A stretch of DNA of 45,841 nt, taken from positions 1 through 45,841 of IMG/VR virus record IMGVR_UViG_3300047998_000075; one strand, written 5' to 3'. Under the pieces are notes generated by a model. That model was not told the origin of the DNA. It saw only the letters and a list, made by a program, of their open reading frames with translations, and did no database searches. This document shows, one piece after another, positions 1 to 45,841 of this stretch (the first letter of the stretch is position 1; every line of letters starts with the position of its first letter). Made by a program: the position numbers and the translations under genes. Source of the DNA: a virus.

Positions 1-2
1 GT

Positions 3-521
3 GATGATTGGTATGCACATCCTGAAAATAGATTTGATTGGGGTTACGCAGGTCATACATGGGAAGAATTTGATGGAAAAACTTGGTTAACACATCACTA
101 TCCTGATATAAACCCAAAAACCATACGATTTAATATTGGAATGCCAAACCATTGTAGGGTATGGCATCGTGATACATACCACAAAGTAAGGGGACATAGT
201 AGAAACATATCAGTAGCAGACGATTACGAACTGATTGTAAAAACATTTTTAGAAACCCGAATGATTCACTTAAAACGTATGTTGTACGTACAATATAATA
301 ATCATAATTCAACGGTTGATAACAACTCGATAGATATAAATAGACGAGCTCGTTTAATCAGAGATTATTATGACCCATTTATACATAAACGTATAGAAGA
401 GTTGGGTTGTTACGATTGGTCGTGGGATTATGAATTAAATAAATGTTATCAATTAACTAATGAAATGGACCGAACTCGTTTTTACGAGAAAGAGGAAGTT
501 TTAAATTACATTATAAAATAA
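3..521 (+). CDS. Glycosyltransferase family 2, C-terminal part (5' truncated)
   Basis: The frame is open from the window edge to the stop at 519-521, so the start lies upstream; the internal ATG at 141 is unlikely to be the true start because upstream codons continue the same protein (DDWYAHPENRFDWGY, then WEEFDGKTW). About 172 residues are visible. The segment around NISVADDYELIVKTFL followed by YVQYNNHNSTV resembles the end of phage GT2 (GT-A fold) glycosyltransferases, where an [ED]DYEL acidic motif precedes the acceptor-side helix and a YIQY-like strand. The DxD sugar-nucleotide site would be upstream and is not visible. It is followed after one base by a second glycosyltransferase gene, suggesting a shared glycan pathway. 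Family assignment is fairly secure; the sugar and acceptor are unknown. Confidence 0.7.
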   Translation, partial: DDWYAHPENRFDWGYAGHTWEEFDGKTWLTHHYPDINPKTIRFNIGMPNHCRVWHRDTYHKVRGHSRNISVADDYELIVKTFLETRMIHLKRMLYVQYNNHNSTVDNNSIDINRRARLIRDYYDPFIHKRIEELGCYDWSWDYELNKCYQLTNEMDRTRFYEKEEVLNYIIK

Positions 522-522
522 T

Positions 523-2199
523 ATGAAAATACTATTTACAATTGGATATCAAAAAGATTTAATTAATAAACAATATTGGTTAGATAATGGAATAGGTGGT
601 TCTGAATATGCTGTAATAAAATTATCAGAACAATTTGCTAAAAATGGTCATTCCGTAGTTGTATCAGGAATGGTAGAGACCTCAACATCGGATGGTGTTT
701 TCTATTGTAACTATAATGACTTATACCCATCTCAACACTTTGATATAGTAATAGCTACAAATTACATTCACTATCTTAGATTATTAGATGACCTAAATAT
801 AACATTTAATAAGTCCTACTTTTGGTTACATAATTTTGATTTTTATCCATACTACAAGGGAGATTCATTACCAAACAATGGTATGGATTACTTAAAGGAT
901 AACCGAATTACTAAATTTATAGCCGTATCCGATTATCAAAAGGGTAAATTAGAAAAGTTATGGCCTGATATGAATGGTAGAATTGAAGTGTTATCTAATG
1001 CAATAGACCCATCCGATTGGGAAGGTATTGATATTCCCAAATATAAAAATAAATTCATATATACATCTGCAGCAGACCGCGGTCTTGAAAATTTACTAAA
1101 GTTATGGCCAACAATTTTAAAAGAAATTCCTGATGCAAGTTTGTGGGTAGCTACACCACCATATGCACTTGAGTGGTATCAAAAATATATAGTAGAATAT
1201 GATAGTATCCATTTTATAGGTAATTTACCCCCAAATGAATTGTATACACAAATAAAATCATCTGAGTATTGGATTTACCCATCTCAATATGATGAAACTT
1301 ACTGTATCACAGCATTAGAGATGATGATGGGTAAGGTTAAGATTATATCTACCGACACCGGAAACTTAGTAAATCTTTTGATGGGTAAGGCTGGTTTGAT
1401 TTCTACTCCAAGTGATGTTAATATGTTACAAGATGATATTTTTAATAAATTCTTAGAAATATATAACGACAAATCATTAGCTAACGCAAATCTTGAGACT
1501 GCATACAATTTCGCACGAAACGAAAATTGGGATAATCGATTTAATCAATGGATTGACCTAATACAAGATACTAATAGATTACATCCTGAATTATACTCAT
1601 ACCACGATGATAAAGTTGAATGGGTAAATAGATTTATTACATATTCCGCAAGGACTAAAGAATGGGATTTGATAGTTGACGAACCATTTATAAATACATT
1701 CTCATTTCCGTTATTTACTGATGAGTTTTGTAGAATGATTAGAGAAGAAGCTGAACATTCCAATGCGTGGACTGTAAATAGACACGAGAATTACCCAACG
1801 ACTGATATGGTACTACAAACCATTGGAATGCATGATATTTATATGGAAGTTCTCAAAGAATTTGTAATGCCATTATCAATTCATATGTGGTCTTTAGAAG
1901 GAAAGGGTTGGGATTCGTTATCATCGGAAAACTTTTTAGCTAGATACACACCTAACACTCAGGGACATTTGTCAATACACCATGATATGTCAGATATTAC
2001 TTGTTTAGTACAATTATCAGACTTAAATGAATATGAAGGTGGTGGTACTTGGTTTAGAAGGCAAAAGAAATTAGTAAAAAACGATATAGGTTACGTTACA
2101 CTACATCCTGGAAACATAACTCATAAACATGGAGCACGGTCAGTTACATCTGGTAAACGATATATTATAGTTTCTTTTATGAGTAATACGGAAAGATAA
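523..2199 (+). CDS. Fusion: GT-B glycosyltransferase + 2OG-Fe(II) hydroxylase (PLOD-like)
   Basis: Residues 1 to about 340 read as a GT-B fold glycosyltransferase of the GT4 type: N-terminal MKILFTIGYQ, the GIGGSEYAV loop near residues 24-32, FIAVSDYQKGKL, and the C-terminal donor site YPSQYDETYCITALEMM. Residues about 380-558 read as a 2-oxoglutarate/Fe(II) dioxygenase with H486-x-D488 (in SIHHDMSD), distal H536 (in THKHGARS) and the 2OG-binding R546 exactly ten residues later. That His/Arg spacing and the HPGxxTHxH block match the lysyl hydroxylase (PLOD) type. Animal LH3 and a mimivirus enzyme also pair a hydroxylase with a glycosyltransferase, though with a different GT fold. Likely role (inference): hydroxylate a residue on a virion or host protein and glycosylate it. 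No collagen-like repeats occur in this window. Confidence 0.8.
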   Translation: MKILFTIGYQKDLINKQYWLDNGIGGSEYAVIKLSEQFAKNGHSVVVSGMVETSTSDGVFYCNYNDLYPSQHFDIVIATNYIHYLRLLDDLNITFNKSYFWLHNFDFYPYYKGDSLPNNGMDYLKDNRITKFIAVSDYQKGKLEKLWPDMNGRIEVLSNAIDPSDWEGIDIPKYKNKFIYTSAADRGLENLLKLWPTILKEIPDASLWVATPPYALEWYQKYIVEYDSIHFIGNLPPNELYTQIKSSEYWIYPSQYDETYCITALEMMMGKVKIISTDTGNLVNLLMGKAGLISTPSDVNMLQDDIFNKFLEIYNDKSLANANLETAYNFARNENWDNRFNQWIDLIQDTNRLHPELYSYHDDKVEWVNRFITYSARTKEWDLIVDEPFINTFSFPLFTDEFCRMIREEAEHSNAWTVNRHENYPTTDMVLQTIGMHDIYMEVLKEFVMPLSIHMWSLEGKGWDSLSSENFLARYTPNTQGHLSIHHDMSDITCLVQLSDLNEYEGGGTWFRRQKKLVKNDIGYVTLHPGNITHKHGARSVTSGKRYIIVSFMSNTER

Positions 2200-2208
2200 C
2201 CTACATAC

Positions 2209-2218
2209 TATTTATATA
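2209..2218 (+). promoter_or_regulatory. Late-promoter-like box TATTTATATA before gp13
   Basis: TATTTATATA ends 27 bases before the ATG at 2246 and is followed by a strong Shine-Dalgarno (TTTTAGGAG). Near-identical boxes precede other structural genes (4791, 5132, 7525, 8111, 8501, 9639). The T4 late consensus TATAAATA is the reverse complement of the core, so polarity is uncertain; a phage-specific late sigma box is the inference. Confidence 0.5.
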
Positions 2219-2245
2219 GGACTAATAGTATTTTAGGAGTAATAA

Positions 2246-3409
2246 ATGTCAGTAACAATTCCAATTTGGCCAGGTTCTGGTTCTTTCGCAAGTGGGTCAT
2301 CAACACCCTTCGGATTCTTTGATTCAGACTTACAGTTTCAATCAGACGCTCCGAAAGTGGCTGAGTGGTGTGCTAAGAGATTAGGGTATCCAATCATTGA
2401 TATTGAATTACAAGATATCAACTTCTTTGCTTGTTTAGAAGAATCAGTAAACGAATACTCATCTCAAGTAAACCAATATAGAGCAAAAGAGAATATGTTA
2501 TCTCTTCAAGGTTCATCATTGGATTTGGATTTGTCAGATACCAATATGAATGCTAATATGCAGAACTTAGTAAATATTGCTAAGGACTATGGTACTGAAG
2601 CACTTAGTGGTGGTAAAGTTACAGTTTATACTGGTTCATTCGAAATGGTAGGTGGGCAACAAATTTATGATTTGGGTGATGATAACGTAATCACATTAGA
2701 AAGTGGTTCAACATTAAATGGTATCACATTAAGAAGAGTATACCACACACAACCACCAGCAATTATTAGATACTTTGACCCATTCGTAGGTACTGGTATG
2801 GGTTCTCAACAAATGATGGAAACCTTTGGTTGGGGTAACTACTCACCAGGTGTTTCATTTATGATGCAACCAATGTTCGATGACCTTCTAAGATTACAAG
2901 CTATTGAATTTAATGATAAGATTCGTAAATCGGCATATGGATTCCACGTCGATGGTCAGCGAATTAGATTATACCCAATTCCAAGCGGTGGTGATAGTGG
3001 GGCTAAGGTATACTTTGATTATACATTAGATTCAGAAGTAAATTCACCAATAGCAAACTCAAATGTAGTTAGTGACTTATCAAACGCTCCGTTTGGCAGA
3101 TTGACATATAATAATATTAACTCAGCTGGAAAACAATGGATTGCTCGATACGCACTCGCATTAGCTAAAGAGATGTTAGGTGCTGTTCGTTCTAAGTTTT
3201 CTGCAATTCCAATTCCTGGTGCTGACGTAACACTTGATGGGTCAGACCTTCGTAACGAAGCATCTGCTGAGAAAGAAACACTAATGACTCAATTGACTGA
3301 AATGTTAGAATCAACATCTCGTAGAGCATTGATGGAAGCAAGAAAAGAAGAATCGGAGTATTTAGAAGAAACTCTAAATAGAGTTCCACGACCAATTTTC
3401 ATAGGATAA
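2246..3409 (+). CDS. 13: Neck protein, T4 gp13-like
   Basis: Neck/head-completion protein expected in the collar that closes the filled head and joins the tail. Two blocks support this: an N-terminal segment near residues 34-55 (EWCAKRLGYPIIDIEL, then an acidic helix ending EYSSQVNQYR), and a C-terminal block near 297-325 (WIARYALALAKEMLG, then IPIPGADVTLDGSDL), which resembles the WxKKYAxALxK and LPGGVTLNG segments I know from gp13 of marine T4-like phages. At 387 residues it is longer than T4 gp13 (about 309). The ATG has a Shine-Dalgarno (TTTTAGGAG) 7-8 bases upstream. It begins the neck-to-tail series gp13-gp14-gp15-gp18-gp19, the same order as in T4. Confidence 0.75.
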   Translation: MSVTIPIWPGSGSFASGSSTPFGFFDSDLQFQSDAPKVAEWCAKRLGYPIIDIELQDINFFACLEESVNEYSSQVNQYRAKENMLSLQGSSLDLDLSDTNMNANMQNLVNIAKDYGTEALSGGKVTVYTGSFEMVGGQQIYDLGDDNVITLESGSTLNGITLRRVYHTQPPAIIRYFDPFVGTGMGSQQMMETFGWGNYSPGVSFMMQPMFDDLLRLQAIEFNDKIRKSAYGFHVDGQRIRLYPIPSGGDSGAKVYFDYTLDSEVNSPIANSNVVSDLSNAPFGRLTYNNINSAGKQWIARYALALAKEMLGAVRSKFSAIPIPGADVTLDGSDLRNEASAEKETLMTQLTEMLESTSRRALMEARKEESEYLEETLNRVPRPIFIG

Positions 3410-3413
3410 TTAG

Positions 3414-3941
3414 ATGGCACTATTCGGCGGACAAAGAGATATGTCGTTGTTCAATAAACTGAACAAAGAGCTTATCAATGACATTATAGATACTGAAATT
3501 TACTACTTTCAATTAGCATTGACTGAAACTAAGTCAAATCTATATGGTGAAGGTAAAGATAAAGTATTTAATCAGCCAATTAAGATACCATGTCTAATCG
3601 AGAGGGGTCAGTCTACTCAGATATCTGATGATTTTGGACAATCATACTCACGTGAAGTTCAATTTAGATTTTTACGTGATACATTAGTAGAAAAGAATCT
3701 TGTACCAGAAGTTGGTGATGTTATACAGTGGAATGGTGAGTATCATTTGATAGATGCTCAATACTCATACCAATATGTAGCAGGTAAGAATCCTGATACT
3801 TGGGATGGTGGTGATTCACAAGGTCTTAATGTATCTATTATATGTGATGCACACGTTACTCGTCAAACATCTATCAAATTGGTAGATACTTATAAGGGTA
3901 ACTCACGACAAAATGATAACGAAGTACCATTAGGATTGTAA
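3414..3941 (+). CDS. 14: Neck protein, T4 gp14-like
   Basis: Probable second neck protein, starting four bases after gp13 stops and ending one base before the next start. The 175-residue protein has the pattern of gp14-type proteins: an N-terminal helix with NKELINDIIDTEIYYFQL, then YGEGKDKVFN, a strand-rich middle with RGQSTQISDDFGQS, and EVGDVIQWNGEYHLIDAQY near residues 99-118, the 'PExGDxIxxxxxxxxI' piece seen in this family. The later KNPDTWDGGDSQG and NVSIICDAH segments also fit. T4 gp14 is larger (about 256). The call rests on these motifs plus position between gp13 and gp15; a generic head-tail connector is the alternative. Confidence 0.6.
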   Translation: MALFGGQRDMSLFNKLNKELINDIIDTEIYYFQLALTETKSNLYGEGKDKVFNQPIKIPCLIERGQSTQISDDFGQSYSREVQFRFLRDTLVEKNLVPEVGDVIQWNGEYHLIDAQYSYQYVAGKNPDTWDGGDSQGLNVSIICDAHVTRQTSIKLVDTYKGNSRQNDNEVPLGL

Positions 3942-3942
3942 G

Positions 3943-4782
3943 ATGGCTCAAAAGTATAGAAACGAAGACAAATCTAAACCAACCCTTACTCAGACTCAAT
4001 CTTCCACGCGTGAAGATGTAAAACTGAATAAGGCAAAGCAACTTCGTAGAGACCAAGATAACGTAAAGAACGTTTCAGTTGGGATTTACGATGTAGATTC
4101 TGCATTTAAAAACTTTTTAGAGGTTGATATAAATCCAACCATAGAAGATGATGGTAGATTTTACCCAGTACCAGTATTATATGCATCTCCTGAAAAATGG
4201 GCAAGTGCTCAACGTGATGGGTTTATGAAAGATGATAATGGGATGTTATTAACACCTGTAATCTCTTTCAAAAGAAACAACTTATCTATAAACACGGATT
4301 TGGCTAAACTAAAGGTTGCTCAAAACGAAGATACTCATCAAATGTTTGAAAGAACCTATACAAAGGTAAATAGATACGACCAATTCTCAGTTTTAACTGG
4401 ACAATCTCCGAAAAAAGAATATATGTCAGTTGAAAGACCTGATTATGTAAATTTAGAGTATGAAGTAGTTGTATGGTGTGATTATATGGAGCAAGTCAAC
4501 AAGATTGTTGAACAAATCATATTATTCCAAGGACGTTCCTTTGGTGATAGATATAAATTTCAAATAAAAGGGGATTCATATTCATTTGAAACAGTATCGG
4601 ATATGGGACAAGATAGAATTACAAGAGCAAATATTAATTTGACAACAAAAGCATATATTGTTCCGGAATATGCTGGATTATCTAACAATACCAAGAGAAG
4701 AATCTCAGTTGGTAGGGTGTCTTGGGGTGAAAGTCCAAAATTAGGTGGAAATGATAACTCACCAATCATAGGTAATGAATAA
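3943..4782 (+). CDS. 15: Tail sheath stabiliser / completion protein, T4 gp15-like
   Basis: Likely the protein that caps the tail at the head-proximal end and joins it to the neck. It has 279 residues against about 272 for T4 gp15. The first 45 residues are charged and probably disordered. The core contains YPVPVLYASPEKWASAQRDG (residues about 72-91) and the LTPVISFKRNNLSIN strand, followed by EYEVVVWCDYMEQVNKIVEQI and FQGRSFGD. This pattern (xPVxYASPExW, then a paired strand with a W-x-[DE]-Y helix) is characteristic of gp15 proteins of marine T4-like phages. It lies between gp14 and the sheath gene. The tail terminator gp3 has a related fold and is the main alternative. Confidence 0.65.
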   Translation: MAQKYRNEDKSKPTLTQTQSSTREDVKLNKAKQLRRDQDNVKNVSVGIYDVDSAFKNFLEVDINPTIEDDGRFYPVPVLYASPEKWASAQRDGFMKDDNGMLLTPVISFKRNNLSINTDLAKLKVAQNEDTHQMFERTYTKVNRYDQFSVLTGQSPKKEYMSVERPDYVNLEYEVVVWCDYMEQVNKIVEQIILFQGRSFGDRYKFQIKGDSYSFETVSDMGQDRITRANINLTTKAYIVPEYAGLSNNTKRRISVGRVSWGESPKLGGNDNSPIIGNE

Positions 4783-4790
4783 TTTTCACA

Positions 4791-4800
4791 TATTTATATA
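4791..4800 (+). promoter_or_regulatory. Late-promoter-like box TATTTATATA
   Basis: A perfect copy of the box seen at 2209, ending 24 bases before the ATG at 4825. There is no obvious Shine-Dalgarno between the two. Confidence 0.45.
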
Positions 4801-4824
4801 ATACAATATTAAACACAAACAGTT

Positions 4825-5106
4825 ATGGAAGAAAAGACAATAATCCAATTTACACAAGAAGAAGTAAATAAGATTCAAGAGTTTCAACAACGAGTATTGA
4901 CTACCAATACACGAATTGGTGAAATCGAACTACTAATTCATGGGTTAGAGCAAGACTTTCAGTCACTAAAAACTGAAAAGCAAACTTTAATCAATGATTA
5001 CTCTACTCTAAGACAGGAAGAATCTGAGTTGAGTAGTGAATTAAAAGATAAATATGGTGAGGGAACTTACGATATATCAACAAATCAGTTCACACCTACA
5101 AAATAA
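4825..5106 (+). CDS. Small coiled-coil protein, function unknown
   Basis: A 93-residue protein that is almost entirely predicted helix with heptad-like spacing (IQEFQQRVLTTNTRIGEIEL, LIHGLEQDFQSLKTEKQTLI), so a coiled coil over residues about 10-72. It ends in LKDKYGEGTYDISTNQFTPT; the KYGxGxxDxxxxxFxP tail recurs in small proteins of marine T4-like phages, but I know no function for it. It sits between gp15 and the sheath with its own late-type box, so it is probably expressed late and could be a tail assembly factor or minor virion component. The poor Shine-Dalgarno context suggests lower expression than the neighbouring sheath gene. Confidence 0.7.
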   Translation: MEEKTIIQFTQEEVNKIQEFQQRVLTTNTRIGEIELLIHGLEQDFQSLKTEKQTLINDYSTLRQEESELSSELKDKYGEGTYDISTNQFTPTK

Positions 5107-5131
5107 GTAGTCGTTTCCCCATTTTTTAGTG

Positions 5132-5141
5132 TATTTATAAT
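5132..5141 (+). promoter_or_regulatory. Late-promoter-like box TATTTATAAT before sheath gene
   Basis: TATTTATAAT ends 35 bases upstream of the sheath ATG. It is followed by a Shine-Dalgarno (TTTTAGGAG) at about 5161-5169, consistent with strong late expression of an abundant virion protein. Confidence 0.45.
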
Positions 5142-5176
5142 AAGGAAAACCGAAATTTATATTTTAGGAGAAAAAA

Positions 5177-7510
5177 ATGGCTGAAAGAATTGTAAGTCCT
5201 GGCGTTTTTACAAGAGAGAAAGACCTCTCATTCTTACCACAAGGAATTGGTGAGATAGGTGCTGCGCTCATCGGACAATCTGTTAAGGGACCTGCGTTCG
5301 TTCCAACGAAAGTAGAATCGTTTCAAGAATTCCAACAAAAGTTTGGTGGTCTTACCGAAGATTCATATCTTCCGTATACCGCTCAATCTTATTTAGAAGA
5401 AGCAGGTACTGCTACTATCGTAAGAGTATTAGGACAAAGTGGATATACTGCTAAACCATTAGCATTGGTAGTATCATCATCAGCAGGTGAGTTTGTAGGT
5501 GCGTTATTACACCCAACTACTACTTCAAATGGTGGTGACTTTGATGACTCGTCAGTAGACGCAGTTGCAAGTGCATCTTCTTTCGTTTTAACACTAACTG
5601 GTAGTGATGTAGCAGAAGCTAATTTATCAGCATCACTTGACCCATCAGACGCTAACTATATTACTAAGATATATGGGTACGCTCCTAAGTCTTCTAAAGA
5701 TGCTTACACTCAGTTAAACTTTGGTACATTCCAATCACAATCATTTGCTACTGGTGAAGATGTAAAGGTTTCCGTTAAGCAAGTTGATGTAGATTACACT
5801 AAAGCATATCAAGAAGCTGCAACTCCTTGGATTAAATCACAAAAAGTTGGTGGTGAAGCTACTGACTTGATTAAATTCCATACATTATCTCATGGTAACT
5901 CAACTAACTACGAATTTAAAGTAGGTATTTCCAACATCAAACCAGCATCAGAAGTGCCGGGTTCTGAATATGGTACATTTAGTGTTGTAGTACGTAGAGT
6001 TGATACTGGTAAGATTCCTAATTCAATCTTTGGTCAGGGTGTACAAGATAGTGATACAAGACCAAACATCGTAGAAGAGTTCCAAGGTCTAAACCTTGAC
6101 CCTAACTCACCAAACTACATTAAGAGAGTAATTGGTGACAAATACATTACTGTTGATGCAAATGGTAAGTTAACTTCAAATGGTGATTACCCTAACGCAT
6201 CTGCTCATATTAGAGTATCGGTTACCGATGATGTAGAAGCTGGTTCAATTGATTCAACACTTGTACCATTCGGATTTGGTAAAGTAACGTCACCATTACA
6301 TTCGACTTACAACCTACCATCACCAACGTACAATGTATCACAATCGATTTCAAGTGAATATAACAAAAGAGTATTCTTAGGTTACTCATTCGATTTCGTA
6401 ACAAGTGATAACTTGAACTTCCTACAACCACTTCCAGACGCAAATACTGAAAAAGTGGGTTCTGACTTTGATTTGGCTACTTGTGAATCAAATGGTTCAA
6501 CAATCACATTAGATTCTGATATTGATGCTAAGAAATTCTTAGTTCCATTCCAAGGTGGTTTTGATGGATACGAACCAAATAGAGTAGTAAACAATGGTTC
6601 TGCTATTGTTGCTGGAAACTCACAAGGATTTGACTTATCATCAGCTACCGCTGCAGGTACTGTTGCATATAGAAAAGCTATCAACGCAATCTCTAACCCA
6701 GATGAGTTTGATATCAACATGATTGCTCTACCAGGTGTTATCAATAGACTACACTCTTCAGTAAGTACATTCGCTAAAGATATGTGTGAAGATAGACTTG
6801 ATTGTTTCTATGTGATGGATGCTGGTGGTTACAATGACTCAATTACAACTGTAAACAACTCATTGACTTCATTCGACTCAAACTATGTTGCTACTTATCA
6901 CCCATGGGTTAAAATCCTTGATACTGATAAGAACAAGCCAGTCTGGGTTCCGCCAAGTGTTGTTCTACCAGGCGTTATCGCATTCAATGACTCGGTTGCT
7001 GCTGAATGGTACGCTCCCGCAGGTTTGAATCGTGGTGGTCTTCCAAATGTAATCGAAGTTAAGACACGTCTTACTCACGATGAGAGAGATACACTATACA
7101 CTGCCCGTGTTAACCCAATCGCTACGTTCCCTGGACAAGGTGCTACGGTATTCGGTCAGAAAACACTACAAGCTAAACCATCGGCATTAGATAGAATCAA
7201 TGTAAGAAGATTGTTAATCGCGGTTAAGAAATACATCGCATCTTCAACAAGATACTTGGTATTTGAAAACAACACCGCTGCAACAAGAAATAGATTCTTG
7301 TCAATCGTCAACCCTTACTTGGAATCAATCCAACAAAGAAATGGTTTGTACGCATTTAAAGTGGTGATGGATGATACCAACAACACACCAGATGTGATTG
7401 ATAGAAACATTATGGTAGGGGAAATTTTCTTACAACCAGCTAAGACTGCTGAATTCATCGTACTTGATTTCAACATTCTTCCAACTGGCGCTGCTTTCCC
7501 TGAAGCATAA
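5177..7510 (+). CDS. 18: Tail sheath protein, T4 gp18-like
   Basis: Contractile tail sheath subunit, which polymerises around the tube and shortens to drive it through the host envelope. The N terminus is diagnostic: SPGVFTREKDLSF, then GAALIGQSVKGPAF and the FxxFxxKFGG segment near residues 48-58 leading to YTAQSYLEEAG. The C-terminal part carries LNRGGLPNV and conserved tube-contacting segments including RRLLIAVKKYIASSTRYLVFE and GLYAFKVVMDDTNNTP. At 777 residues it is larger than T4 gp18 (659); the extra length lies in the variable middle, probably surface-exposed domains. Codon use is richer in C-ending codons than in nearby unknown genes, as expected for a highly expressed protein. Confidence 0.95.
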   Translation: MAERIVSPGVFTREKDLSFLPQGIGEIGAALIGQSVKGPAFVPTKVESFQEFQQKFGGLTEDSYLPYTAQSYLEEAGTATIVRVLGQSGYTAKPLALVVSSSAGEFVGALLHPTTTSNGGDFDDSSVDAVASASSFVLTLTGSDVAEANLSASLDPSDANYITKIYGYAPKSSKDAYTQLNFGTFQSQSFATGEDVKVSVKQVDVDYTKAYQEAATPWIKSQKVGGEATDLIKFHTLSHGNSTNYEFKVGISNIKPASEVPGSEYGTFSVVVRRVDTGKIPNSIFGQGVQDSDTRPNIVEEFQGLNLDPNSPNYIKRVIGDKYITVDANGKLTSNGDYPNASAHIRVSVTDDVEAGSIDSTLVPFGFGKVTSPLHSTYNLPSPTYNVSQSISSEYNKRVFLGYSFDFVTSDNLNFLQPLPDANTEKVGSDFDLATCESNGSTITLDSDIDAKKFLVPFQGGFDGYEPNRVVNNGSAIVAGNSQGFDLSSATAAGTVAYRKAINAISNPDEFDINMIALPGVINRLHSSVSTFAKDMCEDRLDCFYVMDAGGYNDSITTVNNSLTSFDSNYVATYHPWVKILDTDKNKPVWVPPSVVLPGVIAFNDSVAAEWYAPAGLNRGGLPNVIEVKTRLTHDERDTLYTARVNPIATFPGQGATVFGQKTLQAKPSALDRINVRRLLIAVKKYIASSTRYLVFENNTAATRNRFLSIVNPYLESIQQRNGLYAFKVVMDDTNNTPDVIDRNIMVGEIFLQPAKTAEFIVLDFNILPTGAAFPEA

Positions 7511-7524
7511 TTTGAAAATTAGAC

Positions 7525-7533
7525 TATTTATTA
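7525..7533 (+). promoter_or_regulatory. Late-promoter-like box TATTTATTA before tube gene
   Basis: TATTTATTA ends 22 bases before the tube ATG at 7556 and is followed by a Shine-Dalgarno (ATAGGAG). It lets the tube gene be transcribed separately from the sheath gene. Confidence 0.4.
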
Positions 7534-7555
7534 GAAAGACAATAGGAGATTATAA

Positions 7556-8044
7556 ATGGCACAGCTATTAGACCCAAATGAAATTATGTTCACCAACTTC
7601 GAACCGAAGATGTCAAATCGGTTCATTATGTATATTGAAGGAATTCCTGCATACTTGGTGAAAACTGCTGCAAGACCTGAGATTAATAATGGTAAAGTGA
7701 CTATTGACCATATCAACACTCGTAGATACGTTAAAGGTAGAAGTGAGTGGCAAGACTTGGCAATTACATTATACGACCCAGTAGTTCCATCTGCTGCACA
7801 AGCTACTATGGAGTGGGTAAGACTACACCACGAATCAGTAACTGGTCGTGATGGTTATTCAGACTTCTACAAAAAAGACATCACATTCAATAGTTTGGGT
7901 CCTGTTGGTGATAAGGTAGAAGAGTGGACACTAAAAGGTGCATTTATTCAATCTGCTAACTTCTCAGACATGGATTATTCTGGTGAAGACCTTGCAACTG
8001 TTGAAATGACATTGACATATGATTACGCTATATTACAATACTAA
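7556..8044 (+). CDS. 19: Tail tube protein, T4 gp19-like
   Basis: Major subunit of the inner tail tube. The length (162 residues; T4 gp19 is 163) and layout match: NRFIMYIEGIPAYLVKTAARP near residues 22-42, the GKVTIDHINTRRYVKGRSEW loop, LAITLYDPVVPSAAQATMEWVR, and the C-terminal ATVEMTLTYDYA strand, all typical of the tube fold shared with Hcp proteins. It follows the sheath gene directly, as in T4, with a Shine-Dalgarno before the ATG and a strong terminator 27 bases after the stop. This is one of the most secure calls in the window. Confidence 0.95.
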   Translation: MAQLLDPNEIMFTNFEPKMSNRFIMYIEGIPAYLVKTAARPEINNGKVTIDHINTRRYVKGRSEWQDLAITLYDPVVPSAAQATMEWVRLHHESVTGRDGYSDFYKKDITFNSLGPVGDKVEEWTLKGAFIQSANFSDMDYSGEDLATVEMTLTYDYAILQY

Positions 8045-8070
8045 ATACAGATTGTAAATTACAAACTAAG

Positions 8071-8097
8071 AACCCTATCAGAAATGGTGGGGTTTTT
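8071..8097 (+). terminator. Rho-independent terminator after tail tube gene
   Basis: AACCCTATCA (8071-8080), a GAAA tetraloop, and TGGTGGGGTT (8085-8094) form a 10-bp stem with two G-U pairs, followed directly by a T run. It lies 27 bases after the gp19 stop. Confidence 0.85.
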
Positions 8098-8110
8098 CTT
8101 TTAAGTTCAA

Positions 8111-8120
8111 TACTTATTAA
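8111..8120 (+). promoter_or_regulatory. Late-promoter-like box TACTTATTAA
   Basis: A variant of the late box, located just after a terminator and 42 bases before the ATG of the next small gene, so it is the likely start of a new transcript. Confidence 0.4.
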
Positions 8121-8161
8121 CGTATACAAAACTATGGTTAACCAAATAAAGGAGTTTAAAA

Positions 8162-8425
8162 ATGGCATATAATTTAGTAAGACGCAAAGAAGACAACGTA
8201 GTAGAGTGGTTTGGCCACAACTACACATGGGTAGACAAAGATAATGGTGACGATGCTGCAACGCACTTTACTATTTCAGAAGAAGTACCCGCAATGGGAT
8301 TACCTACTAATGGGTTTGACTACATCGGAAGAGATAAAATCACATTGGACGATGCTAATGTTCCTGATGATAAAGAACCAGGTGCAGTACTTAACGGAAC
8401 TGATGGTAATTATACTTGGGCATAG
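8162..8425 (+). CDS. Small acidic protein of the late region, function unknown
   Basis: An 87-residue acidic protein starting MAYNLVRRKEDNVVEWFG with a C-terminal DGNYTWA. I do not recognise a family. It is rich in aromatic and acidic residues, has no signal peptide or membrane segment, and resembles a small beta-rich domain; YTWVDKDNGDD and NGTDGNYTW near the two ends look like related turns. The ATG is preceded by AAAGGAG. It is bracketed by two strong terminators and has its own late-type box, so it forms a single-gene transcription unit within the tail cluster. That arrangement suggests separately controlled, possibly high expression, as for a decoration or minor capsid protein; this is inference. 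Confidence 0.75.
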   Translation: MAYNLVRRKEDNVVEWFGHNYTWVDKDNGDDAATHFTISEEVPAMGLPTNGFDYIGRDKITLDDANVPDDKEPGAVLNGTDGNYTWA

Positions 8426-8450
8426 GTAAGTATAACTTATAAAATTTACA

Positions 8451-8477
8451 AAACCCTCACCAATGGTGGGGGTTTTT
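8451..8477 (+). terminator. Rho-independent terminator after the small late gene
   Basis: AAACCCTCACC (8451-8461), loop AAT, and GGTGGGGGTTT (8465-8475) form an 11-bp stem with one T-G pair, running into TTTTT. It begins 26 bases after the stop of the 87-residue gene. Confidence 0.85.
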
Positions 8478-8500
8478 GTATTATAAATGGCTGACTTACA

Positions 8501-8510
8501 TACTTATATA
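8501..8510 (+). promoter_or_regulatory. Late-promoter-like box TACTTATATA
   Basis: TACTTATATA lies between the terminator at 8451-8477 and the ATG at 8542 (31 bases between). It probably restarts transcription for the baseplate genes. Confidence 0.4.
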
Positions 8511-8541
8511 AGGTTAACCAATAGAATAGCAAGGAAAAGTT

Positions 8542-9411
8542 ATGAAAGATTTACAAGACGACTATCAAATGTCTAATGCAGAGGCAGTTGAACAGTTGAA
8601 AAAAGCACACGAGGTGAAGCAAGTAAGTGATTACAAGTTTCCAACCGAAGTTATCGATTTACCATCACGTGGTTTAATTTATCCACAAGATAATCCACTT
8701 TCAAGTGGTAAAGTCGAAATGAAGTATATGACTGCAAAAGAAGAAGATATACTTACAACACAATCTTATATCAAAGATGGGTCAGTACTTGACCGATTAT
8801 TCCAAGCACTAATTATATCAAATGGTGAAGGTAAGACTATAAAATATGTAGACTTAGTAACTGGTGATAAGAATGCAATTATGATTGCAGCAAGAGTATT
8901 AGGGTATGGTAAAGATTATGAGGTAGAAGTAGAAGACCCATATAGTGGTAATAAACAAAGTGAAACGATTGACCTTACTCAGTTTGAAAACAAAGAGTAT
9001 GATGGTAGTTCACAAATTGCACCTCATACTAATGAGTTTAGTTTCAAGTTACCACGTTCTGAAAGAGAAATTACCTTTATGGCAATGACTGAATCTAAAG
9101 AACGTAAGGTAAAACACGAATCTGATGCTGTAAACAAGGCAAATCGTAAAATGAAAGATACGACCTCACGAGAACTAACAACTCGATTAAAAACGATGAT
9201 ACTATCAGTAGATGGTGATTCAACTCCGAGTTATATAAACAACTTTGTTGATAATGAACTATTCGCAGTAGACTCAAAGGCCCTCAGAGCATACATCAAC
9301 AAAGTAATTCCTGATATAGATTTAACATGGGAATTTGTATCTGAGGAGACCGGGGAAGGGAGGGGGATGCAACTGCCGATGGACGTGACCTTTTTTTGGC
9401 CTTCCACTTAA
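8542..9411 (+). CDS. 26: Baseplate hub assembly protein, T4 gp26-like
   Basis: 289 residues. The diagnostic stretch is VIDLPSRGLIYPQDNPL near residues 37-53 followed by VEMKYMTAKEEDILTTQSYIKDGSVLDRLF and YVDLVTGDKNAIMIAARVLGYGKDYEVEVEDP, the 'LPSxGxxYP ... MTAxEEDxL ... LLxGDKNAIxIAxRxxxYG' pattern of gp26-type baseplate hub proteins. Family members often have a CxxC pair after the YEV strand; here it is replaced by DPYSGNK, so no zinc site. The protein ends FFWPST, the FFWP ending I associate with this family. The last 20 codons are unusually G-rich and the stop lies 11 bases past a T7 run; see the frameshift candidate at 9352-9411. Confidence 0.7.
   Translation: MKDLQDDYQMSNAEAVEQLKKAHEVKQVSDYKFPTEVIDLPSRGLIYPQDNPLSSGKVEMKYMTAKEEDILTTQSYIKDGSVLDRLFQALIISNGEGKTIKYVDLVTGDKNAIMIAARVLGYGKDYEVEVEDPYSGNKQSETIDLTQFENKEYDGSSQIAPHTNEFSFKLPRSEREITFMAMTESKERKVKHESDAVNKANRKMKDTTSRELTTRLKTMILSVDGDSTPSYINNFVDNELFAVDSKALRAYINKVIPDIDLTWEFVSEETGEGRGMQLPMDVTFFWPST
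9352..9411 (+). other. Candidate +1 (or -2) translational frameshift site
   Basis: The 3' end of the gp26-like gene reads GTG ACC TTT TTT TGG CCT TCC ACT TAA, with seven consecutive T at 9391-9397. A +1 (or -2) shift on this run would join the protein to the downstream frame (GLPLNYRQLLHSHIFDL...), which has no ATG or Shine-Dalgarno. About 25 bases upstream is a purine tract (GGGGAAGGGAGGGGG, 9352-9366) that could act as an internal Shine-Dalgarno. GGAAGG at 9354-9359 could pair with CCTTCC at 9400-9405 around the site. A homopolymer sequencing error is the plain alternative. Confidence 0.4.
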
Positions 9412-9421
9412 TTATCGACAA

Positions 9422-9607
9422 TTGCTCCATTCTCACATTTTTGACTTGATTTACCATGGAAATGGTGGGTTCACGTTTTCAGATGTTTACAATATGCCGA
9501 TTTGGACTCGTAAATTTTATATCAATAAGATTATAGAATTTAAACAAGAAGAAAAGAAAGCACATGACAAGGAAATGTCAAAAATGAAATCAAAAACAAG
9601 AAAATAG
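9422..9607 (+). CDS. Baseplate hub/chaperone small protein, T4 gp51-like (start uncertain)
   Basis: At most 61 residues from a TTG at 9422; the frame is open from 9389. The HSHIFDLIYHGNGGFTFSDV segment followed by YNMPIWTRKFYINKIIEFKQ has the look of the short protein that follows gp26-like genes in T4-like phages ('Y-N-[LM]-P-[VI]-x-x-R-x-[FW]-Y' then a charged helix), related to the hub assembly factor gp51. There is no ATG before the conserved part and no ribosome binding site before the TTG. It may therefore be made only as a frameshift extension of the upstream protein, or by translational coupling. The tail is lysine-rich. A terminator follows directly. Confidence 0.6.
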   Translation: MLHSHIFDLIYHGNGGFTFSDVYNMPIWTRKFYINKIIEFKQEEKKAHDKEMSKMKSKTRK

Positions 9608-9612
9608 TAAAG

Positions 9613-9635
9613 ACCCAACTTAAAGTTGGGTTTTT
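9613..9635 (+). terminator. Rho-independent terminator
   Basis: CCCAACT (9614-9620) pairs with AGTTGGG (9624-9630) over a three-base loop; A-T pairs extend it on both sides. TTTTT follows. It lies 6 bases after the stop of the gp51-like frame. Confidence 0.85.
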
Positions 9636-9638
9636 CTA

Positions 9639-9648
9639 TATTTATATG
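9639..9648 (+). promoter_or_regulatory. Late-promoter-like box TATTTATATG
   Basis: TATTTATATG lies immediately after a terminator and ends 20 bases before the ATG at 9669. It matches the other late boxes at nine of ten positions. Confidence 0.45.
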
Positions 9649-9668
9649 TACACTATATAGGATAATAT

Positions 9669-9878
9669 ATGAAAACCATAAAAGCATCTAAATTAAAAGA
9701 GGTCTTAACTTCAAAGGGAGTGAACGAGGGGTTTGTTGATAGATTACTAAAACGAGCTAAATTAGCAAAGTCAGCAGGTAAGCTAAAGGACTTAGACAAT
9801 AGACTCGATAAACTTGAAAAAGACGAAGACTATAAAAAATTAGTAAAAAAGTACGACTTAGAAGATTTTAAATTTTAA
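9669..9878 (+). CDS. Small basic helical protein, function unknown
   Basis: A 69-residue, lysine- and leucine-rich, wholly helical protein (KLKEVLTSKGVNEGFVDRLL, LDNRLDKLEKDEDYKKLVKK) with alternating charges and probable coiled-coil character at residues 35-62. I do not recognise a family. It has its own late-type box and precedes the tape measure gene by 22 bases, so it is likely co-expressed with it. Small helical proteins next to tape measure genes are often chaperones or head-proximal minor components, but nothing in this sequence settles that. Confidence 0.65.
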   Translation: MKTIKASKLKEVLTSKGVNEGFVDRLLKRAKLAKSAGKLKDLDNRLDKLEKDEDYKKLVKKYDLEDFKF

Positions 9879-9900
9879 TATCTAAAGGCGGGTTTTAGTA

Positions 9901-12138
9901 ATGGCAGACGATTCAACCAGAAAACAAATTAAAGCAGATAATGAGTTCAACGTAAAGTTGGCTCAACAAGAACTTGCGATTCAGAGAGACTTAACAAAAA
10001 TTTTAAATGATAAGGCCGGTCTTGGTAAAAATCAAAAAGCCATATCAGATGCAGTATTAAAAACGTTAGAAGGTCAAGAAAATATTGAGGGTAAACTAGC
10101 CACCATTGCAGAAGAAAAGCAAAAAATCTTAGAAAAGCAAGCCAAGACAGGCAAAACTGTAGACAAAAACCTACTCGAACAATTCGATAAAGCTGAAGAA
10201 ATACTAAGAGTTGGAAAAGAACGTCGTGATGTAGCACAAAAATACGAAGACATACTTAAAGGCCAAAATGATAAATTAAAAGAATCATTAGGATACTCAT
10301 CAGAACTTGCAGACTTATTTATGGCCGGTGGTGTAATGGCCCTTGGTGCAAAGGCATTTACCGAGGGTATAGAGAAAACTAAACAGGCCTTTACCGAAAC
10401 ATATACTCAATCATTAGAATTATATAAAACATTAGGTCTTTCGGCCGGTGAAGCTGCTTCTTTATCATCAAGTATTCAAGGTGCTTCATTCTTGAGTTTA
10501 ACAGTAAGTGCAGAAGATGCCGCATCGGCAGCAACTGCAATGAGTGATGCATTTGGTACTACTCAACACATAAATTCAGAAACATTAAAAGATGTAGCAG
10601 AATTATCTAACCTATTAGGTGATGGTGCAGGTGCTGTTAAAATGCAAGAAACATTTGAACAGGCTGGTGTTGATGCAAGTAATATGACATCTGAAATAAA
10701 GGATATCGCAGCAGGTGTTGGTGTCAACGCATCCGCAGTTCTAAAAGAAATGGCAAGTCAACAAAACAAAATGTTGGGAATGTCTAAAGAAGAAATAAAA
10801 GTATTAGCACAAAAATCAGCAGAACTTGTTAAACAAGGTTTGTCTATGGATAAACTTAATGGTGTAGCTGATAATATGTTAGATATTGAAGGTAGTTTAG
10901 CTGCAGAAGCAAAAGCACGTGCATTCGGATTGGGTGATATGTTACCTGACCAAAATGCTTTGAGAGATGCGGCCGCAGAAATGCAATTTGGTGATGCTAC
11001 TAAGGGTGCTGAAATGATGGCATCCGTTATAAAAGATGCTGGATTAACTGCAGCTGAGTTTGGTGCACAAGGTACTAAACAACAAGCTATGTTAGCCAAA
11101 ACATATGGTATGTCAGCGGATGAGTTGGGTAATATGTTACAAACCCAAGAAAAGAATGCTGAACTTCAATCAAAATTCGGTACGAAGGGTGCTGAAGTTT
11201 TTGGTATGATTAAAGGTGGTGCAGTATCGGCCGGTAAGGGTTTATTTGAAATGGGTAAACAATTGGCCTCAATGGTTATCCAATATGGTATCATGAACAA
11301 AATGCAAGGTAAGTCATTCATGCCCGGTATGGGTAAGGGTGGTGGAAACGGCATCGGTGGTAAAATAAAAGGATTCTTAGGCGGCGGGGGTGGTGATAAA
11401 TCCCCATCTATGCCAGAGGGTGGTGGTAAAGGTATGAGTGGTATGACCAAAGCCATATCAGGTATTGATGCTAAAAAACTACTTGCCGGTGGTGCTGCAC
11501 TTGTACTCGTAGCCGCATCCGTATTTGTATTCGCAAAAGCAGTCCAAGAATTTATGACAGTTGAGTGGAAGGCAATTGGTATGGCAGTAGTATCTATGTT
11601 AGCACTTGTAGGAGCACTTGCCCTTGTAGGTGCTATTATGATGAGTGGTGTAGGTGCGGTAGCAATACTTGCCGGTGCAGCAGCAATGTTGGTAATCGCA
11701 GCTGCATTATATGTATTGGGTAAAGCTATTCAAGAAATCGCAATCGGATTTGGTATGATGGGTGAGTTAACAACACAACTTACCGCACTTGTAATGATAG
11801 CACCGGGCTTAATCGCTCTCGCAGGTGTATTCGCTATATTAGGTGCATCTATGATTCCATTAGCAATGGGACTCGCATTGATTACACCATTTATAGGTAC
11901 ATTAGCAGTATTAGGTTTAATGTTACCACTAATCACGGGAGCTCTTGGAATGGGTGGTGACTCTAATTCAAGTGGTGGTGCAAGTGGTGGTGGTGGAGAC
12001 CCATTATTAGAAGAAATAAAAGGATTACGTTCCGATATACAATCACAACCAATTCAGATTGTTATGGACGATAAAGTTATATCACAAATGAACAAACGTA
12101 ATGTTGCCGCACAATCATTTAGAGATGGATATAAATAA
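9901..12138 (+). CDS. 29: Tail tape measure protein (T4 gp29 role)
   Basis: 745 residues with tape-measure architecture. Residues 1-130 are charged coiled coil (AQQELAIQRDLTKIL, IAEEKQKILEKQAKTG). Residues about 130-460 are alanine-rich helices with many short repeats. A glycine-rich linker spans about 476-515 (KGGGNGIGG, GGGGGDKSP). Residues about 527-690 are long hydrophobic, Ala/Gly/Leu-rich segments (LLAGGAALVLVAASVFVF, MLALVGALALVGAIMM), the membrane-active region typical of tape measures. The C terminus is polar. The Shine-Dalgarno (AAAGGCGGG) is modest. It sits just after hub chaperone genes and before baseplate genes, as gp29 does in T4 (about 590 residues); the extra length suggests a somewhat longer tail if length scales. 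Confidence 0.8.
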   Translation: MADDSTRKQIKADNEFNVKLAQQELAIQRDLTKILNDKAGLGKNQKAISDAVLKTLEGQENIEGKLATIAEEKQKILEKQAKTGKTVDKNLLEQFDKAEEILRVGKERRDVAQKYEDILKGQNDKLKESLGYSSELADLFMAGGVMALGAKAFTEGIEKTKQAFTETYTQSLELYKTLGLSAGEAASLSSSIQGASFLSLTVSAEDAASAATAMSDAFGTTQHINSETLKDVAELSNLLGDGAGAVKMQETFEQAGVDASNMTSEIKDIAAGVGVNASAVLKEMASQQNKMLGMSKEEIKVLAQKSAELVKQGLSMDKLNGVADNMLDIEGSLAAEAKARAFGLGDMLPDQNALRDAAAEMQFGDATKGAEMMASVIKDAGLTAAEFGAQGTKQQAMLAKTYGMSADELGNMLQTQEKNAELQSKFGTKGAEVFGMIKGGAVSAGKGLFEMGKQLASMVIQYGIMNKMQGKSFMPGMGKGGGNGIGGKIKGFLGGGGGDKSPSMPEGGGKGMSGMTKAISGIDAKKLLAGGAALVLVAASVFVFAKAVQEFMTVEWKAIGMAVVSMLALVGALALVGAIMMSGVGAVAILAGAAAMLVIAAALYVLGKAIQEIAIGFGMMGELTTQLTALVMIAPGLIALAGVFAILGASMIPLAMGLALITPFIGTLAVLGLMLPLITGALGMGGDSNSSGGASGGGGDPLLEEIKGLRSDIQSQPIQIVMDDKVISQMNKRNVAAQSFRDGYK

Positions 12139-12148
12139 GGATAATTAG

Positions 12149-14740
12149 ATGGCATTAAAAGATTTAAAATCTGACTTATCAAAGTTTAGAAGACCCATAG
12201 AGAAACCACTTTCTGATAAGAAGAGAGTGGACGTTCCTAAGTCTACTAATCAGACTCCCCTATCTCAATTTGTAGATAACGCACCTAATGCTCCCAAATC
12301 AAATACAACGACACCTAAACAAGGTGTAACTCCATCCAAGTTTGATAACTCATCAAAACACTTAGGAGAGGTCACACCATCCAAGTTTGATAACTCATCA
12401 AACTATTTGGGAGAAACGACTCCATCTAAAATGTCTTTGGAAGAACGATTCTTAGGACAAGCTGAAACAACCGAAGTAAATCAAGGCGATAAATTTAAAG
12501 GTGAAACCAAAACAACAAATATTACTCAAGGAGATAGATTTAAGGGTCAAACGACTCCTCAAGACTACTCCAGTGAGGAAAAGTTCAAAGGTGAAACCAC
12601 AACAACGGAATTCAGATTCACTCAACAATTCTTAGGTGAGACTACTCCAACTGAATTTAGCTTAACTGAACGATTCTTAGGTGAAACTACTCCTAATGTA
12701 TTTGGATTCTCAGAAAAATTCTTAGGTGAAACAACTCCTACCGACTTTAACTCGGAAGAACAATTCTTGGGTGAGACTACGCCAGTTGATTTTAATTTAA
12801 GTGAGAAATTCTTAGGTGAAACAACTCCTAATGGATTTACGTTTACCCCAAATTTTGACAATCAGGCTAAAGACCCTAAATTTGTAGACTTTATTACTAA
12901 CGATGATGCACGTGGATTTTCTCCATTCCAACAACCAAAGAACAATTCCACATTTACAGGTGTAGACCCTTCACAAACTCAGTTCGAAGGAGCAACTCCA
13001 ATTAGTGGTCAGTTCATTACTAACCAATATGGTGTAAATCTTCAAAACGATGGTGGGTTGGGTACTTCTTATACCAATAGTGTCTTAAAAACCACATACA
13101 ATAAGTTTAACCTAAAAGAAGATTCATATAACACGTCTATATTCAAACAACCATTTATACTAAGTGGTATACAACGAGAAAAAGGTGAACCGCAAACTCT
13201 TGGGTTTGGGTCATTCTCATTTATTAGAGGTGGTGCCGTAACATCAACCGCAAGAGCTGCAATTGATGTAGTAAGAATGGGGCAATTCCTATTAACACCC
13301 CGTGGTATTACATGGATTGCTAAACAAGTTGGAATGCAACGAAGTCAGAAGTATGGTAAGATATTTACTCCTGGTAATATGTTAGCAAGTTTGGGTGGCC
13401 AACACTTAGGATTAAAGTTTGACCGACCCGACTTAATTCCAATAGGTAAGCAGGGTTGGAAATATAATCCAAACTCTTCTATTAACGTAAGCCCATTACG
13501 TACGATATATAATATTTTTAAACTAAGAACCGGTAATGATGTATTACCACTTAACGAAGACCTTAAAGGTGGATTTGACTCAATTTATGGGATTGGTACG
13601 ACCAGAACCAGACGATTCGTTAATACATTTGATAATAGTGGTACACGATATGGTAATACAACCGCATATATCGGATTGGAGAATCGATTCTCAATAGGAC
13701 CGACTTCACCATATGCCAGAAATAAAAAAGATAATCCGGTTCTTTTTGCTAAAAAACGTTATGAATTACAAATAAATGATAGTCTTAGAGCAAATGATGA
13801 TGGTACTAAAACCACATTGGCTAAACAAACCCAAAAAGCATCACAAATACCAATTGATAAAGTATTTAAAGAACGTGGTTTGTATGAATCTGAAGGTAAG
13901 ACTGCCGGCTTTGGTAATGATATAAAAGATTACGAATCAATATCATATGGTACGATAGCTAAAATAGCAAATGGTGACAACCCATCAGACTACAATGGTG
14001 ACTTTAGAGGGGTAAAAACTCAAAAATACAATAACAACGTAAATCCTGATGGTTCAACCGATTATACTGATTACAATCTTGAAAAGACATATGGGATTCC
14101 ATCTACATATAAAACTAATCTAGAGAGAAATGCAATTGGAAATACAGTAGCTAAAATTGATAGTGTCTATGAAGAAGTTTTTAACGAAACACTAAAAAAC
14201 GACTTAGTACATTTATTCTTTGCATATGATACTGAATCAGGTACACAAGACAATTCAAAAATTATTCAGTTCCGTTCTACAATTAGTGGTGTAACTGAAA
14301 CATTCTCTCCATCATGGAATGGTATAAAATATCCAGGCCGTGCTGATAAGGCATATATGTATTCTGAATTTGAAAGAACTCTATCGTTTAATTTTAAAGC
14401 ATACGCATCATCACGAAATGAAATGAAAAATATGTGGAAAAAACTATCAGAGTTATCAAAATTAACAATGCCAACGTATGGTTCTGCATATTCAGGTCAC
14501 ATTTGTTATTTTAGATTAGGTCAAATTTGGGGTAATGGTAAAAAAGGTGTTCCATCCTTAATCACATCATTGTCTTATACAATTCCAGACGATTTATCTT
14601 GGGACATAAATCATGATGGTAAATTAGCAGAATTACCAATTGGGGCAGATGTTAGTATTGGTTTAACTCTTCTTCCAGACACTATTTATGATAGTAGTAA
14701 GAATCATTATTCATTCTATGATACAAAGGCAATTACATAA
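12149..14740 (+). CDS. Baseplate/tail protein with 15-residue repeats; possible tube-initiator domain
   Basis: 863 residues in three parts. Residues 1-58 are basic and disordered. Residues about 59-237 are roughly twelve copies of a 15-residue unit with consensus LGETTPxxFxxxExF (for example LGETTPTEFSLTERF, LGETTPVDFNLSEKF); the first copies read VTPSKFDNSSKH and some middle copies have KGET or KGQT. The C-terminal part, about 670-863, contains IIQFRSTISGVTETFSPSW, a FERTLSFNFKAYASSRNEM strand-helix and YSGHICYFRLGQIW, which resembles tube-like domains of baseplate cap/initiator proteins (T4 gp48/gp54 position). It follows the tape measure gene by 10 bases with an AAGGATAA ribosome site and overlaps the next start by one base. 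The exact T4 counterpart is uncertain. Confidence 0.5.
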   Translation: MALKDLKSDLSKFRRPIEKPLSDKKRVDVPKSTNQTPLSQFVDNAPNAPKSNTTTPKQGVTPSKFDNSSKHLGEVTPSKFDNSSNYLGETTPSKMSLEERFLGQAETTEVNQGDKFKGETKTTNITQGDRFKGQTTPQDYSSEEKFKGETTTTEFRFTQQFLGETTPTEFSLTERFLGETTPNVFGFSEKFLGETTPTDFNSEEQFLGETTPVDFNLSEKFLGETTPNGFTFTPNFDNQAKDPKFVDFITNDDARGFSPFQQPKNNSTFTGVDPSQTQFEGATPISGQFITNQYGVNLQNDGGLGTSYTNSVLKTTYNKFNLKEDSYNTSIFKQPFILSGIQREKGEPQTLGFGSFSFIRGGAVTSTARAAIDVVRMGQFLLTPRGITWIAKQVGMQRSQKYGKIFTPGNMLASLGGQHLGLKFDRPDLIPIGKQGWKYNPNSSINVSPLRTIYNIFKLRTGNDVLPLNEDLKGGFDSIYGIGTTRTRRFVNTFDNSGTRYGNTTAYIGLENRFSIGPTSPYARNKKDNPVLFAKKRYELQINDSLRANDDGTKTTLAKQTQKASQIPIDKVFKERGLYESEGKTAGFGNDIKDYESISYGTIAKIANGDNPSDYNGDFRGVKTQKYNNNVNPDGSTDYTDYNLEKTYGIPSTYKTNLERNAIGNTVAKIDSVYEEVFNETLKNDLVHLFFAYDTESGTQDNSKIIQFRSTISGVTETFSPSWNGIKYPGRADKAYMYSEFERTLSFNFKAYASSRNEMKNMWKKLSELSKLTMPTYGSAYSGHICYFRLGQIWGNGKKGVPSLITSLSYTIPDDLSWDINHDGKLAELPIGADVSIGLTLLPDTIYDSSKNHYSFYDTKAIT
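12323..12861 (+). repeat. In-frame 45-bp coding repeats (LGETTP units)
   Basis: About twelve tandem units of 45 bases inside the baseplate gene, each encoding a 15-residue variant of LGETTPxxFxxxExF. The DNA keeps the core TTAGGTGAAACTACTCC with synonymous changes, so units have diverged at wobble positions while the protein motif is held. Confidence 0.9.
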
Positions 14741-15045
14741 TGAATAGATACAACGACATAGAAATCCAAAAAGACAAAAAAGGTCGTAGGTTTAGAAAAA
14801 CTATTCTATTACCTATTATAGAACCATCCGAAAATGACACCTATATAGTAGGTATGGTTGGTGATAGGTTGGATAATCTTGCATTTAAATATTATCAAGA
14901 CTCTTCATTATGGTGGATTATTGCTAGAGCCAACGGATTGGGTAATGGTGATTTTACAGTACCAATTGGTAAACAAATTAGAATACCATTCGATAAGTTT
15001 GGTATAATAGATGAATACAACATATTAAATGACATAGAGATTTAG
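14740..15045 (+). CDS. LysM-like baseplate protein (T4 gp53 / P2 gpX type)
   Basis: 101 residues. Residues about 30-90 match a LysM-type module of contractile tails: DRLDNLAFKYYQDSSLWWIIARANGL, then a strand ending IGKQIRIP. The pattern of an xDxLDxLAxxxYxDxxLWWxIAxAN helix followed by GxxIxIP is shared by T4 gp53 and by phage P2 gpX, which join wedge or hub parts of the baseplate. T4 gp53 is longer (196), so this resembles the compact form. The ATG overlaps the stop of the preceding baseplate gene by one base and the hub gene follows after two bases, indicating translational coupling. Confidence 0.75.
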   Translation: MNRYNDIEIQKDKKGRRFRKTILLPIIEPSENDTYIVGMVGDRLDNLAFKYYQDSSLWWIIARANGLGNGDFTVPIGKQIRIPFDKFGIIDEYNILNDIEI

Positions 15046-15047
15046 TT

Positions 15048-16760
15048 ATGAGTTCATTTTTAGATAGTGGTAATTTACCATCACCACCAAGTCCATTTAA
15101 GAATAGGCAAACTGCATACAAACGTAGAGCATATGGCTCTGTTAGTTGTGTTGGTAATGACCAATATAGTTGTGGTGGTGGTTCAACTTTATCATTTAAT
15201 CCAACATCAGATGGTAAAAAATATGCATCAGGTGGTGCATTACAATCCCGTGGAAGTGGTAGATATACCCCAAACGCACATTTAACATCAATTACAACAA
15301 AAAATCAAGGTAGTGGTGATATTTCTGACAGCGCATTATGGCAAGTTGAGTTTCAGTACACTTGTTATAGTACATCACAACTAAACGACTTGGCATCATC
15401 CTTCATGATACCTGGTAATCTTATAAACGTCACAATTGGATATGACCCTGGTGATAAATTTACAATATCTAATGCTAGACTCCATAACTTTAGTTGGAAT
15501 TATAATGCAGATAACGCAACGTATTCGGTAACTGGGAAGTGTTTGGGTGCCGCGGGTAATGGTGTATTAGCTGGAATTACTGTTAAATCATCTGATACTC
15601 CGGCAGTAGGTAAGGATGATGGTGATGATGAAGTAAAGGGGTTTTCTGTAATTTCTAAATTAAATTTAGAAATAGAAGAAGCAATGGGATTAACAACAAA
15701 AGATGGTAAGGTAACCGGCGCATCTATACCGAATACCGATGGTAGGGCCGCTTCAAAGGGTGATTATGGTGTAGCTAAATTACAAAAACAGGCTGGATTC
15801 TTTTCCAAAGTATTTTCAGGTGGGTCGGCTGATGATATAATAATACCGATGGTAAAGATGGGTAGAGTTTTATCATTTTTCAATGAACTAATATCAAGAA
15901 ATTTAGTATACAACGATGTAAAATATAAACAACTACCGTTATTAGTATCAGCAGACCCTCAAGAATTTTGCCTACCAGGAGCCCAAGGAAATTATGGTGA
16001 AAGAAATGATATGTCTGGACTTACTGGCACATTTGGGTCATTAAGTGATGTATGGGTAAGTATTCCTAAATTAACTGAGATAGAAGAAAGTGTCTTGTCT
16101 TCTACAAAGCAAGATAATAAACAATATACCGTACCATCATTCTTAAACAAACTATTTGCAGACCTTAGTGGGTGTACTGGTGGAGCTATTGATTGTTTTG
16201 TTAGTGAAAAAAATGGTAATTTAGTAGTGGTAAATCGTAAAGATATAAAAGTAAGCGGTGGGACAACTATTTCATTGTATAGTAAAGATTCGCCTGTAAA
16301 AAGTGTTAATATGGCATCTAACTTAGATTCGGAAATGGCCGCTATGGCATTTGCTGGTGTAAATGGTACGTATACAAAAGAAATAATGGACTCATTATTT
16401 CCAGGATGTACTCCAAAGAAAGAGATAACCAAAGAAGCCGCAACACCTGGCGAAGATGTTACTTCAAAGAAAAATGATATGGGTAAAAACTACAATCCCG
16501 AAGTAGTTTCAGATTTTAAGTCGAAATTGAAAGCATATGTTAATAAAGATATAAAGGGTGTGTCGATGAGATATAACATAGATTTGTCATTAACATTGGA
16601 TGGGTTCGCAGGGGTTCAGTTTTATCAAAAATTCAATATAAGTCCTAAACCAAGTGCCGTGGTGGGTGGTAAGTCTACATTCGTGGTGGGTGAGATAGAA
16701 CATTCTTGCGATGGTGAGGTATGGGATACTACTATTGTTGGATATATGATGGTTGGTTAA
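15048..16760 (+). CDS. Baseplate hub protein (T4 gp27 / VgrG-N-like)
   Basis: 570 residues. The N-terminal part has ALWQVEFQYTCYSTSQLNDLASSFMIPGNLINVTIGYDP near residues 98-137: 'strand - variable - PGxxxxxxxGY', as in hub proteins that form the gp27/VgrG trimer. The C terminus ends VGEIEHSCDGEVWDTTIVGYM, like the closing strand of hub proteins (IxHxxxxxxWxTxxxG). The middle (about 170-260) is charged and low in predicted structure; several cysteines occur (CVGNDQYSCGG, LSGCTGGAIDC). It is placed after the LysM gene, in keeping with a gpX-gpD-like order. No lysozyme domain is fused. An alternative is a hub-associated protein, with gp27 elsewhere. Confidence 0.6.
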   Translation: MSSFLDSGNLPSPPSPFKNRQTAYKRRAYGSVSCVGNDQYSCGGGSTLSFNPTSDGKKYASGGALQSRGSGRYTPNAHLTSITTKNQGSGDISDSALWQVEFQYTCYSTSQLNDLASSFMIPGNLINVTIGYDPGDKFTISNARLHNFSWNYNADNATYSVTGKCLGAAGNGVLAGITVKSSDTPAVGKDDGDDEVKGFSVISKLNLEIEEAMGLTTKDGKVTGASIPNTDGRAASKGDYGVAKLQKQAGFFSKVFSGGSADDIIIPMVKMGRVLSFFNELISRNLVYNDVKYKQLPLLVSADPQEFCLPGAQGNYGERNDMSGLTGTFGSLSDVWVSIPKLTEIEESVLSSTKQDNKQYTVPSFLNKLFADLSGCTGGAIDCFVSEKNGNLVVVNRKDIKVSGGTTISLYSKDSPVKSVNMASNLDSEMAAMAFAGVNGTYTKEIMDSLFPGCTPKKEITKEAATPGEDVTSKKNDMGKNYNPEVVSDFKSKLKAYVNKDIKGVSMRYNIDLSLTLDGFAGVQFYQKFNISPKPSAVVGGKSTFVVGEIEHSCDGEVWDTTIVGYMMVG

Positions 16761-16762
16761 TA

Positions 16763-17314
16763 ATGGGTATTCGTAAAAAAATATATTATCCAAAGGGGCA
16801 AATTCAAAACGGACTTCATACTGATGGTAAGGAGTGGATGTTAGAGGATGGTACTGAGTATCGTGGTCAATATCACCGATACATCACTGGTGAAGTATTT
16901 ACATTAGGTGTATTTATAAAAAATGTTTCTAAAAAACTAATACCATATTTAAATCTAAATAACAAAGATGTAAAGACCTCATTTGATTATGACTCCTTAA
17001 TAAAGAATAAACAACCAACTTTTGAATTTGCTATACACTCTACAATAGTACCAAGTCAAGATGACTATGACTTTGGTTATTTTACAAGATACTTTGCAAA
17101 ACGGCATTTTAATAATATCATATCAGAATTAAATTCAAATGATTTTGAAGTATTACAACCAGAACACTACATTACATTAGAATTGGGTTGGAAGATAGTT
17201 GGTAATCTTAACGATGTGGTAGATGTTAATAGAAAGCAAACATTCTTGGGTAATGAAACCATAAAAGGGCTTTCAAACTACATCACCAACTATTCAGAAT
17301 TCTTAAAAGTTTAA
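16763..17314 (+). CDS. Conserved baseplate-region protein, function unknown
   Basis: 183 residues from the ATG at 16763, two bases after the hub stop. An upstream in-frame ATG at 16721 would add 14 residues that only re-read the end of the hub gene, so it was not chosen. The N terminus has YYPKGQIQNGLHTDGKEW and then EYRGQYHRYITGEVFTLG near residues 34-51; a 'YxGxYHxxxxGxxxT' segment recurs in unnamed proteins beside baseplate genes of marine T4-like phages. The rest (FDYDSLIKNKQPTFEF, FTRYFAKRHFNNIISEL, YITLELGWKIVGNL) looks like a mixed alpha/beta domain. No catalytic motif is evident. It is probably the last gene of the late tail cluster and possibly a baseplate component. Confidence 0.7.
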   Translation: MGIRKKIYYPKGQIQNGLHTDGKEWMLEDGTEYRGQYHRYITGEVFTLGVFIKNVSKKLIPYLNLNNKDVKTSFDYDSLIKNKQPTFEFAIHSTIVPSQDDYDFGYFTRYFAKRHFNNIISELNSNDFEVLQPEHYITLELGWKIVGNLNDVVDVNRKQTFLGNETIKGLSNYITNYSEFLKV

Positions 17315-17333
17315 CAATTTCTTAACATTAAAA
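17311..17333 (+). promoter_or_regulatory. TTAACA-type upstream element
   Basis: TTAACAATTTCTTAACATTA plus AAA lies immediately upstream of the TTTG box at 17334. The same 23 bases recur exactly at 17727-17749 and nearly so at 36739-36760, each time 23-24 bases before a TTTG box. It contains two TTAACA half-sites 11 bases apart. Confidence 0.55.
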
Positions 17334-17365
17334 TTTGGTATATCCAAATAATTTTCGTATCTTTA
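17334..17365 (+). promoter_or_regulatory. Bacteroidetes-type promoter
   Basis: TTTG (17334-17337), 20 bases, TATCTTTA (17358-17365). The ATG of the next gene follows at 17388 after AAAAGAGAGA. The TTTG box lies within the palindrome TTTGGTATATCCAAA (17334-17348), a possible operator. Confidence 0.65.
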
Positions 17366-17387
17366 CTATGTAAAAGAGAGATAAGTT

Positions 17388-17723
17388 ATGAAAGTAAAAG
17401 AAATTAAATATGGTATCGAAATCACGAAACCATGGAATGTCGAAATGTACGACCACAATGACAAAGTATCCGACTTGATGAAAGCTGAGTTGAGGTTGGC
17501 TCTGAATAAAGCTATAAAGACCGAAAATGAAGAACTCCTAAGAGAGGTTGCTTCGGTGATTTGTCCAAGTGGATATGGTATTGGTTTTGAGATGGAAGAT
17601 ATCTACAATGAGTCTCTGAGAGAGTTAGAGATGGTTGAAAACTATTGGTTAAACGAAGAGTATCCTTACGGAGTAACAAAAGGTATCGTTCCTTCAGTTG
17701 AACTTGAATTTATAGGTTACTAA
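17388..17723 (+). CDS. Small early protein, function unknown
   Basis: 111 residues, acidic, mixed helix. Segments KAELRLALNKAIKTENEELLREVASVI and EMEDIYNESLRELEMVENYW are amphipathic helices. I recognise no family and see no membrane segment or catalytic motif. It is a single-gene unit with its own Bacteroidetes-type promoter and a second copy of the same promoter/upstream element right after it. The position at the switch from late to early genes and the strong promoter suggest an early host-directed protein; this is inference from context only. Confidence 0.7.
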   Translation: MKVKEIKYGIEITKPWNVEMYDHNDKVSDLMKAELRLALNKAIKTENEELLREVASVICPSGYGIGFEMEDIYNESLRELEMVENYWLNEEYPYGVTKGIVPSVELEFIGY

Positions 17724-17726
17724 ACT

Positions 17727-17782
17727 TTAACAATTTCTTAACATTAAAAGTTTGGTGGTTGACTAAATAATCACTATATTAG
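17727..17782 (+). promoter_or_regulatory. Bacteroidetes-type promoter with TTAACA element
   Basis: TTAACA element 17727-17749, TTTG 17751-17754, 20 bases, TATATTAG 17775-17782. It drives three small genes (17829-18506). The leader contains GTGG / CCAC (17792-17807), a weak hairpin at most, and no Shine-Dalgarno is seen before the ATG at 17829. Confidence 0.7.
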
Positions 17783-17828
17783 TACTGTTGATGTGGGGAT
17801 GTTACCACGATAATAAAAAATAAAAATT

Positions 17829-18101
17829 ATGACTTATCAAGAATTAAATCAGTTGAGTATCGAACAACTACGAGTGTTAAACAACAAAGTAGTTGAAGTG
17901 ATTAAGATGAAAAAAAGTGAAAATGCACTTAGTATTAAAGAAGAACTTTACATTGGTGCTAATGTGAGTGTTAACCACCCTAAGTTAAAGGGTAAACAAC
18001 TCCGAGTTGAGAAAATCAACCGAACTAAGGCCGTTCTAAAAGTGTTGAATGGGTATGGGACTTACACAGTTCCTATGAATATGATTGAAGTAAACAAGTA
18101 A
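17829..18101 (+). CDS. Small protein with SH3/KOW-like C-terminal domain
   Basis: 90 residues. The N-terminal 35 residues form a helix (YQELNQLSIEQLRVLNNKVV). Residues about 40-90, LYIGANVSVNHPKLKGKQLR followed by VEKINRTKAVLKVL and YTVPMNMIEV, have the strand spacing of a small SH3-like or KOW barrel ('xxGxxVxVxxxxxxGxxxxVxKIxxxKAxVxx'). Such small proteins are common in early regions of marine T4-like phages but have no assigned function that I know of. It is the first gene of a three-gene early unit, followed by the next gene after three bases. Confidence 0.7.
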   Translation: MTYQELNQLSIEQLRVLNNKVVEVIKMKKSENALSIKEELYIGANVSVNHPKLKGKQLRVEKINRTKAVLKVLNGYGTYTVPMNMIEVNK

Positions 18102-18104
18102 GAT

Positions 18105-18320
18105 ATGATAGTTCAGAAACCACAAAGTCAAGGTATCACAATTGACCTAACAGGTCCTCAAGGTAACGCATTTTTCCTTCTTGGGACTGCTAAGAAACTG
18201 GCTCTCCAACTCGATTTCAATGAGAGTTTTATTTTGAATGAAATGAAGAATGGTGACTATGAAAACTTAATCAAAGTATTTGACCACTACTTCGGTAGTG
18301 TAGTAACCCTTTATCGTTAG
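18105..18320 (+). CDS. Conserved small phage protein, function unknown
   Basis: 71 residues. The opening ITIDLTGPQGNAFFLLGTAK and the later EMKNGDYENLIKVFDHYFG form a recurring signature ('IDLTGPxGNAFxLxGxAxxLAxQL ... GDYExLxxxFDxxFG') that I recall from hypothetical proteins of cyanophages and other marine phages. No function is known to me. It is a helical protein without catalytic residues. It is the second gene of the early unit and is flanked by 3-base gaps, so translation is probably coupled to its neighbours. Confidence 0.75.
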   Translation: MIVQKPQSQGITIDLTGPQGNAFFLLGTAKKLALQLDFNESFILNEMKNGDYENLIKVFDHYFGSVVTLYR

Positions 18321-18323
18321 GAT

Positions 18324-18506
18324 ATGACACAAGTAGAAAACGAACAATGGCTCAAAATGGCCAACAAACTTCAATGGGAGGGGTTAAATCCCCAAGAGTG
18401 GGAAGTTATGGTTGAACTCCGTAAAAAGATGTTGATTGGTAAGGGTAAGAACCCAAATCATTACGACTTGGGGTCAACACGATGTTCAAAAAAGTTTGGA
18501 TACTAA
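18324..18506 (+). CDS. Very small early protein, function unknown
   Basis: 60 residues, starting three bases after its neighbour's stop. It has an amphipathic N-terminal half (NEQWLKMANKLQWEGLNPQEW) and a basic C terminus ending STRCSKKFGY. I do not recognise it. The next promoter's TTTG box overlaps its last codons (18495-18498). Confidence 0.6.
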   Translation: MTQVENEQWLKMANKLQWEGLNPQEWEVMVELRKKMLIGKGKNPNHYDLGSTRCSKKFGY

Positions 18507-18526
18507 CAAATAATTTCGTATATTAC
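18495..18526 (+). promoter_or_regulatory. Bacteroidetes-type promoter, near-leaderless GTG gene
   Basis: TTTG 18495-18498 (inside the previous gene), 20 bases, TATATTAC 18519-18526. Only five bases separate the -7 element from the GTG at 18532, so the transcript should begin at or within a few bases of the start codon. Confidence 0.65.
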
Positions 18527-18531
18527 CCTTC

Positions 18532-19758
18532 GTGAAGATAGTAGATACAAACGAAAGATTACATAAACGCATCTCTGCCCTGTCAAGTAAGGTGTTGGTG
18601 TTTCCCATTCTAACAAGTTTGGTGAAACACCCTCATCTTTCAAGGATATCGTCTATTTTGATATCTGACGGTGATACTGACATTTTTGTGAACTATAATA
18701 ATATAGATGCAAATTGTGTAACTGATGAAATAGACTTCAGTCAATTCGAAGAGGTATGTGTGGTTGGTTTAAAAGAGCTCTTACACCATTACGACTACCT
18801 ACCTACAATGTACGACCTTGAAATGGAGTCATTCCATCAGGCGAAAGATTTCAATGTAGAAGAACGGCCTATATATACAATCTTTAGAAGACGTAAAGCT
18901 CCCAAAGCAAATGACCTCATTCCAATTTGGAAACACTATGAACAATTCCAAGATTGGAAAGTATTGTGGTCTCAAAATACGACCTCAAGTAAATTTAGTA
19001 AGTTGTATCCTAAATGTCTTAATTGGATAGAGCAAAGTGGGTTGTATACACACGATGGTATGGAGTATAGTCAATATAATATGTTCACTACCACATCTCG
19101 ACCATCAAACACCTTTGGTGGTATTAACTATGCAGCACTTCCAAAAGATGGTGAAGTTCGTAAGAGGTTCATATCACGATTTGAGGGTGGTAAATTGTAT
19201 CAATTAGATTTTGATGGATACCACTTACGACTTATTGGTAGTTTGATTGGTGTAGAAATACCATTGAACATCAAAGCACATAAGTGGTTAGCCGACCAAT
19301 ACGGAGCAGACCTCAAAGACGCAAAAGCAATCACCTTTAGACAATTGTATGGGGGTGTCCAAGATGAATACAAACATATTCCATTCTTTAGTAAGACCTC
19401 AGAGTATATAGAGTCACTTTGGAATGAGTTTTTGATGAATAAGGAGGTTCATACCCCGTTACTTAAAAGAAAGTTAGTATATAACTCGGATTTGAATAAA
19501 AATAAGTTATTTAATTACATCTTACAATCGGTTGAGACTGAAAGAAACATACTTATATTGGAGAAACTCTCTAATATGAAAAGCTCTCAAAAATCATTAC
19601 CCATCTTATACACATATGATTCAATTCTATTTGATGTACATCCGGATGATGGTATTGAATATATTTTAGAAATAAAAAAAGTTATGGAGTCCGGTGGGTT
19701 TCCAACTGACATTGAAATTGGAGATAATTACAAAGATATGGTTAAGGTCAATCTTTAG
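18532..19758 (+). CDS. Family A (Pol I-type) DNA polymerase, short form
   Basis: 408 residues. Motif A is LYQLDFDGYHLRLIGSLIG with D226 and D228 (the DYSxxELR element of Pol I, here DFDGYHLR). The fingers motif B is KDAKAITFRQLYGG near residues 262-275 (compare RxxAKxxNFGxxYG). Motif C is LPILYTYDSILFDV with D363 (compare VHDE). The N-terminal 130 residues (ILISDGDTDIFVNYN, VVGLKELLHHYDYLPTMYDLE) look like a degenerate DnaQ-type exonuclease fold without its acidic quartet. T7 and E. coli enzymes are 700-930 residues, so this is a compact version. The phage also encodes the usual T4-like B-family polymerase (39169-41685), so the role is probably specialised. The GTG start lies directly after a promoter. 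Confidence 0.75.
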   Translation: MKIVDTNERLHKRISALSSKVLVFPILTSLVKHPHLSRISSILISDGDTDIFVNYNNIDANCVTDEIDFSQFEEVCVVGLKELLHHYDYLPTMYDLEMESFHQAKDFNVEERPIYTIFRRRKAPKANDLIPIWKHYEQFQDWKVLWSQNTTSSKFSKLYPKCLNWIEQSGLYTHDGMEYSQYNMFTTTSRPSNTFGGINYAALPKDGEVRKRFISRFEGGKLYQLDFDGYHLRLIGSLIGVEIPLNIKAHKWLADQYGADLKDAKAITFRQLYGGVQDEYKHIPFFSKTSEYIESLWNEFLMNKEVHTPLLKRKLVYNSDLNKNKLFNYILQSVETERNILILEKLSNMKSSQKSLPILYTYDSILFDVHPDDGIEYILEIKKVMESGGFPTDIEIGDNYKDMVKVNL

Positions 19759-19764
19759 ATATTT

Positions 19765-21789
19765 ATGTTTATGAAGAAACTTATCAATTACATAGCACAA
19801 CAAGTATGGAATGAGGTTGGGGTATCCTTGAAAGAGGGTATTACCACAGAAGAGTCGCTCAAAGCTACATTTAAGGTAGTTTCAGAAATTACAGGTGATG
19901 AATTCGCAGAACAACTAATTACAAACTTATTAGAAGATAACACCGAATCGAATATACTGACTCAATCTAAAAATAATCAGTTAACGGAGTCTCTGTTAAT
20001 AGAATTGGGACAAATTCTTAGTGAAGCATCAATATATGATAATAAGTACTCGGTAGGTGATAAATTTATAGCACTTAAAAATACAGCCGATTTATTTAAA
20101 GTAGGACTACCACCATCTACACGTGTACCAAAGGGCCCGTTTAACAAAATAAAACCAACTGAAGATGGTATTGAAGTAAATATCAACAATGGTAGAACGG
20201 TGTATGTATCAGCTGATGATACGGGTAAAAACTATATTATTACAGCAAGTGATAAAAACATACAATCTTTATTTGGTAAAATGAAAAAAGGTGCATCGGC
20301 AACTGATGTAAACTTTGATACAGACACAATGGAAACCGCCGCATGTATGGGATTATATGTAAATGGTGTTGGTATTCTTAAAGAGTTAGATAATGCTAAA
20401 AATGAGGATGACTTATCAAAGGTTACCAAATCCATAAAGAATAGATTTATCAAAGCATTGGGAATGAGTGGTGATTACGCTAAACCTAATGAGATTTTAT
20501 CAAAATTAGACACAATGCCGTTGGGTGATTATTTTATGATAGCTCAATTAATGGCGGGTATGACTAAGTTTATGGACGCAGTTCCACCATTTAAAACCCC
20601 ACATTTAATTCATAAAAATATAAAAGGATACTACTCGGCAACTGAACGTTCTGAGTTGGTAGATGGGGTAAAGGATAATACCGCTGATTGTGTTGTATGT
20701 AATGTTCCAGGGTCTGAACTTATATCTAAGTTGAACGATGGGTTACCAGTTGAATACGATAAAAAGGGTGTTTGTACTATAAAAGGAACAAATATTAAGT
20801 TTTTACAAGTATCTCTTAAAAAAGGTAAGGGTGCTGCTCAATTAGGTAAAATATATGGATTCTTAAAAGATAAATATGGGTTATTAGATGCAGATGATGT
20901 TAAAAAACTAGCATTAGAGTCAGTACAATTAGATGAAGGGTTAAAAGATTTTTTAAATAAGGGTGTTACTTTTATAAAAAGTTTAGGTTCTAAGTTATTA
21001 GAGAAGATATCTAAATTGGCAAACTTTTTAGGTGGGTTTTTAAAGAAAATAGAGAAGGGGCTTAAAAAGTCTCCAAAATCTGAAATTAAAAAGTTAGAAA
21101 AAGAATTATTTAAAGCCGGATTACATGAAGGTATATTAAATGAGGCTAAAAAGCCAAAATTGTGGGATTCTTTTGACGAAATTGGTAGTAATCAAAAAGT
21201 ATTGGATAAGTTATTATCAAATGTTGATACTCAAATGAGTTCTTTGTTAAAAGCATCTATGTCCAATTCAGCATTCTACTTTAAAGGATATCAAAAATTA
21301 TCACTAACGGCGCCTGTAAAAAAAGATGTAGTTGCTAAATTATTAACTAACTTCCAATCGGCAATTGTATTAAAAAGTATATTAGGTGATTTATCAGCTG
21401 ACGCCAAATCCTTGTATTCTCAAATGGTAGAGTTAGAAAAGGAAATGGTATATGGTAAAACAACACTACCATTATATAAAGTATTTGGATTAGATAAAAG
21501 TGGTGGTGGTACACCATATGAACAATATCCAGGCTCAGAAACATTTATCCAAAATAAATTAGATAAGGATTTATCAGATACCGTTGTATTTTATTTAAGA
21601 GCAAATTCACAAGGTGGTGCATATTTTACAATATCCGCATATGGGTTAAGTGGTATTAACGAAGTTACTGGTGACTTAAAATATTCACAATTCAGAATGG
21701 GTACAAATTCAACTGGCAGATATAGTTACAACTTTGAAGGTACTAAGGAACTTCCATTAGGTAAAGTTAAATCAGCTTTAAATATATAA
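19765..21789 (+). CDS. Large conserved protein, possible virion or nuclease-like protein
   Basis: 674 residues, no family recognised with confidence. The N terminus is helical (LINYIAQQVWNEV). The middle has NTADCVVCNVPGSELISKLN and then IKFLQVSLKKGKGAAQLGKIYGFL near residues 350-375; a D followed about 45 residues later by Q-V-S-L-K-K resembles the acidic/E-x-K core of PD-(D/E)XK nucleases with Q in place of E. That is a weak suggestion only. Residues about 395-455 are a lysine-rich amphipathic helix region (KGVTFIKSLGSKLLEKISKLA, FLGGFLKKIEKGLKK), which looks membrane-binding. The C-terminal third is beta-rich with KYSQFRMGTNSTGRYSYNFEG. It starts six bases after the polymerase gene stop; ATG codons at 19765 and 19771 are both possible. 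Confidence 0.6.
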   Translation: MFMKKLINYIAQQVWNEVGVSLKEGITTEESLKATFKVVSEITGDEFAEQLITNLLEDNTESNILTQSKNNQLTESLLIELGQILSEASIYDNKYSVGDKFIALKNTADLFKVGLPPSTRVPKGPFNKIKPTEDGIEVNINNGRTVYVSADDTGKNYIITASDKNIQSLFGKMKKGASATDVNFDTDTMETAACMGLYVNGVGILKELDNAKNEDDLSKVTKSIKNRFIKALGMSGDYAKPNEILSKLDTMPLGDYFMIAQLMAGMTKFMDAVPPFKTPHLIHKNIKGYYSATERSELVDGVKDNTADCVVCNVPGSELISKLNDGLPVEYDKKGVCTIKGTNIKFLQVSLKKGKGAAQLGKIYGFLKDKYGLLDADDVKKLALESVQLDEGLKDFLNKGVTFIKSLGSKLLEKISKLANFLGGFLKKIEKGLKKSPKSEIKKLEKELFKAGLHEGILNEAKKPKLWDSFDEIGSNQKVLDKLLSNVDTQMSSLLKASMSNSAFYFKGYQKLSLTAPVKKDVVAKLLTNFQSAIVLKSILGDLSADAKSLYSQMVELEKEMVYGKTTLPLYKVFGLDKSGGGTPYEQYPGSETFIQNKLDKDLSDTVVFYLRANSQGGAYFTISAYGLSGINEVTGDLKYSQFRMGTNSTGRYSYNFEGTKELPLGKVKSALNI

Positions 21790-21804
21790 TTACGGAGATA
21801 ATGA

Positions 21805-22191
21805 GTGAGAACACAATTATTATGTACATTCACTAATGAAAGTGAGTTTGAAGGTCTTGTTGATAGAATACTCAGAGAATATGAGTTATTTAGTCGCAAG
21901 ATTTTCGTATTGAAGTTAGACCCTTCAAAAGAATTAGTGATTAGTTATAATATAATTCCAAATTCAGTAAAATTCCCACCATCAACGATTATGGTACATA
22001 GAAAGAAAGAATCTAACACGATGTACACCATCAATGCACTAAATCGAGTGATTAGTACTGAGAATGGTGGGGTATTGGATAAGTCTTACCAAGTTGATTG
22101 GAATAAATATAGAAATTCAGTTATATTAACAGATGGTGATGGTTACAAGGTAATGAGGACAAGTTTATTTAGAATCATAGATGTAAAATGA
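21805..22191 (+). CDS. Conserved phage protein, function unknown (GTG start)
   Basis: 128 residues. The GTG at 21805 is chosen because a Shine-Dalgarno (ACGGAGA) lies 7 bases upstream; the ATG at 21801 is in another frame that stops after eleven codons. The sequence MRTQLLCTFTNESEFEGLVD, then FVLKLDPSKELVISYNI, MVHRKKESNTMYTINALNRVI and YQVDWNKYRNSVIL follows a pattern ('LLCTF ... ELxxxYNx ... TIxVHRKKxxNTxYTINALN ... VDWxxYxNxxxL') that I recall from unnamed proteins of T4-like cyanophages. It is predicted alpha/beta and soluble. Function is unknown. Its stop overlaps the next start (ATGA). Confidence 0.75.
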   Translation: MRTQLLCTFTNESEFEGLVDRILREYELFSRKIFVLKLDPSKELVISYNIIPNSVKFPPSTIMVHRKKESNTMYTINALNRVISTENGGVLDKSYQVDWNKYRNSVILTDGDGYKVMRTSLFRIIDVK

Positions 22192-22910
22192 GTGTAGTTA
22201 TTTCAAATGGGGTTATTAAAGGTAGGGGTGAGGTTAATCCACACCTAATTATTGACGATTCCTTGATTTTGTTCTTGGACGCTGAAAATCCAAAGTCATA
22301 TCCAGGTAGTGGTAATACTTGGTACGATTTGTCTGAGAATAACAATGATGCTACTATTGTAGGTGCTACATTTAACAACGATGAGTTCCAATTTGATGGG
22401 TCTAACGACAAATTGACTTGGGGTTCTAACTTTTCCATCGATGTACATAATGGGTTTACCTTTTGGGTAGTTTGGGATTTACCATCTCAATCAAGTGGTG
22501 GTTGGGATTACTTCCTATACCATGACCCAGCTGGTGACCATAAATATGAATTTGGGCAATATGGCACAGCTGCAGATAGATTCCATTATAAAGATAATAT
22601 ATCATTTAGCGGAACTGCGGCAACGAGTCTGATGTCATCTACGGGATATTCATCATACGCATTTGGAACGGATGCTAGTGGTAGAACCTCTACAAGTGTA
22701 AATGGGGTAAACGCAACAATCAAAGATCCAGGTTCAAATTCATATTGGGCAACTACACCAACAACTCCTATGGTGTTTGATGAATTGTTTACAGGTGCAA
22801 GTTCTTTCTTAACGGCAAATGTAAAAATGATGTGTCTTTACAATAGAGCATTAACCAATGCTGAGATTGCACAAAACAACTTAGTAGCAAATAGAAGAAA
22901 ACCCGCATAA
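22188..22910 (+). CDS. LamG / concanavalin-like virion adhesin 1
   Basis: 240 residues. After a short leader MSVVISNGVIKG, the protein has DDSLILFLDAENPKSYPGSG, WYDLSENNNDATIVGA, FQFDGSNDKLTW and a C-terminal VKMMCLYNRALTNAEIAQN. This is the LamG-like jelly-roll pattern ('LxLxLDAxNxxSYxGSGxxWxDLSxxNNxxTxxGxxF ... FDGxxD ... xxxYNRALTxxEIxQN') found in phage tail-associated carbohydrate-binding proteins. It probably binds polysaccharide on the host surface or decorates the virion. The start overlaps the previous stop by four bases. The next gene is a diverged paralog with the same MSVVI N terminus, so both may attach to the same virion part. Confidence 0.8.
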   Translation: MSVVISNGVIKGRGEVNPHLIIDDSLILFLDAENPKSYPGSGNTWYDLSENNNDATIVGATFNNDEFQFDGSNDKLTWGSNFSIDVHNGFTFWVVWDLPSQSSGGWDYFLYHDPAGDHKYEFGQYGTAADRFHYKDNISFSGTAATSLMSSTGYSSYAFGTDASGRTSTSVNGVNATIKDPGSNSYWATTPTTPMVFDELFTGASSFLTANVKMMCLYNRALTNAEIAQNNLVANRRKPA

Positions 22911-23563
22911 TGAGTGTAGTAATCACAAATACCACAACTACGAATATGGTTGTAAACCAACCAATCATTCAAGGTGGGTTGATTGCATTTTTAGACCCTG
23001 CAAACTCAATATCATATAAGATTGGTAGGACTACTATGACTAATTTGGTAGATTATAGTTCTGCAACTCTGAATGGTACGTACTCCGATGATAAAGAGGG
23101 TCTGGCAAGAACCATTCGGTTGGAAAATGCCAATTCTAACAAAGATAACAATGTATCACATATTCAGTTACAATCTTTAACGAATATCACAACAGTATCA
23201 TTATGGTACTATCAACATTCAAACGCAACTACACGATATCTTTTAGATATGAGAACGGGTGGTTCGAATGGGTGGGTATATTCGGGCGGTCCAGGTGGTA
23301 ACTGGTCCTCTGGTACTCTTTACAAAAATGGTGGCAATTCACAATCCATTACTTGGTCAAATATCGAGACATTGAACCAATGGCAGAATATTACAGTAAT
23401 AGCGAATACACCTGCAACTGATGATATGAATTTATTTAGTAGGTATACTGATAATGAGGGATTGGATGTTACCTTTGGCCTGGCGTTGGTATATAATAGA
23501 GTACTAAGTCAATCGGAAAATACTTATAACTATAACGTGGTAAAAACGAGATTTGGTCTATAA
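22910..23563 (+). CDS. LamG / concanavalin-like virion adhesin 2
   Basis: 217 residues with the same MSVVI opening and domain plan as its neighbour: GGLIAFLDPANSISYKIGRT, NLVDYSSATLNGTYSDD, a central VSLWYYQHSNATTRYLLDMRTGGSNG and a closing FGLALVYNRVLSQSENTYNYN. It fits the LamG-like jelly-roll fold with the final 'xxLVYNRxLSxxExxxNYN' strand-helix. It is translationally coupled, its ATG overlapping the preceding stop by one base. Sequence identity to the paralog appears low outside the fold signature, suggesting old duplication and divergent ligand binding. It is the last gene before the replication cluster. Confidence 0.75.
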   Translation: MSVVITNTTTTNMVVNQPIIQGGLIAFLDPANSISYKIGRTTMTNLVDYSSATLNGTYSDDKEGLARTIRLENANSNKDNNVSHIQLQSLTNITTVSLWYYQHSNATTRYLLDMRTGGSNGWVYSGGPGGNWSSGTLYKNGGNSQSITWSNIETLNQWQNITVIANTPATDDMNLFSRYTDNEGLDVTFGLALVYNRVLSQSENTYNYNVVKTRFGL

Positions 23564-23589
23564 ACTGAGTGTTATAACTTGTACACCCA

Positions 23590-23600
23590 TATTTATATAG
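23590..23600 (+). promoter_or_regulatory. Late-promoter-like box TATTTATATAG
   Basis: A good match to the late boxes, 27 bases after the LamG gene stop and 59 bases before the early-type promoter at 23649. It may give gp32 a second, late transcript. Confidence 0.4.
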
Positions 23601-23648
23601 GTACGAAAGTACAACAACAAAATAAAAAATAAAATATTTTAAGATACA

Positions 23649-23680
23649 TTTGGTATTGTCACCCAAATGTTGTATATTAG
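23649..23680 (+). promoter_or_regulatory. Bacteroidetes-type promoter for the gp32 operon
   Basis: TTTG 23649-23652, 20 bases, TATATTAG 23673-23680. TTTGG (23649-23653) and CCAAA (23663-23667) form an inverted repeat inside the promoter. The leader to the ATG at 23720 is A/T-rich with a weak AAAGAG. Confidence 0.75.
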
Positions 23681-23719
23681 TGACATAGTTAACAATTAAT
23701 AATTAAAAAGAGTAGTATT

Positions 23720-24481
23720 ATGGCTATTGATTTAAATGCAATCCGCAATCGTTTGAACACGCTTCAAACAAAAGTAACAAAGACTGATAATCTTTGGAAA
23801 CCACAACCAGGTAAACAACAAATCCGTATTTTACCTTACACCCACAACACGTCTAATCCATTTATTGAGTTGTACTTCCACTTTGGTTTTGGTGGTAAGA
23901 ACATCATCTCTCCAAGTTCGTTTGGTGAGGCTGACCCATTATTGGAATTCGCTGAAAAGTTGAAAGCAACTGGAAATCGTGATGATTACCAATTGTCTCG
24001 TAAACTAACCCCTAAGATGAGAACATACGTGCCAGTATTGGTTCGTGGTGAAGAGTCTGAAGGTGTTAAGTTTTGGGGATTTGGTAAAAACGTTTACCAA
24101 GAACTATTAGGATTCTTCGCAGACCCTGATTATGGTGATTTAACCGACCCTGTAAATGGTCGTGACGTAACAGTAGAATTCAAAACTGCTGCTGAACTTG
24201 GTAAGTCTTATCCTGAAACTTACATTCGTGTTAAACCAAACACAACTCCAATCTCTGAGGATTCAAACATTGTTGAAACTTCGAAAGACCAGATTGAACT
24301 TCCAGGTATGTTCAAAAAAGTAACATATGAAGAAATGGAAGGTATGTTGAAAGAATGGTTAGAAACTGGTGAAGTATCAGATACCAAAGAACAACCAGTT
24401 GCTGAAACATCTCAACCAACTCAATCAACCGCTCCTGCATCGAACGTAAAAGATGCTTTCGACGATTTATTTAACGACTAA
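23720..24481 (+). CDS. 32: Single-stranded DNA-binding protein, T4 gp32-like
   Basis: Coats ssDNA at the replication fork and organises UvsX and helicase loading. 253 residues against 301 in T4. The N-terminal LNAIRNRLNTLQTK is the cooperativity region. The OB-fold core has WKPQPGKQQIRILPY, IELYFHFGFGGKNI, the YVPVLVRGEESEGVKFWGFGK block and GRDVTVEFK. The C terminus ends in an acidic tail after a Pro/Thr/Gln linker (VKDAFDDLFND), the usual partner-binding tail. The T4 zinc ligands (a Cys-His-Cys-Cys set) are absent; the protein has no cysteine at all. It is the first gene of an operon with uvsX, rnh and a nucleotidyltransferase-like gene. Confidence 0.9.
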   Translation: MAIDLNAIRNRLNTLQTKVTKTDNLWKPQPGKQQIRILPYTHNTSNPFIELYFHFGFGGKNIISPSSFGEADPLLEFAEKLKATGNRDDYQLSRKLTPKMRTYVPVLVRGEESEGVKFWGFGKNVYQELLGFFADPDYGDLTDPVNGRDVTVEFKTAAELGKSYPETYIRVKPNTTPISEDSNIVETSKDQIELPGMFKKVTYEEMEGMLKEWLETGEVSDTKEQPVAETSQPTQSTAPASNVKDAFDDLFND

Positions 24482-24486
24482 TCAGT

Positions 24487-25617
24487 ATGGCTAAGAAGAA
24501 GGCAAGTTCACGTGATGAACTATCTTCTATCCTCGCTACCAACCTAAACAAGAAGTTTAAGTCTGCCAATAAGGTGGCTTACTTCTTGGATGGGGAGGAG
24601 ACTACTCCTACCGACTTAGATGAGTGGGTATCGACTGGCTCCCCTATGTTGGATTTAGCAATCTCAAACCGACCAAATGGTGGATTACCAGTAGGTCGTA
24701 TCACTGAGATTACAGGATTAGAGGGTAGTGGTAAATCACTATTGGCAGCTCACTCAATCGCAGACACTCAGAAGAAGGGTGGTCTTGGAGTCTATATAGA
24801 CACTGAGAACGCAATGAATCAAGAGTTCTTAGAAGCAATTGGTGTTGATGTCAAAAAGATGTTATACGTTCCATTAGAAACTGTGGAAGACATCTTTGAA
24901 GCAATCGATTCAATCATTGAATCGGTACGTTCTTCTGACAAGAAGAAATTGGTTACAATCGTAGTTGACTCCGTAGCAGGTGCATCTACTAAAGTTGAGA
25001 TATCAGCTGATTATGACCAAGCCGGTTACGCAACTCAAAAAGCCATCATTATCTCGAAGGCAATGAGAAAGGTAACTAATCTTATTGGACGAGAACGAAT
25101 TTCACTAATCTTCACCAATCAATTGAGAACGCGTTTAGGTGTATCATTTGGTGACCCTTGGACAACGAGTGGTGGTAAGGCAATTGCATTCCACTCATCG
25201 TGTAGATTGAGACTGAAACAAATGGGTCAGTTGAAATCCAAAGTAGGTGGTGTAGACCAAGTGGTTGGTATTAAGACTCGTGCTCAAGTAGTTAAGAATA
25301 GAATGGGGCCACCGCTCCGTTCGGTAGATTACGATATTTACTTTGATAGGGGTATCGATAATTATGGTTCTTGGTTACAAATGATGAAGAGTTATAAACT
25401 GATTGACCAAAGTGGTGCTTGGTATACTTATGTAGATAAAGAGACTGGCGAAGAGGTTAAATTCCAAGCTAAGAACTTCGAAGACCTCTTACAAGAGAGA
25501 CCTGAAATGAAGGAATCGATTTATCAACAAATTTGTGATGCATACATTATGTCTTACAAAAAATCAAGTGAAGAAGCAAATATAGATAACGTAGAAGTAG
25601 CAGATTTCGATGCATAG
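24487..25617 (+). CDS. uvsX: UvsX RecA-like recombinase
   Basis: Strand-exchange recombinase for recombination-dependent replication and repair. 376 residues against 391 in T4. The Walker A motif is GLEGSGKS with K83; GVYIDTENAMNQEFLEAIGV carries the catalytic glutamate; Walker B is VTIVVDSVAGAS. A RecA-type SKAMRKVTNLIGRERISLIFTNQLRTR segment includes the NQ sensor, and SFGDPWTTSGGKAIAFHSS follows. It begins five bases after the gp32 stop and overlaps rnh by eight bases, so the gp32-uvsX-rnh genes are probably translated together. Confidence 0.95.
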   Translation: MAKKKASSRDELSSILATNLNKKFKSANKVAYFLDGEETTPTDLDEWVSTGSPMLDLAISNRPNGGLPVGRITEITGLEGSGKSLLAAHSIADTQKKGGLGVYIDTENAMNQEFLEAIGVDVKKMLYVPLETVEDIFEAIDSIIESVRSSDKKKLVTIVVDSVAGASTKVEISADYDQAGYATQKAIIISKAMRKVTNLIGRERISLIFTNQLRTRLGVSFGDPWTTSGGKAIAFHSSCRLRLKQMGQLKSKVGGVDQVVGIKTRAQVVKNRMGPPLRSVDYDIYFDRGIDNYGSWLQMMKSYKLIDQSGAWYTYVDKETGEEVKFQAKNFEDLLQERPEMKESIYQQICDAYIMSYKKSSEEANIDNVEVADFDA

Positions 25618-26659
25618 TAGATACGCAGAACTCCTCAATGAAGTGAGTCAAGAACATAATGAAGTGAAGGACGAGAGTCTTAATGATAACGTTCTAATCA
25701 TAGATGGATTAAATCAATTTATCAGAGTATTTGGGGCAGTACCTGCGTTGAATGATGATGGAGAACATTGTGGTGGTGTGACAGGATTCCTCTTGTCCAC
25801 CGCTGCAACCATCCGAAGATTGAAACCTACACGTGTCGTTATCGTGTTTGATGGTAAGGGTGGGTCTAATCGTAGAAAGTCAATGTATAAGGGTTATAAG
25901 GAAGGTCGTACTGGTCTGACTAAAATCAATAGATTGGCTGGATACGAAGATTTGGAGGACCAACAAGTGTCAATGAGAAATCAATTCACACGATTGATTG
26001 AGTATCTCCAAATCTTACCTATCTCTCTTACCTATATTGATTATGTTGAGGCAGATGATATCATGGCATATCTCGCAAATCACTACTTTAAGAAAAACGT
26101 TACAATCATCTCATCAGACAAAGACTTTTTACAATTGGTAAACCACCGAATTAAGGTATGGGCCCCTACTAAGAAGAAAATGTATGATGAAGAGCTTGTA
26201 ATGAAAGATTATGGTGTTAAACCACAAAATCTTGTATTTTATCGTATGATTGAGGGTGATAAATCCGATAACATTGAGGGTGTCAGGGGTGTTGGTCCTA
26301 AAACCATTCTTAATAAGATGGCATTCCTAAATGATGAGGTTCTTGAAATGGACACATTCATATCTAAAATCAAAACTGAGTGTGATGATAAATTGTCACA
26401 AAAGTTGATTGAAAATGTGACAACTCTCGAAATGAATTACAATCTAATGCAACTTAAAGACCCTGAAATCTCATCTTCAATCAAATCGAAGGTTAGAGAG
26501 ATTATGGATGAACAAGAGGCTACATTGGATATTCCTGAATTTAAGAAAATGTTTATGTATGATAAGTTATATACTGCATTCTCAAACGTAGATTCTTGGT
26601 TACGTAACTCGTTTAGTCTTTTGGATGGATTCCTAAAGAATCATTCGAATGCATCCTGA
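25610..26659 (+). CDS. rnh: RNase H / 5'-3' exonuclease, T4 Rnh-like
   Basis: FEN/PIN-family 5' nuclease that removes RNA primers from Okazaki fragments; 349 residues against 305 in T4. Acidic site: LIIDGLNQFIR with D32, VVIVFDGKGGSNRRKSMYKG, YVEADDIMAYLA (ExDD cluster) and TIISSDKDFLQLV. The helix-hairpin-helix DNA-binding part follows as MIEGDKSDNIEGVRGVGPKT. The gene overlaps uvsX by 8 bases and the next gene by 11. All key residues are present, so it should be active. Location beside gp32 matches the functional partnership known in T4. Confidence 0.9.
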   Translation: MHSRYAELLNEVSQEHNEVKDESLNDNVLIIDGLNQFIRVFGAVPALNDDGEHCGGVTGFLLSTAATIRRLKPTRVVIVFDGKGGSNRRKSMYKGYKEGRTGLTKINRLAGYEDLEDQQVSMRNQFTRLIEYLQILPISLTYIDYVEADDIMAYLANHYFKKNVTIISSDKDFLQLVNHRIKVWAPTKKKMYDEELVMKDYGVKPQNLVFYRMIEGDKSDNIEGVRGVGPKTILNKMAFLNDEVLEMDTFISKIKTECDDKLSQKLIENVTTLEMNYNLMQLKDPEISSSIKSKVREIMDEQEATLDIPEFKKMFMYDKLYTAFSNVDSWLRNSFSLLDGFLKNHSNAS

Positions 26660-27191
26660 TTTAAGAACTGATTTTTGGGATGGTGATGTCGAATATCACA
26701 CGCGAAAACAAAGGGGTTGGTACGCGGTAGGTGGACCACAACACCCATTGTTTAGGACTCTTGTAAGTAGGGTATTATCTGAATCCAAGTATGTTTCAGA
26801 ATACAAGTTATATGTTATTGGTGGTGTTCTTGAAGAATGGATATCATGGGATATTGATTTTGCAATAGTAGGGGAATATAACCCATACAAACTTAAAGAA
26901 ATATTTGAAACACTAATAGACATTGGATATGACCTTAGATTATTTCCAGACGTACACTTCCAACAAAAGTTATGGAGAGTTGATTTATATTCAAAAAACC
27001 AACTTGGGCCTGAAAGTCATGAATGTTGGAGATTGAGTAATATATTTGCTAGAGATGGTGAATATCAGGACCTTAGTAGTTTTGTTTATCAAGATGGTCT
27101 ATATAAACAAATTATAGAGTATCCATTTCCAAAGCATATTAAACGTAAAAGTGAGGGTTATATCTATAAAGAACCACTTTTGTTAAATTAA
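26649..27191 (+). CDS. Nucleotidyltransferase-like protein
   Basis: 180 residues. LYVIGGVLEEWISWDIDFAIVG near residues 56-77 has the arrangement of a polymerase-beta-type nucleotidyltransferase: GG followed by a WDIDFAIVG strand with a D-x-D pair. A third acidic residue may be in RVDLYS (near residue 115). FARDGEYQDLSSFVYQDGL and a basic C terminus follow. Such minimal nucleotidyltransferases can adenylylate proteins, antibiotics or RNA; the target here is unknown. The ATG overlaps rnh by 11 bases, so it is the last gene of the gp32 operon. The assignment rests on one motif and is moderate. Confidence 0.5.
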   Translation: MHPDLRTDFWDGDVEYHTRKQRGWYAVGGPQHPLFRTLVSRVLSESKYVSEYKLYVIGGVLEEWISWDIDFAIVGEYNPYKLKEIFETLIDIGYDLRLFPDVHFQQKLWRVDLYSKNQLGPESHECWRLSNIFARDGEYQDLSSFVYQDGLYKQIIEYPFPKHIKRKSEGYIYKEPLLLN

Positions 27192-27192
27192 G

Positions 27193-27224
27193 TTTGGATA
27201 GTTAAAAATAAAGTCGTATATTAG
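27193..27224 (+). promoter_or_regulatory. Bacteroidetes-type promoter for gp41-nrd operon, near-leaderless
   Basis: TTTG 27193-27196, 20 bases, TATATTAG 27217-27224. The ATG of the helicase gene is at 27232, seven bases after the -7 box, leaving little or no leader. Confidence 0.75.
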
Positions 27225-27231
27225 TAGGTAT

Positions 27232-28590
27232 ATGGAGAAGTTAGGAAGTAAGTTTAGTACATCATTTCAGAATAAAGTAATCTCTGCTATCATATCAGAT
27301 AGGGCATTCACTCGTCAAATCTATGATATATTAAAACCAGAGTACTTTGATTCGGAATCATCCGAGTGGTTAGTTAAGACCACTTTAAAGTATTTCGATG
27401 ACTATGGGACAATGCCAACGTTGGATGTCCTTAAAGTAAAGATAAACACGATTGAGAGAGATGTCCTAAAGACTTCAGTAGTTGATACACTAAAATTCGC
27501 TTGGAATCATTTACAAACCGATGACTTACCTTATGTAAAAGAGCAGGTACTTGACTTTTGTAAAAATCAATCTATTAAGAACGCAATCTTAGATTCAGTA
27601 ACCTTATTAGAAGATGGTAAGTATGACACTATAAAAAAGAACATTGATACTGCAATGAAAGCAGGTCAAGATTCGGATATAGGTCATGATTACAAAGTAA
27701 TGATAGCTGAACGATATGAAGATTCAGTTCGTAATGTTGTATCTACTGGGTGGGATGTTGTTGATGAGATTACTCAAGGTGGATTTGGTAAAGGTGAACT
27801 TATTCTATTTGCAGCACCTCCTGGAATTGGTAAGTCATGGGCATTGGTAAACATTGGTGTTAATGCTATGAAAGCAGGTAAAACAGTTGCTCACTACACC
27901 CTTGAATTGAATGAAGGTTATACTGGTCAGAGGTATGATGCTGTTTTAAGTGGTGTTGCAGTCGCTAATCTAAAGTATAATATGGAAGATGTCGAGAAAG
28001 CAATTAACAATGTGAAGGGTGACTTGGTAATCAAACATTATCCAACTAAAACTGCCGGTGTAACGTCAATTAAGGCACATATGGATAGAATGACTCTTCA
28101 AGGTAAAAAACCAGATGTGGTTATCGTTGATTATGCTGACTTGTTGAAAGGTCCTACGAAAGAGAAACGACACGAAGAGTTGGAAGAAATCATCGAAGAC
28201 CTTAGAGGTATGGCAGGTGAGTATGAAGTTCCAGTCTTTACGGCATCTCAGATTAATAGAAGTGGTGCAGAAGATGACATCATTACAGGTACTAAGATTG
28301 CTGGGTCATTCTCCAAGATGATGACTGCTGATTTTGTGGTATCATTATCTCGTAAGATTGAAGATAAACTCGCAGGAACTGGTAGATGGCACGTAATTAA
28401 GAATCGTTTTGGACCTGATGGTATGACGTTCCCATCTAAAGCAAACTTTTCAACTGGACAAATTCACATCTATAATGAAGATTCCATTAATGGTCAACAA
28501 ACCAAAAAGGACATGAAAGGTGGGGAGAGTTTAGTAAGAAAAGAATTGGCACAAAAATATAAAGAAATGAGTGGTGATATTGGTTTTTAG
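27232..28590 (+). CDS. 41: Replicative DNA helicase, T4 gp41-like (DnaB family)
   Basis: Hexameric 5'-3' helicase that unwinds ahead of gp43. 452 residues against 475 in T4. The N-terminal helical domain (residues 1-140) begins FQNKVISAIISDRAFTRQI. The RecA-like motor has Walker A APPGIGKSW with K201, VAHYTLELNEGYTGQRYDA (catalytic-Glu element H1a), Walker B VVIVDYADLL with D300, and VFTASQINRSG (H3 sensor). The DnaB family ending SRKIEDKLAGTGRWHVIKNRFGP is present. Its own promoter lies directly upstream. No primase (gp61) or helicase loader (gp59) is seen in this window. Confidence 0.92.
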   Translation: MEKLGSKFSTSFQNKVISAIISDRAFTRQIYDILKPEYFDSESSEWLVKTTLKYFDDYGTMPTLDVLKVKINTIERDVLKTSVVDTLKFAWNHLQTDDLPYVKEQVLDFCKNQSIKNAILDSVTLLEDGKYDTIKKNIDTAMKAGQDSDIGHDYKVMIAERYEDSVRNVVSTGWDVVDEITQGGFGKGELILFAAPPGIGKSWALVNIGVNAMKAGKTVAHYTLELNEGYTGQRYDAVLSGVAVANLKYNMEDVEKAINNVKGDLVIKHYPTKTAGVTSIKAHMDRMTLQGKKPDVVIVDYADLLKGPTKEKRHEELEEIIEDLRGMAGEYEVPVFTASQINRSGAEDDIITGTKIAGSFSKMMTADFVVSLSRKIEDKLAGTGRWHVIKNRFGPDGMTFPSKANFSTGQIHIYNEDSINGQQTKKDMKGGESLVRKELAQKYKEMSGDIGF

Positions 28591-28648
28591 AGACTATATA
28601 TTACCACCCCAATAAACATAATGTCTAACAATTTAACAAGGAATCCGT

Positions 28649-29641
28649 ATGGGTCTATTTGACAATCGTATACCATTCAAACCATTTGAATATCCAGAAT
28701 ATTACACCGAAGGTTGGTTGAAACAAGCACAAGCATTTTGGTTACATACCGAAATACCAATGCAAGGTGATATTAAGGATTGGAATGAAAATCTAACCGC
28801 CGAAGAAAAGAACTTAGTGGGTAATATCCTACTTGGATTTGCACAAACGGAATGTGCTGTATCTGATTATTGGACTACTATGGTCACTAATTGGTTTCCA
28901 AAGCACGAGATTAAGCAAATGGCTATGATGTTCGGTTCACAAGAGACCATTCATGCAACTGCATATTCATATTTGAATGAGTCACTTGGGTTGGAAGACT
29001 TTGAGGCATTCTTACACGAACCTGCTACTGCTGAACGTTTTGAGAACTTAGCTGAAGTTACAAACAATTACACTCACGAAGATTTGAAGAATAATTCAGA
29101 AGCTCGTAAGGAAGTTGCTCGTTCACTCGCTATATTCTCGGCATTTACTGAAGGAGTCGCACTTTACTCTTCATTCGCAGTACTTTACTCATTCCAAATG
29201 AGAAACAAGTTAAAGGGTATTGGTCAACAAATGAAGTGGTCTGTAAGAGATGAGTCATTACACTCAAGAATGGGGTGTCAGTTGTTCAAACATATGTGTA
29301 ACGAGTATCCTGAACTGATGGATGATTGTAAAGACTCTATTAAAGAGGCTGCAGAATTAATTCAGTCATTAGAACACAAATACATTGATAAGATGTTTGA
29401 AATGGGTGATTTGGAGAATCTTAAAAAAGAGGACCTAAAAAACTTCATCAATCAACGACTAAATGAAAAATTAAATGAATTGGGTTACGAATCATCGTTT
29501 ACATATGATGAGGACTCAGCAGCACAATTGGAATGGTTCTACCACTTAACTGGTGGACATACACACACGGACTTCTTCGCATTGAGACCTACTGATTATA
29601 GTAAGGCAAATGAAGGTGAAGATTGGGACGATATATTTTAA
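28649..29641 (+). CDS. nrdB: Ribonucleotide reductase class I beta subunit
   Basis: Radical-generating small subunit, 330 residues. Iron ligands: E68 (AQTECAVS), E99 and H102 (SQETIHATAY), E168 (FTEGVALYSS), E202 and H205 (RDESLHSRMG). The radical tyrosine is Y106, four residues after H102, as in E. coli NrdB (H118/Y122). The first ligand is Glu rather than Asp. It ends in a short acidic tail (NEGEDWDDIF) suited to docking on the alpha subunit. A TATATTAC sequence at 28597 lacks a matching TTTG box, so transcription is probably from the upstream gp41 promoter. nrdA follows after 6 bases. Confidence 0.93.
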   Translation: MGLFDNRIPFKPFEYPEYYTEGWLKQAQAFWLHTEIPMQGDIKDWNENLTAEEKNLVGNILLGFAQTECAVSDYWTTMVTNWFPKHEIKQMAMMFGSQETIHATAYSYLNESLGLEDFEAFLHEPATAERFENLAEVTNNYTHEDLKNNSEARKEVARSLAIFSAFTEGVALYSSFAVLYSFQMRNKLKGIGQQMKWSVRDESLHSRMGCQLFKHMCNEYPELMDDCKDSIKEAAELIQSLEHKYIDKMFEMGDLENLKKEDLKNFINQRLNEKLNELGYESSFTYDEDSAAQLEWFYHLTGGHTHTDFFALRPTDYSKANEGEDWDDIF

Positions 29642-29647
29642 TAAGTT

Positions 29648-31432
29648 ATGAAGAATTACGGAGAAGAATTAGGTTGGGAGCTCGGAGTAGACTTCCCAAC
29701 ATGGGCAAATACTGAAATATATGTTAAGACTATATCCAAAGGGTATCTACTATCAGGTGAAAAACCAAAGGATGCTTATTGGAGAGTTGCTACGGCAGTA
29801 GCACGTAGACTTGACAAACCACAAATGGCGTCAAAGTTTTTTGATTACATATGGAAGGGTTGGTTAAATCTAGCATCACCTGTACTTTCAAATACTGGTA
29901 CTGATAGAGGACTACCAATCAGTTGTTTCGGTATTGATGTAGGTGACTCCATCCAAGAGATTGGGTCAAAGAATCTTGAATTGATGTTACTTGCTAAACA
30001 TGGTGGTGGAGTAGGTGTTGGTATCAATATGATTAGACCAGCCGGTACTAAAATCACTCAAAATGGAACATCCGATGGTGTAGTACCATTCGCTAAGATT
30101 TACGACTCTACAATCCTTGCAACAAACCAAGGAGCTGTACGTAGAGGTGCTGCATCGGTGAATCTAAACATTGAACACGATGACTTTGATGAGTGGATTG
30201 AAATCCGTGAACCAAAAGGTGATGTAAATCGTCAATGTTTGAACTTAAATCAATGTGTAATCGTTGGTGATAAGTTTATGAGAAAGTTGGAAGATGGTAA
30301 TCCCGAAGCACGTAGTAAATGGGGCAAGGTACTTCAGAAACGTAAAGCAACTGGTCAACCATATGTAATGTATAAGGGTAATGTAAACAAACAAAACCCA
30401 GAGATGTACAAGAACAACGGATTGAAGGTTCATATGACTAACATATGTTCTGAAATCACCCTACATACTGATGAGTCACACTCCTTTGTATGTTGTTTAT
30501 CATCACTAAACTTATCTAAGTATGATGAGTGGAAACATACTGATTTAATCTATACTGCAACGTGGTTCTTGGATGGTGTACTCGAAGAGTTTATTCAGAG
30601 AGCAAAGAATATGAGAGGTTTCGAGAACTCAGTACGTTCTGCTGAAAAGGGCCGTGCTTTAGGACTTGGTGTTCTTGGATGGCACACATACTTACAACAA
30701 AAGGGTATGTCATTCGAAGGACTACCTGCTCAATTCGAAACTCGTAAGATATTCTCTCAAATCAAAATTGAGTCTGAGAGAGCATCGAGAGATTTGGCTA
30801 ATGAGTACGGAGAACCTTTATGGTGTGTTGGTAGTGGGTTGAGAAATACTCACTTGAGAGCTATCGCTCCAACGGTATCTAACTCTAAGTTAAGTGGTAA
30901 CGTTTCTGCCGGTATCGAACCATGGGCTGCAAACGTATTTACTGAACAAACCGCAAAGGGTACATTTATTCGTAAGAATCAAGAGTTGGAGAGAGCGCTA
31001 CGTAAAGTTGGTATCAACAACAAAGATACTTGGGGTAAAATACTTGAAGATGGTGGTTCAGTCCAAGACTTGAATGAGTTGGACAATTGGGGATACGTCA
31101 ATGGTAAACTTACATATAAAGAAAGTATCGACCAATCTGATATCGACAACAAGCAAGTTGATTGGATGAAGGATGTATTTAAAACATTCAAAGAAATCAA
31201 TCAGTTAGAATTAGTAAAACAAGCAGGTATCAGACAGCAATATGTCGACCAAGCAGTTTCCCTAAATCTTGCATTTCCATCTCAAGCAAGTCCTAAGTGG
31301 ATTAATCAAGTCCATATGGAAGCTTGGAAGGAAGGAATCAAAACCCTATATTATATGAGAACTGAATCAGTACTTCGTGGTGATATCGCTATGAGAGCTA
31401 CCGATCCAGATTGTGTCTCATGTGATGGGTAA
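29648..31432 (+). CDS. nrdA: Ribonucleotide reductase class I alpha subunit, no ATP cone
   Basis: Catalytic subunit, 594 residues against about 761 in E. coli. Active-site cysteine C93 (PISCFGI), partner C282 (FVCCLSSLNL), and the N265-x-C267-x-E269 set (TNICSEI) holding the thiyl-radical cysteine are all present; the C terminus has the redox pair C589-x-x-C592 (DCVSCDG). The first catalytic cysteine falls 130 residues earlier than in E. coli, so the N-terminal ATP-cone allosteric domain is missing and dATP inhibition at that site should be absent. Order nrdB-nrdA is the reverse of T4. A GC-rich structured stretch follows directly after the stop. Confidence 0.93.
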   Translation: MKNYGEELGWELGVDFPTWANTEIYVKTISKGYLLSGEKPKDAYWRVATAVARRLDKPQMASKFFDYIWKGWLNLASPVLSNTGTDRGLPISCFGIDVGDSIQEIGSKNLELMLLAKHGGGVGVGINMIRPAGTKITQNGTSDGVVPFAKIYDSTILATNQGAVRRGAASVNLNIEHDDFDEWIEIREPKGDVNRQCLNLNQCVIVGDKFMRKLEDGNPEARSKWGKVLQKRKATGQPYVMYKGNVNKQNPEMYKNNGLKVHMTNICSEITLHTDESHSFVCCLSSLNLSKYDEWKHTDLIYTATWFLDGVLEEFIQRAKNMRGFENSVRSAEKGRALGLGVLGWHTYLQQKGMSFEGLPAQFETRKIFSQIKIESERASRDLANEYGEPLWCVGSGLRNTHLRAIAPTVSNSKLSGNVSAGIEPWAANVFTEQTAKGTFIRKNQELERALRKVGINNKDTWGKILEDGGSVQDLNELDNWGYVNGKLTYKESIDQSDIDNKQVDWMKDVFKTFKEINQLELVKQAGIRQQYVDQAVSLNLAFPSQASPKWINQVHMEAWKEGIKTLYYMRTESVLRGDIAMRATDPDCVSCDG

Positions 31433-31435
31433 CCG

Positions 31436-31514
31436 AAGTGTGGTTTGAAGACCACATCTTAGGACCGAGATAGTTCTCGGAAACCGGTGGGGGGAGTTCG
31501 CTACCCCCCTCACC
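31436..31514 (+). ncRNA. Three-hairpin structured RNA between nrdA and thioredoxin
   Basis: Hairpin 1: TGTGGT (31439-31444) pairs with ACCACA (31451-31456), with AAG/CTT extending it past a bulged T. Hairpin 2: CCGAGA (31465-31470) pairs with TCTCGG (31475-31480), loop TAGT. Hairpin 3: GGTGGGGGG (31486-31494) pairs with CCCCCC-T-CACC (31504-31514), with AG/CT and a TTCG loop at the tip. The stretch is far more GC-rich than its surroundings, and no T run follows, so it is not a standard terminator. No known riboswitch or ribozyme core was recognised. It could be a small RNA, an RNA processing/stability element or a leader controlling thioredoxin. Confidence 0.6.
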
Positions 31515-31547
31515 ATCAAAAGTGAATGTAAATTAAAAAAAGTTAAT

Positions 31548-31784
31548 ATGAAACAATATCTTTATTTCTCAGCACCTTGGTGTGGTCCGTGTAGAATGCT
31601 AGGACCAATTATGTCAGAGGTTAGTAACACAATTCCAGTACAAAAAGTAAACATCGATGAAGACTCCGCTACTGCTCAACAATACAACGTTCGTAGTATC
31701 CCAACAGTCGTTCTATTAGAGAATGGTCAAGAGGTCAAACGAATGATTGGTGTAAAACAAAAAGCAGAATATTTAAGCGTATAG
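31548..31784 (+). CDS. Thioredoxin-like protein
   Basis: 78 residues: FSAPWCGPCRMLGPIMSEV with the C12-G-P-C15 redox site, KVNIDEDSATAQQYNVRSIPTVVLLENG containing the cis-proline, and a C-terminal helix. It lacks the first beta strand and helix of E. coli thioredoxin (108 residues), so it is a compact form similar to T4 NrdC in size. Position just after nrdA makes it the likely electron donor that reduces the NrdA C-terminal cysteines. The leader carries the structured RNA at 31436-31514 and no clear Shine-Dalgarno. It is followed by a glycosyltransferase gene after three bases. Confidence 0.9.
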   Translation: MKQYLYFSAPWCGPCRMLGPIMSEVSNTIPVQKVNIDEDSATAQQYNVRSIPTVVLLENGQEVKRMIGVKQKAEYLSV

Positions 31785-31787
31785 TTT

Positions 31788-32894
31788 ATGAAGACTACTA
31801 AAATATGTCTGAATGCTATGGTAGGTAGTGAAGAAGCTACAATCCAACGTATGTTAGATTCAGTTGTGAATCACATTGACTACTATGTAATTCAATGTAA
31901 TGGTAAGGACAATACAAGGGAAATCATTGACAACTTCTTTAAATCTAATAATATTCCTGGATTTACTTATTACGTAGAGTGGGATTATCCTGGTTGGAAT
32001 CGTAATCACACATTACAAGAGTGTTTAAAAGCAGACCATGGGTGTGATTGGATTTTACGTATGGATGCTGACGAACAATTACAAATCGATAACGACTTTG
32101 ATTGGGAGTTACTGAATGATACCTCAGTCCAATCTTGGAATATAGTAGCAGACCCCGGTAACTCACGTTACTTCCGTACTTGGATGTGGAACGCAAACTT
32201 ACCTTGGTTTTTTCAACACGATAAAAGACACGAAACTATTTGGTTACCCGAAGTCGGTGAGGAGTTTCAACGAATCAATTTACCACAATCATTCAGACAC
32301 ATCATTACTAATGATGGTGATACATGGTTAGCTCCTATGAAGTTTATTACCGATGGACTTACATTAGAATTAGACAAAGTACCTACTAATCTTGTTTTGG
32401 AAGATGAGTATCATTTATGGTATATTGGTAAGTCGTATAATGATGGTTTTCGTGATGTCAATAATTTACCATTTGGTAAAGACCACTCAGACGAATATGC
32501 TAGACGTTCTATATTCTACTTTAATGCATATCTTAATCAGAAACATAACTTTAAAAATACACATTACCCATTAATGACTGATGATATGGGGTATTACGCA
32601 TGTTTATTAATAGCATCCGCATATGATTGGATTGGTGATGATACCAATAAGTTATTCTATCTAAACGTTGCTGGTAAATTTAATGGAGTTAGAAATGAAC
32701 ATTATTTAGCATTAGCAAACCACTACCAAAAAGCAGAAAAGTGGAATTTAATGTATGAAGTAACTTCCATTCTAATGCATCCTGATAGAATCAATCCATT
32801 TCCCGACTATTCATTCTTTATTGAGAATATGGCTTATTATAATACTGGTACACTTTGTGAAGAATTACATAATATCGCATTAAGTAATGTCTAA
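31788..32894 (+). CDS. Glycosyltransferase family 2 (GT-A)
   Basis: 368 residues. The N terminus KICLNAMVGSEEATIQRMLDSV is the start of a GT2 fold; the YVIQCNGKDNTREIIDNFF loop binds the nucleotide and ILRMDADEQL near residues 86-95 carries the DxD metal site. The C-terminal half (FFQHDKRHETIWLPEVGE, LANHYQKAEKWNLMYEV) is helical with TPR-like character. It is the first of three genes (GT2, UDP-galactopyranose mutase, 2OG oxygenase) with 8- and 4-base overlaps, implying one pathway. It may transfer a galactofuranose or related sugar; the acceptor is unknown. Confidence 0.85.
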   Translation: MKTTKICLNAMVGSEEATIQRMLDSVVNHIDYYVIQCNGKDNTREIIDNFFKSNNIPGFTYYVEWDYPGWNRNHTLQECLKADHGCDWILRMDADEQLQIDNDFDWELLNDTSVQSWNIVADPGNSRYFRTWMWNANLPWFFQHDKRHETIWLPEVGEEFQRINLPQSFRHIITNDGDTWLAPMKFITDGLTLELDKVPTNLVLEDEYHLWYIGKSYNDGFRDVNNLPFGKDHSDEYARRSIFYFNAYLNQKHNFKNTHYPLMTDDMGYYACLLIASAYDWIGDDTNKLFYLNVAGKFNGVRNEHYLALANHYQKAEKWNLMYEVTSILMHPDRINPFPDYSFFIENMAYYNTGTLCEELHNIALSNV

Positions 32895-33969
32895 GTACGA
32901 CTATATTATTGTTGGTGCTGGGTTTTTTGGTTCAATATGTGCTAATGAACTCACCAAGATGGGTAAACGTGTACTTGTTTTAGAAAAACGAGACCACATT
33001 GGTGGTAACGTGTATACCGAAGAACGAGATGGTGTTCATATTCACAAATATGGTGCTCATATTTTTCATACCAATGATAAGTCAGTTTGGGACTACATAA
33101 ATCAGTTCGCAGAATTCAGACAATACGCACATAGTGTTGTAGCTAACTACAAAGGTGAGATTTATACCCTACCATTCAACATGAATACATTCAATCAAAT
33201 GTGGGGTGTGACTACTCCATACGAAGCAAAGAAAAAGATTGAAGAACAAAGATTCAATGGTAAGGTTACTAATCTTGAAGAACAAGCACTTTCATTAGTA
33301 GGTAAGGATATATATGAAAAATTGATAAAGGGGTATACTGAGAAGCAATGGAGAAAACCTGCTACTGAGTTACCACCCTCTATCATAAAGAGACTTCCAG
33401 TTCGGTTTACTTACAACAACAACTATTTCAACGATAAATACCAAGGTATTCCAATTGGTGGATACACTCAGATATTTGAAAAAATGTTGGATGGTATTGA
33501 TGTCAAATTAGGTGTTGATTATCTTTCCGAAAAGGGCAAGTGGGATGTAATGGCTGATAAGGTAATTTATACAGGTCCAATAGATAAGTACTTTAACTAT
33601 GAGTTTGGTGATTTAGAATACAAATCAGTTGAATGGGATACTATGAAAATTAACTCAGACAACTACCAAGGATGTGCCGTGATGAATTATACGGATGATG
33701 TCTCATTTACTCGTATCCTTGAACACAAATACTTTGATGACCAAAATCAAAAGGTATCGTGGGTTAGTATGGAATTCCCAAAGGAATACAAACGTGGTGT
33801 TGAACCATTCTATCCAGTTAACGATGATGTTAACAACGAAAAATATAGAAAATACAAACAACTAGCTGATAACGATAAAGTCATATTTGGTGGTAGACTC
33901 GCAGAGTACAAATACTATGATATGCATCAAGTAATCGCTTCGGCATTAAATAAGGTAAATAAATTATGA
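32887..33969 (+). CDS. glf: UDP-galactopyranose mutase
   Basis: Flavoenzyme that interconverts UDP-galactopyranose and UDP-galactofuranose. 360 residues, close to bacterial Glf (about 370-390). The FAD dinucleotide site is YIIVGAGFFGSICANEL near the N terminus, followed by LVLEKRDHIGGNVYT and HKYGAHIFHTND, which is diagnostic for this family. YTEKQWRKPATELPPSIIKRLPVR carries the substrate-binding Trp/Arg region, and VIYTGPIDKYF and FGGRLAEYKYYDMHQVI complete the fold. It overlaps the GT2 gene by 8 bases and the next gene by 4. Phage-encoded Glf suggests synthesis of a galactofuranose glycan for virion decoration or host surface change. Confidence 0.93.
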   Translation: MSKYDYIIVGAGFFGSICANELTKMGKRVLVLEKRDHIGGNVYTEERDGVHIHKYGAHIFHTNDKSVWDYINQFAEFRQYAHSVVANYKGEIYTLPFNMNTFNQMWGVTTPYEAKKKIEEQRFNGKVTNLEEQALSLVGKDIYEKLIKGYTEKQWRKPATELPPSIIKRLPVRFTYNNNYFNDKYQGIPIGGYTQIFEKMLDGIDVKLGVDYLSEKGKWDVMADKVIYTGPIDKYFNYEFGDLEYKSVEWDTMKINSDNYQGCAVMNYTDDVSFTRILEHKYFDDQNQKVSWVSMEFPKEYKRGVEPFYPVNDDVNNEKYRKYKQLADNDKVIFGGRLAEYKYYDMHQVIASALNKVNKL

Positions 33970-34535
33970 TTATAGTAGACGATTTTATAAAAGACGAATC
34001 ACTTCTAAACGAATTACAGGACGACCAATCATTCTTTAATGAGAATGGTAAGTATATGTGGTGGGGCGGCCCATGGACATCACCTGCTGAGTCTTTGAAA
34101 GAAAGACTTATAGAGGAAATATGGATAAGAAACTCACCATGGGACTTTCCAAGGTATAATCCTATAACACTAACCGGATTTGAATATTGGACAGGTAGAT
34201 ACTCCTCAGATACACAACACCCATCTACCTTAGATATGCACTTAGACAAAGACGAGAAACTTTGGCAAGACACCATAAATACAGGCGCACCAATATTATC
34301 AATACCAATTATAGGTAGTGTGTTTTATCCAATAGAAATGGATATTGATGGTGGGTATCTCGAAATATTCAGTAATGGGCCCGATAAACAACCAGAACGA
34401 GTAGCTGCAAAACATAATAGATTAATTATATTCCCTGCAGGTGAACACCCACATAGAGTTACCGAGGTTACACGTGGTACTCGTAGTGCTATTGCTATCA
34501 ACTTATGGAATAATATTCCAGATGGTTTGAAATAA
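33966..34535 (+). CDS. 2OG-Fe(II) oxygenase
   Basis: 189 residues. The metal and cosubstrate set is complete: H92-L-D94 (DMHLDKD), distal H163 (HPHRVTEV) and R173 ten residues later (GTRSAIAINL). MDIDGGYLEIF forms the usual central strand. It resembles prolyl/lysyl-type hydroxylases and the C-terminal half of the fusion protein at 523-2199, though not closely. It is coupled to glf by an ATGA overlap, so it may modify a glycan-bearing protein or the sugar product. It ends this operon; the next promoter overlaps its 3' end. Confidence 0.8.
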   Translation: MIIVDDFIKDESLLNELQDDQSFFNENGKYMWWGGPWTSPAESLKERLIEEIWIRNSPWDFPRYNPITLTGFEYWTGRYSSDTQHPSTLDMHLDKDEKLWQDTINTGAPILSIPIIGSVFYPIEMDIDGGYLEIFSNGPDKQPERVAAKHNRLIIFPAGEHPHRVTEVTRGTRSAIAINLWNNIPDGLK

Positions 34536-34536
34536 A

Positions 34537-34568
34537 TTAGGATATATAAAAATAAAATCGTATATTAA
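34537..34568 (+). promoter_or_regulatory. Bacteroidetes-type promoter, near-leaderless
   Basis: TTAG (34537-34540, one mismatch to TTTG), 20 bases, TATATTAA (34561-34568). The ATG at 34573 is only four bases further, so the transcript should start at or next to the start codon. Confidence 0.55.
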
Positions 34569-34572
34569 TAGT

Positions 34573-34995
34573 ATGAAAAATCAGTTACAACAACTTTGGG
34601 ACTTCCAAAGTATATATGACCAAACACGAAATACAAAGCCTACATTAATTGAGCCAGATGACTACTATCTTAGATATCGTTTGGGTAAAGAAGAGTTGGT
34701 GGAGTATTTAGATGCTTGTAATTCAGATGACATTATCGAGGTAACCGATGCACTTGCTGACCAACTATACATCCTTTTGGGGACTATGGTTGCTCACGGG
34801 ATGCAGGGAATTATCGAGGATGTATTCAATGAGGTTCATCGTTCCAATATGTCAAAGTTGGGTGAAGATGGTAAACCCATCTATCGTGAAGATGGTAAAG
34901 TTCTAAAAGGACCTAACTTTTCAAAACCCAACATTGAACAATTCTTGACTGCCAGTCAAAGTCAATTGGAAATCTCTTTTGATGAGAAGGTTTAA
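34573..34995 (+). CDS. MazG-like / PRA-PH-type NTP pyrophosphohydrolase
   Basis: 140 residues. LGKEELVEYLDACNSDDIIEVTDALADQLYILLGTMVAHGM near residues 37-77 has the 'EExxE ... ExxDxxxD' metal set of all-alpha NTP pyrophosphohydrolases. The C-terminal FNEVHRSNMSKLGEDGKPIY and REDGKVLKGPNFSKPN match the phosphoribosyl-ATP pyrophosphohydrolase-like branch common in Bacteroidetes and their phages. The likely role is cleaving a nucleoside triphosphate, either house-cleaning or supplying/removing precursors linked to base modification. It is the first gene after a near-leaderless promoter; the next gene starts one base after its stop. Confidence 0.85.
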   Translation: MKNQLQQLWDFQSIYDQTRNTKPTLIEPDDYYLRYRLGKEELVEYLDACNSDDIIEVTDALADQLYILLGTMVAHGMQGIIEDVFNEVHRSNMSKLGEDGKPIYREDGKVLKGPNFSKPNIEQFLTASQSQLEISFDEKV

Positions 34996-34996
34996 G

Positions 34997-35200
34997 ATGG
35001 CGTTACGAGGAGAGTCACACCCACAACATAAACTTACGGAAGACCAAGTAAAGTCTATTCGTCAGTTATGGGCGGTGGGACACCGAAACACCAAAGTACT
35101 GGCTCGAAACAATGGTGTATCACCCGCTAACATTCGTAGAATAGTAAGGGGAGAAACTTGGACACATATTCTTTTTGGAGAATTTAATGATTATCAATGA
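34997..35200 (+). CDS. Small HTH DNA-binding protein
   Basis: 67 residues from the ATG at 34997, one base after the previous stop; an upstream ATG at 34979 would re-read the previous gene's end. ESHPQHKLTEDQVKSIRQLW followed by NTKVLARNNGVSPANIRRIV and RGETWTHI is a helix-turn-helix of the type attached to HNH homing endonucleases ('GExHPxxKLTxxxVxxIRxLxxxG...LAxxxGVSxxxIxxIxxGxTWxH'). No nuclease domain is present, so it is either a remnant or a stand-alone regulator. The stop overlaps the first Mom-like gene (ATGA), which suggests co-regulation. Confidence 0.75.
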   Translation: MALRGESHPQHKLTEDQVKSIRQLWAVGHRNTKVLARNNGVSPANIRRIVRGETWTHILFGEFNDYQ

Positions 35201-35958
35201 AAGTAGAGGGTAAGGTATATTTTAATCCATCTAAATTTTCAGTAAGACCGATTTCAAAATCAGTCGCGAAAGACATAGTAGTAAATTACCATTATGCTGG
35301 AATTTGGACAAAAGTATCTTATGCATTGGGTTTGTTTTATGAATCCGATGAAGAACATCAGTTTTTCAGTGGTGTAAATGAGAAGTTAGTCGGAGTAGCT
35401 ACGTATGGTGACCCCATAGGTAGGCATTCTGGCGCGTCTATTTCTGAACATATTGACCGAACTGAGGTATTTGAACTTACCAGATTATTTGTATTTGATG
35501 GATATGGGTGTAATATAGAAAGTTGGTTTGTAGGTCAGACCTTCAAGTGGTTACGTAAAAATACTCCACATATTAAGGCACTTATCTCATACTCTGACCC
35601 TAAAGTAGGCCATAAGGGAACAATTTATATGTCTACAAATTGGATTTATCAAGGTAATCGTATCAGACCAAACGATTCGTGGTTATTTAGATGGGAAGAT
35701 GGTGGTGAATGGACTCATTCACGTACATCGTTCGTAAAGTTTGGTACTAACAATCCTACCAAAATACAAGAAATGACATCAACGCCATTTTGGATTAAAA
35801 AAGAACTACGTAAACATAGATACGTTTATATTTTGGATAAGTCAAAAAAAAGTCGTATATTGAAGTCACTAAAATACCCATCATTACCCTATCCAACGGA
35901 AAATGAGGAATTCAAAGAAGAAATATACAAATTAGACCCAATTGAAAGAAGCAAATAA
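35197..35958 (+). CDS. Mom-like DNA modification protein 1 (GNAT-like fold)
   Basis: 253 residues (Mu Mom is about 240). The family block starts at residue 93: ELTRLFVFDGYGCNIESWFV, then FKWLRKNTPHIKALISYSDP and GHKGTIYMSTNWIYQG, matching the Mom pattern 'ELxRLxxxDxxxxNxES ... LKxxxPxIxxLISYADxxxGHxGTIYxATNWxYxG'. The N-terminal NYHYAGIW and the later WTHSRTSF plus KKELRKHRYVYIL also fit. Mu Mom is an acetyltransferase-fold enzyme that converts adenine in DNA to a methylcarbamoyl derivative, blocking restriction. It overlaps the HTH gene by four bases and the second Mom-like gene by 17. Confidence 0.8.
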   Translation: MKVEGKVYFNPSKFSVRPISKSVAKDIVVNYHYAGIWTKVSYALGLFYESDEEHQFFSGVNEKLVGVATYGDPIGRHSGASISEHIDRTEVFELTRLFVFDGYGCNIESWFVGQTFKWLRKNTPHIKALISYSDPKVGHKGTIYMSTNWIYQGNRIRPNDSWLFRWEDGGEWTHSRTSFVKFGTNNPTKIQEMTSTPFWIKKELRKHRYVYILDKSKKSRILKSLKYPSLPYPTENEEFKEEIYKLDPIERSK

Positions 35959-36736
35959 GACATACGTAGACACGTCACGTGTTACAATTCGTGAGATTGG
36001 TAAGGCAACCGCAAAAGAGATGATTGTTACTTACCACTATTCTCATGCTTGGACGATGTGTAGATACGCTCTTGGGATATTCTATGAAACTAATAAGAAA
36101 GACGTATTAGGTAATTCAGAACAACTAATTGGATGTTTAGTATATGGGTATCCAGTAGGTAGGTCAGCAATCAAGTCAGTTATTGATGGGTTAGAGAAAG
36201 ACCAATGTTTGGAGTTGACACGATTGTTTATACACGATGGGTATGGGTCTAATATCGAGTCATACGCTATGGGTCAATCATTCCAATGGATTAAGGAGAA
36301 TGCTCCTAATATCAAGATGTTACTCAGTTACGCTGACCCCGAACAATTACATTTAGGTGGTATCTACCAAGCAACAAATTGGTTATACCAAGATTGTCGT
36401 GATATTCAACTGATGCCAAACTATTCTATATCAATCCAAGATAATCCACATAAGTGGATACACTCACGGACTGTATTCTCACGTTGGGGGTCTCATAATT
36501 TAGACCATCTAAAAACTCAAATGGGTAAGGAGAACATAAAAGAGTTTTGGAGAAAGAAGGAGTCTGCTAAACACCGATACATCCAAGTATTGGGTCAGAA
36601 CAAATCAGAGAAACGTAAGTTGACTAAACAACTCAAACACAAAGTCAGTCCATATCCTAAAGACGCAAGTGAGTTCCTATCAGAGGTAGTCAGACACGAA
36701 ACATTCGAGCCAGAAAATAAAGTAAGTTTTTGGTAA
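35942..36736 (+). CDS. Mom-like DNA modification protein 2 (TTG start)
   Basis: 264 residues. The TTG at 35942 is supported by direct alignment with the upstream paralog (MKEANKTYVDTSRVTIREIG against MKVEGKVYFNPSKFSVRPIS). The core starts at residue 91: ELTRLFIHDGYGSNIESYAM, FQWIKENAPNIKMLLSYADP and HLGGIYQATNWLYQ, then KWIHSRTVFSRWG and a basic KKESAKHRYIQVL. Both copies keep the same conserved residues, so neither looks decayed. The 17-base overlap and weak start codon point to translation coupled to copy 1 at a set ratio, perhaps a heteromeric enzyme or two specificities. Confidence 0.8.
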   Translation: MKEANKTYVDTSRVTIREIGKATAKEMIVTYHYSHAWTMCRYALGIFYETNKKDVLGNSEQLIGCLVYGYPVGRSAIKSVIDGLEKDQCLELTRLFIHDGYGSNIESYAMGQSFQWIKENAPNIKMLLSYADPEQLHLGGIYQATNWLYQDCRDIQLMPNYSISIQDNPHKWIHSRTVFSRWGSHNLDHLKTQMGKENIKEFWRKKESAKHRYIQVLGQNKSEKRKLTKQLKHKVSPYPKDASEFLSEVVRHETFEPENKVSFW

Positions 36737-36738
36737 AT

Positions 36739-36793
36739 TTAACAATTCTTTAACAATATAATTTGGATAATTAAAATATTATTCGTATATTAG
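36739..36793 (+). promoter_or_regulatory. Bacteroidetes-type promoter with TTAACA element for nuclease operon
   Basis: TTAACAATTCTTTAACAATA from 36739, TTTG 36762-36765, 20 bases, TATATTAG 36786-36793. It separates the nuclease fusion gene transcriptionally from the Mom-like pair. Confidence 0.75.
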
Positions 36794-36801
36794 TAGGGTA
36801 A

Positions 36802-36827
36802 TGATTGAGGTCGGAGTACCTTAATCA
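36802..36827 (+). promoter_or_regulatory. 5' leader hairpin upstream of ParB-nuclease gene
   Basis: TGATTGAGGT (36802-36811) and ACCTTAATCA (36818-36827) form a 10-bp stem with one G-T pair and a CGGAGT loop. It begins about 9 bases after the -7 box, at or near the 5' end of the mRNA. It could stabilise the transcript or control the nuclease gene. No T run follows, so it is not a terminator. Confidence 0.65.
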
Positions 36828-36848
36828 GTAATGTTTAAATGAAAAAAT

Positions 36849-38030
36849 ATGTTAGAAGTTAAAAAGAAAAAGGGTAAGATGATGATTAACCCATCACAAC
36901 TTAAACCCAATCCTAAAAATGCTCATTTGTACAGTAACAAAGAGAAGGAATCAAAAAAGCAAGCAGAAATAGCAGAAACCTACAAAGAACGAATTTCTGA
37001 TAAAAAAGTTCCCAACATCCAACCTGTGTTAATCCATAAAGATGGGTTGATTGATTCTGGCCATACTAGATATGAGGCGGCTAAAATCGTAGGCTGTGAT
37101 TTATGGTGTGAATATACTGATGCGGAATATCCAAGTGATGATAAACCATTTAGTACTTTAGTGGATTTAGCCGTAAGTAATGTTAGGCGAGAAGTTTCAC
37201 ATTCAGATAGACTGAGTGAATTTATAGAGTTCAATAATGCATATGTAACAGAATTTGGTATCGCTCGACCTGCTAAAGATGAAAATATACATCTTAAACA
37301 AATGGGTACTAGTCGAAAAACTATAAAAGAGTTGATTGATATCAAAAACAACAAACCTGAATTGTTACAAAAATGTGATTCTGGTGAAATGGCAGTTAAT
37401 TTTGCTTGGAAAGAAGCCACAGGTAGAAATAAAGTTAAGGTTACCGCATCTAATAATCCTAATAGAGATTGGAGTGAGATTTATGAAGATTCATTCTTTA
37501 CAAATATGGTGAATCGAGCTTTTAATACAATCAAACAAATGATGGCTTTGACTGTTAACATCAATGGTGTAGACTATCCCCCAGTTATGGACTTTACAAA
37601 AGGTACTATTGCTGGTAACATTTCTCATTTGCTGGAAACTATTGGTGCTGAATTATTAAAAAGTGAGGGACATGATGTGAAGTGTGCTAGTGGCCATCCC
37701 ACCGACCCTGATATATATCATAATGATATTGATGATAAGGTTGAGATTAAGGTTACTAACTTTAAGGGTAATTCTACTACTTGGAAAGGTGGTATGGGGA
37801 TTAGAGAAGGTCAATATATTTTAATGACTTATGATGAACATATTGAGAGACTGTGTTTAATATTCACTAAGTTAGATGCTAATGATTGGAAATCAGCTGG
37901 TATCGGTGGCCACACATTACCAATTTCAAATGTTTGGAACAACCACAAAGATGATGTTGGGTTCAGAATTATCTATGGTGATGTTTTCGAAAACAATGGT
38001 AAGGTTGAATTACAATTAAGTAAATATTAA
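36849..38030 (+). CDS. ParB-like domain fused to PD-(D/E)XK nuclease
   Basis: 393 residues in two domains. Residues about 13-85 form a ParB/Srx-type domain: NPKNAHLYS, IQPVLIHKDGLIDSGHTRYEAAKIVGC with D69-S-G-H-T-R74, the ParB 'xxGxxRxxAxxxxG' site. Residues about 230-393 form a restriction-endonuclease-like fold: helix GNISHLLETIGAELLKSEGH, then TDPDIYHND with P287-D288, and VEIKVTNFKG with E299-I-K301, giving PD-x(10)-E-x-K, followed by GQYILMTYDE. The N-terminal codon is taken as the ATG at 36849; ATGs further in (MM at about residue 11) would also keep the ParB part. It lies directly after two Mom-like genes and shares an operon with the GT-B gene and gp43. Confidence 0.75.
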   Translation: MLEVKKKKGKMMINPSQLKPNPKNAHLYSNKEKESKKQAEIAETYKERISDKKVPNIQPVLIHKDGLIDSGHTRYEAAKIVGCDLWCEYTDAEYPSDDKPFSTLVDLAVSNVRREVSHSDRLSEFIEFNNAYVTEFGIARPAKDENIHLKQMGTSRKTIKELIDIKNNKPELLQKCDSGEMAVNFAWKEATGRNKVKVTASNNPNRDWSEIYEDSFFTNMVNRAFNTIKQMMALTVNINGVDYPPVMDFTKGTIAGNISHLLETIGAELLKSEGHDVKCASGHPTDPDIYHNDIDDKVEIKVTNFKGNSTTWKGGMGIREGQYILMTYDEHIERLCLIFTKLDANDWKSAGIGGHTLPISNVWNNHKDDVGFRIIYGDVFENNGKVELQLSKY

Positions 38031-39169
38031 TGAGTTTTTGGGAATCAGTAGATTACAAAAATGCTAGGAAAGTATTGGTAATCCCGAATATTACAAATTC
38101 ATCTAATATTGAGAAAGACTCGTTTATTGATGTGATACATAATCATATCAAGGCATTGGATAATTGTGGTGAATACTATTGGAATGTATTAGTACCAAAA
38201 GGTAAGGTTACCAAGAAACTAAATCTACCAAATGTAAAGCAGATTGAGATTCACATTCCAGGTGATATGATGAATCAACGTTCATTCCCCTCGGTAGATT
38301 TAATCAAAGTGTTAAAAGATGTTGAGTATGATGTAATATACTCTCATTTACCAGATTGGCCTCAAGTGGGTAGGTATGCTAGGTGGGGTACTAAGATAAT
38401 TGGATATTCACATTGGTTTGAAGGTTCAAAGTATCTACCTTGTAATGGTGTGGATAGACGAGATGGTAAGGCTAAGTGGTTATGGTTACCAGTTGAACTA
38501 ATGGGTATCTCTCAGATGGATACGTGTTACCTAAATACCCAAGACCAAAAGAACCGAGTCCTTGATGAGGCTAGATTGATGTTCAATGAAGACTTTGTTA
38601 GTAAGTTGGATGATATTTTAACAGTGTGGAACTTAGGTGTACCACAAGACAAAATCGTGACTGAGGTAAAGGATAGTAAAGATAACATCATAGTATTCAA
38701 TCATAGACCAGCCGCATACAAGGGGTATCCAAAGTTTATTGAGCTGATGGAAGAGTATCGTAATCAGCGACAAGACTTTACGGTATGGATTCCACAATTA
38801 AGTGGTAAGATACCATTCGCTTGGATTGATAACACGAAAGTACCAAAACACGAATACTACCAACGACTTCAAAATTGTAAGGTAGGTGTTCAGATGAAAC
38901 AAACCAACTATGGGTGGTCGGTAAGTGGTACTGATTGTATGATGAATGGTACACCTATGATATGGCACGATTCTGATTGTTATCATGAAATTGATACTGA
39001 TGGGATGTTCTTTAAAACAAAGAAGGAATTCTTTCAACACTTAGATAATATCTTGGATGATGACACATTCAGACAAGAACGAGACAATATGTCACTTCAG
39101 AGAGCAACGGAACTATCTTTGAATGAAGATATAATGATTAAAGAACTACATAAACAATTGACTGATTAA
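38030..39169 (+). CDS. GT-B fold glycosyltransferase, possibly DNA-directed
   Basis: 379 residues with GT-B layout. The N-terminal domain starts KVLVIPNITNSSNIEKDSF and includes YDVIYSHLPDWPQVGRYARWG. The linker and C-terminal domain have IVFNHRPAAYKGYPKFIELM (start of a donor-binding Rossmann fold), YYQRLQNCKVGVQMKQT and SVSGTDCMMNGTPMIWHDSDCY, a GT4-like 'S-x-x-E' region altered to a TDCMMNGTP form. The start overlaps the nuclease stop by one base and the stop overlaps the gp43 start by one base. T4 encodes GT-B DNA glucosyltransferases, and this gene's position between a putative modification module and the polymerase makes a DNA target possible, but protein or glycan targets are equally open. 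Confidence 0.7.
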   Translation: MSFWESVDYKNARKVLVIPNITNSSNIEKDSFIDVIHNHIKALDNCGEYYWNVLVPKGKVTKKLNLPNVKQIEIHIPGDMMNQRSFPSVDLIKVLKDVEYDVIYSHLPDWPQVGRYARWGTKIIGYSHWFEGSKYLPCNGVDRRDGKAKWLWLPVELMGISQMDTCYLNTQDQKNRVLDEARLMFNEDFVSKLDDILTVWNLGVPQDKIVTEVKDSKDNIIVFNHRPAAYKGYPKFIELMEEYRNQRQDFTVWIPQLSGKIPFAWIDNTKVPKHEYYQRLQNCKVGVQMKQTNYGWSVSGTDCMMNGTPMIWHDSDCYHEIDTDGMFFKTKKEFFQHLDNILDDDTFRQERDNMSLQRATELSLNEDIMIKELHKQLTD

Positions 39170-41685
39170 TGTATCAAAATGTATACTTCGAAAAAGAAAA
39201 CAACCTTATCCATTGTTGGGATGATGAGAAAGGTTACTTCACATCTAAATACCGTAGATATGCTTACGTTAGAGATGGGAATGGTGCTCATACTTCTATT
39301 CATGGAGAGAGGTTAAAGAAAATCAACTTTTGGAAGCAAGACGATGGTCTTCAATTGTATGAAAGTGATGTAAACGAGATGACACGATTTCTGATTGACC
39401 AATATGGTGATTCAGATGAGGTATCGACTGGACACACTGTACTTACCTTTGATATTGAGGTAGAGATGAATAGTGGTCTACCCGATACAAATGAAGCTAA
39501 GAATGCTATGACCTCAGTCGCAGGTCATGATTCGGTTAGTGGTGATTACTTTGTATATGTTGTAAACAAAGGTGAGAAGATTAATAAGACCATCAAAGGT
39601 GCTACGGTAGAATCGTTTGATACTGAAGAGGGTATGTTAGTTGCATTCCTAAACAAATGGAAAGAAATCAATCCAACTATTATTACTGGTTGGAACATTG
39701 ACTTCTTTGATGTCACGTATCTATACAACCGAATGAAGAGAGTGTTGGGTGAGTCTATGGCAAACCAACTATCACCTATTGGTAAAGTTCATTGGAATAA
39801 GTATCGTAATCGTTATTTGATTGCTGGTGTGTCTGCATTGGACTACATCGCTTTATTTAAGAACTTTACATATACTGAATATCCAAACTACCGATTAGAC
39901 ACTATCGCTAAGTTAGAATTGGGTAGAGGTAAGATTGAGTATGAGGGAAACCTTGACCAATTGTTCAGAGATGACTTGGAAACGTTTATTGAGTATAACT
40001 TGGTGGATGTTGAATTGGTTGTTGATATGGATAAGAAACTTCAATTCATTGATTTGGCCAGAGCAATATGTCACGCAGGTCACGTATTCTATGAAGACTT
40101 CTTATTCTCATCAAAGTGGTTAGAGGGTGCAATGTTAACATTCCTACGTAGGAGTGGTCGTGTTGCTCCAAACAAACCAAGACGAAGAGCACGTAATGAT
40201 GATGGAACTGAGGCTGAAGGTAAGTTTACCGGCGCATATGTAAAAGAACCTAAACCTGGTCTTTACAAATGGGTATATGATTTGGATTTAACATCACTAT
40301 ATCCATCTATCATTATGACCATCAATATCTCGCCAGAGACAAAGATTGGTAAGTTAAAGAACTATGTGGCTGAAGACCATATGAAGGGTAAGATTGAAAC
40401 ATATTCGATTATCGATGACGATGGTAATGAGTTCCCCCCATTAGCTAAGGATAAGTTTATGAACTTTATCGAAAAGTCAAACTACTCAGTTGCTGCTAAT
40501 GGTGTTCTATATCGCAGAGATAAGGTAGGTGTGATTCCTGAGATTCTTAATGTTTGGTTTGACAAACGTGTGGAATACAAAGACCTCATGAAGAAGTATG
40601 GTAAGGAAGGTAATGATGAACTTTACAAGTTCTACTCTCAACGTCAGTTGGTACAAAAGATTATGTTGAACTCCTTATATGGGGTACTTGGTCTACCATC
40701 ATTCCGATTCTATGATGTGGATAATGCTGAGGCAACCACAATCACAGGTCAGACTGTAATTAAGACTACTGAGTTGATTGCTAACCAATACTACACAAAG
40801 AATATTGGTAAGGAAGCGGATTACAATGTGTATACTGATACGGATTCCGTATTCTATCAGGCAGCACCGCTTGTAAAAGCACGTAATCCTGAAATTGATG
40901 AGAACTCAGATGAACAAATGATTCCAGCAATTCTATCAGTCGCTAAAGAGGTTGAGGAACATATCAACAATGTGTATGATATGATGGCATTTAAATTGTT
41001 CAACGTAGACACTCACCGATTCGACATCAAACAAGAGACTATCGCTAAGGGTGGTTTTTGGGTATCGAAGAAGAGATACGCTCAATGGATTATCAATGAT
41101 AATACCGTTGATTGTGATAAGTTGGATGTGAAGGGGTTAGATGTAAAACGTTCATCATTCCCAGTATACTTCAAAGAGGTAATGTCTACTGTACTGATGG
41201 ATATCCTAAAGGATGAGGACAAGAAGAAGTTGGATGATAAAATCCTAAACTATAAGGATGGGATGACTGACCAGCCATTTGTGAATATCGCAAAGAACTC
41301 GGCTGTAAAGGATATGTCTAAGTATAGGTTTAAGGACCAAGCACTTGGTGAGTTCATGAAGGGGACACCTGCTCACGTAAAGGCTGCACTTACTTACAAC
41401 CAACTATTGAAGAAGTTTGACGCTCCTTACAAATATGAACCAATGAAGGATGGTGATAAGATTAAGTGGGTATATCTAAAGAAGAATCCACTTGGACTTC
41501 AGACTACCGGATTTACTGGTCACTCCGACCCACCTGAAATCAACGCATTCATTGAACAATACATTGACTACGATTTGATTTGGGAGAAGGAGTTGAACAA
41601 TAAGTTAGATGACTTCTACAAAGCAATGAATTGGGAGAAGCCAAATCCTAACCTTGCTGCTGCAGCACAATTTTTCTCATTTTAA
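39169..41685 (+). CDS. 43: DNA polymerase, B family, T4 gp43-like
   Basis: Main replicative polymerase with proofreading; 838 residues against 898 in T4. Exo I is TFDIEVEMN with D95 and E97; Exo II region TGWNIDFFDVTYLYNR; Exo III at YNLVDVELVVDM. Polymerase motif A is DLDLTSLYPSI with D371 and D373, motif B is KIMLNSLYGVLGLPSF, and motif C is YTDTDSVFY with D557 and D559. KKRYAQWI follows. All catalytic residues are present. The C terminus AAAAQFFSF is a plausible clamp-binding peptide. It is translated from a one-base overlap with the GT-B gene. Confidence 0.97.
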   Translation: MYQNVYFEKENNLIHCWDDEKGYFTSKYRRYAYVRDGNGAHTSIHGERLKKINFWKQDDGLQLYESDVNEMTRFLIDQYGDSDEVSTGHTVLTFDIEVEMNSGLPDTNEAKNAMTSVAGHDSVSGDYFVYVVNKGEKINKTIKGATVESFDTEEGMLVAFLNKWKEINPTIITGWNIDFFDVTYLYNRMKRVLGESMANQLSPIGKVHWNKYRNRYLIAGVSALDYIALFKNFTYTEYPNYRLDTIAKLELGRGKIEYEGNLDQLFRDDLETFIEYNLVDVELVVDMDKKLQFIDLARAICHAGHVFYEDFLFSSKWLEGAMLTFLRRSGRVAPNKPRRRARNDDGTEAEGKFTGAYVKEPKPGLYKWVYDLDLTSLYPSIIMTINISPETKIGKLKNYVAEDHMKGKIETYSIIDDDGNEFPPLAKDKFMNFIEKSNYSVAANGVLYRRDKVGVIPEILNVWFDKRVEYKDLMKKYGKEGNDELYKFYSQRQLVQKIMLNSLYGVLGLPSFRFYDVDNAEATTITGQTVIKTTELIANQYYTKNIGKEADYNVYTDTDSVFYQAAPLVKARNPEIDENSDEQMIPAILSVAKEVEEHINNVYDMMAFKLFNVDTHRFDIKQETIAKGGFWVSKKRYAQWIINDNTVDCDKLDVKGLDVKRSSFPVYFKEVMSTVLMDILKDEDKKKLDDKILNYKDGMTDQPFVNIAKNSAVKDMSKYRFKDQALGEFMKGTPAHVKAALTYNQLLKKFDAPYKYEPMKDGDKIKWVYLKKNPLGLQTTGFTGHSDPPEINAFIEQYIDYDLIWEKELNNKLDDFYKAMNWEKPNPNLAAAAQFFSF

Positions 41686-41717
41686 TTTGGATAGTCCAAT
41701 TTAATTTCGTATATTAG
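41686..41717 (+). promoter_or_regulatory. Bacteroidetes-type promoter for the clamp operon
   Basis: TTTG 41686-41689, 20 bases, TATATTAG 41710-41717, immediately after the gp43 stop. TTGGATAGTCCAA (41687-41699) is an inverted repeat inside the promoter. The leader to the ATG at 41742 is A/T-only apart from two C and has no Shine-Dalgarno. Confidence 0.75.
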
Positions 41718-41741
41718 TATAATAAATAACAAATAATAACA

Positions 41742-42437
41742 ATGAAAAAGAATTCTATTGAAGGTTTCATCTCTCGTTACAACTTGGGTGGTGAAGTGGA
41801 GTCAGTAAAAGTTAATTCTACTGACGCCGGAATGCAAGTTTCATTCATCTCTGATGACAAAACTCTATTGGGTACTGTTGAGAGTGAAGAGACTGGCTTT
41901 CCAAATGGAGAGTATGGGGTTTATACCACATCTCAATTAAAAGGTCTACTTGGTGTATTGGGTAGTCAAGTTGATGTATCCGAAGGTACGGCTGCATTGG
42001 TATTCTCTGATGGTAAAACTTCAGTAAACTATATGTTGGCTGACCTTTCAGTTATTCCAGTAGTACCTGAACTAAAACAACTTCCACCATTTACATCTAA
42101 TGTAACTATGGATGGTGATTTCATCGCTACCTTTACGAAAGCTAAGGGTGCTATGTCTGATTCAGACACGTTTACATTTACGTGTAAAGAAAACAAAGGT
42201 GAGGTAATTTTAGGTTACTCTAAAATCAACTCTAACCGAATCTCTATGAATGTCGAGTGTACGTGTGAAAGTGATGTTGAACCAATTTCATTCTCAGCTA
42301 AGTACTTGAAAGAGATTCTAAGTGCTAATCGTGGTGCTAAGTCATCTTCTTTGAAGATTTCACCACAAGGTCTTGCTCACGTTGCATTTGAGCATGATGG
42401 ATTCAAGTCTAATTACTATTTAGTAGAGATTAAGTAA
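41742..42437 (+). CDS. 45: Sliding clamp, T4 gp45-like
   Basis: Trimeric processivity clamp for gp43, also used in T4 to activate late transcription. 231 residues against 228 in T4. It has two repeats of the clamp fold without enzyme motifs: the N-terminal half runs through YGVYTTSQLKGLLGVLGSQV and MLADLSVIPVVPELKQLPPF, the linker typical of gp45; the second half includes FTKAKGAMSDSDTFTFTCKE and EPISFSAKYLKEILSANRGA followed by a closing YYLVEIK strand. It has its own strong promoter. One base separates it from the DUF4338-like gene. Confidence 0.93.
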   Translation: MKKNSIEGFISRYNLGGEVESVKVNSTDAGMQVSFISDDKTLLGTVESEETGFPNGEYGVYTTSQLKGLLGVLGSQVDVSEGTAALVFSDGKTSVNYMLADLSVIPVVPELKQLPPFTSNVTMDGDFIATFTKAKGAMSDSDTFTFTCKENKGEVILGYSKINSNRISMNVECTCESDVEPISFSAKYLKEILSANRGAKSSSLKISPQGLAHVAFEHDGFKSNYYLVEIK

Positions 42438-42438
42438 T

Positions 42439-43629
42439 ATGCAGTTTTGGGACACAGAACCAACGAAGCCGGTGTTTGACTATGATGTTGAGAAGGCAAA
42501 GTTCATTGAGAATATGGACTACCTTTCATCAATGTCAGTAGAAGAGCAGACGCTTTACAAAAAGTGGGATGAGTGGAATTCAGACTTACCAACTTCAATG
42601 AAACGGAAAGCCGCAATGGCTCAGTATATTGACCAACTATGGTCACCTACTGACATTACGAATAAGGACCAAACAATCAAAGAGATTGAGGACCTTGACC
42701 CATACGTTGAGATTGTAACTGACTCCAAAGAATCCACTCGTTGGACTGAAATCCGTAAGTTAATCCATACAATGTCATTCACTGCTAATCCAGGTCGTAA
42801 TGTAAAGATGTACATTAAAGACCGAGTAAGTGGTAAGATGTTGGGGTTGGTTTCTTTGGGTTCTGATGTCACTTCATTGGGGGTTAGGGATAACTATATA
42901 GGATGGACTAAGGAGAACAAATTCCAAGATGGTAGATTGAATCACACTACAATAGCAAGTACTATTGTATGTACTCAACCATTAGGATATAACTTCTTAG
43001 GTGGTAAGTTAGTAGCCTGTATGACTACATCTCCAGTCGTTCGTGAACATTGGAAAGAAAAGTACGGACAAGAACTTATTGCAGTAGGTACTACTTCACT
43101 ATATGGTATCCACTCCCAATATAATGGTATTCCACATTTCAAAACATTGGGTGAGTCAGCTGGTAAAGTTGCTACCAAGCCAGATGATTCGGTTTACGAT
43201 GTATGGCACCAATGGTTAAAGGAAAACGAACCAGACGAGTATGCTAGACATACAACTCAGAAAGATGGGATTGCTGGACCTGTATCGGGTGTAAAGCAAC
43301 GTATTCTATCAATGATATTCAAAGAATTGGGTATTAAACAAAGTCACTATATGCATGGGTTCAAACGAGGTGTATACTTCGCTATGTTGTATGATAATGG
43401 AAATGAGTTTCTTCGTAATGAGATTGACGAAAGTGAATTGAAACTAAAGAAGAAGTTTGAGGAAGGTGACGATTACACTATGAGGTGGTGGAAGAAGAAG
43501 GCTATTAAACGATACTCTAAACTATTTGATGAGGGTCGCATTAAACCAGAACCATTATTTTATCTTGACATCATTGGTATGTCTTGGGAAGAAGCAAAAA
43601 AACAATACTTAAAAGAAGTAGGACGATGA
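42439..43629 (+). CDS. DUF4338 / DruA-like protein
   Basis: 396 residues. The central block MLGLVSLGSDVTSLGVRDNY, then IGWTKENK, STIVCTQPLGYNFLGGKLVA, SPVVREHWKEKYGQELIAVG and TTSLYG (residues about 130-235) follows the DUF4338 pattern ('xLGxxxxxSxxxxLxxRDxxIGW ... L ... P ... xLGGxLLA ... W xxxYGxxLVxVxTxxLYG') known from DruA of the Druantia defence system and from unnamed phage proteins. Biochemical function is unclear. The flanks are charged helices (RWWKKKAIKRYSKLFDEGR near the C terminus). It sits between the clamp and clamp-loader genes, overlapping the latter by four bases, so it is expressed with the replisome; it may act on DNA at forks. No recognised catalytic set. Confidence 0.65.
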   Translation: MQFWDTEPTKPVFDYDVEKAKFIENMDYLSSMSVEEQTLYKKWDEWNSDLPTSMKRKAAMAQYIDQLWSPTDITNKDQTIKEIEDLDPYVEIVTDSKESTRWTEIRKLIHTMSFTANPGRNVKMYIKDRVSGKMLGLVSLGSDVTSLGVRDNYIGWTKENKFQDGRLNHTTIASTIVCTQPLGYNFLGGKLVACMTTSPVVREHWKEKYGQELIAVGTTSLYGIHSQYNGIPHFKTLGESAGKVATKPDDSVYDVWHQWLKENEPDEYARHTTQKDGIAGPVSGVKQRILSMIFKELGIKQSHYMHGFKRGVYFAMLYDNGNEFLRNEIDESELKLKKKFEEGDDYTMRWWKKKAIKRYSKLFDEGRIKPEPLFYLDIIGMSWEEAKKQYLKEVGR

Positions 43630-44546
43630 GTAATTCACTATGGGTTGAGAAGTATCGACCAGACACATTAGAAGGTTATGTAGGTAACGACCATATCCTT
43701 GAGAAGGTAAAGATTTACATCGAGAATGATGATGTACCACATCTATTACTTTATGGAGTAGCAGGTACTGGTAAAACCACTCTCGCTAAAATCATTACAA
43801 ACCAAATTGATTGTGATGTTATGTACATCAACGCTTCGGATGAAAACTCGGTTGATGCAGTTCGTGATAAGATTCGTGGGTTCGCATCATCTATGGGATT
43901 CCGTAAGTGGAAAGTTGTAATCTTAGATGAATCTGATTATTTGACACCAAACGCACAAGCAGCACTCCGTAACTTAATGGAGACTTTCAGTAAATCAACA
44001 CGATTCATATTAACGTGTAATTACGTGGAGAAGGTCATTGACCCTATCCAATCAAGATGTCAGACATTTGCTATCGCACCTCCATCAAAGAAGGAAGTAG
44101 CTAAACGTTTACACCAAATCTTAAATGAAGAAAGTGTTACGTTTAACAACGAAGACCTTGCCGTGTTGGTGAATAGTGGATATCCTGATATTCGTAGAGT
44201 ACTGAACGCAGCACAACGTCAAGTTGTCAAAGGTGAGTTAAAGATTGATACCACATCTACTGTACAAGCTAATTATACCGATAATGTAATTAAGGTTTTA
44301 CAAAAGAGTGGTGACATCAAAGAACAATTCACGGAAATCAGACAAATCATCAATGATTCAAAATTAAAGGATTTTACACCATTGTATCGTTCTCTTTATG
44401 ACGAGGTAGATAACTACGCAAGTGGTAAAGTGGGTCAGACTATCTTAAACATCGCAGATGGTCAGTACAAAGACGCAATGGTAGTTGATAAGGAAATCAA
44501 TGTAATGGCGATGATGTTAAATATATTAATAACAATAGGAAAGTAA
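43626..44546 (+). CDS. 44: Clamp loader large subunit, T4 gp44-like
   Basis: AAA+ ATPase that opens and loads gp45. 306 residues from the ATG at 43626, which overlaps the previous stop as ATGA; an upstream ATG at 43584 re-reads the preceding gene and is not used. SLWVEKYRPDTLEGYVGN is the family's N-terminal signature, Walker A is GVAGTGKTTLAK with K50, Walker B is VVILDESDYL, and the SRC arginine finger lies in PIQSRCQTF. T4 gp44 is 319 residues. Its partner gp62 is not adjacent: two small genes intervene. Confidence 0.93.
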   Translation: MSNSLWVEKYRPDTLEGYVGNDHILEKVKIYIENDDVPHLLLYGVAGTGKTTLAKIITNQIDCDVMYINASDENSVDAVRDKIRGFASSMGFRKWKVVILDESDYLTPNAQAALRNLMETFSKSTRFILTCNYVEKVIDPIQSRCQTFAIAPPSKKEVAKRLHQILNEESVTFNNEDLAVLVNSGYPDIRRVLNAAQRQVVKGELKIDTTSTVQANYTDNVIKVLQKSGDIKEQFTEIRQIINDSKLKDFTPLYRSLYDEVDNYASGKVGQTILNIADGQYKDAMVVDKEINVMAMMLNILITIGK

Positions 44547-44549
44547 ATT

Positions 44550-44720
44550 ATGGCAAATTCAAACGAATTATTCGAACAAATGACCGAGCTATTTGCAGAC
44601 TTTACTGAGTCTCACAACGGAACAACTAAGAAGTCATCTACCCAAGCTAGAAAAGCAATTGGTGAGTTGAAGAAATTAGTTACTGAGTATCGTAAGGCTT
44701 CGGTAGAAGAAAACAAGTAA
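44550..44720 (+). CDS. Small histone H1-like/basic helical protein
   Basis: 56 residues, below usual ORF cut-offs: MANSNELFEQMTELFADFTE, then SHNGTTKKSSTQARKAIGEL and KKLVTEYRKASVEENK. The ATG comes three bases after the gp44 stop and the stop is three bases before the next ATG, exactly as for real neighbours. The pattern 'ThKKSTQARKAIGELKKLVTEYRKASVxE' is one I associate with small histone-H1-like proteins of Bacteroidetes, which bind DNA through lysines. It may coat or compact DNA, or have been taken from a host. Confidence 0.7.
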   Translation: MANSNELFEQMTELFADFTESHNGTTKKSSTQARKAIGELKKLVTEYRKASVEENK

Positions 44721-44723
44721 GTT

Positions 44724-45005
44724 ATGGCTAAGAAAAAAGGTAAAATCGTAGAGATGGGTCAGCCGGCTCAATCTCCACAAATGAATTTGGATGTTACAAA
44801 ACTAAAGAATGTAACGTGTCCTCAATGTGATGGTATTTTCTTTGATGAACTACAAATGTTCAAAGAGGTATCAGCAGTACAATCACCAAATGGCCAGGCA
44901 TCGATGATTCCTATCCCAGTAGTGGTATGTAACAATTGTGGTACAGTTCACCCTAAGTTCACTCCAAAAGAACTATTCGAAGATGTCGCAACCCAAGAAG
45001 GCTAA
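44724..45005 (+). CDS. Zinc-ribbon protein, function unknown
   Basis: 93 residues. Two CxxC pairs, CPQC near residues 33-36 and CNNC near 71-74, separated by a strand-rich segment (FFDELQMFKEVSAVQSPNGQ, MIPIPVVV), form a zinc ribbon. N-terminal lysines (MAKKKGKIVEMG) may contact nucleic acid. T4 gp33 and gp55, which link the clamp to late transcription, are small proteins from this general region, but no similarity is visible. It starts three bases after the preceding stop and overlaps gp62 by 23 bases. Confidence 0.75.
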   Translation: MAKKKGKIVEMGQPAQSPQMNLDVTKLKNVTCPQCDGIFFDELQMFKEVSAVQSPNGQASMIPIPVVVCNNCGTVHPKFTPKELFEDVATQEG

Positions 45006-45423
45006 GACATTATTCCAACACCTTTCGGGAATAAAGGAGAAGAAAACATCTTGGGAGTCCCTTTCAGTTATGGACAAAAAGAGTTTCGAACCATATATGG
45101 TAAATAGGTTTCTATCTATGAATATGGGTCTTCTTGAGTTGGTCAATGAGTTACAACAATACACCATTGGCCAACTCTCACCGAAAGATGTATACAAGCT
45201 ATACTTGGATGTCTTACCTAAGAAAAAGTCATTCGACAAGTATATAAAGGCAAAGGGTAGTGACAAGTACAATGATAAGGTATTAAGTTACTTGACACGA
45301 TACTTTGAAGTATCAGAACGTGAAGTTAAGGACTATCTTGAGATTTTATCAAAAGATGAAGTCATTGAGATTATTCAAAAGTTTGGTGTAGATAAAAAAG
45401 ACATAAAGAAATGGCTGAAGTAA
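44983..45423 (+). CDS. 62: Clamp loader small subunit, T4 gp62-like
   Basis: 146 residues from the ATG at 44983 (T4 gp62 is 187); the longer reading from 44938 lies wholly inside the zinc-ribbon gene. LFQHLSGIKEKKTSWESLSV, then YMVNRFLSMNMGLLELVNEL, and SPKDVYKLYLDVLPKKKSF near residues 55-80 have the gp62 look ('xFxHLxxIxxxKxxWxxLSxxDxKxFxPYMxNRFLSMxxxxxxLVNxLQxYT ... Y ... LPKKK'). Together with gp44 it forms the clamp loader. It is separated from gp44 by two small genes, whereas in T4 they are adjacent. The stop overlaps the next gene by 13 bases. Confidence 0.8.
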   Translation: MSQPKKAKTLFQHLSGIKEKKTSWESLSVMDKKSFEPYMVNRFLSMNMGLLELVNELQQYTIGQLSPKDVYKLYLDVLPKKKSFDKYIKAKGSDKYNDKVLSYLTRYFEVSEREVKDYLEILSKDEVIEIIQKFGVDKKDIKKWLK

Positions 45424-45821
45424 TTAAAGAAGCAACTAATAAAGTAGAGTGGGTACGTGAAGAAACGAAACCAATATATGGAGAACCTACCGCACGACAA
45501 TTTTGTGAGGACACTTATCCTGAAATGATGGAAGAGTACAAACGAATTATGTGGGAGCAGTACGAAACCTTTTGTAAGAAGCAACGAAACTACGGACCAG
45601 GCAATATCTCAGTTGGAACTCCATTGGAGACAAAAGATGATGTAAAATTGTCACTAACTGGGTTGTGGTTTAGAATGAACGATAAGGTTCAGAGATTAAA
45701 ACAACTCGTAGTATTAGGTCAACCTGATGAGGTTGGTGAATCACTACAAGATACCTACGCAGACCTTTCAGTCTATGGTATCATTGCTCAATTAGTCCAA
45801 AACGGAAAATGGGCAAAGTAA
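45411..45821 (+). CDS. DUF1599 / nucleotide-modification-associated domain protein
   Basis: 136 residues. FCKKQRNYGPGNISVGTPLE near residues 55-74, then LSLTGLWFRMNDKVQRLKQL and GESLQDTYADLSVYGIIAQL follow the DUF1599 (Nmad1) layout: 'K...DYGxxN ... L.GlxxRxxDKxxRLxxL ... ES..DtxxDLxxYxxI', an all-alpha fold related to MazG-type pyrophosphatases. Members often occur beside phage genes for modified nucleotides. It may hydrolyse or process a nucleotide precursor. It follows gp62 with a 13-base overlap. Confidence 0.75.
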   Translation: MAEVIKEATNKVEWVREETKPIYGEPTARQFCEDTYPEMMEEYKRIMWEQYETFCKKQRNYGPGNISVGTPLETKDDVKLSLTGLWFRMNDKVQRLKQLVVLGQPDEVGESLQDTYADLSVYGIIAQLVQNGKWAK

Positions 45822-45841
45822 AACTGACCAAGTATGGTCAC
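45809..45841 (+). CDS. Start of a further gene (3' truncated)
   Basis: An ATG at 45809 opens a frame (MGKVKLTKYGH) to the window end, overlapping the previous stop by 13 bases like other junctions here. Only eleven codons are visible, so product and even reality are uncertain. Confidence 0.4.
   Translation, partial: MGKVKLTKYGH

Follow-up and report, generated by a model that had tools for sequence, protein, structure and literature searches.

The gene at 18532–19758 of the window, the term used here for the whole analysed stretch of 45,841 nucleotides (positions 1–45,841 of IMG/VR virus record IMGVR_UViG_3300047998_000075), encodes a compact family A DNA polymerase (cPolA) that belongs to a family published in 2024 and is constantly present, as a core gene, in a large lineage of aquatic phages. 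This family, divPolA1, was described by Yutin et al. (2024, Virol J 21:200; PMC11348598) from 14 phages, with gp001 of Flavobacterium phage immuto as an example. According to the main text of that report, divPolA1 is a divergent PolA located beside a regular family A, B, or C polymerase, with a conserved palm, a truncated thumb, and an inactive exonuclease, and a role in replication is presumed from the replication genes found downstream in the 14 genomes. The same main text mentions neither a histidine nor the steric gate, and neither SSB nor UvsX by name. New in the present analysis are an invariant E710H/H881Y pocket (Pol I numbering), the extent and constancy of the cPolA family, and a 128-aa partner, the gene for which may already be drawn in the figures or supplements of PMC11348598.

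The gene and the segments of its product are arranged as follows.
18532–19758, plus strand: cPolA, compact family A DNA polymerase (divPolA1 family), 408 aa, GTG start.
18532–18861, plus strand: N-terminal part (about residues 1–110), a small α/β domain according to the secondary structure of the model, whole-length Foldseek matches to Klenow, and the family alignment.
18862–19056, plus strand: helical segment (about residues 111–175), a probable reduced thumb in the AlphaFold2 model; thumb truncation is reported for divPolA1 in the main text of PMC11348598.
19192–19233, plus strand: motif A region, residues 221–234 KLYQLDFDGYHLRL, with catalytic D226 (=D705) and H231 at the steric-gate position (=E710).
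19315–19356, plus strand: motif B, residues 262–275 KDAKAITFRQLYGG, with K265 (=K758), F269 (=F762), and Y273 (=Y766).
19609–19632, plus strand: motif C, residues 360–367 YTYDSILF, with Y362 (=H881), catalytic D363 (=D882), and S364 (=E883).

The start position is common to close relatives, with GTG, TTG, or ATG as the codon. The C-terminal 250 residues constitute the palm and fingers of a family A DNA polymerase, and residues 156–406 match PHROG_17 ('DNA polymerase', a PolA family; E = 6.9e-17). The palm and fingers that the preliminary description had expected from structure prediction are present in the AlphaFold2 model built from 90 sequences (mean pLDDT, 94.6; pTM, 0.91), which in a Foldseek search matched the Klenow fragment (E = 1.3e-16; TM score up to 0.74, normalised by the query) and also Pol theta, Pol nu, and Taq. 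The window sequence alone gave no match in a Pfam search, and a direct phmmer search of the PDB returned chance matches only; PF00476 was matched individually by 54 of 90 family members, and the 90-member cPolA profile matched the Klenow and Taq polymerases in the PDB. Alignment of the cPolA profile with a reference PolA profile (hhalign probability, 99.4; E = 3.9e-21) placed D226 and D363, the two residues proposed beforehand as catalytic aspartates, on D705 and D882, respectively. The other aligned pairs are R190 on R668, H231 on E710, K265 on K758, Y273 on Y766, Q332 on Q849, and Y362 on H881; a match of N199 with N675 was dropped, being ambiguous between alignments. The ORF, HMM, profile alignment, and model thus agree on a compact family A polymerase with motifs A, B, and C at the residues to which they had been assigned initially, motif A (LDFDGYHLR) holding both D226 and D228.

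The first ~110 residues are taken as a truncated, inactive remnant of a 3′–5′ exonuclease, a feature already surmised from the bare sequence: the first long strand of this domain is without the DxE motif in the family alignment and the AlphaFold2 secondary structure, and D95 is the sole Asp/Glu before residue 130 at positions conserved in at least 80% of the members. H33, K81, and D95 of this domain are kept in most members while the exonuclease acids are gone, hinting at some other retained function. About 65 residues separate the domain from the palm in the AlphaFold2 model. As compared with bacterial Pol I (Klenow), the fold and the catalytic motifs are the same, and the phages encode a Pol I-type 5′–3′ exonuclease separately; cPolA differs in its length (408 versus 605 aa), in the shorter spacing from motif A to motif C (137 residues versus 177 in Pol I), and in the replacement of E710, H881, usually R754, and the exonuclease residues. 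Of the 50 matches listed in a BFVD search, 49 are longer than cPolA and one has 334 aa. Judged from sequence comparison, cPolA is under purifying selection (dN/dS against relatives, 0.09–0.28).

Membership of cPolA in the divPolA1 family is near certain. It is ~31% identical to immuto gp001 over nearly the full length (tblastn, 84% of the query; E = 3e-38), all the family-invariant residues being common to both. The window resembles the published genomes also in having cPolA in addition to a regular polymerase, with palm catalytic residues, an inactive exonuclease, and downstream replication genes; the published genomes have main polymerases of family A, B, or C according to the main text of PMC11348598, whereas that of the lineage described here is nearly always PolB. 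Relatives retrieved by tblastn and IMG/VR scans include Flavobacterium phage immuto, Microcystis phage Mel-JY01, a 484-kb uncultured phage, and many viral contigs, amounting to at least about 190 loci. Among the first 189 loci, the product is 400–480 aa long in all but 11 of 176 complete ORFs, and compactness is therefore a trait of the family. divPolA1 thereby goes from a curiosity in 14 genomes to a core gene of this lineage. In a tree of 25 cPolA members and seven reference PolAs, the members, the window protein included, group together in a single clade with a long stem (ultrafast bootstrap, 85), and the two PolAs of immuto are split, with gp001 within the clade and the 777-aa gp199 outside. 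Excluded from the final tree was divPolA2, which when included produced a long-branch artefact inside cPolA. This protein of barbaviruses and relatives is likewise a second small PolA-like protein (~430 aa) beside a regular polymerase, but has another N-terminal domain and a variable neighbourhood (main text of PMC11348598) and, unlike cPolA, an E at the steric-gate column in a rough and uncertain alignment. Recent acquisition or a fragment as the origin of cPolA was ruled out by the constant length, collinearity, low dN/dS, and co-divergence. A scan of genome contigs for cPolA yielded five MAG fragments, from which no host could be assigned securely.

The key active-site residues are invariant or nearly so. 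All of 101 diverse members share R190, D226, H231, Y273, Q332, Y362, and D363; 100 of them also have K265, the remaining one showing an unread X. F269, another residue of ribonucleotide discrimination, is kept in the family. The counterpart of E710 is His and that of H881 is Tyr in every member examined, while all seven reference PolAs retain E710 and H881. Some of the scans used motif A (two scans) or motif C among the search patterns. Ascertainment bias was nevertheless rejected as the source of H231, as a scan with C-terminal patterns only still gave H231 in 73 of 73 members reaching motif A; Y362 is likewise invariant in the loci from a scan whose patterns left out motif C. The counterpart of R754, which in Pol I contacts the triphosphate, is mostly Tyr and sometimes Arg. 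Loss of E883 was discarded as a special trait of cPolA, Ser being common at this position in phage PolAs of the reference alignment and present also in Tt72 polymerase (PMC9324360). E710 has been called universally conserved in family A as well as a fidelity residue (PMC4882331), and sterically blocks ribonucleotides in Pol I (PMC9324360). By the steric-gate glutamate as a criterion of family A, cPolA would fall outside, having His in all members; it is still a family A enzyme by fold and profile, and His at the steric gate marks a subfamily. H231 may stand in for the hydrogen bond of E710 to Y766, kept as Y273. As far as residue identities allow, a pocket with His at the steric gate and Tyr in motif C is expected to select the sugar or the nucleotide differently.

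Genes for a T4-type polymerase, its clamp, and its clamp loader are located at 39169–44546.
39169–41685, plus strand: gp43-like DNA polymerase of family B, complete (838 aa) and including an exonuclease domain (PF00136, E = 3e-42; PF03104, E = 5e-23; PHROG_262, E = 5e-192).
41742–42437, plus strand: gp45-like sliding clamp (PHROG_223, E = 1.9e-10).
43584–44546, plus strand: gp44-like clamp loader (PHROG_168, E = 1.5e-80), with ATG at 43626 as a plausible alternative start.

The complete B-family gp43 reported in the preliminary description was hence confirmed, and is presumed to be the replicase because it has a proofreading domain and is adjoined by the clamp and loader genes. Between the latter two genes, a DruA-like protein is encoded at 42439–43629 (PF14236, E = 2.3e-24; PHROG_19197), an odd site for a Druantia-type protein. 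gp43 was found on 13 of 13 close cPolA contigs, and also in Mel-JY01 and LR756508. In LR756508 (the 484-kb phage; locus L283), the gp43 relative lies in four matching pieces over 8 kb (259363–267281), which suggests inteins, introns, or a split gene. Immuto is without gp43 and has the 777-aa PolA instead. The more distant cPolA contigs carry PolB in all 15 cases of at least 53 kb, and six further contigs of at least 52 kb comprise four with PolB, one with a full-length, immuto-type PolA in place of gp43, and one 52-kb fragment on which none was found. Altogether, a regular polymerase is present on 32 of 33 cPolA contigs of at least 51 kb (31 PolB and 1 PolA), some of which are near-identical strains and not all independent. 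In the reverse direction, 19 contigs were chosen for their gp43: cPolA is present on 14, and on the other five the sequence upstream of gp43 spans at most ~10.6 kb, not enough for a judgement. Two polymerase families in one phage, initially regarded as unusual for the lineage, are therefore the rule in the cPolA clade, in line with the 2024 account of divPolA1 (main text of PMC11348598); T4 itself is without cPolA. Microcystis phage Mel-JY01 (PP395634) has both polymerases in the same gene order, with gp43 48.5% identical to that of the window; its compact PolA is just 28% identical and is annotated as 'hypothetical protein', and a literature search found no paper on this phage.

Upstream and downstream of cPolA, the following conserved genes were identified.
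14740–15045, plus strand: gp25-like baseplate wedge subunit, the conserved upstream landmark (PHROG_7145, E = 2.1e-11).
21805–22191, plus strand: 128-aa conserved partner gene; of the 157 loci that extend 3 kb or more downstream of cPolA, 156 have it on that side.
23720–24481, plus strand: gp32-like single-strand DNA-binding protein (SSB; PF08804, E = 9.5e-13; PHROG_1192).
24487–25617, plus strand: UvsX/RecA recombinase (PF00154, E = 1.3e-56; PHROG_97).
25610–26659, plus strand: Pol I-type 5′–3′ exonuclease as a separate gene (PF02739, E = 3.3e-31; PF01367, E = 2.7e-10).
27232–28590, plus strand: DnaB/gp41-like replicative helicase (PF03796, E = 9.9e-25; PHROG_19).

All 171 loci that have three or more landmarks are collinear for the order gp25–baseplate–cPolA–128-aa gene–SSB–UvsX–5′–3′ exonuclease–helicase, and the 5′–3′ exonuclease is present in all 19 cPolA genomes tested. 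Evolutionary distances for cPolA correlate with those for SSB (r = 0.77) and for UvsX (r = 0.69), values reached by 0 of 500 permutations. The 128-aa partner has a conserved core, HRKKESNTMYTINALN, and its model is a confident α/β structure (pLDDT, 94.0); the window copy gave no PHROG or Pfam match, and a fold search with the model found nothing significant. Between cPolA and this gene, a 674-aa protein without a clear family match is encoded at 19765–21789; it has motifs resembling T4 gp21 protease sites and is perhaps a head or injected protein. Of 16 cPolA records, 11 encode a gp61-like (DnaG-type) primase at another site, among them every searched record of at least 157 kb, by which cPolA as a needed primase substitute was rejected. 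With gp43-, gp45-, gp44-, gp32-, UvsX-, and gp41-like genes, the window resembles the T4 replisome; to our knowledge, T4 has no family A polymerase.

Taking these data together, we give about even chances to cPolA being a catalytically competent, non-proofreading, short Pol I-like accessory polymerase for gap filling or primer replacement beside the replicase gp43. Its activity, substrate, and partners, as we infer them, would be the following. While gp43 with its clamp and clamp loader would copy the genome, cPolA would make short DNA patches, extending 3′ ends at gaps; these may arise where the separate Pol I-type 5′–3′ exonuclease takes out RNA primers, or in the intermediates that UvsX generates during recombination and that the gp32-like protein covers. 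The exonuclease and cPolA, encoded by two genes of one cluster, might in this way divide between them a task that bacterial Pol I performs as a single polypeptide. Among the roles suggested in the preliminary description, gap filling fits the gene neighbourhood best, although a position next to recombination and replication genes does not discriminate among primer replacement, recombination-linked synthesis, and lesion bypass. Moreover, T4 has a weaker match to the same 5′–3′ exonuclease family and yet no PolA, so that such an exonuclease does not demand a cPolA partner, and with R754 mostly replaced and the thumb probably reduced, the activity of cPolA could be weak or need a cofactor.

The presence of cPolA in one collinear cluster with the gp32-like SSB, UvsX, and helicase, and its divergence in step with SSB and UvsX, would also suit a polymerase that extends the invading 3′ end in UvsX D-loops or restarts collapsed forks, with gp43 taking over later. 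We regard this as a minority possibility, for the cluster contains the exonuclease of primer-removing type and the helicase as well and so does not single out recombination, and T4, in which recombination-linked synthesis is done by gp43 alone, manages without a further enzyme. Somewhat less probable is lesion bypass, in which an enzyme that lacks proofreading and has a changed nucleotide pocket would copy past damage in sunlight-exposed phage DNA: the loss of the 3′–5′ exonuclease and the replacement of the fidelity residue E710 (PMC4882331) are traits that a bypass enzyme could show, but the catalytic pocket is strongly constrained and no pointer to a damage response is found among the neighbours.

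Returning to the accessory polymerase, a more specific but improbable idea is that this widespread family A branch, through E710H and H881Y, accepts in its pocket what Pol I rejects or copes with badly, such as RNA in primers or gaps, or ribonucleotides, sharing labour with gp43. If active, cPolA would show how ribonucleotides are excluded or accepted by a family A enzyme without the standard gate, and what a second polymerase is still required for in a phage whose T4-type replisome is complete. We think it improbable that the steric-gate His enables handling of ribonucleotides or RNA strands as the function proper (primer extension, RNA-containing gaps, or limited RNA synthesis). The invariance of H231 in the 101 members and in the 73 of the motif-A-free scan speaks for it, given that E710 blocks ribonucleotides (PMC9324360); however, His is bulky and could still exclude the 2′-OH, F269 is kept, and the phages already have a DnaG-type primase.

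That cPolA follows the baseplate genes and has mostly lost R754 might point to a catalytically inactive protein with a structural or regulatory function, or to a part of the virion, a quite unlikely reading in view of key catalytic residues invariant among members down to ~30% identity and of the low dN/dS. Least probable by our estimate, and disfavoured as a general role despite its mention in the preliminary description, is a specialisation for copying hypermodified phage DNA, as the two tandem Mom-family proteins of the window (PF25680; 35197–36736) and the deazaguanine modification genes of immuto are set against Mom relatives in just 7 of 19 cPolA genomes with cPolA constant, and no single DNA modification common to all cPolA genomes was found.

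Two other genes of the window are also of note. A protein with weak ParB-like matches is encoded at 36849–38030, after the two Mom-family genes, and a 558-aa protein at 523–2199 joins a glycosyltransferase to an OGFOD2-like oxygenase domain.
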